DNA of 49,184 nt from a bacterium (GTDB lineage: Bacteria > Actinomycetota > Acidimicrobiia > Spongiisociales > Spongiisociaceae): contig JAPPGV010000149.1 in assembly GCA_028821235.1 (NCBI GenBank), positions 1 to 49,184 of the forward strand, written 5' to 3'. The notes beneath the pieces were generated by a model. It worked only from the letters and a program-made list of their open reading frames with translations. It did no database searches and had not been told where the DNA came from. The position numbers and the translations under genes were made by a program. Below, one piece after another: positions 1-49,184 of the stretch. Numbering within the stretch: the first letter of the stretch is position 1; each line of letters begins with the position of its first letter.

Positions 1-187
<187 letters not shown>

Positions 188-191
<4 letters not shown>

Positions 192-331
192 ATCAGGTGA
201 TCAGCATGACCGGACCAGGCTGGAAAGCCCCATTCTCGACGCTGATAAGCGACATCCCAGCGGACATCCAGTTCATGGGCAACGGTCAGGTGTTTTCCCG
301 GTACACGTATCCGAAGGAGCCGAGCCGATGA
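188..331 (+). CDS. 47-aa small protein, tandem paralogue of preceding ORF
   Basis: Starts MNQVISMTGPGWKAPFSTLI and ends FSRYTYPKEPSR. It shares a TGPG motif, an FSTL motif and a GQ-x-F-x-RYTxP ending with the preceding ORF, which marks a tandem duplication. Start and stop both lie in ATGA overlaps, at 188 with the previous gene and at 328 with the next, so it sits inside a translationally coupled string of four genes. No transmembrane segment or known domain is visible. A role beside the ISP fragment gene is possible but unsupported. Confidence 0.6.
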
Positions 332-1113
332 CCGCCGACACCGCCCCGACGCTGGACTTGGGAGACCTGGACCCCACCGGTGACCGGCCCGACGAGTCCG
401 GCCGGGTGGACAACATCACCGACTGGTGCCTCAACCAGTTCCGCAGCCGCTACCAGGATCCTGCCATCACCAAAGACCACATCTGGGCGTACATATACGG
501 GGTGATGCACGCCCCCGACTGGCGAACCAGATACGCGAACGATCTAAGCAAAGGTCTACCCCGCATCCCCTACGCCGACGACTTCTGGCCGTTCGCCGAG
601 GCAGGCCGGGAGCTGATCGACCTACACGTCGGCTACGAAACCTGTGAGCCGTATCCGCATGTGCGAGTGTTGGTAGACGGACAGGCAGGCGACCCAGACC
701 TCGAGGCTTACCGTATCGACAGGCCGATGCGGTGGGCCAGAACCCGCGGCGAAGACGGGAAACTCATCGACGACCTGAGCGTGCTCGTGGTCAACGACCG
801 TTGCCGAATCGAAGACATCCCCCCTGAAGCACACGGGTATGTGGTCAACGGGAAAACCCCGCTCAGCTGGGCCATCGACCGTCTACGGGCAACCCGAGAC
901 CAAACGAGCGGGATCACCCGCGACCCGAACCAGTGGCACACCTGGGCAGACCGGCCCTACAACCTGATCGAACACCTATGCAGGCTGATCACCGTGTCCG
1001 TCCACACCGTCCGTATCGTCAACGGGCTACCCCCCTCGCTGCCCCCAGACAACCCGCACCCCGCCGGCAACGCCGAGCGCACCGCCCGCCTCGACGCCGA
1101 AGCCGACGCATGA
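328..1113 (+). CDS. C-terminal (specificity) fragment of a type ISP restriction-modification enzyme
   Basis: The 261-aa product matches only the last part of the roughly 1,600-aa single-chain type ISP (LlaBIII/LlaGI-like) enzymes. Diagnostic stretches are ITKDHIWAYIYGVMHAPDWR, LPRIPYADDFWPFAEAGREL, LHVGYE, IPPEAHGYVVNGKTPLSWAI and TVSVHTVRIVNGLP. In the family this end lies in the target-recognition region. Nuclease, helicase and methyltransferase parts are absent, so it cannot cut or methylate alone. It begins exactly at an ATGA overlap with the gene before and ends in an ATGA overlap with the gene after. It therefore behaves as a translated operon member, not a random remnant. A second, shorter copy lies at 3189-3518. 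Confidence 0.75.
   Translation: MTADTAPTLDLGDLDPTGDRPDESGRVDNITDWCLNQFRSRYQDPAITKDHIWAYIYGVMHAPDWRTRYANDLSKGLPRIPYADDFWPFAEAGRELIDLHVGYETCEPYPHVRVLVDGQAGDPDLEAYRIDRPMRWARTRGEDGKLIDDLSVLVVNDRCRIEDIPPEAHGYVVNGKTPLSWAIDRLRATRDQTSGITRDPNQWHTWADRPYNLIEHLCRLITVSVHTVRIVNGLPPSLPPDNPHPAGNAERTARLDAEADA
748..1068 (+). repeat. Direct repeat copy A of ISP C-terminal segment
   Basis: This 321-bp stretch recurs in the same orientation at 3195-3515 with identical length, no gaps and roughly 90% identity by eye. The copies bracket the membrane protein and exonuclease genes (1438-3067). They could have arisen by duplication or recombination, and could allow deletion of the 2.4 kb between them. Confidence 0.85.
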
Positions 1114-1370
1114 CCCTCTATCCGTATCCGCCGCCGCTGTGCATCGTATGCGAACGGTTCGAGCCCTACACCGAATCGTGCGCCGCCTACCCGGCCGAAG
1201 ACGGGGGTATCCCCATCGAGATCCTGGACGGACAGTGGGACCACCGGAAGCCGGCACCCGGCGACCGTGGCATCCGCTTCGACCCTACCGACGGCTACGA
1301 AAAGGACTCGGCGGATGCGTGGCTCGCAGACGCTGTCAACCCCGACGCGGAAGCCATTACAACCGAATGA
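1110..1370 (+). CDS. Small phage-type protein with C-x2-C and GDRGIRF motifs
   Basis: 86 aa starting MTLYPYPPPLCIVCERFEPY. The pattern of a CxxC pair, then C-AAYP, IPIEIL-GQWDH, KPAPGDRGIRF resembles a small protein often found beside phage head genes in actinobacterial phages; that resemblance is from memory. The start is set by an ATGA overlap with the upstream ISP fragment gene, not by the longer open frame that runs back into it. The Cys pair could bind a metal. It is the last gene of the coupled four-gene string, followed after 67 bp by a convergent gene. Confidence 0.6.
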   Translation: MTLYPYPPPLCIVCERFEPYTESCAAYPAEDGGIPIEILDGQWDHRKPAPGDRGIRFDPTDGYEKDSADAWLADAVNPDAEAITTE

Positions 1371-1437
1371 ACCAGGGGCCGCCGCCCCAGGGCGGCAGGG
1401 ACGGCACAAGGAACTGCCCCCAGACTACGCCGCGTGC

Positions 1438-1866
1438 CTAAACGATGATCCAGTCGCCGTTATCGAAGTCGAACTTCGAGCCTGTGTCACGAGCGAACGG
1501 CTCTACATCACATACCTTGTTCCCTCGGGTATTCCAACTGATCTCCCCGCCGTCGCTCGAGCAGATCAACTCCTTCTCGGCCACTGTGTCGGCATTCTCA
1601 ACGGTCTCAGCCACGATCACGATGTTGTCGTTGACGGTCTGGATGCTGTCGTTGACGAACTCGGCCATGGTCACGATGTTGTCGTTGACAACCACGATGT
1701 TGCTGTTGGCAGCGCTCAGGAGATGGGTGACTCGCCACATGTAGAAGGCGGCCATGCCCACGCCCACAAGTATGAGCACGGCCACTACCCGCAGAAACCA
1801 GTCGCGCACGATCTTGCGGTGCGCCTCGGCTTTCATCGCGTCTACGTATGTCGGCTTGTCGGTCAC
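1438..1866 (-). CDS. Small single-pass membrane protein with coiled-coil repeat
   Basis: 142 aa, GTG start with a good upstream purine-rich site (AGAGGAG). Residues about 1-22 are charged and probably cytoplasmic. About 24-46 form one hydrophobic helix (VVAVLILVGVGMAAFYMW). A repeated heptad-like section with NIVVVNDNIV, FVNDSIQTVNDNIV and VAETVENADTVAE follows and probably forms a coiled coil outside the membrane. The C-terminus holds two Cys in ICSSDGG and KVCDVE and a final FDFDNGDWIIV. No family recognised. This layout is common in prophage membrane proteins. Confidence 0.65.
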   Translation of the reverse strand: MTDKPTYVDAMKAEAHRKIVRDWFLRVVAVLILVGVGMAAFYMWRVTHLLSAANSNIVVVNDNIVTMAEFVNDSIQTVNDNIVIVAETVENADTVAEKELICSSDGGEISWNTRGNKVCDVEPFARDTGSKFDFDNGDWIIV

Positions 1867-2029
1867 GATGTCTCCTCTCTCCGGTTGAGTCTGTCGTCGC
1901 GGATGATTGCTCTACCCGTGGCGGGGGTCGGGTAGGTCCTTTGGTTGTTGTGGTTTCGGTCCGTACATAGGGCGCTCTGACGCGCAGGGTGAGATCGCTA
2001 GCAGAACTTTTGGCACGCTCCGGCGTCGG

Positions 2030-3067
2030 CTACCTGATTGCCACAAGTTCTACGAAGTCGTCTTCGGACAAGATGCGTAGGTCGGCACCTTGGGCCATCA
2101 ACTCTTCCGCTTTGCGGTGTTTGCTGCTCTTGTCGTAGCCGGCCAGGACCGCCTTGTTCTGGAGGCCGACCACAAGCAGCGTAGTGTTCTTCGTGACAGC
2201 GTTACGCACATTGCATCCAGCGGCGGCGGCCAGGTCAGCTGCTTCCCTTCGGACCATTCCAAGACGACCCGTGAACACGACCGTTTCTCCATACAAGTTC
2301 CCTTCTGGATGCCCCGTCCGTGACACTGACGAAGACGAACCTGAACCCGAACCCGGGTAGATGCTGTGTCGCACTCGTTCCAACCACCCATTGACGGTCA
2401 GGCTGCTTGTGGCGCACGCTTGGAGAACAATCTGTGCGGCTGCTCTGGCATCTTCCAAGGCGTCGTGGTGCGCAAACGCGATACCGGGATCGTCAGCAAC
2501 GTTCTTTAGGCCGTAACCACGGCGGCTGTATTGTTCGGGCCATGCCCGACGAACGATCCGGGCGCTGTCCAGCCATGTCACCGACAACGGTTCTAAGTCG
2601 TATCGAGCTGCTGCGCGACCCAACGCGACCCGATCAAAGGGCATGTGACTCACGAGAACCGCGCTGTCCAGGCTCACGCGCAGCCACTCCAATACTGCTG
2701 GCATGGTCGGCTGGTTCTTGACATCTTGTGGCGCGATGCCATGGAGCGCGGTATTCCACGGGTCGAACCAGTCCTCGGGATCGACCAGCGTTACGTATTC
2801 GTCAGTCATGGCACCGTCCACAACACGGACGACGCCAACCTGGCAGATGCTGGCATAGTCAGCGTTGGCGGTCTCCACGTCAATCGCCCAGAAGTTGATC
2901 TCACCCCTGGAACGACCCTCGTTCGCTTTCTTGCACGATTCCGCTGCATTGCCCTCAGCGGACGCGGGACCGTCACCGCCAGGTCCTGTCTCAACCCCCT
3001 GTTGGTCGTCCGGTCCTGCCGCGTGGTAGGCGACCCGCTGGCGCTTCTGCTTCCTTCTGAATATCAC
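2030..3067 (-). CDS. DEDDh 3'-5' exonuclease with C-terminal BRCT domain
   Basis: 345 aa. Residues 1-55 are a low-complexity basic and polar lead. The exonuclease domain (about 57-225) shows the DnaQ-type motifs: Exo I AIDVETAN (Asp63, Glu65), Exo II VSHMPFDRVAL and Exo III HHDALEDARAA. A Ser/Gly linker is followed by a BRCT domain (about 260-345: GETVVFTGRL, AAAAGCNVRNAVTKNTTLLV, KHRKAEELMAQGADLRIL). This layout matches the free-standing epsilon-like exonucleases of actinobacteria, probably acting in DNA repair rather than as a replisome proofreader. It lies between the two ISP repeats in the accessory segment, so it may travel with it. Confidence 0.85.
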   Translation of the reverse strand: MIFRRKQKRQRVAYHAAGPDDQQGVETGPGGDGPASAEGNAAESCKKANEGRSRGEINFWAIDVETANADYASICQVGVVRVVDGAMTDEYVTLVDPEDWFDPWNTALHGIAPQDVKNQPTMPAVLEWLRVSLDSAVLVSHMPFDRVALGRAAARYDLEPLSVTWLDSARIVRRAWPEQYSRRGYGLKNVADDPGIAFAHHDALEDARAAAQIVLQACATSSLTVNGWLERVRHSIYPGSGSGSSSSVSRTGHPEGNLYGETVVFTGRLGMVRREAADLAAAAGCNVRNAVTKNTTLLVVGLQNKAVLAGYDKSSKHRKAEELMAQGADLRILSEDDFVELVAIR

Positions 3068-3188
3068 GGTTTACCTCTGTGTTGGAGCTACCGGGCGGCG
3101 GTGGGGTCTGTGAACGGGAGCCGGTCGGGTATCGCCCACTCGGCTGCCTCCAACCCGTCAGGGCTAAACAAGGCACACGCCTAATCCT

Positions 3189-3518
3189 ATGACGGGCGAA
3201 GACGGGAAACTCGCCGACGACCTGAGTGTGCTCGTGGTCAACGACCGGTGCCGAATCGAAGGTATCCCCCCGGAAGCGCACGGGTATGTGGTCAACGGGA
3301 AAACCCCGCTCGGGTGGGCCATCGACCGTCTACGGGCGACCGGTGACAGAACGAGCGGGATCAGCCGCGATCCGAACTGGTGGTACACCTGGGCAGACCG
3401 GCCCTACAACCTGATCGAACACCTATGCAGACTGATCGCCGTGTCCGTCCAAACCGTCCGCATCGTTAACGGGCTACCCAACTCGCTGCCCCCGGATGAC
3501 CCACACCCCGCTGGCTGA
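3189..3518 (+). pseudogene. Second, 5'-truncated copy of type ISP C-terminal segment
   Basis: The frame from ATG 3189 to TGA 3518 encodes the last ~105 residues of the ISP specificity end (VLVVNDRCRIEGIPPEA, GYVVNGKTPLGW, TVRIVNGLP). Over 3195-3515 it is a gapless copy of 748-1068. Everything upstream of that segment is missing and replaced by unrelated sequence. Its tail ends immediately after the homologous NPHPAG-like motif. It is most likely a remnant of duplication or recombination, not a functional gene. Confidence 0.75.
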
Positions 3519-3844
3519 ACTGTCGGCGAGGCCGGCTGGGTTGTCAGCCGGTCCGGCACGATTCGCGTGGAGAGTGCTGCCATGGGCGTCATACAGACAC
3601 GATTATGGCTGATCGGTCTAGCGATCGAATCGCGGGCAGGCCCGCGTCGTTGATGACGTCTTCGCACACGCGGGAAGCCTCCACCGCGGACGATGAATCC
3701 GGACTCGGACACCGCTCTGACCTAAGTCCGGAGCGGAGAACTCCGAGGATCTGGACAGACTAGAGACAGGTGACCGGTCTGCTGCTGCCGGCGGATAGGA
3801 GGAGGGACCGTTCGAAACGGGGCACAGTAGGAATATCTAGCAGA
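3519..3844. other. Gene-free interval
   Basis: This 326-bp interval sits between the ISP remnant and the convergent gene at 3845-4651. I see no credible gene, no clear tRNA and no strong hairpin. A 102-aa frame on the minus strand across 3404-3712 runs antisense through the ISP remnant and lacks protein-like composition. Confidence 0.5.
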
Positions 3845-4651
3845 CTATGTAACATCATCATGTTTAAATAGGGGCACTAGCCCTTCGTAGAGTTCGTTCT
3901 GGACGGGTTCCACGGTGTCTTGCCACTGCTTGAGGTCCAATCCTAACCCTGCGATAATGATCTGTGCTGTATCTATGAGAAGATCAAGAGCCCTCAGGAT
4001 AATCTGTGCGCGGCGCTCTGTCCGGTTCGGACTACCTAGTATGGGATCATGATTGTCGAGATAGCTCGTGGTGGCACCGAGTGATTCAATAGATACGTGG
4101 ACTGGAGATGATTCATGACGAAAGATGATGTATCGATCTGGTCGTGCTAGTGCTTCAAAGATCTGTCTGGCCTTGGGGAGTCCCTTAATTGGCCCACTTT
4201 GTCTTTCATATTCGAGGATTCGCCGTTCTCGATTTGTGACGTGTTCACCTAATTCCATCGTGGCTGGTGGTACGTGGTCTGACTGATAGTCAATGGTCTT
4301 ACGCAAGTGAGTGGTGCTGTCTTTGTATATTCTTCGAGCTCGGTCCATACGGTTGTCTCTATTGTCTGGTTGCATCATCCAAGCAACTCGTGACCATGTC
4401 TCGCTTAGTCCACGAATCAATTGACCGGCCTGTTCTGAGTAGAAGGGTTCTTCATCGTTACCGACAAGAATACAGATCGCCTTCACCTGTCGAACGGTGT
4501 GGACACAGAATTGAGCTAGAAGGAGTTCATAGTCCGGCCCGACCTTCTCCCTGTGGAGTCCGGATAACATCGCATAGAGTTGTGAAGCAAGATCGGTAAG
4601 ACGTGCTGCTGACGCTCGCAACGAGATTGGCTCGTCACTTGTCGGTAGCAT
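3845..4651 (-). CDS. Hypothetical helical protein, atypically AT-rich (DUF5677-like?)
   Basis: 268 aa, predicted mostly alpha-helical and soluble. Recognisable pieces are SEQAGQLIRGLSETWSRVAW, RARRIYKDSTTHL and a C-terminal RTERRAQIILRALDLLIDTA. The R-x-L-x-E-x-W pattern followed by a Y-K-D helix recalls DUF5677, a helical family seen with mobile DNA; this is a weak, by-eye match. The base composition is clearly lower in GC than its neighbours, with many T/A third positions, which points to recent transfer. It starts six bases after the stop of the FAD enzyme gene, so its left neighbour in the core genome was probably cut here. Confidence 0.6.
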   Translation of the reverse strand: MLPTSDEPISLRASAARLTDLASQLYAMLSGLHREKVGPDYELLLAQFCVHTVRQVKAICILVGNDEEPFYSEQAGQLIRGLSETWSRVAWMMQPDNRDNRMDRARRIYKDSTTHLRKTIDYQSDHVPPATMELGEHVTNRERRILEYERQSGPIKGLPKARQIFEALARPDRYIIFRHESSPVHVSIESLGATTSYLDNHDPILGSPNRTERRAQIILRALDLLIDTAQIIIAGLGLDLKQWQDTVEPVQNELYEGLVPLFKHDDVT

Positions 4652-4657
4652 CCAAAC

Positions 4658-7141
4658 TCATGTCCGGGTCTGGGCCGTGTAGAAGGGTCGGAGTTGGGCG
4701 GCGGCGGGGATGCGGGTTCCGGCCAGCTCGATGTCCCAGGACCCGCTCTCGATCCACTCCGGGGTCACGCCCTCCTCGTGGAGTACGTAGCCCATGGCCA
4801 GGCAGGCGCCGAAGGTGTGGCCGTACATTCCGGACGTGGTACGGCCGACCAATTGGCCGTCGCGTCGGATCGGCTCGTCGTGGTACGCGATGGCCTCCGG
4901 GTCGTCGAGCTTGAACTGGACCAGCCGTTTCGGCAGCGGGGTTGCGGCCCGCTGGGCGAGGAGGGTTTGGCGTCCCAGGAAGCCGCCTTCCTTGTCCCAT
5001 GCCACCGCGAAGCCCAGCCCGGCCTCCAGCGGGGTGTCCTCGTCGGTGATGTCGTGGCCCCAGTGCCGGTAACCGGATTCCAGGCGAAGGGTGTTCATGG
5101 TGTGGTAGCCGGCGGGGTGGATGCCGTGTGCCCTTCCCGCCTCCATGACCGCGTCGAACAGGTCGACCGCCGCTTCGCGGGCGACGTACAGTTCCCATCC
5201 CAGTTCGCCCACGTAGCTGACCCGCAGAGCGCGCACCGGTATGCCGGCCACTGTCATCTCCCGTGACCATCCGAACGGGAAGGATGCGTTGTCGAGGGGG
5301 GTGTCGGTCAGGGCGCTCAGCAGGGCGCGGGATCGCGGGCCCATGACCCCGATGGTGGGGAGTTCCATCGTGATGTCGACCAGATCGGCGTCGTGGCCCC
5401 GCAGGGCTCGGCGCAGGGTGTGGTAGTCACGGTTGGCTGCTGCCGCTGCCGTCACCACCATGAAGTCCTCGGGGCCGGTGCGGGTGACGGTCAGGTCGGC
5501 CTCGATACCGCCCCGGTCGTTGAGCCACTGCGTGTAGACGACCTTGCCGATCGGCGTATCCACTTCGGCCCCGCCGATGTGGTTCAGGACGGCCAGCGCG
5601 TCCGGTCCCCGTACCTGGAACTTGACAAAGGAGGACTGGTCGTACAGCGCCACGCGCTTGCGGGTTGCCTCGCACTCGGCGGCCGACGCCGGATACCAGT
5701 TCTGCTTGCCGTAGGAGTACCGGTACTCGCGTTCCATGTCCCCCGTTGCGAACCAGTTGGGTCGCTCCCAGCCCGCCACCTCTCCGAACACCGCTCCCAG
5801 GTCGTCCAAGCGGTCGTGGAGCACGGACCGGAACACGTCGCGGGCCGACTCGAACTGGCGGAACGGCCAATGCATGGCGTACAGCAGCCCGAGGCTCTCC
5901 GAGATGCGGTCCTCCAGGTAGGTCTTCTCCCCCTGGAAGGGGAAGGCCCGGCGGAGGTCGACCGCCGACAGGTCCATCGGCGGGCGCTGCTCCGCTATCC
6001 AGTCCGCCAGCACCCAGCCCGCCCCTCCCGCCGACTGGATGCCGACCGAGTTGAAGCCGGCGGCCACGTAGAGGCCGTCAACTTCCGGGGACTCACCCAG
6101 GTAGTAGACGCCGTCGGGTGTGAAGGCCTCGGGTCCGTTGAGGAAGAGCTGGATGCCGCACTCGGCGAGGGCGGGGATGCGGTGGATGGACCTCTCGAAG
6201 ATCGGCCCGACGTGGTCCCAGTCCTCGCCGAGGGTGCCGAAGGAGAAGTCCCTGGGAACCTCGTACTTCCAGGTCTTGGCCCTCGGCTCGAAGAAGCCGG
6301 CCATCAGCTTGCCGGTCTCCTCCTTGAAGTAGGTGTAGTTGGTCGGGTCGCGCAGGGTCGGCATCCCCGGCAGCATCCCGTCAAGCGGTTCGGTCACCAC
6401 GTAGAAGTGCTCGCACGGATGGAGCGGCACGTTCACTCCCGCGGATGCCGCCAGCTGGCGGGTCCAGATACCACAGGCTAGGACCACGGTCTCCGCCTCC
6501 ACGTAGCCTGCCTCGGTCTCGACCCCGACCGCCGCCTCGTTCTCCACCCGCACCCGCTCCACCGCGATTCCCTCGCGGATCGTGACGCCCCGGTCCCTGG
6601 CGCCCTTGGCGAGGGCCATCGTGGTGTCGACCGGGCTCGTCTGGCCGTCCCCGGGTATGTAGACCGTGCCCACCAGGTCGTCGATGCGGAGCAGCGGCCA
6701 CATCTCGCGCGCCCGCTCGGGGTCGATGACCTCCATTTCCACACCGGCCGTTCTGGCCATCGACATGCCGCGCAGGATCTCCTCCCACCGCTCCTCGTCC
6801 GAGGCCACCGAGATCGATCCGGTGGTGCGGTAGCCGGTGGACTGCCCGGTCTCGTCCTCCAACTCTTCGAAGAGGCGGGCGGTATACGTCGCCAGTCTCG
6901 TCAGGCTGTGGCTGGACTTGAGCTGGCTCACCAGCCCGGCCGCGTGCCAGGTGGTGCCCCCGGTCAGGGTGTTCTGCTCCAGGAGCAGCACGTCGGTGAT
7001 GCCCCGCCTGGCCAGGTGGTAGGCGATCGCGCACCCGACGATCCCGCCGCCGACCACCACCACCTGGGCCCGGTCGGGAAGGGGTCCGCCGGACGGGCCG
7101 CCAGGCGCGGGCGTGACCGTGGAGTGGCCGGGATCCGTCAT
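4658..7141 (-). CDS. FAD-dependent dimethylglycine/sarcosine dehydrogenase-like enzyme with GcvT domain
   Basis: 827 aa. After a Pro/Gly-rich lead, a DAO-type FAD domain (about 26-400) begins with VVVVGGGIVGCAIAYHLARR. It contains TTWHAAGL, where His66 matches the histidine carrying covalent FAD in dimethylglycine dehydrogenases. A linker domain follows, then an aminomethyltransferase (GcvT) fold from about 480 to the end, with MGPRSRALLSAL, VSYVGELGWELYV and LRLESGYRHWG. The family demethylates N-methyl amines and passes one carbon to tetrahydrofolate. Exact substrate (dimethylglycine, sarcosine or another N-methyl compound) cannot be read. It lies 12 bp downstream of ald and on the same strand, so it is probably co-transcribed. 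A second paralogue is at 11482-13908. Confidence 0.88.
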   Translation of the reverse strand: MTDPGHSTVTPAPGGPSGGPLPDRAQVVVVGGGIVGCAIAYHLARRGITDVLLLEQNTLTGGTTWHAAGLVSQLKSSHSLTRLATYTARLFEELEDETGQSTGYRTTGSISVASDEERWEEILRGMSMARTAGVEMEVIDPERAREMWPLLRIDDLVGTVYIPGDGQTSPVDTTMALAKGARDRGVTIREGIAVERVRVENEAAVGVETEAGYVEAETVVLACGIWTRQLAASAGVNVPLHPCEHFYVVTEPLDGMLPGMPTLRDPTNYTYFKEETGKLMAGFFEPRAKTWKYEVPRDFSFGTLGEDWDHVGPIFERSIHRIPALAECGIQLFLNGPEAFTPDGVYYLGESPEVDGLYVAAGFNSVGIQSAGGAGWVLADWIAEQRPPMDLSAVDLRRAFPFQGEKTYLEDRISESLGLLYAMHWPFRQFESARDVFRSVLHDRLDDLGAVFGEVAGWERPNWFATGDMEREYRYSYGKQNWYPASAAECEATRKRVALYDQSSFVKFQVRGPDALAVLNHIGGAEVDTPIGKVVYTQWLNDRGGIEADLTVTRTGPEDFMVVTAAAAANRDYHTLRRALRGHDADLVDITMELPTIGVMGPRSRALLSALTDTPLDNASFPFGWSREMTVAGIPVRALRVSYVGELGWELYVAREAAVDLFDAVMEAGRAHGIHPAGYHTMNTLRLESGYRHWGHDITDEDTPLEAGLGFAVAWDKEGGFLGRQTLLAQRAATPLPKRLVQFKLDDPEAIAYHDEPIRRDGQLVGRTTSGMYGHTFGACLAMGYVLHEEGVTPEWIESGSWDIELAGTRIPAAAQLRPFYTAQTRT

Positions 7142-7153
7142 CGGCCCTCGTGT

Positions 7154-8239
7154 TCACCCACCGAGCGCGGCCCTTACCGTCTCGTTGGTGATGAAGCCGC
7201 CCCTGGTGTTGAGGCCCTCCCCCAGCTCCGGGCGCTGCTCGATGGCGGCGTCGACGCCATGATCGGCCAGCAACCGGACGTAGGGAATGGTGGAGGCGGC
7301 CAGGGCGAAGGTGGCGGTGCGGGGCACGGCGCCGGGGATGTTACCGACTGCGTAGTGCACCACCTCGTCGATCATGTAGGTGGGGTCGGAGTGCCTGGTC
7401 TCCCGCGAGGTCTCGAAGCAGCCCCCCTGGTCGATGGCGATGTCGACCACCACGGAGCCCGGCTTCATGTCCCGCACGTCCTCGGCGGTCAGCACGCGGG
7501 GAGCTCGGGCGCCGGGTAACAGGACCGCGCCGATGACCAGGTCGGCCTCCAGCACCGCTGCCCGGACATCGGCTCGGTTGGCGATCAGGGTTGTCACCGC
7601 GCCTCGATACAGATCGTCGATCTCCCGCAGGCGGGCCGGGTTCAGGTCGAAGACCTTGACTCTGGCGCCCATTCCCACCGCCACCCGGAGAGCGTTGGCG
7701 CCGGCCATGCCGCCGCCGATCACCACCACTTCGGCGGGCTCGACACCCGGAACACCGCTCAGGAGCACGCCTCGGCCTCCACCCGATCTCTCCAGAAAGC
7801 GGGCCCCGACCTGGGTGGCCATCCGCCCTGCTATCTGGGACATCGGCGCCAGCAGGGGCAGGACGCCGCCGGGGAGCTTCACCGTCTCGTACGCCACCGA
7901 GGTGGTGTGTGCCCCACACAGCGCCGAGGCGACCTCCGGATAGGCGGCCAGGTGGAGGAAGGTGAACAGGATCTGGTCGTTGGACAGGTAAGCGAGTTCC
8001 TCCTCCTGCGGCTCCTTGACCTTCACGATCAACTCGGCCCCGGACCAGACATCGGTAGCGGCGTCGACGATGGAGGCGCCCGCTCGGGCGTAATCGTCAT
8101 CGGAGATGTACGACCCCAGGCCGGCGCCCTCCTGCACCAGCACTTGATGACCCGACCCGGTCAGGGCTTCGACGCCGGCCGGCGTGAGGGCTACGCGGTG
8201 CTCATCCGGCTTGGTCTCGGTGGGTATCCCGATCCTCAC
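7154..8239 (-). CDS. ald: Alanine dehydrogenase
   Basis: 361 aa, normal family length. It interconverts L-alanine and pyruvate with NAD and releases ammonia. The start MRIGIPTETKPDEHRVALTP is typical. Catalytic Lys75 sits in VKVKEP and His96 in FLHLAAY. The NAD-binding glycine motif is VVIGGGMAGANALRV, and the conserved VVDIAIDQGG lies in the second half. It sits 30 bp after a class III aminotransferase. This pairing lets a pyruvate-dependent transaminase dump amino groups as ammonium, with alanine recycled to pyruvate, as known for taurine:pyruvate aminotransferase plus Ald. Confidence 0.93.
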   Translation of the reverse strand: MRIGIPTETKPDEHRVALTPAGVEALTGSGHQVLVQEGAGLGSYISDDDYARAGASIVDAATDVWSGAELIVKVKEPQEEELAYLSNDQILFTFLHLAAYPEVASALCGAHTTSVAYETVKLPGGVLPLLAPMSQIAGRMATQVGARFLERSGGGRGVLLSGVPGVEPAEVVVIGGGMAGANALRVAVGMGARVKVFDLNPARLREIDDLYRGAVTTLIANRADVRAAVLEADLVIGAVLLPGARAPRVLTAEDVRDMKPGSVVVDIAIDQGGCFETSRETRHSDPTYMIDEVVHYAVGNIPGAVPRTATFALAASTIPYVRLLADHGVDAAIEQRPELGEGLNTRGGFITNETVRAALGG

Positions 8240-8269
8240 GCGATCCCTCCACGGACGTTTACGGACTCG

Positions 8270-9598
8270 TTAGATGGTGGCGGCGAGCTGGACCAGGACC
8301 TGCGACACGCCGGCGATCATCTCGTCCAGCTCGGTGGTGGTGGCCACCAGCGGGGGAGAGAGCATGATCTTGGCGCCGCCCCGGTCGTCGACCCGGAGGT
8401 GCAGGCCGGCTTCAAGGGCCAACTTGGGGAGAGCCTCGTACACGGCCCGCTTTGTCTCCTCTTCGGAGTAATCCCGTCCTTCCTTGCGGCTATGCCCGAG
8501 AGCAAGCGCGTAAAGGTAGCCGGTACCCCGGACATCCAACACCTGGTCGTGGGCCTCCGCGAGGTCGTGGAGGCGCGCTTCGAACAGCGGCGCATTGCGG
8601 GCGACGTTCTCGATCACCCTCTCTTCCCGCATGGCGGTGATGTTGGCGACGGCGGCAGCCATGACCACCGGATGGCCTCCCCAGGTGGCGCCGTGCAGGA
8701 AGCTCCCGGCGGTCGAGTCCAGTACCTTGTCGACCAGCGGCCGGCGGACCAGGACGCCGCCGATCGGCGCGTAGCCCGAGGTGGCGCCCTTGGCGAAGGT
8801 GATCATGTCGGGCTCTGCGTCCACGACCTCCGATCCGAACCAGGCGCCGAGCCGTCCGAACCCGCAGATCACCTCGTCGGCGACCAGCAGCACCCCGTAA
8901 CGGTCGCAGATGCGGCGTAACTCCCTCCAGTAACCGGCCGGAGGGACCAGGGCACCGCCTCCGTTCTGGACCGGTTCGGCGATGACCATGCCCACCTGAT
9001 CCGCTCCCCGGCGCAGGATTTCCTCCTCGACCACTCGGGCGGCTTCCACCCCGTCCGAATAGCCGAGGGTGTTGGGCACGTGGGTGAAGCCCGGCAGGAG
9101 GGGCAGGAAGGGCTCCCTGACCGGTTTCAGACCGGTGGCCGAGAGTGCGCCCATGCTGGTGCCGTGATACGAGTCGATCCGCGAGATGACGCCGGTCTTG
9201 GTAGGCCGGCCGGCGGCCTGTTGGTACTGGCGGGCGAACTTGATGGCTGATTCGTTGGCCTCGGAGCCCGAGCTGACGAAGAAGACCGCGTCGAGGTCAC
9301 CCGGCGCCAGGTCGGTTATCAACAAGGCGGCCTCGAGCGTGACAGGTGTGGTGGCCGACCAGGAGGGGAAGAAGGCAAGCTGCTCGGCCTGCTCGCTCAT
9401 CGCCTTCGCTATGTCAGTCCTCCCGTGCCCTATCTGGACGACGAACAGCCCGGCCAGCGTATCCAGGTACCTGTTGCCGGCGTGATCCCAGAGGTAACAG
9501 CCCTCACCGCGGGCGAACACGGGGGCGGCGCCGGAGCGCCAGTACTTGGCGCTGGTGAAGTGCGGCAGGAGGTGGCTGAGATCAGGCGAGCTAGTCAT
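8270..9598 (-). CDS. Class III (omega) pyridoxal-phosphate aminotransferase, pyruvate-type
   Basis: 442 aa, start ATG at 9598. PLP features are visible: the GSEANESAIKFARQY phosphate-binding segment, DSYHGTSMGA, Asp241 in VADEVICGFGR, and Schiff-base Lys270 in FAKGATSGYAPIGGV. Family relatives transfer amino groups from taurine, beta-alanine, putrescine or other omega-amines to pyruvate. The order aminotransferase-ald, with a divergent MocR gene, is the layout known for taurine:pyruvate aminotransferase under TauR. However, no sulfoacetaldehyde acetyltransferase or taurine transporter is in the window, so another omega-amine linked to the flanking N-methyl-amine enzymes is equally possible. 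Confidence 0.85.
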   Translation of the reverse strand: MTSSPDLSHLLPHFTSAKYWRSGAAPVFARGEGCYLWDHAGNRYLDTLAGLFVVQIGHGRTDIAKAMSEQAEQLAFFPSWSATTPVTLEAALLITDLAPGDLDAVFFVSSGSEANESAIKFARQYQQAAGRPTKTGVISRIDSYHGTSMGALSATGLKPVREPFLPLLPGFTHVPNTLGYSDGVEAARVVEEEILRRGADQVGMVIAEPVQNGGGALVPPAGYWRELRRICDRYGVLLVADEVICGFGRLGAWFGSEVVDAEPDMITFAKGATSGYAPIGGVLVRRPLVDKVLDSTAGSFLHGATWGGHPVVMAAAVANITAMREERVIENVARNAPLFEARLHDLAEAHDQVLDVRGTGYLYALALGHSRKEGRDYSEEETKRAVYEALPKLALEAGLHLRVDDRGGAKIMLSPPLVATTTELDEMIAGVSQVLVQLAATI

Positions 9599-9607
9599 GT
9601 CCCAAGT

Positions 9608-9632
9608 CTACCCGTCCGCCGGGCCTGGGTAG
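9608..9632. promoter_or_regulatory. Inverted repeat in divergent promoter, candidate MocR operator
   Basis: CTACCC at 9608-9613 and GGGTAG at 9627-9632 form a 6-bp inverted repeat with a 13-bp spacer. It lies in the ~63-bp gap between the aminotransferase and the divergently read MocR regulator. Regulators of this class usually bind their own divergent intergenic region, so this is a plausible operator. The short arms make it a weak call. Confidence 0.3.
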
Positions 9633-9661
9633 AGTGAGAAAGCCGATTGTCGGGGCGGTTG

Positions 9662-11140
9662 ATGATGACGTCTGAGCAGCATTACGCGACGGTGGCCCGC
9701 CTGTCCGACTCCCTGAGCGACGAGACGGATAAGCCGCGCTATCGCCGTCTCAAGGACGGGCTGACCAGGGCGATCGAGCAGGGGGAGCTCCATGGGGGTG
9801 AGATGCTCCCCTCGTCCCGGGTCCTGGCGGACCACCTGGACGTCTCCCGCAACACCGTGAACCGGGCCTACCGGGAGTTGGCCGTGGAGGGGTTCGTCGA
9901 GCCGATCGAACGGGTCGGTTATGTGGTGAACGAGGGGCTCGGTGACGGCGCGGCCGGTGGGCCGGAGAGGGATGGATCATCCACTCCGCCCCGGGTCCGT
10001 TGGGATGAGAGGTTGGGCGCCCCGGCCGAAGGCGATGCCGAACGGACCCGGCCGGCCGATTGGCGCTCCTACCCGTATCCGTTCGTGGTGGGTCCCGGTC
10101 CGGAGGGGTTCCCGATCGGTTCGTGGACCAAGGCCATGCGCACGGCGCTGCGCGAGGAACACCGAGGCACCAGCCTCCACAACCTGGACGACCAGGATGA
10201 CCCGCTCCTCGTAGAGCAGATCCGGCACATCATCCTTCCCGGTAGGGGCATCCAGGCCACGCCGGACCAGATTCTGGTGACGCTGGGAACCCAGCACGGG
10301 CTCCATCTGGTCGCGGAGGCACTGATCGGAGCCGGATCCACGGTGGGCATCGAGGATCCCGGCTATCCCGACGCCCGGAGGATGTTCCTCAAGCAGGAGG
10401 CGAAGCTGGTGCCGTTGCCGGTCGACGCCTTCGGCGTGACCGCTCCGCATGGTCTGTCGGGGCTGGACATGGTGTTCGTCACCCCGGGCCGCCAATTCCC
10501 TACCAACGTGACGATGACGATCGGCCGTCGGCGAAAGCTGCTGGCCCAGGCTGCCCGGGACGGCGCGCTGATCGTGGAGGACGACTACGACTCGGAGTAC
10601 TGCTACTCCCGACGGCCCCCGCCGGCCCTCAAAGCCCTGGACACGACGGGGCGGGTCGTCTACGTCGGGAGTTTCTCCAAGTTCCTGGCCCCCGGGCTGA
10701 GACTCGGATTCGTGGTGGCCGATCCCGTCCTGATCGACCATCTGCGCCGGCTGCGACATCACATGCTCAGGCACCCTCCGGGGATCATCCAGCGCACCAC
10801 CGCCCTGATGATGGAGGTCGGCGATTACGGGAGGGTGATCAGAAGGCACCGCCGGGTGCTCAGGTCCAAGTGGCAGGCCATCAACGAGGCGGTGGACGAC
10901 CTCTTTCCGTGGCCGGTTCGGGGCACCGACGGCGGGATGAGCCTGTGGGTGGCCGGACCGGAGGATCTGGACGCAGCCGCCCTCGCCGATCGGGCCCTGG
11001 ATGACGGGGTGGTGATCGAACCGGGCCGATCCTGCTTCCTGGGCCCGGACCGTCCTGCTCGCTACTTCCAACTCGGGTTCGCCGCCATCGATCGGGAGGC
11101 GATTCGCCCGGGAATAGAGCGTCTGGCCCGGTTCCTCTGA
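9662..11140 (+). CDS. MocR-family regulator (GntR wHTH + aminotransferase-like domain), TauR-like
   Basis: About 492 aa. Start placed at ATG 9662 (or 9665); an upstream TTG at 9647 is less likely. The winged helix (about 30-95) shows LKDGLTRAIEQGELHGGEML, PSSRVLADHLDVSRNTVNRA and the wing FVEPIERVGYVV. The rest is a fold-type I aminotransferase domain with ILVTLGTQHGLHLVAEAL, IEDPGYPDARRMFL, LIVEDDYDSEY and PLP lysine in YVGSFSKFLAPGLRLGF. It is divergent from the aminotransferase-ald genes and most likely controls them, with PLP bound to an amine ligand as effector. Family members with this neighbourhood include TauR (taurine) and GabR-like proteins. Confidence 0.88.
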   Translation: MMTSEQHYATVARLSDSLSDETDKPRYRRLKDGLTRAIEQGELHGGEMLPSSRVLADHLDVSRNTVNRAYRELAVEGFVEPIERVGYVVNEGLGDGAAGGPERDGSSTPPRVRWDERLGAPAEGDAERTRPADWRSYPYPFVVGPGPEGFPIGSWTKAMRTALREEHRGTSLHNLDDQDDPLLVEQIRHIILPGRGIQATPDQILVTLGTQHGLHLVAEALIGAGSTVGIEDPGYPDARRMFLKQEAKLVPLPVDAFGVTAPHGLSGLDMVFVTPGRQFPTNVTMTIGRRRKLLAQAARDGALIVEDDYDSEYCYSRRPPPALKALDTTGRVVYVGSFSKFLAPGLRLGFVVADPVLIDHLRRLRHHMLRHPPGIIQRTTALMMEVGDYGRVIRRHRRVLRSKWQAINEAVDDLFPWPVRGTDGGMSLWVAGPEDLDAAALADRALDDGVVIEPGRSCFLGPDRPARYFQLGFAAIDREAIRPGIERLARFL

Positions 11141-11190
11141 GGTAGATGGGCGTATCCCGCCGAACCGCCGCCGGCCCGACCTCCAACTCG

Positions 11191-11214
11191 GTGGGTGGTG
11201 GCTGTCGCACCCAC
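11191..11214 (+). terminator. Stem-loop after the MocR gene, possible terminator
   Basis: GTGGGTG at 11191-11197 pairs perfectly with CACCCAC at 11208-11214 around a 10-nt loop, 51 bp after the MocR stop. No U-tract follows, so intrinsic termination is uncertain. Confidence 0.35.
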
Positions 11215-11297
11215 GGGTATAGCCGGGTGGCGATGCTTAGGATAAACTATCGAATGGTAGGGGCGACAACCGAAGTCATCGCCCGCCACCACAACTT

Positions 11298-11391
11298 GGC
11301 GGGTATTGCCTGTTGGTACAGGACCGGGCTTCACACACTCGGAGCCGAGGAGAGACACCTCCTGGCTGCGGTTCGACTCCGCTGCCCGCCG
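11298..11391 (+). tRNA. tRNA-Sec-like / allo-tRNA candidate (8-bp acceptor, 4-bp T stem, UCA in anticodon loop)
   Basis: A full cloverleaf can be drawn. The acceptor GGCGGGTA (11298-11305) pairs over 8 bp with TGCCCGCC (11383-11390), followed by discriminator G and no encoded CCA. The D arm CCTGT-TGGT-ACAGG has a 5-bp stem with only a 4-nt loop, the hallmark of selenocysteine tRNA. The anticodon arm is CCGGG / CTCGG with loop CTTCACACA, where TCA follows the conserved U33. The variable arm AGCC-g-AGGAG / CTCCT-GGCT forms a 9-bp stem with one bulged G. The T arm GCGG-TTCGACT-CCGC has the same T loop as E. coli SelC. Oddities are the 9-nt anticodon loop (two extra bases 3' of TCA) and a 4-bp rather than 5-bp T stem, giving an 8/4 fold as in allo-tRNAs. 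No selA, selB, selD or obvious selenoprotein is in the window. Confidence 0.7.
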
Positions 11392-11481
11392 CCGTTTCCC
11401 GCAGCCTTGCGAACAAGTGTAGCACATACTCTGTCATTGAAAGTATCCGCCAACGGGTATTTATCTTGGTTTGAGACGGGG

Positions 11482-13908
11482 CTAGCTACGCATCCGGACC
11501 CCTTGCGGATCGAACAGGGGAGCGGGCTGCAGGGTGGCCTTGCGCCGTTTCCCGAGGATCTCGATCTCGAAGCGCTGCCCGGGTTCGGCCAACTCGGACG
11601 GTACGTACCCGAGGGCGACCGAGCAGCCCACCGTGTGGGCGTAGCCCCCCGATGTCACCCAGCCCACCACCTCGCCGCCATGCCAGACCGGCTCGTCACC
11701 CACTGCGTCGGCATCGGCCGCGTCGACGACCATCGTGACCAACCGCCGCTCCGGACCTCTCTCCCGCTCCCGCCGGGCGGCCTCATCCCCTACGAATTCT
11801 CCCTTGTCGAGGGCTACGAACCGTGACAGGCCCGCTTCCGCCGGGCCGTAGACCGGCCGGTACTCCCGGGCCCAGGAACCGAATCCCTTCTCCAGCCTTA
11901 ACGAGTCGAGGGCCCGGAGACCGAAGTCACGGATCCCGTGTTCCCGTCCGGCGTCGAGCAGCACCTCGTACAGGGCCACGAGGTGCTCCGGCCCCACCCA
12001 GATCTCGTATCCGAGGTCTCCGGTGTAGGTGAGCCTGCCGACCAGCGCCGGGACCATCCCGAGGTCCATGGCCTTGATGTCCATGAAGCGGAGGACGTCG
12101 GGGCCGACGTCCTGGTCCGCGACCGCCGCCAGCACGTGGCGCGAGGCCGGGCCGGCGATCGACAGTCCGACCATCGTCCGTCCGAGCGGCGCGACCTCTA
12201 CCCGGCAGTCGGGGGGAATCCGGGAGAGGAACCAGCGCATGTGGTAGTCCTCGGCGGGACCCGAGCCGAACACGATGTAGTGGTTCCCGAGGTTGGCAAC
12301 GGTGAAGTCGCCGATCAGCTTGCCCTGGTGGTTCAGCATCGGGCTGAGGGTGATGCGGCCGGGCGGCGGGACGTTGTTGGCGAGGATCCGGTCGAGCCAT
12401 GACACGGCATCCCGACCCTTGACCCGGTACTTGGCAAACCCCGAAATCTCGATCATGCCCACCCCGCCACGGACCGCGGCGCACTCCGCGGCGACCACCG
12501 GGAAGGCGTTGGAACGACGGAACGTAACCTCCTCGACGGGCTCCCTACCGCGATCCTGGAACCACAGAGGCACTTCGAGTCCGAACGCGGCGCCCCACAC
12601 GGCACTTGCCTGCGTGTACCGGTCGTAGAGAGGGGTGGTGTGGAGCGGCCGGGCTGCGGGCAGTTCCTCGTTCGGGAAGGTGATCTTGAACCGCCTCGAG
12701 TAGTTCTCGCGCACCTTGGCGTTCGTGTACTCGATGGTGGCCCAGTCGCCGAAGCGGGCGGCGTCCATCGCCCACACGTCGAGCCCGGGATCCCCCTCTG
12801 CCATCCAGTTGGCCAGGGCCAGGCCTACTCCGCCGGCCTGGCAGAAGCCTGCCATGACCCCCACCGCCAGCCAGAGGTTGCGTATCCCCTTGACCGGACC
12901 GATACACGGGTTGCCGTCGGGGGAGAAGACGAACGGACCGTGCACGATGTTCCGTATTCCGGCGTCGGCCAGGGCGGGGTAGTGGGTGAATCCCGCTTCG
13001 AGCTCGGGGGCGATCCGATCGATCTCCGGTGGTAACAACTCGCTTCCGAAGCTCCACGGCGTTGCCCGGGGGGACCACGGCTTGTGATCCTGTTCGTAGG
13101 TGCCCAACAGGATGCCGCCGGACTCCTCCCTCATGTAGATCTCACCGCCGAAGTCGACCACGGTGGGCAGCTCCTTCCCCGTGGCCTCGCGGTGCTCGGC
13201 GACTGCGGGCACGGGTTCGGTGACGATGTACTGGTGGGCCATGGCCAGCAGCGGCAGTTCCAGGCCGACCATCCGCCCTACTTCGCGACCCCAGAGCCCG
13301 CCCGCGTTGACCACGTGCTCGGTGTGGATGTCTCCCCGGCTGGTACGGACGTCCCAGGTGCCGTCCGCACGCTGCGATAGGGCTTCGACCATCGTGTTGC
13401 GAACCACGGTGGCGCCGCCCACCTCCGCGGCCCCGGCGTAGGCCCGCACGACCCCCGACGGGTCCACATGGCCCTCGTGCCGGTCCCACATGGCTCCCAC
13501 GAAGAGCGCCGGGTCCATCAGCGGGAAGATCTCGGCCGCTTCCCGGACGGAGATGAGCTCGGTCTCCATCCCCAGGTACCGGCCCCTGGCGTGCACCGTC
13601 CTCAGCCAGTCCATCCACGCGGGGGAGTCGGCCAGCTGCAGACCGCCGGTCAAGTGGAGACCGCAGTCCTGCCCGGAAATCCTCTCGACCTCGGGATACA
13701 GCTCGACGGTGTACCGCTGGAGGGCGGCTAGGTCGACGCTCCCGTTGTGCGTGTGTATGCCTCCTGCCGCATGCCATGACGATCCGGCGGCCAGCTCGAG
13801 ACGCTCGACCAGCATCACGTCGGTCCAGCCCGCCTTGGTGAGGTGGTAGAGGACGGAGCAGCCGACCACGCCGCCGCCGATCACCACGGCCTGAGCCTCC
13901 GACTTCAA
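11482..13908 (-). CDS. FAD-dependent dimethylglycine/sarcosine dehydrogenase-like enzyme with GcvT domain, second copy
   Basis: 808 aa. The FAD domain begins at once with AVVIGGGVVGCSVLYHLTKA and contains SSWHAAGG, with His46 at the covalent-FAD position. The C-terminal half is GcvT-like, with PVVAAECAAVRGGVGM, LSIAGPASRHVLAAV, RLTYTGDLGYEIWVG and LRALDSLRLEKGFGSWAREY. Domain order and length match the copy at 4658-7141, but the sequences are clearly divergent paralogues (for example WHAAGG against WHAAGL), so substrates probably differ. It is read toward the tRNA and the MocR gene, outside the ald operon, and may be controlled separately. The product would feed methylene-THF, and with the other enzymes the locus looks like a methylated-amine catabolic block. 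Confidence 0.87.
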   Translation of the reverse strand: MKSEAQAVVIGGGVVGCSVLYHLTKAGWTDVMLVERLELAAGSSWHAAGGIHTHNGSVDLAALQRYTVELYPEVERISGQDCGLHLTGGLQLADSPAWMDWLRTVHARGRYLGMETELISVREAAEIFPLMDPALFVGAMWDRHEGHVDPSGVVRAYAGAAEVGGATVVRNTMVEALSQRADGTWDVRTSRGDIHTEHVVNAGGLWGREVGRMVGLELPLLAMAHQYIVTEPVPAVAEHREATGKELPTVVDFGGEIYMREESGGILLGTYEQDHKPWSPRATPWSFGSELLPPEIDRIAPELEAGFTHYPALADAGIRNIVHGPFVFSPDGNPCIGPVKGIRNLWLAVGVMAGFCQAGGVGLALANWMAEGDPGLDVWAMDAARFGDWATIEYTNAKVRENYSRRFKITFPNEELPAARPLHTTPLYDRYTQASAVWGAAFGLEVPLWFQDRGREPVEEVTFRRSNAFPVVAAECAAVRGGVGMIEISGFAKYRVKGRDAVSWLDRILANNVPPPGRITLSPMLNHQGKLIGDFTVANLGNHYIVFGSGPAEDYHMRWFLSRIPPDCRVEVAPLGRTMVGLSIAGPASRHVLAAVADQDVGPDVLRFMDIKAMDLGMVPALVGRLTYTGDLGYEIWVGPEHLVALYEVLLDAGREHGIRDFGLRALDSLRLEKGFGSWAREYRPVYGPAEAGLSRFVALDKGEFVGDEAARRERERGPERRLVTMVVDAADADAVGDEPVWHGGEVVGWVTSGGYAHTVGCSVALGYVPSELAEPGQRFEIEILGKRRKATLQPAPLFDPQGVRMRS

Positions 13909-14072
13909 CGTGGGGTCACCTTGATGGGGAGGTCGACGTTCATGCAGGAGGCGACTTCCTGGGCAGACCCGGGAAGGCTGGACAGACCACTAGAGTCGGG
14001 ATTGCGGGCGGGCTGCGGTAACGTGGCCGGTCCCGTCTGGGTTGCCTGTTCTTGCGGGGTCGAGAGGTGAAG

Positions 14073-14330
14073 ATGGCGGATCACAGTTCGGATCAGGTTC
14101 GGGAAGGCGACGGATCGCACGATGCCGGTAGCGATCTGGCCTTCGGTATGGCCATCATGAAGGGCTCCATCGTCGGTCTACCCCTGATGATCGTCTTCAT
14201 GACCGTCGCCGTCTGGTTGATGACCGGTCAGAGCTGGCAGACCTCGGTGGCTACCGCCTTGCTGCCGGGTGTCCTGTTCGGCGTTTTCGGCGGCGGTTTT
14301 CTCGGCATGATCCGGGCGATGGACCACTGA
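14073..14330 (+). CDS. Small two-helix membrane protein, unknown function
   Basis: 85 aa, starting at ATG 14073 behind a GAGAGGTGA ribosome site; an upstream TTG at 14052 is in frame but less likely. The first ~25 residues are polar and acidic (SSDQVREGDGSHDAGSD). Two hydrophobic helices follow, about 33-54 (SIVGLPLMIVFMTVAVWLM) and 62-80 (TALLPGVLFGVFGGGFLGMI, glycine-rich). I do not recognise the family. It is divergent from the FAD enzyme and converges on the kinase gene with only 10 bp between stops. Confidence 0.6.
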   Translation: MADHSSDQVREGDGSHDAGSDLAFGMAIMKGSIVGLPLMIVFMTVAVWLMTGQSWQTSVATALLPGVLFGVFGGGFLGMIRAMDH

Positions 14331-14340
14331 ACGAGGGCTC

Positions 14341-16566
14341 TCACCCGTCCTCGTAGTCGTCATCCTCGTCGTCATCGTCATCCTCGTCGATCAACCGGTC
14401 CGCGTACGCCTGATCGGCTTCGGACGCTCCCTCGGGCCGTCTGAGTGGTAGGTCGACCGTCATCTGCGTGAACTCTCCCTCCTCCGACTCGACCGAGATG
14501 GCTCCGCCGTGCGTCCGGACGATGTCGCTCGAGAGCGCCAGACCCAGGCCGGTGCCCTTGTCGGTGGGCTTGGTGGTGAAGAAGGGATTGAAGATCTTGT
14601 CGATCACGTCCTCAGGGATGCCGTCCCCGTTGTCGCGGATGATGACCTGAGCCCGGTCGCCGACCCGTTTGGTCTTCAGCCAGACGGTGGGCATGTAGGG
14701 CGTGCCGTCGCGGGGCGTCTCCTGGATCGACACCCGCTTGAAGTCGACGGCCTGGCAGGAGTTGCCGACCATGTTGAGGAACACCCGGCCCAAGTCCTGC
14801 GGGATGGCCTCCATGTCGCCCACGTCGGGATCGAAGTCGCGCTCGATGGTCAGCTGGAAGTCGGGATCCACAGCCCGGGCGCTGTGGTAGGCCAGTTGGG
14901 CGTGCTCGTTGAAGACGGTGTTGAGATCGACGGTCTGCCACTCGCCACCACCCCGGCCCATCATCAGCATGTCCTGCACGATCCGGTTGGCCCGCTCGCT
15001 GTGCCGGCGGATCCGTTCGAGGTTGTCGGTCAGGTCCTCGACGATCTCGGCTATCTCGTCCTCGTCCAGGTCGTCCTCCTCGAGGATCTCCTCGAGTTCC
15101 TCCAGCAGTTCCTCGGAAGCCTCCGAGAAGTTCTTCACGAAGTTCAGCGGGTTGCGGATCTCGTGGGCCACCCCGGCGGTGACCTCACCGAGCGCCGCCA
15201 GCTTCTCCTGCATCACGATCTGGTCCTGGGCCCGCTCCAGCTCGGAGAGGACCTCCTCCAACTGGCTGTTCTTCTCGACCAGCTCGGCGGCCATCTTCTC
15301 GACCAGGTTCAGGCGCTGAACCTCGAGCGCGTGGCGGCGGAAGACCTCCAGGGCGGCGGCCATGTCGGCCACCTCGTCCCGGCCCTTGATGTTGACCTCG
15401 CCTTCGAGGTCCCCGTCGGCCATCTGCCGCATGCGAGCCGACAGTATGTGGATCCGGCGGAGCAGGACCCGGCCGACGAAGCCGTAGCTGATGGCGAAGG
15501 CTGCGAGCACGCCGAGGATGCTGATCGTCACCAGCAGGGCGCGGCCGGTGTTGATGGCGTTGTCGGATGCCTGGTTGGCCGCGTCGGCCGCCTGGTTTGC
15601 GGACGTGACCAGGCCATCGACCTCCGTCGTCAACTGTGCGGCCAATTCGGTCGTGTGGAGCAACAGGGCGTCCTGGCTCTCCTCCAGCCTGAGCTTCTCG
15701 ATCAGGAGGTCGAAGCCGTCCCCCTGGGTCGTAGCCGTACTGAGCAGCTGATCGAAGAGGGGGGTGAGCGAGGCATGCAGATCGGTTCCCTCAATGGCGC
15801 CCAGGCTGATCGCCAGGCGCCCGGAGGTGGATTCGAAGCTCTCCTGGAGGGGTTCGATGTAGGCCGCGTCCGAGACGCTCAGGCCGCTGGATAGCAGCTG
15901 GGTCGCCAGCGTGGCCTCCGACTTGAGCGACGCGAGGTGGCGGTAGCGGTTGAACTCGGTCTCCGACAGGTAGAGGGTCCGGCTGACCGGCGGCTCGCCC
16001 AGATCGCGAAACCCGGTCAGCTGGTAGAACAACTGGTCGTCGATGGCGGGGACGATTATGTCGTCGAGCCGGGAGCGCAGGTCGATTATCAGCAACCTCA
16101 ACGCCTCGGCTCGCTGGACGAGGGCGTGACGCTGGGAGAGCTGTCCCTGGATCCGGTCGATGTTGAACAGCAACTGGAAGAAGACCGCCTGCGCATTGGG
16201 GATGTAGGTCTGGATATGGTCTTCGGTTCTCGCCAGCCTTTGCAGTAGGAGGATCTGATCCTCGAAGCCCTGCTGGGCCTGGCGGATCTCCTCGGATATG
16301 GCGTCGACCTCGGTCGGCTGGGCGGCTACCAGCCTGGGAGCTGCCGCGGCGAGGGTCCGGCTGTACTCAGCCATCCGGAACGCCGCCTCCATCTCGGGCA
16401 GGCTCTCGCTCTCCACCCTGGCCTGGGCGGCGCCGACCCGGTTGAACGAGACCCAACCGACGAAGCTGGCCGCAATGGTCAGAGCGACGACGGCTCCGAT
16501 CCCGATGTACATCTGGGTGGATATGAGGGTGCGGAGCGCCCAGAGACGACCGAGCCAGTTCGCCAC
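14341..16566 (-). CDS. TorS-like membrane sensor histidine kinase (HAMP, HisKA, HATPase)
   Basis: 741 aa. Transmembrane helix 1 is at about 18-40 (IGIGAVVALTIAASFVGWV). A roughly 300-residue all-helical extracytoplasmic domain follows, with the TorS-sensor style AARVES-LPEMEAAFRMAEYS, RTLAAAAPRLVAAQPTEVD. Helix 2 (about 345-367) leads into a HAMP with RMRQMADGDLEGEVNIKGRD. The phosphoacceptor His is in GVAHEIRNPLNFVKNFSE, with an acidic insertion after it (EEILEEDDLDEDEIAE). The ATPase has NMVGNSCQA, RDNGDGIPEDV and GTGLGLALSSDIV. The protein ends in a strongly acidic tail (DDDDDEDDDYEDG). It is last in a tight operon, two bases after the binding-protein gene, which suggests that lipoprotein is its ligand sensor. 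Likely target: the response regulator-phosphatase at 18280-19494. Confidence 0.88.
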   Translation of the reverse strand: MANWLGRLWALRTLISTQMYIGIGAVVALTIAASFVGWVSFNRVGAAQARVESESLPEMEAAFRMAEYSRTLAAAAPRLVAAQPTEVDAISEEIRQAQQGFEDQILLLQRLARTEDHIQTYIPNAQAVFFQLLFNIDRIQGQLSQRHALVQRAEALRLLIIDLRSRLDDIIVPAIDDQLFYQLTGFRDLGEPPVSRTLYLSETEFNRYRHLASLKSEATLATQLLSSGLSVSDAAYIEPLQESFESTSGRLAISLGAIEGTDLHASLTPLFDQLLSTATTQGDGFDLLIEKLRLEESQDALLLHTTELAAQLTTEVDGLVTSANQAADAANQASDNAINTGRALLVTISILGVLAAFAISYGFVGRVLLRRIHILSARMRQMADGDLEGEVNIKGRDEVADMAAALEVFRRHALEVQRLNLVEKMAAELVEKNSQLEEVLSELERAQDQIVMQEKLAALGEVTAGVAHEIRNPLNFVKNFSEASEELLEELEEILEEDDLDEDEIAEIVEDLTDNLERIRRHSERANRIVQDMLMMGRGGGEWQTVDLNTVFNEHAQLAYHSARAVDPDFQLTIERDFDPDVGDMEAIPQDLGRVFLNMVGNSCQAVDFKRVSIQETPRDGTPYMPTVWLKTKRVGDRAQVIIRDNGDGIPEDVIDKIFNPFFTTKPTDKGTGLGLALSSDIVRTHGGAISVESEEGEFTQMTVDLPLRRPEGASEADQAYADRLIDEDDDDDEDDDYEDG

Positions 16567-16568
16567 GG

Positions 16569-17879
16569 CTACATCCTCTTGATCTCTTGGGCCGGTTCGT
16601 ACTCGCCTTCGCTGTTGATGAAGGTGAGGAAGACGCGGTCCGAGCCCTGGTTGTCACCTGCGCCGAAGTTGAGGGGGAACCCGTCGATGTCCATGGCGCC
16701 GCCGTTCAGGATGCTGTCCAGGAAACAGGCGCGCGTCGGCTCGGGTCCGCATGCCTCCAGGCCGAAGATGGCCAGCCGTCCCGACAGGTAGCCCTCCAGG
16801 GAAACGAAGCTGGGCGAGGCATCCGGGGCGTAGGCCGCCAGGGCGTCTATGTATGAGGCCACGACCGGTATGGACGTATCCGTGGGGAACGGGACCACCT
16901 GGGTGACGAACACGCCCTGGCCGTCCGGGCCTAGCTCTCTCGCCAGGGCGTTGCTTCCCACGAAGGAGATGGTGATGAAGATGGGATCGAAGCCGATGTG
17001 TCTGGACCAGGCGATCAGGGCCGCCACAGGCTGGTAGGCGCCGACCACGATGACCGCGTCGGGGTTGCCCAGGGTGAGGTCGATGAGGCCGGTCTTGATG
17101 GCCGTCGTGTTGCGAGGGTAGATCCCCACCGACACGGGCTGCATGTCGCGGCGCTCTAGTGCGGCCTGGGCGCCCTGCAGTCCGGTCCGGCCGAACGAGT
17201 CGTCCTGGTACATGATCGCTATGCGATCGATCTCCAGGTCCTGGGTGAGGCGGGCCACCATCTCCTCGGTCTCCTGGGCGTAGGACGCCCTGAGGTTGAC
17301 GATATTGGTCCAACTCTCGGACCGGAGGAAAGCAGCTCCGGTGAAGGGCGCTACGAAGGGGACATCCGCTTCGGCTGCCACCGGCGTGGCTGATCGTGAT
17401 GTCGGGGTTCCCACCTCGCCTATCAGGGCGAATACCTGCTCGTCCTCGATGAGCTGGAGGGTGTTGGCGATGGCCAGTTCCGGTTCGTACGTGTCGTCGA
17501 GGCTGATCAGTTCGAGGCGGCGACCAGCCACCCCGCCGTTCGCGTTCACCTCGTGGAAGGCGGCGTTGATCCCCAGGCTCATCTCCAGCCCCAGTTCCTG
17601 GGCCGGGCCGCTGAGGGCAGCCGACTGGCCGAACAGGACCCGCTGGTCGTCCACACCCGGGGTGGTATGGCCCGAGGCGGCCGTGGTTGCGGAGGAGGTG
17701 GTGGTGGGATCGGTGTCTTGGGGGCCTTCGCCTGCCGGCTGCGACCCGCAAGCGGCCACTGCTAGGACGAGAATGCCTGAACCGATAGCCCGAAGAGTCC
17801 GTGACCAGCGGCTCCGGTCCCCTAACCGGTCGGAACGCCCTATTGGGCGCGCCTTATGGTGATGGTCAGATGATTCCAA
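16569..17879 (-). CDS. LivK/TorT-type solute-binding lipoprotein without ABC partners
   Basis: 436 aa. A TTG start at 17879 gives a 40-bp overlap with the kinase gene upstream; no better in-frame start precedes the signal peptide. A basic lead is followed by GSGILVLAVAACGS, a lipobox with the acylated Cys. A Thr/Ser-rich linker leads to a class I (Leu/Ile/Val-type) binding fold: LFGQSAALSGPAQELGLEMS, FHEVNANGGVAGRRLELISL, ALIGEVGTPTSRSATPVA, MYQDDSFGRTGLQGA. Such proteins usually feed ABC permeases, but no permease or ATPase gene is nearby. It lies between an RsbW-like kinase gene and a TorS-like sensor gene, so it probably presents a small ligand to the sensor, like TorT to TorS. Ligand unknown. 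Confidence 0.87.
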   Translation of the reverse strand: MESSDHHHKARPIGRSDRLGDRSRWSRTLRAIGSGILVLAVAACGSQPAGEGPQDTDPTTTSSATTAASGHTTPGVDDQRVLFGQSAALSGPAQELGLEMSLGINAAFHEVNANGGVAGRRLELISLDDTYEPELAIANTLQLIEDEQVFALIGEVGTPTSRSATPVAAEADVPFVAPFTGAAFLRSESWTNIVNLRASYAQETEEMVARLTQDLEIDRIAIMYQDDSFGRTGLQGAQAALERRDMQPVSVGIYPRNTTAIKTGLIDLTLGNPDAVIVVGAYQPVAALIAWSRHIGFDPIFITISFVGSNALARELGPDGQGVFVTQVVPFPTDTSIPVVASYIDALAAYAPDASPSFVSLEGYLSGRLAIFGLEACGPEPTRACFLDSILNGGAMDIDGFPLNFGAGDNQGSDRVFLTFINSEGEYEPAQEIKRM

Positions 17880-18277
17880 CCCTCTTCCCTTCGATACGCA
17901 AGGTCGTCCACCATCTCCCGGATGAGGAAGATTCCCAGACCGCCTATCGGTCGATCATCCATGTCCGCGTCGGGGTCGGGGATCGGCGCGTCCTTGGTCG
18001 GGTCGAAAGCAGCGCCGTTGTCATGCAGCTCGATCACTATCTCCTCGATACCGGGCGTGATCGATACCTGGAACTCGGACAAGCCCTGCTGCCGACCGTA
18101 GGTCATCGCGTTGAGCGCCAGCTCCTCCAGGCATAGCTGGACCAGGTAGAGCAACCTGGGGGACCACTCGTCCTCTCCCCCTATGCCTTCGATCTGAGCG
18201 GAGATACTCTCGAGCATCTCCGCGTTGGTCTCCTGCGTACCCTGCTCGAAGTCCAACGCCAGCGAGCGCGAAGCCAT
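17840..18277 (-). CDS. RsbW-like serine kinase / anti-sigma factor (HATPase_c_2)
   Basis: 145 aa, a single GHKL ATPase domain with no membrane segment. The N box is CLEELALNAMTYG, the G1 box is ELHDNGAAFDP and the G2 box is IGGLGIFLIREMVDDLAY. Proteins of this type phosphorylate a STAS partner on serine and, when free, hold a sigma factor or other target. The likely partner is the STAS protein at 19578-19913, and the opposing phosphatase is the gene directly upstream, 2 bp away. No sigma factor gene is in the operon, so the final target lies elsewhere. Confidence 0.85.
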   Translation of the reverse strand: MASRSLALDFEQGTQETNAEMLESISAQIEGIGGEDEWSPRLLYLVQLCLEELALNAMTYGRQQGLSEFQVSITPGIEEIVIELHDNGAAFDPTKDAPIPDPDADMDDRPIGGLGIFLIREMVDDLAYRREEGWNHLTITIRRAQ

Positions 18278-18279
18278 CG

Positions 18280-19494
18280 CTACCTCGGGATCCTGGAGAT
18301 GGTCAGGCAGGTGATGTCGTCCGATTGGGGCGTGCCACCGGCGAAGGAGTGCACGGATCGGAAGACGGCCTCGTTGGTGTGTTGAGCAGATGCGGGCGGC
18401 TCTTCCATGAAGATCGCCTGCAGGCGCTCCACGCCGAACTCCTCGTTGTCAGCGTTCATGGCCTCGGTGACACCGTCGGTGTACAGCAGGAGCGTGTCGC
18501 CCGGTTGCAAGGTGAGGGTTCCCTGCGCGAAGGGCGCCCCTTGGAGGATCCCCAGGGCGATCCCCCCGACCCGAGGAACGAACTCCGAGCTCCCATCGGC
18601 GTGGATGAGCAGGGGAGGGTTGTGGCCGCCGTTCGCGTAGATCACTTCGCCGGTCATCGGTGAGTACACCGCGTAGAAGACCGTCACGAACATGGCCGTC
18701 TCGTTCTCCTCGGTCAGGAGGTCGTTGACATCGGACAGGACCATTCCGGGCTGTGGCAACCCGATAGCAGTTCCCTTGAGGAGGGTCCGACTCGACATCA
18801 TGAAGAGCGACGCGGGCACGCCCTTGTCGGACACGTCGGCGATGGCGAGTCCGATGTGGTCTCGCTCCAGCATGAGGATGTCGTAGAAGTCTCCGCCGAC
18901 GTTGCGGGCGGGTTCCATGCTGGCGTGAATCCCGTACCTTTCGTGCTGCGGGAACTCGGTCGGCAGGATGGACTGCTGGATCTTGCTGGCCACGTCCAGT
19001 TCGTTCTGGAGCACGACCAGCTGGTCGCGGGAAGCCAGAGCCTCCCGCCACTCCACCAGGTTGCGGAGGGTTCTCGCAATGGTGTGGCGCAGGTCCTTGA
19101 AGTCGAGGGGCTTGGTAACGAAGTCGAAGGCGCCGCGGTTCATGGCGGTGCGGATGTTCTGCATGTCGCCGTAGGCGGAGATGATCACGGAACGAATGTT
19201 CGGATTGACGCTCGGTATCTGTTCCAGCAACGTCAGGCCGTCCATCTGGGGCATGTTGATGTCCGACACCACCATGTCGATGTCGGGTTGCGCGTTCAGT
19301 TTCTCGAGGGCCTCGATGCCGTTCTGCGCGAATTCGAACGTGTACTTGCCGGAGCGGATCGGACGGCGCATCCGCTGGAGGATGAGGGGTTGCAGGTCCG
19401 GCTCGTCGTCGACGACCAGTATCTTGTACGGGTAATTGTGGCTCGTCTCCGGGCTTTCACTGCCGGACCGGCGGGATTGCTTTTCCGATGCCAT
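18280..19494 (-). CDS. Response regulator fused to PP2C (SpoIIE/RsbU) phosphatase
   Basis: 404 aa. The receiver domain is at about 22-145, with acid pocket Asp29-Asp30 in LVVDDEPDL, phosphoacceptor Asp78 in VVSDINMPQMDG and Lys in FDFVTKPLDFKDL. A coiled linker (NLVEWREALASRDQLVVLQN, VASKIQQSILPTE) joins it to a PP2C domain with GGDFYDILML, IADVSDKGVPASLFM, ANGGHNPPLLI, LLLYTDGVTEAMN and SDDITCLTI. The role is to dephosphorylate a STAS anti-anti-sigma protein when phosphorylated by a kinase, thereby switching partners. It lies between the STAS and RsbW-like genes, in an operon that also encodes the likely kinase. Confidence 0.92.
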   Translation of the reverse strand: MASEKQSRRSGSESPETSHNYPYKILVVDDEPDLQPLILQRMRRPIRSGKYTFEFAQNGIEALEKLNAQPDIDMVVSDINMPQMDGLTLLEQIPSVNPNIRSVIISAYGDMQNIRTAMNRGAFDFVTKPLDFKDLRHTIARTLRNLVEWREALASRDQLVVLQNELDVASKIQQSILPTEFPQHERYGIHASMEPARNVGGDFYDILMLERDHIGLAIADVSDKGVPASLFMMSSRTLLKGTAIGLPQPGMVLSDVNDLLTEENETAMFVTVFYAVYSPMTGEVIYANGGHNPPLLIHADGSSEFVPRVGGIALGILQGAPFAQGTLTLQPGDTLLLYTDGVTEAMNADNEEFGVERLQAIFMEEPPASAQHTNEAVFRSVHSFAGGTPQSDDITCLTISRIPR

Positions 19495-19577
19495 GACTCG
19501 ACCTCGATGATGCTCGCTATCCGGGGAGGGGCGGATAGCCGGGTATTACAGTCACCGAAACAGGGTTCGCCCGTTTC

Positions 19578-19913
19578 CTACTTGAGCGAGCTGACAGCAT
19601 CGGCTCCGGAGTCGAAAATGGCGATGATCTGGTCGAACCCGCTTATGGTGAAGATCTCCTTGACGGAACTGGAGAGCGAGCACACCCCGAACCCGGTCTG
19701 CTTCTGACGGAGCTCCTTGGCGAGTAGCAGGATTACCCGCAGGCCGGCACTGCTGATGTAGTTGATGCCGCCGAAATCAAGAACGACCCCGTTGTCGTCG
19801 TCGCTGACCACCGCCTGAATGGACTCCAGGAACTGGGCGGAGTTCGATCCGTCAATGCGGCCCTCGGCATTGATCACGAGCACCCCGTCGGTCCGTTCGG
19901 TGTTGATTTCCAT
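19578..19913 (-). CDS. STAS-domain anti-anti-sigma factor
   Basis: 111 aa, one STAS domain: GVLVINAEGRIDGSNSAQFL, VVLDFGGINYISSAGLRVIL, FGVCSLSSSVKEIFTISGF. Ser55 in ISSAGLR occupies the position phosphorylated in SpoIIAA and RsbV. It is the first gene of the operon and is separated by 83 bp from the phosphatase gene. In the expected cycle the RsbW-like kinase inactivates it by phosphorylation and the PP2C regulator restores it. Confidence 0.9.
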   Translation of the reverse strand: MEINTERTDGVLVINAEGRIDGSNSAQFLESIQAVVSDDDNGVVLDFGGINYISSAGLRVILLLAKELRQKQTGFGVCSLSSSVKEIFTISGFDQIIAIFDSGADAVSSLK

Positions 19914-20480
19914 GGTTTCCCTTTCCTGGATCGTTGGTGTCGACGCTGCCTAGCAGGTATCGGAACGCATCAGTTGCCCGAATTCTCCACTCTATCGACT
20001 TTTGCCACTGGTACGCGATTTGAGGGTGTTGGTTCGAGTCGCCGACGGAGGATTCAACGTCAATTCGCCTCCTGATCAGAGGAACGCCGATGACTGCGGC
20101 CCCGGGGCACCCGAACGGTAGGATAGTGTCTCACCCAGGGTCTTGCACCCCGATACCTCCTCGATCCTCCCGAGGCCGCGCCCGTGCCGGGAGGGCCTGC
20201 CGTGCAGGGTGTCCACCGCCACCGTACCACGGGGCGGCAGGGCGACCTTACCGCGGTGCAGGGGCGGCTCTACGCCTCGCATAAAGGCATCGCATTACCG
20301 GCCGCCGGCGGGGGCTCCGAGGCCGCTCGCGCTCCTTGCCGACTCCAAGATGATCGGGACGAGAAGGACCCGGTGGTCTGTGTGCCAAGAAACCTGGTGT
20401 GCTCTGGATGCCATCGGTGTCGCGTCGCTGCCGACGCCACACCGCACTAGCCTGGCATGGCCTGCGTGGAAGGGAGCCCG
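19914..20480. other. 567-bp interval without a convincing gene
   Basis: Divergent region between the STAS gene and the small membrane protein gene, expected to hold both promoters. A tRNA-like GGTTCGAGTC near 20032 has no matching stems. Open frames of 64-116 codons in it look like GC-driven noise. I see no tandem repeats or strong terminator. Confidence 0.45.
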
Positions 20481-20933
20481 ATGTACGAGTTGATGGAATT
20501 CCTGCATGTCCTGGGCGCGGCGGCCTGGTTCGGCTCCAATCTGGTGCGGGCCTTCGCTCGCGGCCCGATGACCAGGGTGGACGCCGCCGCCGCTGCCGCC
20601 TGGCACCGCGTCACCGTCTCCATGGGACGGGTGATCCACACCCCGGCGTCGATCGTGGTGTTCGTAACCGGCTTCGGCCTCGTCGGGTTGTCGGACCGCC
20701 TCTACAGCATGACCGACCCGTTCGTGGTGGTCGGGATTCTGGCCGTCGTGATCGGCGCGGTGCTGGCGATGACCGTCATAGGTCCGAACGGGAGACGGAT
20801 CGCGGCCGCGTACGAGCGGGCCGACCATGAGCAGGCCGCAACGATGTCGCGTCGCTCCAGCCTGGTGGGCTGGGTGGATACGGCCGTGCTGGCTTTCGCC
20901 ATCCTCGTGATGGTGACGCGCTGGGGCGCCTGA
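20481..20933 (+). CDS. DUF2269/CopD-like small integral membrane protein
   Basis: 150 aa. ATG 20481 is preceded at the right distance by GGAAGGGAG; an in-frame ATG at 20457 has no such site. Four hydrophobic helices are visible, beginning LMEFLHVLGAAAWFGSNLV, then VIHTPASIVVFVTGFGLVGL, VVVGILAVVIGAVLAMTVI and WVDTAVLAFAILVMV. An early LHVLGAAAWFG with a His in the first helix is typical of DUF2269-type predicted membrane proteins, which resemble CopD. Function unknown. It is monocistronic and converges on deoD. Confidence 0.7.
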   Translation: MYELMEFLHVLGAAAWFGSNLVRAFARGPMTRVDAAAAAAWHRVTVSMGRVIHTPASIVVFVTGFGLVGLSDRLYSMTDPFVVVGILAVVIGAVLAMTVIGPNGRRIAAAYERADHEQAATMSRRSSLVGWVDTAVLAFAILVMVTRWGA

Positions 20934-20955
20934 CTCTTCCGACACTTCCCGGGGG

Positions 20956-20976
20956 CCGAGCCGGCGTCCGGCCCGG
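20956..20976. terminator. Hairpin between convergent genes
   Basis: CCGAGCCGG (20956-20964) pairs with CCGGCCCGG (20968-20976), one A-C mismatch, 3-nt loop. It lies in the 66 bp between the membrane protein stop and the deoD stop, so it could serve both strands. No U-tract. Confidence 0.4.
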
Positions 20977-20999
20977 CGTGGAGGGCTGAGAAGGCTCGT

Positions 21000-21719
21000 T
21001 CAGGCCTGTTCCAGGTTGTGGTTTGCCTCGAGCGCGATCCTCACCATCTGGTCGAAGGTGCGCTCCCGCTCGGCCGAGGAGGTCTGTTCCTCGGTCACGA
21101 GGTGGTCCGACACGGTGACGATGGCGAGTGCCTGGGCTCCTTCTTCGGCCGCGATGGCGTAGAGCGCCGCCGCCTCCATCTCCACCGCCAGCACCCCCAT
21201 CCGTTGCCAGATCGCCAAGGCGTCGTTGTAGCTGTTGTAGAACAGGTCGGAGGAGTGGAGGTTCCCCACGTGGGTGTCGATACCCATGCCGTCGGCGGCA
21301 TCGGAGGCAGCCCGCAGAAGGGGGAAGCTGGCGGTGGCCGCGTAGTCCCAGCCGTTGTAACGGGTCCGGTTGATGCCCGAGTCGGTGCCGGCGCCGATCG
21401 CCAGGATGACGTCTCGCATCTTCACGTCGGTGGATATCCCGCCGCAGCTTCCCACCCGGAACAGCCGCCTCACCCCGTAGAAGCGGGTCAGCTCGGTGAG
21501 GTAGATCGACGCTGACGGCATCCCCATGCCGGTGCCCATGGTGGACACGGGATTGCCCTTGTAGGTGCCGGTGAACCCGAGCATGTTGCGAACGGCGGTC
21601 ACCTCGGTGACGTCCTCGAGGAACGTCTCCGCGATGTAGCGGGCCCGGAGCGGGTCGCCGGGCAGCAGGATCGTGCGGGCAAACGCGTCATCCTGAGCTG
21701 AAATGTGGGGGGTGGCCAT
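21000..21719 (-). CDS. deoD: Purine-nucleoside phosphorylase, DeoD type
   Basis: 239 aa, full length for the hexameric bacterial class. It cleaves purine (deoxy)nucleosides with phosphate to base and (deoxy)ribose-1-phosphate. Visible motifs are ILLPGDPLRARYIAETFL, VSTMGTGMGMPSASIYLTEL, LFRVGSCGGISTDVKMRD, VLAVEMEAAALYAIA (substrate Met/Glu) and the C-terminal VSDHLV with the catalytic Asp. Start ATG 21719 has a purine-rich site (AGGAGGCATCC) just upstream. It is apparently monocistronic. Confidence 0.93.
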   Translation of the reverse strand: MATPHISAQDDAFARTILLPGDPLRARYIAETFLEDVTEVTAVRNMLGFTGTYKGNPVSTMGTGMGMPSASIYLTELTRFYGVRRLFRVGSCGGISTDVKMRDVILAIGAGTDSGINRTRYNGWDYAATASFPLLRAASDAADGMGIDTHVGNLHSSDLFYNSYNDALAIWQRMGVLAVEMEAAALYAIAAEEGAQALAIVTVSDHLVTEEQTSSAERERTFDQMVRIALEANHNLEQA

Positions 21720-22086
21720 GGATGCCTCCTTAGCCCTGATTCTTCATGTTTCCAGTCGCACCGACGCACATTGGGCGCGTCAACTTCATGAGTTTATTCC
21801 TGCCGCCCCAACCCCGGCCAGGTGAAGGCACGCCAGGCCGAGTCAAACGACCGAATAGCCACACCCCAGGTCCGGAGTCCGGAAACAGGCGCGCCATTCA
21901 CCGTTCAAACCCCCGATCCATGAAGAATCGGGGATTCAGGGCGATCAGGACCGGCCAAACAACCGGCGCGGGAGGCGAGGTTAACCGAGGTGCTCGCGAC
22001 CAAGGCTCTCGCCAATGGGATTCCCTCCCGATCAGCCCGGACCGGGAAACGTGCCGGTGTTCCTCGATGCGGTCGCGGTCCACGAT
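21720..22086. other. Intergenic interval with one hairpin
   Basis: Divergent space between deoD and the IclR gene. CCCCGAT (21911-21917) and ATCGGGG (21927-21933) form a 7-bp hairpin with a 9-nt loop followed by ATT. Otherwise I see no gene; the frame that runs upstream from the IclR gene into this space lacks a plausible start and protein-like content. Confidence 0.45.
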
Positions 22087-22116
22087 GTGGTACGTTCCCC
22101 ACGCGGGGTGGTACGT
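22087..22116 (+). promoter_or_regulatory. Paired 9-bp direct repeats upstream of iclR-type gene, candidate operator
   Basis: GTGGTACGT occurs at 22087-22095 and again at 22108-22116, start-to-start 21 bp, which is two helical turns on the same DNA face. Between them lies CCCCACGCGGGG-like dyad sequence. The second copy ends 23 bp before the regulator's ATG. This arrangement suits a dimer-of-dimers IclR protein controlling its own gene. Confidence 0.5.
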
Positions 22117-22139
22117 CAGACATTGGGGAGATCCGGCAA

Positions 22140-22883
22140 ATGGGCAGGGTGCAATCAATCGACCGGGCCTTCGCCATTCTGGACGTCATCTCGACTTCCG
22201 ACCTGGGAATCACCCAGTTGGCCGAGCGGGTCGGAATGCCCAAGAGCACCGTGGCCCGGCTGGTCAAGACCCTGGTGGAGTTGGACGCCGTGGAGCGTGT
22301 CTCGCCCGGTTCCACCTACCGGATCGGTCCCCGCCTGGCCGGTCTCTCGGCCGGCAGGAGCCGCTCAGCCGAACTGGTGGCCCGTTCCCGTCCCCACCTG
22401 AAGGCGCTGGCCGACGGTCTGGGGGAGGACGCCGGGCTGGCGGTGCCGGACGGCAACCGGGTTCACTACATCGCCCAGGAGGATGCCCTCAACAACATCG
22501 TGGTCAGGGACTGGACCGGCACCCTTCTACCCATGCACGTGGTCTCGTCCGGCCTGGTGATCCTGGCCCACTGGCCGTCCGAACAGCTGGATAGCTACAT
22601 CGCCGCCAGCCCCGAGTCCTACACCCGCTATACGGTGACAGACCCCCGCCTGATTCGGAAACGCCTGAAGTCGATCCGGACCAAGCGCCACGCCTGGGTC
22701 GTGGACGAGTTCGTCGAGGGGATGAGCTCGGTTGCCTCCCCCGTCTACGACTGCCAGATGAGGGTGCTCGGAGCGATCCACGTCCACGGCCCGTCATACC
22801 GTTTCCCTGGCTCGGCCGACCGGGACGCCATCGCCGCCCGCGTGACCGAGGCCGCCGAGCGAGTCTCGATCGCCCTCCAGTAG
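22140..22883 (+). CDS. IclR-family transcriptional regulator
   Basis: 247 aa. ATG 22140 follows a GGGGAG site; the frame is open upstream but has no good start. The winged helix-turn-helix (about 1-65) reads VQSIDRAFAILDVISTSDLG, ITQLAERVGMPKSTVARLVK and YRIGPRLAGL. The effector domain (about 80-245) contains ARSRPHLKALADGLGEDAGL, AWVVDEFVEGMSSVASPVYD and the closing AARVTEAAERVS. Family members sense small acids or aromatic compounds. Targets unknown; neighbours include an HD-domain oxygenase-like gene and acyl-CoA synthetase. Confidence 0.92.
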   Translation: MGRVQSIDRAFAILDVISTSDLGITQLAERVGMPKSTVARLVKTLVELDAVERVSPGSTYRIGPRLAGLSAGRSRSAELVARSRPHLKALADGLGEDAGLAVPDGNRVHYIAQEDALNNIVVRDWTGTLLPMHVVSSGLVILAHWPSEQLDSYIAASPESYTRYTVTDPRLIRKRLKSIRTKRHAWVVDEFVEGMSSVASPVYDCQMRVLGAIHVHGPSYRFPGSADRDAIAARVTEAAERVSIALQ

Positions 22884-22912
22884 AAGGCCGCTCTGAACAA
22901 ATAATAACCAGC

Positions 22913-22940
22913 ACTAGCAACTAGTAACTAGCAACTAGCT
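22913..22940. repeat. Four tandem 7-bp units (ACTAGCA-type)
   Basis: ACTAGCA, ACTAGTA, ACTAGCA, ACTAGCT lie back to back between the IclR stop and the HD-protein stop; the last base belongs to the HD gene's stop codon. This is a short heptamer array, markedly AT-rich against the surroundings. Another heptamer array lies just past the other end of the HD gene. Confidence 0.85.
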
Positions 22941-23500
22941 CAGGGGGTGTCGTGCCGGCGGGTCGCGATCACCCGTCGCGCCATCGGTTCGAAGAACTCC
23001 AGCGGCAGGGACTCGTAGTCGGGGTCGAAGCAGTTCTGGTCGTAACGGGCGCAGAACTCCACCGTGTCGTCGTACCACGGGTGATCCTTGTACCTGTCGC
23101 GGGCGTTGCGATCCCCACCGAAGTAGTGGAAGTAGTAGTAGCCCTGGAAGAGGCCGTGGTGCCTGATGATCCAGTAGTTCTTCTCTGATATGTAAGGACG
23201 CAGCATGTCGGCCGCCACCTGGCTGTGGTTGTAGGGGGAGACGAGATCGCCTATGTCATGGAACAGGCAGCACACCACGAACTCCTCGTCCTTACCGTCC
23301 CGGTAGGCGCGGCTGGCCGACTGGAGGGAGTGCTCGAAGCGGCTGACCCGGTAGCCGGTGTCTCCCTCGTTCCATTGGACCCACTCGAGAAGGCGGTCGA
23401 CGTAGTCGGTATGGAGTTGGTGTTCCATCCTCTCGAGGAGTTCGTACTCCTCCTGCGTGCCGTCTTCCATCCGGGTGAACGAAACCTGTTCCACGACCAT
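22940..23500 (-). CDS. HD-domain protein (MIOX/PhnZ-like metal site)
   Basis: 186 aa, soluble. The metal-binding pattern is visible as FEHSLQSASRAY, CLFHDIGDLVSPYNHSQVAA and YWIIRHHGLFQGYYYFHYFG. The His, His-Asp, His, His spacing recalls HD-domain diiron enzymes such as PhnZ and myo-inositol oxygenase, more than classic phosphohydrolases. Substrate cannot be read from sequence. Start at ATG 23500, with alternatives at the internal Met in FTRMEDGTQ. The gene is monocistronic, flanked on both sides by heptamer tandem repeats and by genes of unrelated function. Confidence 0.75.
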   Translation of the reverse strand: MVVEQVSFTRMEDGTQEEYELLERMEHQLHTDYVDRLLEWVQWNEGDTGYRVSRFEHSLQSASRAYRDGKDEEFVVCCLFHDIGDLVSPYNHSQVAADMLRPYISEKNYWIIRHHGLFQGYYYFHYFGGDRNARDRYKDHPWYDDTVEFCARYDQNCFDPDYESLPLEFFEPMARRVIATRRHDTP

Positions 23501-23514
23501 CCCCGCGCGTGACC

Positions 23515-23528
23515 GGATACAGGATACA
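23515..23528. repeat. Two tandem GGATACA heptamers
   Basis: GGATACA twice in direct succession, followed by the related GGCAGGA, 14 bp upstream of the HD gene start. It has the same 7-bp period as the ACTAGCA array at the gene's other end. Confidence 0.6.
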
Positions 23529-23682
23529 GGCAGGAAGCGTGTGACCGTTGCCTGCCTGGTGGGTATTCCAGGTGCCGTGGTGGGGACTGCCGGTCTCCTG
23601 AAACGGTCCTCCAGCTACCCGTGTCCTCTCCCGGGTCGGGTTAACATCGCGACGGCGGGTATTTCCCCAGGGGAGGGCAGCG

Positions 23683-25533
23683 ATGAACACCGGAGTCGAA
23701 CACGAACGCCAGGCCATAGGGGCAGCTATCGGCGACATGACCTTGGTCGGATTGCTCGGCCGGAACGCCGAGCGGTTCGGTGACCATCCGGCCATCCGGT
23801 GGAACGCCGGCGAGGAGACCCGAACGCTGACCTGGTCCGAGTATCGGGGCCAGGTGGTGGAGGTGGCGGCCGGGTTGCGCACCCTCGGAGTCGAGGCCGG
23901 GAACTTCGTCGCCATCATGGCCGGCAACCGGCCCGAGCACGTGATCGCCGACCTCGGGATCGTTCATGCGGGCGCCGTTCCGGTGTCGCTGTACAACACC
24001 CTGGCTTCCGAGCAGATCCAGTACATCGCAGGTCACTGCTCCGCCCGGGTGGCGGTGCTGGAGAACGCCGACTACCTGGAGCGTTGGCAGGGAATCCGGG
24101 GGGACCTGCCCAACCTGACCCACATCGTCGTCATGGAGCCGCCCGAGGACGGTGACGATGAGCGGATCATGTCCTGGGAGGATCTCCGGTCGGCGGGCCG
24201 GGAGGCACTGGCGGGCGATCCGGAGCTGGTCGATCGGTCGTCGGTGGCGGTGGCGCAGGACGACCTGGCCACCTTGATCTACACGTCCGGCACGACCGGA
24301 GTGCCCAAGGGGGTGATGATCAGCCATCGCAACGTGCTGTGGACCCTGGAGTGCGTCGCCCGCACCTACCCCCTGCCCGATCACTTGCGGCTCGTCTCCT
24401 ACCTGCCGCTGGCGCACATCGGCGAGCGCATGGCCAGCCACTACGTCAGCCTGTATTGGGTCGGAACCGTCCGCTACATCCCCGATCTGACCGAAGTGGC
24501 GGCGGCGGTCCAGGAGACCCGCCCGCACGTCTTCTTCGCCGTGCCCCGGGTCTGGGAGAAGTTCCATGCCGGCCTGATGGCGCGGGTCAACGCCGAGCCC
24601 AACGCCCGGCGGCGGGCCCTGGCGCTCGGCGCCATCGAGTTGGCGATCGAGGGGCAACGGGCCGAGCAGGAGGGCCGCCACCTCGGGCTGGTCGACCGCC
24701 TGAAGCTCGGACTGTTCGATCGCATCCTGTTCTCCAAGAAGTTCCGGACCGGTCTCGGTATGGACGCGCTGAAGCTGGCCATCTCGGCCGCGGCGCCGAT
24801 CTCGCCGGATCTGTTGCTCTTCTTCCGGGGTATCGGCCTACCGGTCTTCGAGCTGTACGGGATGACCGAGTCCTCCGGTCCCGGCACTTCCAACGTCCCG
24901 GGGGCCAACCGGATCGGGACCGTGGGCCGGGCCATGCCGGGGGTGGAGCTGTCCATCGCCGATGACGATGAGATCATGTTGCGCGGCGGGCTCATCACCG
25001 AGGGTTACTACCGCGACCCGGACACGACCGCCGCCACGTACGGCGAGGACGGATGGTTGCGCACCGGCGACCTGGGACGGCTGGATGACCACGGCTACCT
25101 CAGCATCATCGGGCGCAAGAAGGAGATCATCATCACCGCCGGGGGCAAGAACGTGGCCCCGGCCCGGCTGGAGAACCTCATCAACGAGCATGCCCTGGTC
25201 TCCCAGGCCTGCGTGGTGGGCGACGGTCGCCGCTACCTGACCCTCCTGGTGGCCCTCGACCCCGACCTGGCGGAGGGATGGGCCGAGAGCCAGGGCGTGG
25301 AGTACGGCAGCTTCGACGAGTTCACCCGCCATTCGAAGGTGCTCGCGGAAGTTGACCGGGTGGTGGAGTCGGCCAACGCCCGGGTCTCCCGGGTGGAGCA
25401 GGCTCGCAAGTGGACCGTGGTGTCGGAGAAGTGGTCGGCCGAGTCCGGCGAGCTCACCCCGTCGCTCAAGATGAAGCGCCGGGTGGTACTGGAGCGCTAC
25501 TCCCGCCAGATCGAGGACCTCTACGAGGACTGA
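23683..25533 (+). CDS. Long-chain fatty-acid-CoA ligase (FadD15-like, AMP-forming)
   Basis: 616 aa, ATG 23683 behind AGGGGAGGG. It activates fatty acids as acyl-adenylates, then CoA thioesters. The phosphate-binding loop is LIYTSGTTGVPKGVMISHRN. Further motifs are YLPLAHIGERMASHYVSLYW, ELYGMTESSGPGTSNVPGAN, GWLRTGDLGRLDDHGYL and IIGRKKEIIITAGGKNVAPA. The length and the large mid-domain match the actinobacterial FadD15 and eukaryotic long-chain ACSL group rather than short-chain enzymes. The catalytic lysine at the C-terminus (A10) is probably in LTPSLKMKRR. It is followed 55 bp later by a 2-hydroxyacid dehydrogenase gene on the same strand. Confidence 0.9.
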   Translation: MNTGVEHERQAIGAAIGDMTLVGLLGRNAERFGDHPAIRWNAGEETRTLTWSEYRGQVVEVAAGLRTLGVEAGNFVAIMAGNRPEHVIADLGIVHAGAVPVSLYNTLASEQIQYIAGHCSARVAVLENADYLERWQGIRGDLPNLTHIVVMEPPEDGDDERIMSWEDLRSAGREALAGDPELVDRSSVAVAQDDLATLIYTSGTTGVPKGVMISHRNVLWTLECVARTYPLPDHLRLVSYLPLAHIGERMASHYVSLYWVGTVRYIPDLTEVAAAVQETRPHVFFAVPRVWEKFHAGLMARVNAEPNARRRALALGAIELAIEGQRAEQEGRHLGLVDRLKLGLFDRILFSKKFRTGLGMDALKLAISAAAPISPDLLLFFRGIGLPVFELYGMTESSGPGTSNVPGANRIGTVGRAMPGVELSIADDDEIMLRGGLITEGYYRDPDTTAATYGEDGWLRTGDLGRLDDHGYLSIIGRKKEIIITAGGKNVAPARLENLINEHALVSQACVVGDGRRYLTLLVALDPDLAEGWAESQGVEYGSFDEFTRHSKVLAEVDRVVESANARVSRVEQARKWTVVSEKWSAESGELTPSLKMKRRVVLERYSRQIEDLYED

Positions 25534-25588
25534 GCCCTCCGGTGCGGTCGGGACGGGGCGCGAGCGCCGGGACCGGGTGGTCGGGGGC

Positions 25589-26569
25589 ATGACCCGGGCG
25601 CAGGTGGTGGTCACCCGACGGCCACCCGGGGCGGTCGTGGAGATGCTCCGGGCGGTGGCCGAGGTGTGGTTGTTTCCCGAGAACCGAGCCATCCCGCGCG
25701 CCGAACTGCTGGCGAGGGCGCCTGATGCCGACGGCCTGTACTGCATGCTCACCGAACGCATCGACGAGGAGTTGCTGGAAGCCGCCGGCCGGCTCGAAGC
25801 CATCAGCCAGATGGCGGTGGGCGTGGACAACATCGACCTGGCCGCATGTACGGCTCGGGGCATCCCGGTCGGTTACACCCCCGACGTCCTGACCGAGACC
25901 ACCGCCGACACCGCGTTCGGGCTGCTGATCGCGGCGGCTCGCCGGTTCAGGGAGGGTTTCGAGGAGGTGGTGGAGGGCCGTTGGGGGGAGTGGGACCCGT
26001 TGGCGCTGGTGGGCCGGGACATCGCCGGATCCACCCTGGGCATCGTGGGCCTCGGGCGGATCGGACAGGCCATAGCCCGGAGAGGTGCAGGGTTCGGCAT
26101 GCGGATGCTCTACACCAAGCGGCGCCGGGACCGCCGCGCCGAGGAGGTGCTCGGAGTGGAGTACCGCACCCTGCCCGAGCTGCTGGCGGAAGCGGATCAC
26201 GTGGTGGTGGTGACCAGCTTCCACCCGGGCACGCACCACCTGATCGACCGGGATGCCCTGGCGGCCATGAAGCCGACCGCCACCCTGGTGAACGCGGCCC
26301 GGGGCCCGGTCGTAGACACGGACGCGCTGATCGAGGCGCTGGCCGGGGGCGCCATCGCCGCCGCCGGCCTGGACGTGACCGACCCCGAGCCGATCCCGGC
26401 GGATCATCCGCTGGTGGCCCTGCCCAACTGCTTCATCGTCCCGCACATCGGGAGCGCCACCGTCCGGACCCGCATCCGGATGGCGGAGAGGGCGGCGGCC
26501 AACCTGGTGGCGGCCCTGGAGGGGCGACAGATGCCGTATTGCGCCAACCCCGAGGTCTACCACGCCTGA
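25589..26569 (+). CDS. D-isomer-specific 2-hydroxyacid dehydrogenase (glyoxylate/hydroxypyruvate reductase-like)
   Basis: 326 aa from ATG 25589; an in-frame GTG at 25577 would add four residues. The split catalytic domain starts VVVTRRPPGAVVEMLRAV. The NAD(P) domain carries STLGIVGLGRIGQAIARRG. The catalytic triad is visible as Arg in LVNAARGPVVDTDAL, Glu in DVTDPEPIPADHPL and His in IVPHIGSATVRTRIRMAE. The family reduces glyoxylate, hydroxypyruvate or other 2-keto acids. Glyoxylate and serine-side metabolism would fit the amine block upstream, but no operon link exists. Confidence 0.9.
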   Translation: MTRAQVVVTRRPPGAVVEMLRAVAEVWLFPENRAIPRAELLARAPDADGLYCMLTERIDEELLEAAGRLEAISQMAVGVDNIDLAACTARGIPVGYTPDVLTETTADTAFGLLIAAARRFREGFEEVVEGRWGEWDPLALVGRDIAGSTLGIVGLGRIGQAIARRGAGFGMRMLYTKRRRDRRAEEVLGVEYRTLPELLAEADHVVVVTSFHPGTHHLIDRDALAAMKPTATLVNAARGPVVDTDALIEALAGGAIAAAGLDVTDPEPIPADHPLVALPNCFIVPHIGSATVRTRIRMAERAAANLVAALEGRQMPYCANPEVYHA

Positions 26570-26643
26570 CGGGTTTGACGCCTCTTCCATCGCCAGTGTT
26601 CGGGTTGTTAGCCTTGTCACCTCGGAGAATACGGGGGCTACCC

Positions 26644-26853
26644 ATGCAGGAGATACAACTAACCGCGGTTATCCGGCAGGAGGACGGTTGGTTCGTAGCG
26701 CAGGCATTGGAGGTCGACGTCGCGAGCCAAGGTGAGTCGCCCGATGTTGCGCTTGACAACCTCGCTGAGGCGTTGGAGCTTCATTTCGAACCGCCCTGTT
26801 CGACCGTGGCACCACAAGTTCATCACCTCCGAGTGAAGGTTGGAGCGGCTTAG
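26644..26853 (+). CDS. hicB: HicB-type antitoxin
   Basis: 69 aa, ATG 26644. The partial RNase H-like fold of HicB is recognisable in IQLTAVIRQEDGWFVAQALE, VDVASQGESPDVALDNLAEA and LELHFE. It is the short form, without an obvious C-terminal DNA-binding domain. It overlaps the downstream hicA by 14 bp. The antitoxin-first order is common in actinobacteria. A possible promoter (TTGTTA, then AGAATA) lies just upstream. Confidence 0.85.
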   Translation: MQEIQLTAVIRQEDGWFVAQALEVDVASQGESPDVALDNLAEALELHFEPPCSTVAPQVHHLRVKVGAA

Positions 26854-27064
26854 CCCGCTCCCCTACAGGCAGGTCGCTCGCAAACTGCACGGAGCGGGGT
26901 TTGTAGAGGTCAGCCAAAAGGGCAGTCACGTCAAGTTCGTGAGGCGGGATGGCGATGAGATTCGCACCGCCGTTGTTCCGCGTCACAGGGAAGTGCGAGT
27001 CGGAACCTTGAGCAGCATACTGCGCCAGGCGGGACTGAGCGTTGAGCAGTTCAACCGCCTGTAG
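26840..27064 (+). CDS. hicA: HicA-type mRNA interferase toxin
   Basis: 74 aa. TTG 26840 is the first possible start after an in-frame TGA at 26834; the product begins MERLSPLPYRQVARKLHGAG. The active-site His is in VSQKGSHVKFVRRDGDEI, and the closing TLSSILRQAGLSVEQFNRL is typical. HicA binds and cleaves mRNA through a double-stranded-RNA-binding-like fold and is neutralised by HicB. The overlap with hicB ensures antitoxin is made first. It converges on the thiamine pyrophosphokinase gene, with 13 bp between the stops. Confidence 0.88.
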   Translation: MERLSPLPYRQVARKLHGAGFVEVSQKGSHVKFVRRDGDEIRTAVVPRHREVRVGTLSSILRQAGLSVEQFNRL

Positions 27065-27077
27065 ATTGCTGGATCTG

Positions 27078-27728
27078 TCAAGCGGTGGCTGACCGACCCT
27101 GGTTGAAGATGGCTAGAACGGCGCCCTCGGCCACCTCGATCTCGAGCTCCTCGCCCGACGCGACGTTGCTGATGCCCACCGAGCCGTGAACCCGGAGCGA
27201 GGCGTCCCGGAGCGGCCATCGGGCGTGGCGGATGTGCACGCCTCCGGCGTCTCCCCCGATCGGGATGAGGCTGAAGAGTTGCCCTGGCGTGGTGGCGATG
27301 GACCTGCTACCCCTTATGACGTGGGCCGTTTCCCGCTCCATGACCCAGCTGACCCGGACATGGCGGGCCGCCGGGCTCCCGATCACCCCGACGTTGCCCA
27401 GCAGGTGGTCGAGCCGCCCGCCTCCGCCGCCCACGAAGACGATCTCGCGTGGGTCGTTGCGGAGCGCTACCTCTAGCGCCAGCTCCAGATCGGTGGCGTC
27501 CTTGTCGGGGGAGTGGGCTTCGATGACGGTCTCGCCGTCGAATATGCGCTCCATGGCGCTTGCGGATATCGAGTCGAGGTCGCCCACCAGGAGGTCGACG
27601 GTCACGGCGGCGGCGGCGGCGATGTCGGCGCCCGAGTCGGCGGCTATGACGAGGTCGGCCGGTCCGAGCCGCTCGATCCGTTCCGGCGTGACCGGATCAC
27701 CCCCGGCGAAGACGTGGACGACGGTCAT
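27078..27728 (-). CDS. Thiamine pyrophosphokinase
   Basis: 216 aa, start ATG 27728, directly after the stop of the propeller lipoprotein gene (TGAATG). It converts thiamine to thiamine pyrophosphate. Motifs: LVIAADSGADIAAAAA, LLVGDLDSISASAM, SPDKDATDLELALEVAL and GGGGGRLDHLLGNVGVIGSP. The C-terminal half is the beta-rich thiamine-binding domain (SLIPIGGDAGGVHIRHARW, VGISNVASGEELEIEVAEGA). The cofactor would serve the 2-oxoacid dehydrogenase E1 encoded at 45-47 kb. No TPP riboswitch was seen. Confidence 0.9.
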   Translation of the reverse strand: MTVVHVFAGGDPVTPERIERLGPADLVIAADSGADIAAAAAVTVDLLVGDLDSISASAMERIFDGETVIEAHSPDKDATDLELALEVALRNDPREIVFVGGGGGRLDHLLGNVGVIGSPAARHVRVSWVMERETAHVIRGSRSIATTPGQLFSLIPIGGDAGGVHIRHARWPLRDASLRVHGSVGISNVASGEELEIEVAEGAVLAIFNQGRSATA

Positions 27729-29111
27729 TCAGGTTCGCGGCGCGAACACCGCCATGGATCCGGCGCCCAGGACGACGGGACGCTCCTCCTCGAGAGGCTG
27801 GAGGAAGACGTAGTCGTCTCCCCGGTCGGAGGCGGCGTACACGAAGGCCGAGCTGTCCGGCGCCCAGAGCGTGTGGCTGTGGCCGTACTGGTTCCAGAAG
27901 GGGATGTAGCTGCGCAGGAAGTTCTCGGTGGGGGCGATGCCGGGGTATGAGGTGATGGCGCCGTCCTGGTACACGTCCATCGAGAGCCGGCTCGCCTCGC
28001 CGCTTATTCCGAGCAGGAGGATCTTGCGGCTGTCGGGGCTCCACTGCCAGGCCACCGTGTTGGGGGCGTCGAGCTCCGCTACCTGACCGCTACCCGGCTC
28101 CACCAGGTACATGGAGGTGGGGCGGGCCAGGTTGTGGAGCGAGTAGGCCACCTGCCTGCCGTCGGGGGATACCGCGAAGGCGAAGAAACCGGCTCCCGTC
28201 GCGATCACTTCGACCTCACCGCTCACCAGGTCATGGATCACCAACTCGTCCGGGGGCTCCTCGATCTGGTTCCGGGCGGGGCGCACGTACATGATCGAGT
28301 GGCCGTCGGGCATCCAGGACGGCGCCTGGTAGGCCGACCAGACGAAGTCGAAGGTGGCTACGGGGGTGATCTCTCCGGAGGCCGGGTCGATGATCTGAAG
28401 GCGGGAGTTGTCGAGGTGGGTAAGCAGCCGCGAGCTGTCCGGCGACCAGTGGAAGTAGTACGAGAGGGCGGAGTCCACGATCTCCACCATCCCCGTGTCC
28501 AGGTCGAGGATCGCCAGGCCGACCTCGGAATCGGTGGCTCCCAGCATCGCCACGAAGCGACCGTCCGGACTCCAGTGGATGTAGAACACCACGAAGGGTG
28601 TCTCGTAGGCGGCCAGGGTTCCGCCGCTTCCAGGCCCGATGACCAGCCAACTCTCGGTAGTCGAGGCTCTCGAGAAGGCCACCAGCTGGCCGTCCGGCGA
28701 CCAGATGGGCTGGGCCAGGAAGCCATCCGCCCTCTCCACGTACAGGGCGTTCCGCTCGGCTCCGGGGCCGACGACGGTGATGCCTCCGCCGAACCGCCCG
28801 TCGACCAGCACCGGGGCGGTAAGCGCCTCCATCCCTTGGGCCGACCGCTCCGGCGCGGCCGGCATGGTCGTCGTGTCGGCTGCCGAGACGGTCGTGGCGC
28901 CGGTCCCTGTCGCGGCGGGCGCGGTGGTGGCGGTGGTCGTTGCGGCGCCGTCCTCCGCTGCTGCGGCGGTGGTCGCCTCCGTGGAAGGACTTCCCTCGAA
29001 AACGACCTCGTTGCTCGAGGTGGAGCAGGCCGGGCCGAGAGCCATCATCGCCGCGACGAGGGCAAGCATTCCTGGTCGCCACGATCGGGCCGCGCCTGCT
29101 CGGAGGCTCAT
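27729..29111 (-). CDS. Seven-bladed TolB/PD40-type beta-propeller lipoprotein
   Basis: 460 aa from ATG 29111; the longer open frame to 29228 would overlap the divergent Fe-S gene and lacks a signal peptide. The signal peptide ends in MMALGPACSTSSNE, a lipobox. A Thr/Ala-rich linker follows. Then seven S-P-D blades can be counted: IWSPDGQLVAFS, HWSPDGRFVAML, HWSPDSSRLLTH, SWMPDGHSIMYV, AVSPDGRQVAYS, WQWSPDSRKILLL and LWAPDSSAFVYAA. It is a surface-exposed protein of unknown role, perhaps binding protein or peptide. Downstream is thiamine pyrophosphokinase, with no spacing. Confidence 0.85.
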   Translation of the reverse strand: MSLRAGAARSWRPGMLALVAAMMALGPACSTSSNEVVFEGSPSTEATTAAAAEDGAATTTATTAPAATGTGATTVSAADTTTMPAAPERSAQGMEALTAPVLVDGRFGGGITVVGPGAERNALYVERADGFLAQPIWSPDGQLVAFSRASTTESWLVIGPGSGGTLAAYETPFVVFYIHWSPDGRFVAMLGATDSEVGLAILDLDTGMVEIVDSALSYYFHWSPDSSRLLTHLDNSRLQIIDPASGEITPVATFDFVWSAYQAPSWMPDGHSIMYVRPARNQIEEPPDELVIHDLVSGEVEVIATGAGFFAFAVSPDGRQVAYSLHNLARPTSMYLVEPGSGQVAELDAPNTVAWQWSPDSRKILLLGISGEASRLSMDVYQDGAITSYPGIAPTENFLRSYIPFWNQYGHSHTLWAPDSSAFVYAASDRGDDYVFLQPLEEERPVVLGAGSMAVFAPRT

Positions 29112-29175
29112 GTGTGGACTGTACCCGACTCGCCACGGCAACGGTTGGCCGGACGGGTGGCTACCCTTGCTGACC

Positions 29176-29811
29176 ATGAGCACCAACGCATTGATGAACT
29201 TCAGCGACGAAGCCCTTGAGCGGATCATCGAGATCCGTGACCAGGAGCCGGGCGAAGACGAGTACGGCCTGCTGATCGAGATAACCGGCGTCCAGGGACT
29301 CCAGTTCGGATACTCGTTGTCGTTCGTCCCGCTCGACGAGGCCGAGCCGTCCGATCACGTGGAGCGCCACGGTGATCTGGCGGTCGTCATCCCGTCTGCG
29401 GACACCGAGAACATGACCGGCGCCCGGCTGGCCATGTCGTCGAACCCGATGACCCCGGGATTGGCCATCGACAACCCGAACAACCCGTCGCCGGACATCC
29501 CGGACTTCGACGCCGGGGACCTGACCGGTCCGATCGCGGAGCGGGTCCAGCAGGTCCTTGAACACCAGGTGAACCCGGCGATCGCGGCCCACGGAGGCCA
29601 GGCCAGCCTGGTGGGCGAGGAGAACGGTGTGGTCTATCTCCAGATGGGAGGAGGCTGCCAGGGTTGCGGGATGGCCGCCATGACCCTGCGCCAGGGAATC
29701 GAGCGGATCCTGCGCGAGGCCATCCCCGAGATCGTCGAGATCGTGGACATCACCGACCACCAGGGCGGCGAGAACCCCTACTACGCGGCATCCCACGCCC
29801 ATTCCCACTAG
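29176..29811 (+). CDS. NfuA-like Fe-S cluster carrier protein
   Basis: 211 aa. The N-terminal part (about 10-105) is a degenerate A-type/HesB-like domain (FSDEALERIIEIRDQEPGED, ITGVQGLQFGYSLSFVPLDE) lacking its Cys ligands. A linker is followed by the NifU C-terminal domain (about 118-200) with VNPAIAAHGGQASLVG and the CxxC motif in MGGGCQGCGMAAMTLRQGIE. This two-domain layout is that of NfuA, which carries 4Fe-4S clusters to target enzymes. The TAG stop lies in the end of the repeat element that follows, so the native stop may have been replaced. Confidence 0.88.
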   Translation: MSTNALMNFSDEALERIIEIRDQEPGEDEYGLLIEITGVQGLQFGYSLSFVPLDEAEPSDHVERHGDLAVVIPSADTENMTGARLAMSSNPMTPGLAIDNPNNPSPDIPDFDAGDLTGPIAERVQQVLEHQVNPAIAAHGGQASLVGEENGVVYLQMGGGCQGCGMAAMTLRQGIERILREAIPEIVEIVDITDHQGGENPYYAASHAHSH

Positions 29812-29914
29812 GAGGGTACTGAAAAATGTCCAGCTGTCCCGACACTCGGCAATGAAACCCCAGGTCAAGGGATCGCGGACCAACACATCCCCGTCTTTTT
29901 CAGCACCCTCCTAG
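29808..29914. mobile_element. 107-bp MITE-like inverted-repeat element
   Basis: The ends CTAGGAGGGTACTGAAAAA and TTTTTCAGCACCCTCCTAG are inverted repeats with one mismatch over 19 bp. There is no coding capacity. A related element in the opposite orientation lies at 47083-47186; both share the terminal TAGGAG-x2-TGCTGAAAAAGACGGGG and the internal GGACATT-x-TTCAG. The left end supplies the stop codon of the Fe-S protein gene. It is probably a non-autonomous derivative of a DDE transposon, or a mobile terminator-like repeat. Confidence 0.8.
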
Positions 29915-29919
29915 CCCGC

Positions 29920-29939
29920 TCAGGCTAGGCCAAGCCTGA
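29920..29939 (+). terminator. 7-bp hairpin after the element
   Basis: TCAGGCT (29920-29926) and AGCCTGA (29933-29939) with loop AGGCCA. It could be the original terminator of the Fe-S gene, now pushed downstream by the element. The remaining 280 bp to the next gene hold no gene I can support; an AT-richer stretch near 30120-30175 probably contains that gene's promoter. Confidence 0.4.
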
Positions 29940-30219
29940 CGTAACGTTCCTGAAAACGCCTCCGGCCTGGAGAATCCTCAACAAGCGCGGAATGCGCTGC
30001 GAGGCGGCGCCCCTGGGACGCGGAGGCGAGCGGGTCGCCTGTCACGTCGCCGCGCCGGTCTTAGAGCCGATCGTGCGGGTCGATCCATCCACATATTCAC
30101 TGTCAAAAACCCAGGAGAAATCCCTGACCACCGTTTCATCTGTCTTTTTAGATCAGAAAGTGTGGTAAAGTGCCGGCAGACCTGCCCAGCCACATTTTCA
30201 AGACCAGAGCGAGGGTGCG

Positions 30220-32037
30220 ATGTCTACAGGATTCGGAGCTTCGGCCGCCCTTGATGACCAGATCCAACTCATGCTCGATCTCTTGGCGCAAGGTCGCCCT
30301 CCCGCGGAGATCGAAACGGCCCATGTGGACGTCAAAGAGGAGCCCGGCCGTCGCGACCGGCGCGGCAAGTCCCTGCCGGCAAGCCGCGAGAACGAGGAGG
30401 CTGCCGGGTACCTCACGGGCGAAATGGCCTGCATGGCCAATACCCCCGGGGGTGGCGCGATCATCTTGGGTGTGTCCGACGACGGTGTCAGGATCGGCAC
30501 AGGGCTTGATCCGGAGTGGCTCCGCCACCGCATATTTGAACTGACACAGCGCAAGCTGACCGTCTCTGCCCGACCCTTGATGTTGGACGGCTGCCGCTTG
30601 CTGGTGCTGTCCACGCCCGAAGCTTGGGAGCCGATCCCTTACAGGGGTCGCTATCGCTGGCGTTTGAACGACGACTGCGTTGATGTCGATTTCACATCGT
30701 GGAATGACAGGCGGCTGCTTCGCGGAGGCTTCGATTGGTCGGCCCAGCCGTCATCTAACTCACTGGCCGACGTCAAGCAGACCGCTGTCGACATCGCCAG
30801 GCGGTACATGCGCGAGAACGGCAACGGTAGTGGTGACGGCAGCCATCTGGCGATGGCGACGAGTCAGGACATGATCCGCCGTCTCAACCTTGTGGACGCA
30901 GACGGCCGACTGACCAACGCAGGATCGCTGCTCTTTGTGGGAACTCCCGAGATCGGAATCGACTACGTTCGGCGGGAGCTCCCCGGTGGCGACAGCACGC
31001 ATCGGGTGCCCCGTGCCGGTCGGCCGTGGTCGAGCGGCTTCAGCGCAGGGTTCGGGCCGTCCTTCAGCCGGGAGGAGGTGGGCCGCCGCCCGTTGCTAGA
31101 ACAGTTCGCCGCGGTGGAGCAGGCCATGGACGTGGCGAACGCCGTGGTTCATGTGCCGGACGGCTTTGCGGCGCATCAGATCGATTCCATCCCGCTGAGA
31201 GCCATGAGGGAGGCGCTGGTCAATGGCATCGTCCACCGCGACTGGAACTCCCCGCAACCGACGACCGTCGAGCATGTCGGGTCCGTCCTGACTGTCACCT
31301 CGCCGGGGGGCTTCGTCGGTGGGGTCGCCCCCTCGAACATCATCACGCATCCTGCGGCGCCCCGTTATCGAAGTCTCGCCGAGGCCATGGCGGCTATGCG
31401 GTTGGGCGAGCGGGAGGGGATCGGCGTGGACCGCATGACGGCGGACATGCTCTCTCTGGGTCACCCGCCGCCGGTGTTCTCGGAGGTTGACGGCCCGTAC
31501 GTGCGGGTCGCGCTGATCGGCGGCAAGCCGGATCTGGAGTGGCTCCACTTCATCGGCGGGCTCGAGCCCTCCTCGCGGGGTGATCTGGACCTGCTGCTTC
31601 TCGTGAACTGCCTGATCGACCGCGGCTGGGCCGATGCCAACTTGGCGGCTCCGGTTCTGCAAAGACCTGTCCAGGAGACGTTGTCGATGATCGAGCGGGT
31701 TGCTGATCGAGTTCACATCGACGGAAGGCCGATCATCGAGAATGTCCACGGCATTCCCGAAGGTCACCCGCCTGCCCTCCGGCTGTCGGACGGTGCCCGC
31801 AGGCAATTCGTCCGCAAGCTCGAGCGATTCGCCACGCGCGCCGGACGGGAGTCGGTGATGCTGGACTACGCCCGGGCGAGGGGACGCATCTCCTCGACCG
31901 AGGCCGGCGACCTGGCGGGTGTCACCGCGTCTCACGCCGCCCAGATGCTTGCCGCGCTGGCTGATGCCGGGCACCTGGTGGGGAGCCGTCCCAACCGGCG
32001 GGGCCGCGGCTTCCACTACCTGCCAGTGCGGACGTGA
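30220..32037 (+). CDS. Schlafen/AlbA_2-domain protein with ATPase-like and winged-helix regions
   Basis: 605 aa. An N-terminal AlbA_2 (Schlafen-like) domain at about 25-165 shows THVDVKEEPGRRDRRGKSLP, GEMACMANTPGGGAIILGVS and DDGVRIGTGLDPEWLRHRI. A central region resembles the divergent ATP-binding domain of COG2865 (MREALVNGIVHRDWNSPQPT, VTSPGGFVGGVAP, GEREGIGVDRM). The C-terminus looks like a winged helix (SSTEAGDLAGVTASHAAQML, ALADAGHLVG, RGRGFHYLP). Such proteins are annotated as predicted transcriptional regulators, and some Schlafen-type proteins act in phage defence; which applies here is unknown. It stands alone between a repeat element and the pst operon. Confidence 0.8.
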   Translation: MSTGFGASAALDDQIQLMLDLLAQGRPPAEIETAHVDVKEEPGRRDRRGKSLPASRENEEAAGYLTGEMACMANTPGGGAIILGVSDDGVRIGTGLDPEWLRHRIFELTQRKLTVSARPLMLDGCRLLVLSTPEAWEPIPYRGRYRWRLNDDCVDVDFTSWNDRRLLRGGFDWSAQPSSNSLADVKQTAVDIARRYMRENGNGSGDGSHLAMATSQDMIRRLNLVDADGRLTNAGSLLFVGTPEIGIDYVRRELPGGDSTHRVPRAGRPWSSGFSAGFGPSFSREEVGRRPLLEQFAAVEQAMDVANAVVHVPDGFAAHQIDSIPLRAMREALVNGIVHRDWNSPQPTTVEHVGSVLTVTSPGGFVGGVAPSNIITHPAAPRYRSLAEAMAAMRLGEREGIGVDRMTADMLSLGHPPPVFSEVDGPYVRVALIGGKPDLEWLHFIGGLEPSSRGDLDLLLLVNCLIDRGWADANLAAPVLQRPVQETLSMIERVADRVHIDGRPIIENVHGIPEGHPPALRLSDGARRQFVRKLERFATRAGRESVMLDYARARGRISSTEAGDLAGVTASHAAQMLAALADAGHLVGSRPNRRGRGFHYLPVRT

Positions 32038-32061
32038 TCACGTTTCCGATTGCTGGGCAAG

Positions 32062-32083
32062 GTTTACCTCGCGTTCACCCTGG
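32062..32083 (+). promoter_or_regulatory. PHO box (two 11-bp direct repeats) upstream of pstS
   Basis: GTTTACCTCGC (32062-32072) and GTTCACCCTGG (32073-32083) are adjacent 11-bp units matching the Streptomyces PhoP box pattern GTTCACC-N4. They lie 65 bp before the pstS start. The response regulator encoded in the same operon (37159-37854) is the likely binder, giving phosphate-starvation autoregulation. Confidence 0.8.
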
Positions 32084-32147
32084 AAGACCGGTCCCTTAAC
32101 CCTGACGGCTTAGCGTTCCCTCCGGATTGAGGGTTCAGAGAGCATGG

Positions 32148-33203
32148 ATGCCGATCGGCAACGTCTGGCGCCCGCTCGCGCTCGTCGCGTTTATGGCGCT
32201 GGTTGCCGCGGCATGCGGTTGGGGACCCGACTACAGCCGCGTAACCACCGTCGCCACCACCCTCCCTACCCAAGGGGCTGCCTTGCAGGGTGGTGGTTCG
32301 GCGTTGTCCGGCAGCCGTGGTCTGCCTCCGTCCGATCCGTTGTCGGTGTCCGGGGACATCGTCGTGGCCGGTTCATCGACGGTGTTTCCGTTGGCGGAGG
32401 CGATGGCGGCGCGGTTCGAGGACGAGGGCTACTCGGGTCTGATCACGGTCGATTCGATCGGCTCGGGCGCCGGGTTCGAGCGGTTCTGTTTGGCCGGCGA
32501 GTCGGACATTTCGAATGCATCCCGTCCCATCAAGGACCAGGAGGTGGAGCAGTGCCGGGCGATCGGTCGGGAGCCGATCGAGTTCCGGGTGGGGACGGAT
32601 GCCCTGGCGGTGACGGTCTCGCCCGGGAACACGTTCACAACCGATCTGACGGTTGCGGAGTTGGCGGTGCTGTTCTCGACGGCGACGACTTGGCAGGATG
32701 TCCGGGCCGGGTTCCCGGCGAATCCGATCCAGCGGTTCATTCCGGGTACGGACTCGGGGACGTTCGACTACTTCGTGGAGGAAGTGTTCCACGAGGATGA
32801 GGGTCCGATCCTGGCGGCCGGCAACACGCAGTTCTCGGAGGACGACAATGTGCTGGTCCAGGGCATTTCGGGGGATGGTTGCGATCCGTCGAATACCGCG
32901 ACCACTTGCGCGGTCGGCTTCTTCGGGTATGCGTACTACACGGAGAACGGCGATCTGTTGAGGGTGTTGGATGTCGAGGGCGTGGAGCCGACCACGGACT
33001 CGGTGAACGCGAACACCTATCCGCTGGCCCGGCCGTTGTACATGTACTCGACGGCTTCGATCATCGCGGAGAAGCCGCAGGTCGGGGCGTTCCTGAACTT
33101 CGTGCTCCAGTTCGTGAACGAGGAGGTCGGCGAGGTCGGATACTTCCCGGCGCCCGACAGCGTCCTCGACGGCGCGGCCGCCGAGCTCAACGCCGCCCTG
33201 TAG
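32148..33203 (+). CDS. pstS: Phosphate-binding lipoprotein PstS
   Basis: 351 aa from ATG 32148; an in-frame TTG at 32127 would add seven residues. The signal peptide ends in LVAFMALVAAACGWG, a lipobox. After a low-complexity linker the binding protein begins DIVVAGSSTVFPLAEAMAAR, with the phosphate-loop residues in VDSIGSGAGFERFCLAGESD, ISNASRPIKDQEVEQC and IPGTDSGTFDYFVEEVF. It delivers phosphate to PstCA in the membrane. It is first gene of the pst operon with a PHO box upstream. The TAG stop coincides with the start of a degenerate copy of the inverted-repeat element. Confidence 0.92.
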   Translation: MPIGNVWRPLALVAFMALVAAACGWGPDYSRVTTVATTLPTQGAALQGGGSALSGSRGLPPSDPLSVSGDIVVAGSSTVFPLAEAMAARFEDEGYSGLITVDSIGSGAGFERFCLAGESDISNASRPIKDQEVEQCRAIGREPIEFRVGTDALAVTVSPGNTFTTDLTVAELAVLFSTATTWQDVRAGFPANPIQRFIPGTDSGTFDYFVEEVFHEDEGPILAAGNTQFSEDDNVLVQGISGDGCDPSNTATTCAVGFFGYAYYTENGDLLRVLDVEGVEPTTDSVNANTYPLARPLYMYSTASIIAEKPQVGAFLNFVLQFVNEEVGEVGYFPAPDSVLDGAAAELNAAL

Positions 33204-33250
33204 ATGGGTACCGCAAGAGTGTCCGGTTGGCCCGACTCTCGGCAACGAGA
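33201..33250 (+). mobile_element. Degenerate left half of the 105-bp element
   Basis: From TAG 33201 the sequence TAGATGGGTACCGCAAGAGT aligns with the element at 29808 (TAGGAGGGTACTGAAAAAT). The match continues through GTCCGGTTGGCCCGACTCTC and GGCAACGA. The right end is not recognisable. It lies in the 101-bp gap between pstS and pstC and again provides the host stop codon. Confidence 0.55.
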
Positions 33251-33304
33251 CGGCGGGATGGATAGTCCCGGCCGCCGAGGGGAGACGGAACCATCGCGAC
33301 CCGT

Positions 33305-34264
33305 GTGACATCGGAGGCCCCACCGCCGGCCGGTTCCCTCCGTAAGAGGCGGCGGCCGGGCGAGGCGGTGGTACGTGGTCTGCTGTTCATCGCAGCCGCC
33401 CTGTCGATCCTCACCACGGTGGGCATCGTCTTCGAGTTGGGGAAGGAGGCCCTGCTCTTCTTCAGGTCGGAGGAGGCGTCGCTGGCCGGGTTCCTGTCCT
33501 CCACGCAATGGCAACCGGCCATTCTGGACTTCGGGATCTGGCCGCTGGTCCTGGCCACGCTGACCACCTCGGTCACGGCCATGGTGGTGGCGTTGCCGGT
33601 GGGTCTGGCCACCGCCATCTACCTCAGCGAGTACGCCACCCCCCGGGTGAGGGGCACCATCAAGCCGGTGCTCGAGATCCTGGCCGGCATCCCGACGGTT
33701 GTCTACGGCTACTTCGCCCTCACCTTCATGACCCCGCTCCTCAGGTCCATCCTGGGAGTCAGCGTGGTGGAGATCTTCAACACGGCATCCGCCGGAATCG
33801 TGGTGGGCATTCTCATCATCCCGCTCGTCAGCTCGATGTCCGAGGACGCCCTCCACGCGGTGCCGATGTCGCTCCGGGAGGCGTCGTATGCGGTCGGGGC
33901 CACCAGGTTGGAGACCTCGCTGCGGGTGGTCCTGCCGGCTGCTCTCTCGGGTATCACGGCAGCCTTCGTGGTGTCGATCTCCCGGGCCATCGGCGAGACC
34001 ATGGTGGTGGCGATCGCGGCCGGCGCGGGGCCCAAGAACTTCACCTTCGGCGAGGACAGCCTGTTCGGCTACATCCTCAACCCGTTCGTGGCGGGCGAGA
34101 CCATGACCGGGCACATCGTCCGCATCAGCGGGGGTGACCTGAGCTACAACTCGATCGACTACAACTCCATCTTCGCCATCGGCCTGGCGCTGTTCGTCAT
34201 CACCCTGACGCTCAACGTCCTGAGCCGCCGGTTCGTGGCCCGATTCCGCGAGGTGTACGAGTGA
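33305..34264 (+). CDS. pstC: Phosphate ABC transporter permease PstC
   Basis: 319 aa, GTG start at 33305. Six membrane helices are visible, starting RGLLFIAAALSILTTVGIVF. The permease coupling (EAA) loop is MSLREASYAVGATRLETSLR. Conserved stretches are IYLSEYATPRVRGTIKPVLE, ILAGIPTVVYGYFALTFM and ISRAIGETMVVAIAAGAGP. It forms the channel with PstA. The stop overlaps the pstA start as GTGA. The 101-bp gap from pstS, carrying an element remnant, may reduce read-through relative to pstS. Confidence 0.93.
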   Translation: MTSEAPPPAGSLRKRRRPGEAVVRGLLFIAAALSILTTVGIVFELGKEALLFFRSEEASLAGFLSSTQWQPAILDFGIWPLVLATLTTSVTAMVVALPVGLATAIYLSEYATPRVRGTIKPVLEILAGIPTVVYGYFALTFMTPLLRSILGVSVVEIFNTASAGIVVGILIIPLVSSMSEDALHAVPMSLREASYAVGATRLETSLRVVLPAALSGITAAFVVSISRAIGETMVVAIAAGAGPKNFTFGEDSLFGYILNPFVAGETMTGHIVRISGGDLSYNSIDYNSIFAIGLALFVITLTLNVLSRRFVARFREVYE

Positions 34265-35628
34265 CGACGTCCGGCACGGAAGTCAACGGCGGGGCCTCCG
34301 ACCTCCTGCAGACCTCCGCGCAGATGAGGCGCCGGCAGCGCCGGGGACTCGTCGCGAGGCTCGCGCTGCTGGGCGCCCTGATGGTGGCCGTGGCGGCGCT
34401 GGTGACCCTGATCGTGACCATCCTGAACTCGTCGTTCGGCCTGGTGGCCGTGGAGAACGAACGCTCCCCGGGCGAGTTGGTGGCGAGCCGGGGATACCCG
34501 GAGGGCACCGCGCTCGGCGACCTGACCAAGGGGGATCTGGTAGCCCTCCTCGAAGCCGAGATCTCGACCAACCTGGGCCGCCGGTTCGAGCGGGAGCAAC
34601 GCTTCTTCGGCGACCGGATGGTCTTCGAGGATCTGTACGTGCTCAACGACCTGTGCATGACGGACGACCCCCCGCCGGCCTGCTACCTGCCCGCCCGGAG
34701 CCATTCCCAGGTGGAGGCGCTGGTGGTGGAGCGGGTGGTGGAGCCGACCATCGTAGGCACCTGGTCCTTCTTCTCGTCAGTGTTCAGCCGTGACGACGTC
34801 GAGGCATACGCGGCGGAGAAGTACCCCGGCGCGGCACTGGAGTTCCGATCCTGGCTCTCGTGGGACTTCGTGGTCAGCCCGCAGTCGCCGGAGCCGGCGA
34901 TCGCCGGGATCCGCACCGCCCTGCTCGGGTCGCTCTGGGTGGTCCTGATCACCCTGGCCTTCTCTTTCCCCATCGGGGTCGGCGCCGCCATCTACCTGGA
35001 GGAGTATGCGCGCGAGAACCGGCTTACCGCCATCCTGCAGACCAACATCAACAACCTGGCCGGCGTGCCCTCGATCATCTACGGGATGCTCGGTCTGGCG
35101 ATCTTCGTCCGTACCCTGGAGCTCATTACCAGCGGTTCGTTCCTGGGGACGGGCGGTGAGGCGACCGCCAACGGCCGGACCATCGTCTCGGCCGGTCTCA
35201 CGCTCGGCCTGCTCATCCTGCCGATCATCATCATCAACGCCCAGGAGGCGATCCGGGCCGTTCCGGGCTCGCTGCGGCAGGCGGGCATGGCGCTGGGGTC
35301 CACCAGATGGCAGACAGTGCGCTCCCACGTTCTCCCGAACGCCCTTCCCGGCATCCTGACGGGCACCATCCTGGCCGTCGCCAGGGCGCTCGGGGAGACC
35401 GCACCCCTGGTCGTGGTGGGGGCATCGACCTTCATAACCACCGATCCGAGCGGCCCGTTCTCGAAGTTCACGGTGCTGCCGATCCAGATCTACCAGTGGA
35501 CCAGCCGACCTCAGGACGAGTTCCGCAACATCGCCGCCGCAGCCATCCTGGTGCTGCTGGTGCTGCTCCTGACGCTCAACACGGCGGCGGTGATCCTTAG
35601 AAACAAGTATTCTCGGAGGACAGAATGA
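34261..35628 (+). CDS. pstA: Phosphate ABC transporter permease PstA with large N-terminal extracytoplasmic insert
   Basis: 455 aa against about 280-300 in most PstA proteins. Helix 1 (about 33-58, [20 protein letters not shown]) is followed by a roughly 150-residue hydrophilic segment (to about 210). That segment contains [20 protein letters not shown], two Cys in [16 protein letters not shown] and a further acidic stretch. The usual permease domain then follows: [36 protein letters not shown], the EAA loop [20 protein letters not shown] and [17 protein letters not shown]. The insert should face the outside and could bind PstS or a cell-envelope component. Both ends are coupled by 4-bp overlaps to pstC and pstB. 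Confidence 0.92.
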
Positions 35629-36476
35629 CGACCGTGGGCAAGCCTGAGGTGAACGAGAATAAGCGCGTCGACCTGAACGTTCCGATGGAGACCACGACCG
35701 GGCCGGCGCTCGAGACCTTCGCCATGGAGGCGGTGGACCTCAGTGCCTACTACGGAGAGTTCCGGGCTGTCCGGGACGTCAACCTGTCGTTCCGGGACCG
35801 CCAGATCACAGCCCTGATCGGACCGTCCGGATGCGGTAAGACCACCCTGTTGCGGACCCTCAACCGGATGAACGACCTGGTTCAGGGCGCCCGGGCGGAG
35901 GGCGAGGTCCGGTTCCACGGGCAGAACATCTTCGACGCGTCGGTGGATCCGGTCGAGTTGCGGAAGCGGGTGGGGATGGTCTTCCAGAAGCCCAACCCCT
36001 TCCCCAAGACCATCTACCAGAACGTGGCCTGGGGCGCCCGGATCAACGGGATGAAGCAGGACCTGGACGCCCTGGTGGAGCACTCCCTCCGCCAGGCCGC
36101 CCTCTGGGACGAGGTCAAGGACAAGCTCGACGAGAGCGGCTACTCCCTGTCCGGCGGCCAGCAGCAGCGTCTCTGCATCGCCCGCGCCATCGCGGTGAAG
36201 CCCGAGATCATCCTGATGGACGAGCCGACCTCGGCGCTCGATCCGGTTGCGACCCTGCGGATCGAGGAGCTGATCCAGGAGTTGAAGGTCAACTACACGA
36301 TCATCATCGTCACTCACAACATGCAGCAGGCGGCCCGGGCTTCGGACCACACGGTCTTCCTCAACATGGACTCCGACCGGGCCGGGTACGTGGTGGAATC
36401 GGGCACCACGGGCACGCTCTTCACGAGGCCTGCCCGCCAGGAGACCGAGGACTACATCACGGGCCGGTTCGGATGA
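35625..36476 (+). CDS. pstB: Phosphate ABC transporter ATPase PstB
   Basis: 283 aa, start in an ATGA overlap with pstA. The first ~30 residues are an extra, polar lead. Then [20 protein letters not shown] opens the ATPase. Walker A is [20 protein letters not shown], the signature is [20 protein letters not shown], Walker B is [13 protein letters not shown] and the switch His is in [32 protein letters not shown] is typical of PstB. It hydrolyses ATP on the cytoplasmic side of PstCA. The next gene, phoU, starts in an ATGA overlap. Confidence 0.95.
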
Positions 36477-37162
36477 CCGAGTTCCGCAGCCTCTTCCATT
36501 CCGAGCTCAACCAGCTCGAAGTCCTGCTGCTCGACATGTCGGCGCTGGCGGAGGTTCAGATCAACAACGCGGTGGAGGCGCTGCTGCAGGGCGATGCGGA
36601 GCTCGCCCACCAGGTGGTGCTGGGGGATCTCGAGATCGATCGGCTCTACGTGGAGGTGGAGCGGCGCTGGCACGAGGTGATGGCCCGCCAGACCCCGGTC
36701 GCCTCGGATCTGCGGCTGATGTCGCTCATCCTCCAGGCCGGGCACAGCCTGGAGCGGATGGGCGACCAGGCGTCCAACATAGCCAAGATCGTGGAGGCCA
36801 CGTCCACCCTTCCCACCAACAGGACCATCCTGCTGCATATCCGGGAGATGCGGTCGATCGTCGTGCCGATGGTGGAGACGGCCATGGAGGCGCTGGTCAA
36901 GAGGGACCTCAACCTCGCCCTCCGGCTCCCGGAACTGGATGATCCGGCGGATTGGTTGAACCGCAACATGTGGAAGGAGGTGGCCGCCTGCGCGTCCAAT
37001 CCGGAGATGCTTGAGTGGGCCGTCCACATGATGCTGGTGTCGAGGGCCCTGGAGAGGGTGGGCGACCGGGCGGTCGACATCGGCGAGCAGGTGGCGTTCC
37101 TGCTGACCGGCGAGCAGCACGAGTTCCCGGAGGGCTGGGTACCCGCGCCCGGGTCCGCATGA
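36473..37162 (+). CDS. phoU: PhoU phosphate-signalling regulator
   Basis: 229 aa, two tandem three-helix PhoU repeats. Repeat 1 runs from [20 protein letters not shown] and repeat 2 from [20 protein letters not shown]. The metal-binding E-x3-D/R-x4-D pattern appears as [17 protein letters not shown] and [17 protein letters not shown]. PhoU links Pst transport state to the sensor kinase and restrains the Pho response when phosphate is ample. It is coupled to pstB and to the response regulator gene by ATGA overlaps. Confidence 0.93.
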
Positions 37163-37854
37163 ACGGGACGTCGATCCTGGTGGTCGAGGACGAGGAGACC
37201 CTCGCGGAGTCGCTCCGCCACAACCTGATCCGGGAGGGTTACGAGGTCACGGTGGTGGACGACGGTCGCATCGCCCTCGATACCTTCCGGGCCAAGGCCG
37301 CCGATCTGGTGGTTCTGGACCTGATGTTGCCCGGACTGGGCGGCTTCGACGTGCTGAGGCAGATCCGGGCCTCGTCCGAAGTGCCGGTGGTGGTGGTCAC
37401 CGCCAAGGATTCGGAGCCCGACGTGGTGGCCGGCCTCGAGCTCGGCGCCGATGACTACGTCACCAAGCCCTTCTCCATGCGGGAGCTGATGTCCCGGATC
37501 AGCGCCAACCTTCGCCGGGCCTCCCGGGGTGTCCACCCTCCCGATTCCCTGGTGCTGGACGGTGGGCCGGTGGAACTGGACGTGGATCGCCATGAGGTCC
37601 GGGTCAAGGGCGAACTGGTGGACTTCCGGCCCAAGGAGTTCGAGCTACTGGAGGCGTTGCTCCTGCGCAAGGGCAGGCTGGTCCATCGGCAGGTCCTCCT
37701 GGAGGACATCTGGGGGGTGCCCTTCTTCGGCGACCCCAAGACGCTCGATGTGCACATCCGTCGCGTGCGAGAGAAGGTCGAGGATGATCCCCGTTCTCCA
37801 AAATGGATCGTCACGGTTCGGGGCCTGGGGTACAAGTTCGTCGTTGAGGGCTGA
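37159..37854 (+). CDS. OmpR/PhoB-family response regulator of the phosphate operon
   Basis: 231 aa from ATG 37159 in an ATGA overlap with phoU. The receiver has SILVVEDEETLAESL, phosphoacceptor Asp54 in LVVLDLMLPGLGGFDVL, Thr/Lys in VVVVTAKDSEPD and DDYVTKPFSMREL. The winged-helix output domain (about 130-230) has VRVKGELVDFRPKEFELLEA, DPKTLDVHIRRVREKVED and WIVTVRGLGYKFV. It is the probable binder of the PHO box at 32062-32083; the actinobacterial name would be PhoP, the enterobacterial PhoB. The sensor gene follows after a 109-bp gap. Confidence 0.92.
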   Translation: MNGTSILVVEDEETLAESLRHNLIREGYEVTVVDDGRIALDTFRAKAADLVVLDLMLPGLGGFDVLRQIRASSEVPVVVVTAKDSEPDVVAGLELGADDYVTKPFSMRELMSRISANLRRASRGVHPPDSLVLDGGPVELDVDRHEVRVKGELVDFRPKEFELLEALLLRKGRLVHRQVLLEDIWGVPFFGDPKTLDVHIRRVREKVEDDPRSPKWIVTVRGLGYKFVVEG

Positions 37855-37869
37855 CCCGAGGCGACGCCG

Positions 37870-37952
37870 CCCGGGTGGGGCCGGTAGCGGTCGGACCGCG
37901 GCCCTCCACCGGATCGTCCCCCTCCGCTCCGCGACCGCTCCACCCACCCGGG
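37870..37952 (+). promoter_or_regulatory. Long-range inverted repeat between response regulator and kinase genes
   Basis: CCCGGGTGGG (37870-37879) is perfectly complementary to CCCACCCGGG (37943-37952), enclosing 63 bp that also contain GC-rich dyads. It fills nearly all of the gap between the two genes, otherwise the only gap over 4 bp from pstC onward. The transcript could fold into a strong structure that lowers kinase expression relative to the regulator. Confidence 0.5.
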
Positions 37953-37963
37953 GGCCGTGAGCG

Positions 37964-39187
37964 ATGGCTTCCCCGGTCCCTGCTGCTACCCGCCGTCTCG
38001 GCCCGGCGCTGGCTCGGTGGGTCACCTCGGCGAGCTTGGTGGCAGCCGGCGTCGCCGCGCTGCAGGCGCCTGCGCCGTGGCCGTGGGTGGGCATGGGCGG
38101 CCTGGCGATTGGGGTGGTCTCCCTGGCGCTCCAGTACCGGACTCATCGCCGGGAGCGGAGCGCCGCCGAGACCCGGATCGAGGAACTTGAGGCGGATGCG
38201 CTGGAGCTGTCCAGGAGTCGGGATCTGTACGGATCGCTTCTCTCGGCCTTGCCGGTGGGCGTGGTGGCCGTTCAATCCGGGCAGGCCGTGTACGCCAACC
38301 CGGCCGCCATCGAGGTACTCGGCGAGCGGGTGACCCAGGCGGATGCACCCATGCCGGGCGCGGTGCGGGATGTCATCGACGGAGCGCTTTCCGGCCGATC
38401 CTCGTCGGCTCAATTCTCGCAGGGACTGCCCCGCCGGGTGATGGAGGTTGCTGCCCGACCGGTCGGAGAGGGTCTGGTGTTGCTCCATCTGTCGGACATA
38501 ACCGAGCGGTCCCGGATCGACCGGATGCGCCAGGACTTCGTGATCGCGGCGTCACACGAGCTCAAGACTCCGGTGGCGGCGATCAGGGCGGCGGCCGAGA
38601 CGGTCCTGATGGCGCTCGAGGAGGATCACGATGTGGTGTCCAGCTTCTCGGGACGCATCCTCGACAACGCGGTCCGGATGTCGAGGACCGTCTCCGATCT
38701 CCTCGACCTGTCCCGTCTGGAGTCGGGCATCCTGCCGTTCGAGGCCTGTGACCTGGCGGAGGTGGTGGGAGAGGTAGTGGAGCGGTTCCTCACCGCACGC
38801 CCCTCGATCGAGTGGGATGCCGAGCCCACCCCGGTCATGGGCAGCCCCTCCTACCTGGCGCTGGCGTGCCGGAACCTGCTGGAGAACGCGGTGCGCCACA
38901 CCCCGGATGATGGTTGGATCCGTATCACCGTAGGCGCCGCCCAAGGCGTGGCGACCGTGGTGGTCGCGGACGACGGAACCGGTATTCCCTCGGAGGAGCT
39001 GCCGCGGATCTTCGAGCGCTTCTACCGGGTCGACGCGGCGCGCTCGCGCGCCACCGGGGGGACGGGCCTGGGACTGGCGATCGTCAAGCACGTGGCGGAC
39101 CTGCACGATGGGCGCATCGAGGTGGAGAGCAGGCTGGGGCAGGGTTCCACCTTCCGGCTCCGCATCCCGGTTCGGTCCCCTTCGTAA
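37964..39187 (+). CDS. PhoR-type sensor histidine kinase
   Basis: 407 aa, ATG 37964. Two close hydrophobic helices (about 17-33 and 40-57; PWVGMGGLAIGVVSLAL) leave almost no extracytoplasmic loop, as in PhoR-type kinases that read Pst/PhoU rather than an external ligand. A PAS-like domain follows (LLSALPVGVVAVQSGQAVYA, NPAAIEVLG). HisKA has the phosphoacceptor His in FVIAASHELKTPVAAIRAAA. The ATPase has NLLENAVRHTPDDGWIRI, VADDGTGIPSEELPRIFERF and GGTGLGLAIVKHVADLH. It is last gene of the phosphate operon and the likely partner of the preceding response regulator. Confidence 0.9.
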   Translation: MASPVPAATRRLGPALARWVTSASLVAAGVAALQAPAPWPWVGMGGLAIGVVSLALQYRTHRRERSAAETRIEELEADALELSRSRDLYGSLLSALPVGVVAVQSGQAVYANPAAIEVLGERVTQADAPMPGAVRDVIDGALSGRSSSAQFSQGLPRRVMEVAARPVGEGLVLLHLSDITERSRIDRMRQDFVIAASHELKTPVAAIRAAAETVLMALEEDHDVVSSFSGRILDNAVRMSRTVSDLLDLSRLESGILPFEACDLAEVVGEVVERFLTARPSIEWDAEPTPVMGSPSYLALACRNLLENAVRHTPDDGWIRITVGAAQGVATVVVADDGTGIPSEELPRIFERFYRVDAARSRATGGTGLGLAIVKHVADLHDGRIEVESRLGQGSTFRLRIPVRSPS

Positions 39188-39575
39188 CCCGGACTCCTCC
39201 ACCCTGACCCCCCGCTCCGCTCGCGTCCGGAATGGCCCGCCAGGGCACGGTGACGCAACCGGGCAGGTCCCGGTGGGTCGAAGGCGCTAGCCGACGGCCC
39301 CCAAAGATGGAGATCCGATGGAGCGGATGAAACGTGTCACACCCCCGTTGTACGTTGCCGATCGCCAAGCACCTACACCGGCCGATGCGTCTACCGATCG
39401 GAACGGCCGGCCCGCAGGGAACACACGGGCTTCGTGGAGCGAACCGCCGATCCCGGCAGCCGGCCGGGCATGGCCGACCACGCTCCGAACCAGGACAGGT
39501 GGTGGCGGGGGAGGGCCCGGCGGGAACGCCGCTCCGGCGGCGCGATTTTCGCGTTCTTGGCCGGAGTAAAGCCCC
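39188..39575. other. Convergent intergenic interval, no gene seen
   Basis: 388 bp between the stops of the sensor kinase and malic enzyme genes. Several overlapping open frames of 60-106 codons exist in three frames, but they are Arg/Pro-rich and typical of GC-driven noise. CCGGCAGCCGGCCGG near 39461 is GC-rich but not a clean terminator. Confidence 0.45.
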
Positions 39576-40961
39576 TCAGAGGTGCGCGGCCGACTCCACG
39601 GCCTCGGCCACCCGTTTCACCACGCCCGGGTTGAACACCGACGGGATGATGTAGCTGGCGTTGATCTGCTCGGGCCGTACCACCGAGGCGATGGCGCGGG
39701 CGGCGGCGACCTTCATGGCTTCGGTGATCTTCGTGGCACGGGCGTCCAAGGTCCCGCGGAAGACCCCCGGGAAGGCCAGCACGTTGTTGATCTGGTTGGG
39801 GTAGTCGGAGCGGCCGGTGGCCACCACCGGCGCGTAGTCGCGCGCTACCTGGGGATCGAACTCGGGGTCGGGATTCGCCAGCCCGAAGACGATGGGATCG
39901 GGCGCCATGCGTTTGATCTCCCTGGCGTCGAACAGGTCGGGGCCGCTCACGCCAACGAACACATCCATGCCTTCCAACGCCTCGAGGATGCCGCCCGTAC
40001 GTCCCTCGTGGTTGGTGTTCTCCCTCAGCCAGATCTTCGAGGCGTCCCTGAACGTCCGCTCCGCGCTGATGATGCCGCCCCGGTCTAGGGCCACGATGTC
40101 CGCGATGCCGGCCGCCTCGAGGAGCTTGGCGACCGCCACGCCGGCCGCGCCGGCGCCGCTCATGGCCACCTTGACATCGCCCATCTCCTTGTTCACCACC
40201 CGTAGGGCGTTGGTCAGGGCGGCCAGGACCACGATGGCCGTACCGTGCTGGTCGTCGTGGAAGACCGGGATGTCGAGCGACTTGCGGAGCCGGTCCTCGA
40301 TCTCGAAGCAGCGCGGCGCGGCGATGTCCTCGAGGTTGATGCCCCCGAAGACCGGCGCCAGCATCTCGACCGCCCGCACGATCTCGTCGGTGTCCTGGGA
40401 GTCGAGGCAGATCGGCCAGGCGTTGACGTTGGCGAAGCGCTTGAACAGGGCGGCCTTTCCCTCCATGACCGGTAGGGCGGCCACCGGCCCGATGTTGCCG
40501 AGTCCGAGCACGGCGCTCCCGTCCGTGACGATGGCCACCGAGTTCCCCTTGACGGTGAGGTTGCGGGCATCCTCGGGCCGCTTGGCGAGCGCCCGGCTTA
40601 CCCGGGCCACACCCGGGGTGTAGGCCATCGACAGTTGGTCGCGGTTGCGGAGCCGGATCCGGGTCTGGACCTCGAGCTTCCCACCCAGATGGAAGAGGAA
40701 GGTGCGGTCCGAGACCTTGTGGACCGATATCCCCTCGACCGCGGCCACCGCATCGGCGATCTCGTCAGCATGGTCGTCATCGCGGGTGTTGGCGGTCACG
40801 TCCAGCACCAGCCGGGTGGCCTCCGATTCGACGAAGTCGAGCGCGGTCACCACCCCGCCGGAGCTCCCGATGGCGGTGGTGATGCGGCCGATGGCGTGCT
40901 GATCATCGGCCGGGGCGTACAATCGGAGGGTTACCGAATATCCCGCGCTTGCCAGTGTCAC
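39576..40961 (-). CDS. NAD(P)-dependent malic enzyme with N-terminal ACT domain
   Basis: 461 aa, GTG start at 40961. An ACT-like domain (about 8-80, YSVTLRLYAPADDQHAIGRI, SSGGVVTALDF) precedes the malic domain with LSMAYTPGVARVSRALAK, LGLGNIGPVAALPVMEGKA, Lys and Asp ligands in NLEDIAAPRCFEIEDRL and DIPVFHDDQHGTAIVVLAAL. The NAD domain has VAMSGAGAAGVAVAKLLEAA and the closing FGLANPDPEFDP. It converts malate to pyruvate and CO2. The ACT domain suggests amino-acid control, as in other actinobacterial forms. It is monocistronic. Confidence 0.92.
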   Translation of the reverse strand: MTLASAGYSVTLRLYAPADDQHAIGRITTAIGSSGGVVTALDFVESEATRLVLDVTANTRDDDHADEIADAVAAVEGISVHKVSDRTFLFHLGGKLEVQTRIRLRNRDQLSMAYTPGVARVSRALAKRPEDARNLTVKGNSVAIVTDGSAVLGLGNIGPVAALPVMEGKAALFKRFANVNAWPICLDSQDTDEIVRAVEMLAPVFGGINLEDIAAPRCFEIEDRLRKSLDIPVFHDDQHGTAIVVLAALTNALRVVNKEMGDVKVAMSGAGAAGVAVAKLLEAAGIADIVALDRGGIISAERTFRDASKIWLRENTNHEGRTGGILEALEGMDVFVGVSGPDLFDAREIKRMAPDPIVFGLANPDPEFDPQVARDYAPVVATGRSDYPNQINNVLAFPGVFRGTLDARATKITEAMKVAAARAIASVVRPEQINASYIIPSVFNPGVVKRVAEAVESAAHL

Positions 40962-41062
40962 TTCCGAGTCTTCTCTGCTGTCCTGGGTTTGGAGACCTTA
41001 CCCGGTCGATCCCTTTGCCGGTGGCTCAGCTCTTGGTTGCCGATTCCGCGTTGGCATGGCAT

Positions 41063-41554
41063 TCATGGGAGTGTGGCTCGGACCCAAGCCGGAAGCTCTT
41101 CGATGGGGCGCATGCTGTCCTTGCGCTTGGTCAGCTTGAACGTGACGCTCTGACCCTCCGCCATCCTTACGAGTCGTCCGGCTCTCCCCTCTGCCACATG
41201 GCCCTTCCGCCACGCGTTGAACCGTATGCTCGCCGGTGCGATACCCAGACACATGAGGTACTCGTAGTCCCGGTCGAGTCGGACATGGTTGAACTGGAAG
41301 TTCCCGCCCACGTCCTCCGAGGCCGTTTTGACCTCGAAGCGGGCGCCTTCAATGGTCATATCGGTGGGAGTGACGCGGGCACCGTTGCCGGTATTGATGC
41401 CGTTGCGGTTCAGGTATCGGTGGAGGGAGTCCTCACCGATCTGACCTCGGTTGGTATTAGCGACGGACCGAAAGCTCTCTAGGGGCGCACCGGTCCACTT
41501 CGATGGCGGGGAATGATCGCTGATGACCTCGATGAGCAGTTCGACCGCGCTCAT
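41063..41554 (-). CDS. Type II restriction endonuclease, PD-(D/E)XK type (putative)
   Basis: 163 aa from ATG 41554 (MSAVELLIEVISDH), set by an ATGA overlap with the methyltransferase stop; the longer open frame starts inside that gene. A compact nuclease core is suggested by GQIGEDSLHRYLNRNGINTG and D-x8-E-V-K in TPTDMTIEGARFEVKTASED. The rest is FNHVRLDRDYEYLMCLGIAP and NAWRKGHVAEGRAGRLVRMA. I do not know the recognition sequence. Cutting activity is inferred from the motif and from the tight coupling to the methyltransferase. Confidence 0.7.
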   Translation of the reverse strand: MSAVELLIEVISDHSPPSKWTGAPLESFRSVANTNRGQIGEDSLHRYLNRNGINTGNGARVTPTDMTIEGARFEVKTASEDVGGNFQFNHVRLDRDYEYLMCLGIAPASIRFNAWRKGHVAEGRAGRLVRMAEGQSVTFKLTKRKDSMRPIEELPAWVRATLP

Positions 41555-42285
41555 TGGGGAGGCTTCCACACTCCTCGACGATCGTCTCGCTTCCAAAAGA
41601 CCAGGAAGTAGGAGTGGTTCTTCCGCGCATGAACCTGCCGGACGGCGCGGCTGACACCCGGCCGGTTATTCCTCACGATGACGAACAAGTCCTCCGCAAC
41701 GAATCCGAGGCGCTCATATGCCTGCATGATTTCCACGTGGGTGAACCGTTGGCGGTTCGAGCACACCTCGTCCTGGCACTTCACGATGAGCACGCCACGG
41801 TCGCGGAGCACGCGGTGCGCCTCCCTTCCGGCATCCACATACAACTCGAGAACTGCCTCGTGGTACTTGCTTCGAGTGCGGTTCCCGGTCTTGTTGTTGC
41901 GGTAGTAGTCCTCGAACGGTGAGGCGGATCCGTGCGCGGTACCCCCGGGTGTGTGCATGTATGGGGGATCGAGCACCACGCAGTCGATCTCACCGTCTGT
42001 GTATGGCAGATCGCGGCAGTCGATCCCGTCCCGGATGTCTGAAGCTCGTAGTTCGTACTGTTCCGGTGGTATGCGACGCCAGAACACCCCCTTCCCATAG
42101 GTCACGTCGGCGACGATGCTCCCCGGTTTGACATACAGACCCAGAATGCTGGGGAAGGCGCGGTCGTTGCCGACGGTAAAGGCGCTCAGAACCAGATCGT
42201 TGGTTGGCTCACCGTTACGGACGCTGCGGCCACTCACCGGAAAGAGTGTACGGGTGGTTTCCGCCGTCTCGGGGCTTGCTGGCAT
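41551..42285 (-). CDS. Type II DNA methyltransferase (DPPY motif, N6-adenine or N4-cytosine)
   Basis: 244 aa. The catalytic motif is CVVLDPPYMHTPGG. The SAM-binding region is probably VKPGSIVADVTYGKGVFWRR, a variant of motif I. Other conserved pieces are EAHRVLRDRGVLIVKCQDEV and HSYFLVFWKRDD. It should modify the target of the partner nuclease encoded downstream, whose start overlaps this stop. This order makes the host methylate before it cuts. It sits between malic enzyme and polX, an insertion of a defence gene pair in housekeeping surroundings. No mobility gene is adjacent. Confidence 0.82.
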   Translation of the reverse strand: MPASPETAETTRTLFPVSGRSVRNGEPTNDLVLSAFTVGNDRAFPSILGLYVKPGSIVADVTYGKGVFWRRIPPEQYELRASDIRDGIDCRDLPYTDGEIDCVVLDPPYMHTPGGTAHGSASPFEDYYRNNKTGNRTRSKYHEAVLELYVDAGREAHRVLRDRGVLIVKCQDEVCSNRQRFTHVEIMQAYERLGFVAEDLFVIVRNNRPGVSRAVRQVHARKNHSYFLVFWKRDDRRGVWKPPQ

Positions 42286-42382
42286 GTCTGGTTCTCCTCG
42301 TTCGGTACATTAGCTTGCGGCGAGGGGCCTTCGTGACTCGCCTAGGCGTGCCGAGCGGGAACAGCGTCCTCGGAGTACGAGA

Positions 42383-42396
42383 GGTGCTTCGGCACC
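42383..42396. other. UUCG-capped hairpin in the divergent leader
   Basis: GGTGC-TTCG-GCACC at 42383-42396 gives a 5-bp stem with the very stable TTCG tetraloop on the plus strand. It lies 56 bp before the polX start, in the space divergent from the methyltransferase gene. It could be a leader structure of polX. Confidence 0.45.
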
Positions 42397-42451
42397 ACCC
42401 CAGCGTCTGGTGCGGCCACCATCGGTCATCCGAGGAAGGTAGAGGAAGGGT

Positions 42452-44194
42452 GTGACAACCAATTCCGATATAGCCGCCATCTTCGACGAGTTGGCCGCGC
42501 TCACGCGGATCGCTGACGGGTCTGCCCAGTCGTTCCGGGCCAGGGCCTACGAGTCGGCCACGAAGACGATCAGGGGGCTGCCCCAACCCGCCGCCGAACT
42601 GTCCGCGGCGGACCTGATGCGGGTTCCCGGGATCGGCAAGTCCACGGCGTCCATGATCCGCGAGTATGTCGAGAACGGCCGGCTCGGCCGGCTCGACACC
42701 CTTCGCAAGGAGTACCCCCCGGCCTTCCAGGAGCTGGTGCGCATCCCGGGCCTCGGTCCCAAGCGGGCGGTCACATTGCGAGCGGCCCTGGGCGTGGACT
42801 CGGTGGAGGCTCTTGTGGTCGCGCTCGACGCGCGGGTGGTGCGGGAGCTGCCGGGCTTCGGCCGGAAGACGGAGGAGAACCTGCGGCGGGCCATCGACCG
42901 GCTGGGTTGGACAGGCAAGGAGCGGCGGACCCCGATACTCGTGGCCATGCGCGAGGCCGAGCGCCTGGTCGCGGACCTGGGCCGGCTGCCCGGCGTGGAC
43001 CGGGCCGCCTACTGCGGGAGCCTGCGGAGGTTCCGCGACACGGTGGCCGACCTCGACCTCCTGGTGTCCACCTCCGATCCCGCCCCGGTGGCCCGGCGCC
43101 TGGCAGGCCGGTCATGGGTCAGCGAGGTCATCGGCTCGGGCGAGACCAAGACCTCGGTGCTGACCCACGCGGGCCTCCAGGTGGATGTCCGCATGGTGCC
43201 CGAGCATCAGTGGGGAGCGGCCCTCCTCTACTTCACCGGTTCCAAGGAGCACAACATCCGGCTACGAAGGCTGGCCATCGAGCGGGGCTGGGTGCTGAGC
43301 GAGTACGCCCTGTACGAGTCGGAAACGGAAGCCGTGGTGGCGCAGCAGACGGAAGAGGACATCTACCGGGCGCTGGGGATGGAGTGGGTGCCGCCGCCGA
43401 TCCGGGAGGACCAGGGGGAGATAGAGGAGGCCCTGACCGGTCGGCTGCCCGACCTGATAGAAGAAAGCGACCTCCGCGGCGACCTCCACGTTCACTCCGA
43501 CATGTCGGGGGACGGGCAGGACTCCCTCGAGGCGATGCTGGACAAGGCGGTGGCCAAGGGGCTGGAGTACATCGCCATCACGGACCACGCCGAGAACCTG
43601 GCCATAAACGGGGTCGGACGGGACGAGATGCTGGCCCAACGCCGGCACATCGCCCGCCTTCGAGACCGTTACCCGGGGCTAAGAATCCTCCACGGGGTGG
43701 AGCTGAACATCGGGCGCGACGGCTCGCTGGATTACGACCATGACTTCCTCATGGACTACGACTGGTGTGTCGCCTCGGTCCACAGCCATTTCGACCTCCC
43801 GCACGAGCAGCAGACCGTGCGGGTCATCTCCGCAATGGCCCACCCGGCGGTCGATGTGATCGGTCACCTTCAAGGACGGAGGATCGGTCGCCGCCCGCCC
43901 ATCGACCTCGAGGTGGGAGCGGTGCTGGAAGCGGCCGAGCTGACCGGCACGGCCATCGAGATCAACTCCCACCTCGACCGGCTCGACGCGACCGTAGAGG
44001 TGTTACTCCAGGCCCGGGGGAGGGACGTGCGGTTCATCATCTCCTCGGACGCCCACGACACGGGGGAACTGGATCAGACGGCTTGGGGTGTCCTCCAGGC
44101 CCGACGAGGCCGGGTGAACCGCGACATGATCGCCAACAGTTGGCCGGTGGACCGCTTCGTCGCCTGGGCCCGGGCCCGACGGCACGGCCGCTAG
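42452..44194 (+). CDS. polX: DNA polymerase/3'-5' exonuclease PolX with PHP domain
   Basis: 580 aa, GTG 42452 behind AGAGGAAGGG. The family X polymerase part (1-330) has helix-hairpin-helix motifs LMRVPGIGKSTASMIREYVE and LVRIPGLGPKRAVTLRAALG, catalytic acids in DTVADLDLLVST and the third in LQVDVRMVPEHQWGAALLYF. The C-terminal PHP domain (345-575) has metal ligands in GDLHVHSDMSGDGQ, YIAITDHAENLAI, HGVELNIGRDGSLD, SVHSHFDLP, EINSHLDRLDA and IISSDAHDTGEL. It acts in base excision and gap repair. Its last 192 bp are overlapped on the other strand by the alpha/beta hydrolase frame. Confidence 0.93.
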   Translation: MTTNSDIAAIFDELAALTRIADGSAQSFRARAYESATKTIRGLPQPAAELSAADLMRVPGIGKSTASMIREYVENGRLGRLDTLRKEYPPAFQELVRIPGLGPKRAVTLRAALGVDSVEALVVALDARVVRELPGFGRKTEENLRRAIDRLGWTGKERRTPILVAMREAERLVADLGRLPGVDRAAYCGSLRRFRDTVADLDLLVSTSDPAPVARRLAGRSWVSEVIGSGETKTSVLTHAGLQVDVRMVPEHQWGAALLYFTGSKEHNIRLRRLAIERGWVLSEYALYESETEAVVAQQTEEDIYRALGMEWVPPPIREDQGEIEEALTGRLPDLIEESDLRGDLHVHSDMSGDGQDSLEAMLDKAVAKGLEYIAITDHAENLAINGVGRDEMLAQRRHIARLRDRYPGLRILHGVELNIGRDGSLDYDHDFLMDYDWCVASVHSHFDLPHEQQTVRVISAMAHPAVDVIGHLQGRRIGRRPPIDLEVGAVLEAAELTGTAIEINSHLDRLDATVEVLLQARGRDVRFIISSDAHDTGELDQTAWGVLQARRGRVNRDMIANSWPVDRFVAWARARRHGR

Positions 44195-45076
44195 GCCGTT
44201 CGTCGGGGCGGACGCCGGGTCCATGAACTCCGCCACCACTTCCAGCAACAGATCCGGGGCTTCCAGCATGGCTATGTGGCCGACCCCGACCAGCGGCCGG
44301 TAGGACCAGTCCGGGCGGAGGGCGGCCAAACGTTCCGCGGCGCTGATCGGCACCACCTGGTCGTGCGTGCCATGGATGAGGAGGGTCGGGGCGCTGACCA
44401 GCAGCGCCGTCCGGCGCCAGCGCGAGAAGGGCACGAGGTTTGCCATGATTGACCGAAAGGCCTCCAGGTAGGCGTGCGGCGGCCAGGGCATGGCGTTCCG
44501 CTCGGCGGCGACCTGGGCATGGAGCCGCCTGACCCTCGCCGACATCCTCCCCTGCGCGCCGGCCAGCAGGTCGAGGGCGGTGTCGGTGGTCTGCTCGGGA
44601 GTCCCTTGGCGCCGGAGCCAGTTCACGTACATGAGGTTGGCGCCCGGTACCAGATACATGAGCATGGAGGTGATCCAGGCCGGAGGGAGACCCTCCAGGT
44701 CGGCGGTCGATCCCGGCGTGTCGATCAGTACCAGGCGGTCCACCAGGTCGGGGCGTTGCCCGGCGAGGATCATGCTGATCATGGCGCCCATCGAGTTCCC
44801 GATCACCAGCGCCGGCCCGCCTCCCTGGTACTCGATGAAGTCGGCCATGAGTCCTGCCTGAGCCTGCATGGAGGCGCTCCGCCCGGCCGGAGGGGTGCGG
44901 CCGAAGCCGGGTAGCTCGGGCGCCACCACCCGGCCGTAACGGGTCAGCGGGACGGCCGTCTCCATCCAGTTGACCGCCGATCCGCTCAGCCCGTGGACCA
45001 GCAGCACCAGCCGGCCCTCCCCTCCGTACTCCATGCCGTGCAAGGGGCCGTGCAGGTCGATCGTGAAGCGCTCCAT
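44003..45076 (-). CDS. Alpha/beta hydrolase whose frame runs on antisense into polX
   Basis: 357 aa to the first stop. The hydrolase fold is complete in about residues 1-285: oxyanion region LVLLVHGLSGSAVNW, nucleophile elbow Ser in VIGNSMGAMISMI, acid in LLIHGTHDQVVP and His in GVGHIAMLEAPDLLLE. After EFMDPASAPTNG the frame continues about 65 residues of unlikely sequence while it crosses the 3' end of polX. A normal family member would stop near 44215. Either the tail is really made, giving a 192-bp antisense overlap, or the true stop was lost by mutation or sequencing error. Substrate unknown. Confidence 0.8.
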   Translation of the reverse strand: MERFTIDLHGPLHGMEYGGEGRLVLLVHGLSGSAVNWMETAVPLTRYGRVVAPELPGFGRTPPAGRSASMQAQAGLMADFIEYQGGGPALVIGNSMGAMISMILAGQRPDLVDRLVLIDTPGSTADLEGLPPAWITSMLMYLVPGANLMYVNWLRRQGTPEQTTDTALDLLAGAQGRMSARVRRLHAQVAAERNAMPWPPHAYLEAFRSIMANLVPFSRWRRTALLVSAPTLLIHGTHDQVVPISAAERLAALRPDWSYRPLVGVGHIAMLEAPDLLLEVVAEFMDPASAPTNGLAAVPSGPGPGDEAVHRPTVGDHVAVHPASSGLEDTPSRLIQFPRVVGVRGDDEPHVPPPGLE

Positions 45077-45109
45077 CCGGCCAGGGTACCCGGCCGCCGA
45101 GCCTGCGGA

Positions 45110-46093
45110 TCAGTAGGCGACGGTCTCCCGGATGGCGGCCATGATGTCGTCGGCGCCGGGGCGGTAGGCGTCCTCCAGCGGGGGACTGAACGGCACCGGC
45201 ACGTCGAGGCCGCCCACCCGGTGGATGGGCGCATCCAGGTACTCGAAGGAGGTCTGGCCGAGATCCGCCGCGATCTCGGCGCCCACCCCGGCCAGCCGGT
45301 TGGCGGCGTGTACCACCACGGCCCGGCCGGTCTTGCGCACCGACGCCGTGACCGTGTCCCGGTCGAGCGGTTTCAGGGTGCGGAGATCTATGACCTCCAC
45401 GGCGATCTCGGGCGCCAGTCCGTCGGCGGCCACCAGGGCCTGGCGCACCATCTCGCCGTAGGTGATGACCGTGACGTGATGGCCATCCCTTGCTATCCGG
45501 GCCCGGCCGATCGGGGTGGCGCGGTCCCCCTCCGGAACCTCCCCCCGGAGGCTCCGGTAGAGCGGCTTCGACTCGAAGTAGATGACCGGGTTGTTGTCCC
45601 GGATGGCGGCGAGCAGGAGCCCTTTGGCGTCGGCCGGCGTGGCCGGGGCCACCACCTTCAGGCCGGGGGTATGGACGAACCACGCCTCCGGGTTCTGGCT
45701 GTGGAAGGGGCCGGAGCGGATCCCCCCGTCGGCCGGGGCCCGGATCACCCACGGGACGGCCGCCTGCCACCGGTAGTGGGTGGTGGCGGCGTACTGGACG
45801 ATGGAGTCGAAGCCCGTGGAGATGAAGTCGGCGAACTGAACCTCGATCACGGGGCGGAGCCCCATCAGACCCATGCCGGTGGCGGCTCCGATGAAGGCCA
45901 GCTCGGTCATCGGTGTGTTCATCACCCTCCGGGGGCCGAACTCGGCCTCCAAGCCCTTGGTGGCCTTGAAAGCACCCCCGAACTCGCCCCCGATGTCCTC
46001 GCCCATGACCAGGACGTCGGGATCACGCCGCATCTCGGTCCGTAGTCCGTCCCGGATGGCCTCGATATAGGTCATGGTGCGGGTGCTGTCCAT
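45110..46093 (-). CDS. 2-oxoacid dehydrogenase E1 component, beta subunit
   Basis: 327 aa from ATG 46093 (MDSTRTMTYIEAIRDGLR); the open frame extends upstream into the alpha gene, but that part is noise. Family motifs are VLVMGEDIGGEFGGAFKATK, MNTPMTELAFIGAATGMGLM, RAPADGGIRSGPFHSQNPEA, VVAPATPADAKGLLLAAI and EVIDLRTLKPLDRDTV. With the alpha subunit it forms the TPP-dependent E1 of a pyruvate, branched-chain or acetoin-type complex; I cannot choose between them. No E2 or E3 gene is in the window. It starts 10 bp after the alpha stop. Confidence 0.9.
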   Translation of the reverse strand: MDSTRTMTYIEAIRDGLRTEMRRDPDVLVMGEDIGGEFGGAFKATKGLEAEFGPRRVMNTPMTELAFIGAATGMGLMGLRPVIEVQFADFISTGFDSIVQYAATTHYRWQAAVPWVIRAPADGGIRSGPFHSQNPEAWFVHTPGLKVVAPATPADAKGLLLAAIRDNNPVIYFESKPLYRSLRGEVPEGDRATPIGRARIARDGHHVTVITYGEMVRQALVAADGLAPEIAVEVIDLRTLKPLDRDTVTASVRKTGRAVVVHAANRLAGVGAEIAADLGQTSFEYLDAPIHRVGGLDVPVPFSPPLEDAYRPGADDIMAAIRETVAY

Positions 46094-46103
46094 GACGGGG
46101 TCC

Positions 46104-47072
46104 TCAGGCGGCGTACACGCCGTCGGTGACGGTGCCGGGGTCCGGCCATTCGCTCGACTCGGCGAACTCCACGGCATCGGCCACGATCTCGCGGCACTTC
46201 TCGGCGACCCGGGCAAGGTACTCGCGGTCGACCAGGCCGCGCGAGGTCAGCTTCTCCTCGTGGAGGAGGAGAGGATCGCGGGCCTCCCATTCGTCCAGGA
46301 GCGCCTGCGGGACGTACTCGGCGCCGTCGTGGATGGCGTGCCCCAGCATCCGCATGGTCCGGGCCTCGATGAGGGTGGGCCCGCCACCCTCCCGAGCCTT
46401 GGCCACCGCCGCCTCGACGGTCCCGTAGACCTCCTCCACGTCGTTGCCGTCCACGGTCCGTGACTCCACCCCGTGCCCGCTGGCCCGGACGGCCAGGTCG
46501 TCGATGGCCATCTGCTGGTGCAGCGGTGTCGAGTAGGCGTACTGGTTGTTCTCGATGACCACCACGAACGGGGCTCGCTGCACGGCCGCCAGGTTGAGCG
46601 ACTCGTGGAACACGCCGGCGCAGGATGAGCCGTCGCCGACGAACGTCAGGGCCACGCGGGGCTCGGAACGGTAGGAGAAGGACATGGCCGCCCCGAGCGC
46701 CACCGGCATGGTCTGGGGGAGGTGGCTGATGAAGCCGATGAGGTTGAGGGACAGGTCTCCGCATCCGTGGAGGTTGCCGTCCCGGCCCCTTGTGACGCCG
46801 GTGGCCCGGCCCAGCTGGTTGGCCATGAGCCGTCGGGGGGTCATGCCTCTCACCAGGTAGCAGCCCAGGTCGCGGTGCATCGGAGCGACCACGTCGTCCG
46901 GCGCGAGCGCCACGCCGGCGCCCACGCTGATCGCCTCGTGACCTCGCTGGTTGAAGGTGGTTCCCACACCCCGGCCCTGCTTCCAGAGGTTCACCAGCTG
47001 GTCGTCCATCGTGCGGGTGAGCCGCATCCAGTAGTGCAGGTCGACGTTGAGATCGTCAGGTAGCAGGGTCAC
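46104..47072 (-). CDS. 2-oxoacid dehydrogenase E1 component, alpha subunit
   Basis: 322 aa, start ATG 47072. The TPP-binding motif GDG-x-N is present as VGDGSSCAGVFHESLNLAAV followed by FVVVIENNQYAYSTPL. Further motifs are GTTFNQRGHEAISVGAGVAL, APMHRDLGCYLVRGM, RDGNLHGCGDLSLNLIGFIS and RTMRMLGHAIHDGAEYVP. The Gly-His of MLGHAIHD replaces the phospho-Ser loop of mitochondrial enzymes. It is first gene of the pair. The gap upstream carries an inverted-repeat element. Confidence 0.9.
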   Translation of the reverse strand: MTLLPDDLNVDLHYWMRLTRTMDDQLVNLWKQGRGVGTTFNQRGHEAISVGAGVALAPDDVVAPMHRDLGCYLVRGMTPRRLMANQLGRATGVTRGRDGNLHGCGDLSLNLIGFISHLPQTMPVALGAAMSFSYRSEPRVALTFVGDGSSCAGVFHESLNLAAVQRAPFVVVIENNQYAYSTPLHQQMAIDDLAVRASGHGVESRTVDGNDVEEVYGTVEAAVAKAREGGGPTLIEARTMRMLGHAIHDGAEYVPQALLDEWEARDPLLLHEEKLTSRGLVDREYLARVAEKCREIVADAVEFAESSEWPDPGTVTDGVYAA

Positions 47073-47082
47073 GTATTCGATA

Positions 47083-47186
47083 TTAGGAGCATGCTGAAAA
47101 AGACGGGGATGGTAGGCCCGTCACGCAATGACGGGTGCTCTGTTGTCGGTATCGGGCCGACCGGACATTCTTCAGCACGCTCCTAG
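47083..47186. mobile_element. 104-bp MITE-like inverted-repeat element, second full copy
   Basis: The ends TTAGGAGCATGCTGAAAAA and TTCAGCACGCTCCTAG are inverted repeats. Inside, CCCGTCA-CGCAA-TGACGGG forms a perfect 7-bp hairpin. It is related to the element at 29808-29914 in the opposite orientation: shared TGCTGAAAAAGACGGGGATG at one end and GGACATT-x-TTCAG at the other. It fills most of the gap between the acyltransferase stop and the E1 alpha start, so it might act as a terminator or affect the E1 promoter. No coding capacity. Confidence 0.8.
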
Positions 47187-47233
47187 AGCGTGCTCGCACG
47201 CCGCTGCGTGTGGCAATGGCCGGTACCGCCGAC

Positions 47234-49027
47234 CTATCGCCTACCGGATGCCGAGCACTGATCCAAGGTCTTGATGGCCTCCAGGAACCGGCCCAGCTCG
47301 GCGGCGAGCGCTTCGCGGTCCGGCCGGAGATTCGCCTCATCCGTTGCCGCCGGATCATGCCGTGTCGCCAATCTGAGACCGGCCGATAGGAGGGGAAGGG
47401 AGGCGGCCTCGGCCGATATCCGATCCTGGCGGACGTAGGCGAGGCTGCGCTCGAGGGCTGATCGCAGGAAGCCCCTGCCGTCTGATGGCCGACCGCCCGG
47501 CTCCTCCGCCAGGCGTCCGGCCACGACCCAGTAAGCCTCCAGGAAGTGGCGCACCGCCCAAGGGGCCCGGTGGGGGCGGAGTCCGTCCAGCACCGGCGCC
47601 GGCCCCTCGTGGAGGAGGAGGGATTCCCAGGCCGGGATCCGCCTGGCGAGTTCGCTGAAGACCTGGCCCGAGAAGGCCTCCCGGTCGGGGAGGAAGAAGT
47701 CGGTCTCGAGGAGGCCATGCAGCGCATCCAGCCCGTCGTGGAAGCCTTCGAGCACGGCGCTCCCTGTCAGCCGGCCCGCCGCGGCGACCGCCACCTCCGC
47801 CGCCGCCGGCACAACGTAGTGATGGGCGATGGTGTTGCGATAGTAGGAGGCCGCCAGGCGCTGGTCGGGCTCGATCCGGTAGGTCGGTGACGCCCCGCCC
47901 GGCCCGGATGCGTCCTGGTCGATGGCCACGATCCCCCGGCGGGCCAGCGTGCGGACGATCCTCTCGACTCCGGCCCGGTCGAGCGCCGCCAGGCCGTCGG
48001 CGGTGGGCAGCCGCCGGGCGCCGGCATCCCTCACCAGCTCGTCGACCACCTCGCGGAGCCGGGCCATGGACAGCCCGAGAGGATCGGTGTCTCCAAGGAG
48101 GGCCGAGGCCACCAGGGACGTGGCGGTCACGGGCGTGGCCCGGTTGATCCTCGCACAGATCTCGGCCCCCAGAGCCTCGATCATGCCGCGGCGGTCGGCT
48201 TCCGGGTGGCCGCCGAACAGCTCTGCCATCGACAGGGGCTCGCCCAGGCGGACGTGGATGTCGCCGTAGTCCCTGCCCATCCTCAGGATGCTCTTGACCA
48301 TCCACACGACGGTCTCCCGCCGCTTGGTCGCTCCGCGCTGCTCCGCGACGTAGGGCTCGATCTCCTCCACGTGGTCGTAGCTGATGGAGACCGGTATCGC
48401 CCATATGTCGTCGCAGCGGCCGTTCCACAGGGCCTCGGCGGCGTAGGTGAGCAGGCCGTAGGTGGGCGGTAATACCTTGCCGGTCCGGCTCCGGGTTCCC
48501 TCGAGGTACCACTCCACCGGGTGGCCCTCTTCGAGGATGTGGGCGAGGTAGGCCCGCAGAACCCGCTTGTAGATGGGCCGGTCACCGATCCGGCGGCGGA
48601 TGAAGAAGGACCCCGACCGGCGAAGTATCGGCCCCAGCAGGAAGAAGTTCATGTTTATGCCCGAAGCGGTGTAGTTGGGCGGTCGCCCGCTCCTCCACAG
48701 GACGTGGTGCAGCACCGCATGATCGAGCTGGGACTTGTGGGATGGCAGGAAGACCAGCGGATGGCCGGTCTCCAACCCTGCCAGTCGCTCCAGGTCCCCG
48801 GGGTCGTAACGGACGTTGCGGTAGTTCCGGCGCCACAACAGGCCGGCCGCCCATCCGCCGAACCCGGCTACGACAGGTGAGGGAGTGGTGTGGATCTCCC
48901 GCAGGTACCGCTGGGCGGCCCGCATGGCCTCCCGGTCGGTGCGGCCGGTATCACTGGCGATCCGGGCGAGTTCGGATCGGAAACCGGGATCGGCGAGGAC
49001 GCCGAGACGAGCCGATCGGGGGATCAT
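47234..49027 (-). CDS. Glycerol-3-phosphate 1-O-acyltransferase, PlsB-type
   Basis: 597 aa, ATG 49027. It transfers a fatty acyl group to glycerol-3-phosphate, the first step of phospholipid synthesis, at the membrane. Conserved blocks are HPLVFLPSHKSQLDHAVLHH (HxxxxD), ASGINMNFFLLGPILRRSGS, FFIRRRIGDRPIYKRVLRAY, VEWYLEGTRSRTGK and WAIPVSISYDHVEEIEPY. The length sits between short bacterial and the ~800-aa E. coli PlsB forms. The C-terminal 300 residues are helical and of unclear role. The acyl-CoA synthetase gene end upstream at 49108 may provide acyl-CoA. Confidence 0.88.
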   Translation of the reverse strand: MIPRSARLGVLADPGFRSELARIASDTGRTDREAMRAAQRYLREIHTTPSPVVAGFGGWAAGLLWRRNYRNVRYDPGDLERLAGLETGHPLVFLPSHKSQLDHAVLHHVLWRSGRPPNYTASGINMNFFLLGPILRRSGSFFIRRRIGDRPIYKRVLRAYLAHILEEGHPVEWYLEGTRSRTGKVLPPTYGLLTYAAEALWNGRCDDIWAIPVSISYDHVEEIEPYVAEQRGATKRRETVVWMVKSILRMGRDYGDIHVRLGEPLSMAELFGGHPEADRRGMIEALGAEICARINRATPVTATSLVASALLGDTDPLGLSMARLREVVDELVRDAGARRLPTADGLAALDRAGVERIVRTLARRGIVAIDQDASGPGGASPTYRIEPDQRLAASYYRNTIAHHYVVPAAAEVAVAAAGRLTGSAVLEGFHDGLDALHGLLETDFFLPDREAFSGQVFSELARRIPAWESLLLHEGPAPVLDGLRPHRAPWAVRHFLEAYWVVAGRLAEEPGGRPSDGRGFLRSALERSLAYVRQDRISAEAASLPLLSAGLRLATRHDPAATDEANLRPDREALAAELGRFLEAIKTLDQCSASGRR

Positions 49028-49102
49028 TCGGCGGTCCCGGATGGGAGGGCCGGTACGCGGTTGCTACCGGGAAACGGCACGGTATTGATGATACGAGCCG
49101 GA

Positions 49103-49123
49103 ACCGGCTACCGGCTACCGGCA
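49103..49123. repeat. Three tandem ACCGGCT/A heptamers
   Basis: ACCGGCT, ACCGGCT, ACCGGCA in direct succession. The array lies across the stop codon of the acyl-CoA synthetase gene and encodes part of its last residues, so it has the same period and gene-end position as the ACTAGCA array at 22913-22940. Confidence 0.7.
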
Positions 49124-49184
49124 ACCCCAGATTCTCGGGCCGCCAGCAGCTTCCGGTTGAGCTTGCCGGTGGTGGTCTTGGGCA
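49108..49184 (-). CDS. AMP-forming acyl-CoA synthetase, C-terminal 24 codons only
   Basis: Read from the window edge on the minus strand the frame gives PKTTTGKLNRKLLAARESGV and ends AGSR. The P-K-T-x-T-G-K motif is the A10 core of adenylate-forming enzymes, with the catalytic lysine. The rest of the gene lies outside the window. It ends 80 bp before the acyltransferase start, so the two are probably in one lipid operon. Confidence 0.85.
   Translation of the reverse strand, partial: PKTTTGKLNRKLLAARESGVAGSR

Follow-up and report, generated by a model that had tools for sequence, protein, structure and literature searches.

What kind of tRNA is encoded at positions 11298-11391 of the forward strand, and which codon would it read? 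An earlier note on the window (the whole 49,184-nt stretch of DNA analysed here) had described the gene as a selenocysteine-like or allo-tRNA with a 9-nt anticodon loop, and had suggested either UGA recoding or missense decoding. We compared the gene with its relatives, with the other tRNAs of its host and with known unusual tRNAs.

Fold and anticodon of the tRNA gene

The sequence at 11298-11391 (+) is a genuine but unusual tRNA gene. It is 94 nt long, ends in G73 without an encoded CCA, and combines a long variable arm with an acceptor/T-stem branch of the 8/4 type. The minimum-energy fold given by RNAfold is the 8/4 cloverleaf (-47.5 kcal/mol, z -3.5), and 1 of 200 shuffles folded as well. 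The 8-bp acceptor stem pairs GGCGGGUA (11298-11305) with UGCCCGCC (11383-11390), and relatives carry CG/UA/AU and GC/AU compensatory changes in it. The 3′ strand together with the discriminator G73 occupies 11383-11391. Folding and covariation support a D arm at 11309-11322 (5 bp, 4-nt loop UGGU) and a T arm at 11368-11382 (4 bp, 7-nt loop UUCGACU). Between the anticodon and T arms, RNAfold places a long variable arm of nine pairs with one bulge (11343-11367). This fold agrees with the anatomy in the earlier note, namely an 8-bp acceptor stem, 4-nt D loop, 9-pair variable arm, 4-bp T stem and G73.

ARAGORN called the gene as tRNA-Val(CAC). The Rfam tRNA-Sec model (RF01852) matched it with E 1.1e-6, and the score of 39.4 bits lies under the gathering score of 47; the covariance-model check proposed earlier thus gave a match, but not one above threshold. 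The Rfam scan of the whole window returned nothing at gathering level, and the gene was absent from the genome-scan matches of the general tRNA model. Downstream, a pattern scan found a weak terminator-like hairpin (11441-11462) followed by a T-rich tail, together spanning 11441-11472 (+), with 1 found against 0.2 expected. An element similar to that downstream of the gene in the window, GGG(T)WATT..TCTTG, also lies downstream of a second locus of the family (locus B, below).

The fold is maintained among relatives. Across 8 family members, 96% of the stem cells (acceptor, D, anticodon and T) were paired, and two-sided changes occurred at 5 stem pairs across paralogues, a number reached in 0 of 500 shuffles. 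The three intact syntenic copies at locus A agree throughout the acceptor, D and T arms (some 50 nt), whereas they differ in the variable arm and anticodon loop and their flanks are 88-95% identical. The compensatory changes and the unchanged arms indicate that the tRNA fold is under selection.

The anticodon arm spans 11324-11342. In the window copy a 5-bp stem leaves a formal 9-nt loop, in which UCA stands after the first U following C32. A sixth pair, here C·A, reduces the loop to the 7 nt UUCACAC. In the syntenic copies of two relatives (G003 and G005) the C·A mismatch becomes C-G and closes a 7-nt loop, CUCACAU, with the same CAC; in a divergent paralogue (locus D) the sixth pair is U-A. 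Every copy aligned has U33, followed in the 7-nt register by CAC, CAG or GAG, and a purine at position 37. Since relatives have C-G or U-A at the sixth pair, the most fitting description of the "9-nt loop" is 7 nt closed by a weak sixth pair, and the anticodon is CAC (Val; 11332-11334). The earlier note had offered this register as its alternative, with an extra C-A pair closing the loop, and the relatives bear it out through the C-G and U-A pairs and the CAG and GAG paralogues. The same evidence contradicts the TCA register.

Distribution, leader hairpin and turnover of the family

Among 59 relatives searched, the family was represented by 12 full or near-full copies, 1 divergent copy (that at locus D) and 3 fragments, all in the genus of the window. 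A covariance model run on 138 genomes from the order and on a sample of 395 from the class Acidimicrobiia gave strong matches solely in this genus. The 30-37-bit matches outside the genus that we inspected were canonical tRNAs or tRNA-Sec. According to five records, the family-bearing genomes are Acidimicrobiia MAGs (for example CO36387bin_10, SB0664_bin_25 and RHO1_bin_64), and the isolate names indicate that the host genus is probably sponge-associated. Phages, plasmids and viral contigs gave no match, so a phage or plasmid origin was rejected.

The family occupies four chromosomal loci. Locus A, which includes the window gene at 11298-11391, lies between a MocR-type regulator and a dimethylglycine-dehydrogenase-like gene. 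Locus B is flanked by an FAD oxidoreductase and a QueG-like protein, locus C by an MFS transporter and a glucose/sorbosone dehydrogenase, and locus D by an HNH protein and MazG. Conservation in related genomes, which the earlier note had looked to, was found as syntenic copies in G003 and G005 and as paralogues within the genus. Two anticodons occur at locus B: CAG in four genomes (G000, the window's own genome, and G006, G007 and G003) and GAG in three (G002, G005 and G008). Among the examined neighbours of the four loci we found no recurring partner gene, no synthetase and, except for the HNH protein at locus D, no evident mobility protein. In G003 (L094), a run of GGTCAGT repeats lies downstream of locus A, between the tRNA and the dimethylglycine-dehydrogenase-like gene, and is absent in the window.

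A phylum sample and its follow-up yielded three further 8/4 tRNAs, in an unrelated actinomycetotal family; their sequences are different and they have no evident leader hairpin. These are G487:C78:59900-59994 (L195; loop ~GAG) and G643:C24:37560-37651 (L197; loop ~GCC), both with C33 instead of U, and G799:C31:161764-161855 (L214; loop ~GAC). The 8/4 class is thus present yet rare in Actinomycetota.

The most unexpected feature of the family is a conserved leader hairpin. In the window it is GGGCGACAACCGAAGTCATCGCCC at 11261-11284 (+), ending 13 nt before the tRNA, and each of the four loci carries such a hairpin on the upstream side of its tRNA. Over nine sequences, 90% of the cells in its eight core pairs were paired, compared with 25-67% in slid controls, and two pairs are compensatory (G-C/A-U and A-U/G-C). 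At locus D the hairpin is a perfect 13-bp stem. Its pattern matched once in the window and in 0 of 100 shuffles. The upstream folding energy was not unusual when compared with the regions upstream of canonical tRNAs in the GC-rich G000, so the case for the hairpin is made by conservation and covariation over few sequences. We do not claim that CCCGCC, the 3′ strand of the leader, pairs with GGCGGG, the 5′ strand of the tRNA, as this pairing is partial across loci and broken at locus A of G005 and at locus D.

Copies have been gained and lost. In G001, G004 and G009 the genes flanking locus B almost abut and there is no tRNA segment between them, which suggests that the other genomes probably descend from an ancestor that gained the segment by insertion. 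The locus A gene is absent in G006, G001 and G004, and in G002 only its first 41 nt are left, followed by the same downstream flank. Truncated family copies occur in G002, G005 and G007, and mutations break stems in the locus B copies of G003 and G008. With copies missing or decayed in several sister genomes, the gene itself is dispensable.

At locus B, G000:C27 (L100) and G007:C70 (L098), from two different species, are 100% identical over 1740 bp, to ~53 nt past the tRNA, and 89% identical beyond; this stretch is a recent recombination tract. The same locus shows an imperfect tandem duplication (L097 7638-8159 and L098 3837-4357), in which an intact allo-tRNA is followed ~320 bp further downstream by a second, 3′-truncated one. 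Imperfect direct repeats of 200 bp, which overlap at a spacing of ~135 bp, occur at L100 6620-6960 and also in L096 and L099.

Possible roles in the host

The host genome has a separate tRNA-Sec (G000:C79:40685-40775, 77 bits). ARAGORN on the tRNA loci of G000 showed that the canonical set is complete, including tRNA-Val(CAC), tRNA-Leu(CAG) and tRNA-Leu(GAG). The gene at 11298-11391 is therefore a supernumerary allo-tRNA. We rejected the idea that it substitutes for a missing canonical tRNA because all three of those tRNAs are present. In the double label given earlier, the allo-tRNA part stood, on the 8/4 branch, long variable arm, G73 and non-Ser anticodon, whereas the selenocysteine part fell with the 77-bit tRNA-Sec elsewhere in the genome.

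The best explanation, to which we give a probability of about 50%, is that the gene encodes a serine-accepting missense allo-tRNA of the 8/4 class that would read GUG and be used rarely or conditionally. SerRS recognises the long variable arm of tRNA. The gene, like the host tRNA-Ser, has G73, G1-C72 and G2-C71, in contrast to A73 in the tRNA-Leu and tRNA-Val of the host. The anticodon is not read by SerRS (PMC7609411). From these identity elements, the variable arm and the indifference of SerRS to the anticodon, we infer serine charging combined with GUG decoding. The transcript would be trimmed, would receive CCA and would be charged with serine by SerRS. The earlier note had pointed to possible seryl-tRNA synthetase variants, but G000 has a single full-length SerRS gene (G000:C8:2652-3905), and a second match was weak and far under the cut-off. 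The 12-bp branch would then let EF-Tu deliver the charged allo-tRNA to GUG codons, with serine inserted for valine, and the paralogues would act likewise at the leucine codons CUG and CUC/CUU. There is a precedent in the 8/4 and 9/3 allo-tRNAs of Silvibacterium bohemicum, which inserted serine at the leucine codons CUC/UUA in E. coli (PMC7609411).

Codon use limits how strong such an activity could be. GUG, CUG and CUC are the commonest Val/Leu codons, at 38.5, 47.8 and 33.5 per thousand in 15 window genes. When the window genes were aligned with those of G001 and G004, which are without the family, serine was found at 0 of 1448 GUG/CUG/CUC positions, and at 0 of 466 for GUG alone. Wholesale reassignment of GUG, CUG or CUC to serine was thus ruled out for the window genes tested. 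Efficient serine insertion should be costly, because these codons are so common and were never aligned with serine. Any missense activity must then be weak or conditional, or lose out to the canonical tRNAs. Missense decoding by this tRNA is plausible; against it count the inactivity in E. coli of some other groups of allo-tRNAs (PMC7609411) and the dispensability of the gene.

As a separate observation on the window, the gene at 34261-35628 encodes a PstA-like phosphate permease with ~200 extra residues ahead of the permease domain.

A tRNA-like RNA kept for a job other than decoding may also account for the gene, and we regard it as a possible explanation of rather low probability. Such an RNA could donate serine to a tRNA-dependent enzyme, act as a decoy for tRNA-targeting nucleases, or have, as an RNA, a regulatory function to which the upstream hairpin contributes. 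The hairpin, unneeded for decoding, is conserved at every locus, the gene is extra beside a complete tRNA set, and its target codons are too common for harmless recoding. However, the copies retain the 7-nt loop, U33, purine 37 and genuine anticodon triplets, the anticodon varies solely among Val/Leu codons, and no partner gene recurs beside loci A, B, C and D. We make no firm choice between weak or conditional missense decoding and a non-translational role, and the latter is a live rival. It is also conceivable, if unlikely, that the family forms a regulated mistranslation module, in which Ser-tRNA paralogues shifting among GUG, CUG and CUC, each under a leader hairpin, would diversify the proteome under some condition.

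We consider it quite unlikely that leader hairpin, tRNA and terminator make up a module, selfish or relic, that has been copied around the chromosome, sometimes through insertion, and is now decaying without a selected host function. The insertion at locus B, whose flanking genes lie almost side by side in G001, G004 and G009, the truncated and mutated copies, the recombination tract and the restriction to one genus would all fit such a module, but the compensatory changes and unchanged acceptor, D and T arms point to selection on the fold, and the HNH protein at locus D is the sole evident mobility protein beside the loci examined.

That the gene is a selenocysteine tRNA, or a second tRNA-Sec reading UGA, is very improbable and largely refuted: the match to the tRNA-Sec model, the literal UCA after U33 and selenocysteine decoding in the genus speak for it, but the score is below gathering, the branch has 12 bp instead of 13, the relatives contradict the UCA register, and the genome has its own tRNA-Sec. 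UGA recoding, as proposed earlier, falls on the same two last points. SelA was found in 9 of 9 other genomes of the genus searched; selA had no match in the G000 assembly despite its tRNA-Sec, probably because of an assembly gap.

Comparison with known systems

Allo-tRNAs are among the few natural tRNAs with the potential to break the rule of one codon for one amino acid, and they are useful as a chassis for genetic code expansion. A tRNA like this one, seemingly built to carry serine yet read valine codons, could make deliberate translation errors or serve outside translation. In contrast to single metagenomic matches, this family can be studied by comparison, through its multiple copies, orthologous loci, swapped anticodons, empty sites and decayed members, and its conserved upstream hairpin offers something concrete to test.

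With the tRNA-Sec encoded by selC (RF01852) the gene shares an acceptor stem of 8 bp, a D loop of 4 nt, an anticodon stem of 6 bp, a long variable arm and G73. The gene differs in having a 4-bp T stem, a 5-bp D stem and a sub-gathering score. Instead of the 13-bp (8/5) branch typical of bacterial tRNA-Sec it has an 8/4 branch, with U-U at the would-be fifth T-stem pair. Instead of UCA in a 7-nt loop it has CAC, and UCA would need a 9-nt loop. Its host also has a tRNA-Sec besides it. The selC* tRNA-Cys, too, has a tRNA-Sec-like shape without being tRNA-Sec, but carries U73 and Cys identity where our gene has G73 (PMC7609411).

The Streptomyces tRNA-ProX with ProRSx is likewise from Actinomycetota and is an extra tRNA whose body identity does not match its anticodon (PMC11415595); it gives missense decoding in E. 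coli (PMC11415595). Unlike our gene, tRNA-ProX has a canonical-size tRNA-Pro body and its own synthetase. The body here is tRNA-Ser/Sec-like, no synthetase was found among the examined neighbours, and there is no second SerRS beside the one full-length gene in G000.

The closest likeness is to the allo-tRNAs. These have 8/4 or 9/3 folds, are known from Clostridia, Proteobacteria and Acidobacteria, and carry 35 anticodons, among which CAC was seen once (PMC7609411, summarising Mukai et al. 2017). Like them, the gene has a 12-bp branch as 8/4 (folding and covariation), nine pairs in a long variable arm, a long 6-bp anticodon stem (C·A here, C-G or U-A in relatives) and a non-Ser anticodon, and it is extra to the canonical set. 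Comparison with the host tRNAs suggests that G73 and the long variable arm would give it Ser-type identity. Unlike them, it belongs to Actinomycetota, a phylum not on the reviewed list (PMC7609411), to which the family extends the allo-tRNA class. To the known allo-tRNAs the family adds this host phylum, a conserved hairpin upstream at every locus, and a CAG/GAG anticodon swap at one orthologous locus.

What the first reader, a model, noticed from the sequence alone, without database searches (positions are those of the whole stretch)
29808..29914. MITE-like element family with three copies that donate stop codons
Two full copies (29808-29914 and 47083-47186) and one remnant (33201-33250) share ends CTAGGAG-x2-TGCTGAAAAA and internal blocks. 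Both copies that abut genes place the TAG of the terminal repeat exactly as the stop codon of nfuA-like and pstS. That suggests insertion at or near stop codons, or selection for insertions that end the frame cleanly.
Basis: seen in the sequence. Interest (0 to 1): 0.65.

Follow-up and report, generated by a model that had tools for sequence, protein, structure and literature searches.

The report
Small IS1182-like hitchhiker reusing stop codons
A 101-base mobile DNA fragment, present in dozens of copies in each genome of a group of uncultured Acidimicrobiia bacteria, inserts at the two letters TA; because the fragment starts with G, landing in a gene's stop codon simply rebuilds the stop codon TAG.

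Summary
The window holds two full copies (29809-29913 and, reversed, 47084-47185) and one decayed left half (33204-33256) of a non-coding inverted-repeat element. It has at least 31 copies in this genome and 16 to 41 in each of 9 congeners. Empty sites in relatives, compared for 41 filled loci, show that a 101-bp element GGAG...CTCC inserts and duplicates TA, usually in CTA. The terminal TAG is thus TA from the target plus G from the element. In 16 of 61 copies that TAG is a gene's stop codon. In 13 of the 14 of these with an empty relative, a stop codon was already there or one codon away: stop codons are reused, not added. The excess over chance depends on the null (P 1e-6 to 0.1). The ends match IS1182-family insertion sequences of the same class (16 of 30 loci), but no IS1182 transposase passes the cut-off in the 10 congeneric genomes. 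Best reading: an IS1182-type MITE, orphaned in this genus. IS1182 MITEs are known elsewhere; the TA duplication and stop-codon reuse are the new points.

The parts
29811..29911 (+). MITE copy 1, complete, 101 bp, GGAGGGTACTGAAAAA...TTTTTCAGCACCCTCC
   Evidence: nhmmer E 2.6e-32; empty orthologous site in G009 (L089)
29809..29810 (+). left TA of the target duplication; with G29811 it forms the stop codon TAG of the NifU-domain gene
29912..29913 (+). right TA of the target duplication
29236..29811 (+). NifU-like domain gene (start not determined) ended by the TAG at the element border
   Evidence: PF01106 E 4e-23
47086..47183 (-). MITE copy 2, complete, 98 bp, variant ends (GGAGCGTGC / GGAGCATGC), flanked by TA 47084-47085 and 47184-47185; 13 bp upstream of the GTG of the E1 dehydrogenase gene
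   Evidence: nhmmer E 4.7e-21; empty site with a single TA in G009 (L119); also filled in G008 (L148)
33201..33256 (+). decayed left half of a third copy; its TAG (33201-33203) is the stop codon of the PstS-like gene
   Evidence: nhmmer 33204-33256 E 1.3e-6
32148..33203 (+). PstS-like phosphate-binding protein gene
   Evidence: PF12849 E 2.2e-32

Best explanation
This is a MITE: a non-coding, roughly 101-bp DNA element with about 19-bp terminal inverted repeats. An IS1182-family DDE transposase, not found in this genus now, probably cut it and pasted it into the dinucleotide TA (preferred context CTA), leaving TA on both sides. Because both ends of the element begin with G after TA, insertion into the TA of a TAA or TAG stop codon, in either orientation, recreates TAG with the same protein end. 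Such insertions are therefore close to neutral for the gene and persist. Shown: the element, its copies, empty sites, the 2-bp TA duplication at most clean sites, pre-existing stop codons, and the match of its ends to IS1182 insertion sequences of the same class. Inferred: that an IS1182 transposase moved it, that it is no longer mobile in this genus, and that neutrality explains its abundance at stop codons.
For: Copies: 31 matches at E<=0.001 in the own genome, 16 to 41 in the other 9 congeners; the consensus reaches the 40-candidate scoring cap in several. Empty sites: 41 filled loci, 85 alignments to unoccupied loci. In the 17 fully clean alignments (11 elements) exactly 2 bp replace the element plus its duplication: TA in 7 elements, TG in 2, TT in 1, CA in 1. 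The base before TA need not be C (L154, L165, L067, L070) and the base after need not be G (L073, L030, L018, L015, L063), so only TA is duplicated. Stop codons: 16 of 61 coincide; 13 of the 14 with an empty relative have a stop there or one codon away. IS1182: 16 of 30 examined loci have both ends matching the MITE end at 14 to 19 of 23 positions, always preceded by C; random 23-mers reach 14 or more in 27 of 5000 draws. An Anaerolineae contig carries the exact end TAGGAGGGTACTGAAAAA directly before a truncated ORF that aligns to the start of IS1182 transposase L322 (35% over 48 aa, E 0.001 in a 30-protein set).
Against: No IS1182 transposase over the cut-off in any of 10 congeneric genomes (only G007 has a weak match, 33 bits), so no resident partner. 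IS1182 elements with these ends always show C before TAG at both ends (16 of 16), whereas the MITE has C at 37 of 49 left and 22 of 49 right ends. For another IS1182 element a 4-bp duplication is tabulated (ISPse1, PMC3281130), not 2. Two loci fit a TA duplication badly: L005 (TA left, TG right, TG empty) and L007 (TA left, TC right, TC empty), which would suit insertion of A...T without duplication; L173 (TC, TC, TTC) and L074 (TT, TC, TT) favour a 2-bp duplication instead. The L247 peptide matched no Pfam or NCBIfam model.
Confidence: 0.8

Rival explanations
1. The element is a MITE of an IS630/Tc1-mariner-type transposon, which is known for TA duplication (recalled knowledge).
For: 2-bp TA duplication at empty sites.
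Against: DDE_3 (PF13358) absent from all 10 congeneric genomes, while the control rang in 3 of 14 known genomes; the ends match IS1182 ends in the same class instead.
Confidence: 0.12
2. The element is kept by selection as a structured RNA or bidirectional terminator at gene ends, and mobility is secondary or long past.
For: Two nested stems can form; 87.4% of cells pair, 11 of 27 pairs have a double change against 5.3 in shuffles. Many copies lie close to gene ends.
Against: Slid controls give nearly as many double changes (5 to 10 pairs), RNAalifold finds no consensus hairpin (-0.7 kcal/mol), no Rfam match. Pairing is expected from terminal repeats alone.
Confidence: 0.1
3. IS1634 moved it: an IS1634 element lies between two such terminal repeats in L242/L286.
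For: Repeats 2110 bp apart around an NF033559 transposase.
Against: The IS1634 element has its own ends CCCGAGTTTGGCGGG inside the outer repeats; none of the other 29 IS1634 loci is bounded by a pair of TAGGAGGG ends. It simply interrupts a small element.
Confidence: 0.02
4. Insertion is targeted to stop codons as such (by sequence or structure), rather than to any tolerated TA.
For: 16 of 61 at stop codons against 6.5% of permissive TA sites, P 1e-6.
Against: 45 of 61 copies are not at a stop codon; the null depends on a crude gene caller, and P rises to 0.1 if half the called intergenic sites are wrong and only CTA/TAG sites count. Survival bias at gene ends gives the same pattern.
Confidence: 0.1

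Closest known systems
IS1182-family insertion sequences (NF033551) of class Acidimicrobiia
   Same: Ends C|TAGGAG-NN-TGCTGA or close variants at both termini, 14 to 19 of 23 positions shared with the MITE ends in 16 of 30 loci
   Different: 1.7 to 1.8 kb with a transposase gene; C before TAG invariant in those 16; not found over the cut-off in this genus
MITEs related to ISMac2 (IS1182) in Methanosarcina acetivorans (PMC3852290, passage read)
   Same: Short non-autonomous elements assigned to IS1182, 160 to 169 bp, 7 to 14 copies, 25 to 26 bp IRs
   Different: Tabulated duplication of 4 or 0 bp instead of TA; host is an archaeon; sequences not compared here
IS1272 (IS1182 family, PMC5678879, passages read)
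   Same: Same transposase family by that paper's citation
   Different: IS1272 replaces inverted-repeat targets and makes no duplication; here nothing is lost at empty sites and TA is doubled
MITEAba12 (PMC6382973, passages read)
   Same: 111-114 bp MITE, tens of copies across a bacterial family, partner inferred from shared terminal repeats
   Different: 9-bp duplications, partner ISAba12 resident; one copy makes a premature stop codon instead of reusing one

Membership tests
MITE (prokaryotic non-autonomous DNA element) | short, no coding capacity, terminal inverted repeats | tested here: met
   93 to 105 bp in most copies, 19-bp terminal repeats, alignment of 54 copies
MITE (prokaryotic non-autonomous DNA element) | many dispersed copies with empty orthologous sites | tested here: met
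MITE (prokaryotic non-autonomous DNA element) | target site duplication | tested here: met
   TA, single at most clean empty sites; two loci fit poorly (L005, L007)
MITE (prokaryotic non-autonomous DNA element) | autonomous partner with the same ends in the genome (usual, not required) | tested here: not met
   no IS1182, IS1634 or IS630 over cut-off in the 10 congeneric genomes
IS1182-derived MITE | terminal repeats of the IS1182 type | tested here: met
   control: IS1634 loci lack them
IS1182-derived MITE | moved by an IS1182 transposase | not testable with these tools
   needs a transposition assay
IS1182-derived MITE | same duplication as the parent | tested here: inconclusive
   IS copies are flanked by CTAG at both ends, which fits 0, 2 or 4 bp; empty sites of the IS copies were not examined
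IS630/Tc1-mariner MITE | related DDE_3 transposase present | tested here: not met
   0 of 10 genomes
structured RNA family (Rfam) | match to a covariance model | tested here: not met
   0 matches in window 29000-48000

The most novel reading that the evidence does not exclude
Ends that begin with G behind a TA target make this element, and IS1182-type elements with the same ends, read-neutral at stop codons in both orientations. In a GC-rich genome, where TA is scarce and tolerated mainly between genes and in stop codons, this is a safe-landing design that lets a transposon load gene ends without damage. The CTAG flanks of IS1182 insertion sequences may then be a TA duplication inside a preferred CTAG target rather than a 4-bp duplication.
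Probability: 0.3. Interest if true: 0.55.

Novelty: new member of a known kind. Interest (0 to 1): 0.42.

Why it matters
It is a clean case, with dozens of empty sites, of how a bacterial mobile element can sit exactly on stop codons without changing the protein. It suggests how to resolve a duplication that is ambiguous in IS1182 insertion sequences whose target is the palindrome CTAG. It also documents a genus-wide MITE load without a resident transposase in uncultured Acidimicrobiia, useful as a marker of past transposition and of exchange between species.

Tried and rejected
IS1634 as partner: looked convincing in L242/L286 (end pair 2110 bp apart) but the IS1634 has its own ends inside. 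IS630: absent. Insertion without duplication (element A...T, site T^N): suggested by L005 and L007 and by the inner A/T being more conserved than the outer T/A, but L173 and L074 point to duplicated TC and TT, and most sites fit TA. A 4-bp CTAG duplication: excluded where the empty site is CTAC, CTAA or CTAT but the left border still reads CTAG. RNA function: weak covariation, not clearly above slid controls. Viral contigs: no match to the end. Plasmids: no match to the consensus or to the L247 peptide. A possible excision footprint at L001/L089 (three extra bases) and end-like stubs at L072 empty sites were seen and not pursued. Literature: no paper in the searches was seen to describe MITE insertion that rebuilds stop codons by TA+G; only titles, abstract starts and passages of four papers were seen, so this is not proof of absence.

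Limits: counts are capped at 40 scored candidates per genome, at 2. The 61-element set was made by dropping a hand list of 23 orthologous or repeated locus ids (some were never in the set). The 54-sequence alignment A1 leaves out 7 of the 61 (L012, L016, L025, L029, L086, L168, L170), mostly decayed or length-variant copies. The 31 non-own elements were those closest to copy 1 or the consensus, so well-kept copies are over-represented. The gene caller is a simple codon-usage script and missed or cut some genes. In one search, 31 of the loci were scanned for second ends, not all. The idea that these hosts live in sponges is recalled from isolate names and was not tested.

Full report
What is in the window. 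Two complete copies and one half copy of one element are present. With a profile built from 49 family members, copy 1 is 29809-29913 (+), copy 2 is 47185-47084 (-) and the remnant is 33204-33256 (+, left half), with E-values 2.6e-32, 4.7e-21 and 1.3e-6; the remnant was not in the profile. Copy 1 reads TA-GGAGGGTACTGAAAAATGTCC at the left and closes with TTTTTCAGCACCCTCC-TA. The genes nearby are a NifU-domain gene, a PstS-like gene, an E1 dehydrogenase and a GPAT-type acyltransferase.

How common it is. A search with copy 1 gives 31 matches at E<=0.001 in the own genome and 16 to 41 in each of 9 congeneric genomes. With the consensus, 20 to 41 are found, limited by 40 scored candidates, with up to 84 candidates at first look. 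Over 395 genomes of the class, full-length matches occur only in the 10 genomes of the genus and in one genome of another genus of the family (G011); three further genomes have short partial hits. In named contigs the exact end occurs in Acidimicrobiia MAGs such as SB0661_bin_4, SB0664_bin_25, CO36404bin_8 and CO36387bin_10, and in RHO1_bin_3/64, titled only as bacterium. The 54-copy alignment has 76% mean column identity.

Boundaries and target. Relatives lacking the element at the same place were found by searching with flanks and taking stretches. For 41 filled loci, 85 alignments to unoccupied loci were inspected (a good part have indels or diverged flanks and are not informative). Seventeen alignments, covering 11 elements, are perfect on both sides, with exactly two bases in the place of element plus duplication: TA for 7 elements (L150, L073, L166, L154, L030, L018, L015), TG for L083 and L005, TT for L074, CA for L019. 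Further loci (L001, L006, L010, L063, L070, L077, L079, L082, L165) also show a single TA with small differences beside it. The base before TA can be A or G and the base after it A, C or T, while the element side almost always reads TA-G; so the duplication is TA and the element starts with G. C precedes TA at 37 of 49 left ends, so CTA is preferred. Results against: L005 (TA/TG, empty TG) and L007 (TA/TC, empty TC) fit an insertion without duplication better. L173 (TC/TC, empty TTC) and L074 (TT/TC, empty TT) fit a 2-bp duplication of other dinucleotides.

Stop codons. A codon-usage gene caller found the terminal TAG to be the stop codon of an adjoining gene in 16 of 61 elements, 10 at the left and 6 at the right end. 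Among tolerated TA sites in the same loci, 45 of 696 (6.5%) are stop codons. Binomial P is 1.1e-6 for that null, 2.5e-4 at 10% and 0.10 at 19%; the own-genome set alone is 5 of 30. For 14 of the 16 an empty relative was compared. In 13 of them at least one relative has a stop codon at the same place or one codon away: TAG in L001, L067, L079, L082, L165, L063, L150 and L166, TAA in L003, TGA in L005 and L083, one codon earlier in L077, and after a one-base shift in L009. L019 has CAG there and TGA two codons on (the L009 frame was read by hand from that output). In the L001 relative an earlier in-frame TAG lies four codons upstream, so the later stop is not the working one there. Two relatives of L150 have no stop there, and two of L165 have TGA near the place. 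So insertion mostly falls into existing stop codons and rebuilds them.

Where it comes from. The element has no gene. IS630-type DDE_3 is absent from the genus. IS1634 was a false lead: in L242/L286 it interrupts another small element that has the same ends. IS1182-family transposases occur over the cut-off in 30 of 395 genomes of the class, in none of the 10 of the genus. Of 30 IS1182 loci examined, 16 have both ends matching the MITE end at 14 to 19 of 23 positions, for example L321 CTAGGAGAGTGCTGAAGTAG and L322 CTAGGTGGCTGCCGAAAAAGTCGG, all preceded by C; 5000 random 23-mers reached 14 or more 27 times. The other 14 loci have different or unresolved ends. In an Anaerolineae contig the exact end precedes a truncated ORF resembling the start of transposase L322. 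The same 18-bp end with other interiors of 137 to 312 bp occurs in Chloroflexi, Acidobacteria, Nitrospinae and Gemmatimonadetes MAGs, although about 15 chance matches of the single end are expected in that collection (my estimate).

Structure. Two nested stems (terminal repeats and GTTGGCCCG/CGGGCCAAC) can form. Pairs with double changes exceed shuffles (11 against 5.3) but not clearly the slid controls (5 to 10), and RNAalifold finds no consensus hairpin. I do not claim an RNA function.

Known work. IS1182-related MITEs are tabulated for Methanosarcina (PMC3852290, passage). ISPse1 of that family is tabulated with a 4-bp duplication (PMC3281130, table passage), and IS1272 replaces inverted repeats without duplication (PMC5678879, passages). 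This family is thus heterogeneous, and the element is a new member of a known kind, with a 2-bp TA duplication as its distinguishing feature.

Noticed in passing
L016 right flank (query 893-1072): The flank of this copy is itself a repeat with many matches in G008 and G009, several of them starting at base 12 of a contig, which suggests another repeat family at contig breaks.
   Followed up: no
L001, L003, L009, L010, L017, L021, L024 against G008: Flanks of these loci, which share the element, are 98-100% identical between G000 and G008, while loci empty in G008 are 79-95% identical (some shared ones, such as L008 and L011, also only 87-94%): a mosaic that suggests recombination between species or bin mixing (G000 contamination 4.99%).
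   Followed up: no
window 47073-47085: Only 13 bp separate copy 2 from the GTG start of the E1 dehydrogenase gene, in G000 and similarly in G008 (L148), so the hairpin sits in that gene's leader.
   Followed up: partly
L148 about 2270-2320: In G008 a decayed end at the end of the acyltransferase gene supplies a TGA stop codon (TTGGGAGGATGCTGA), a different way in which the ends can terminate a frame.
   Followed up: no
L242/L286: An IS1634 element has inserted into a small element with the same TAGGAGGG ends in an Acidimicrobiia MAG (Plut_88890); part of the sequence reads N.
   Followed up: yes
L020/L173: A copy lies between tRNA-like genes, with TC instead of TA at both borders.
   Followed up: no
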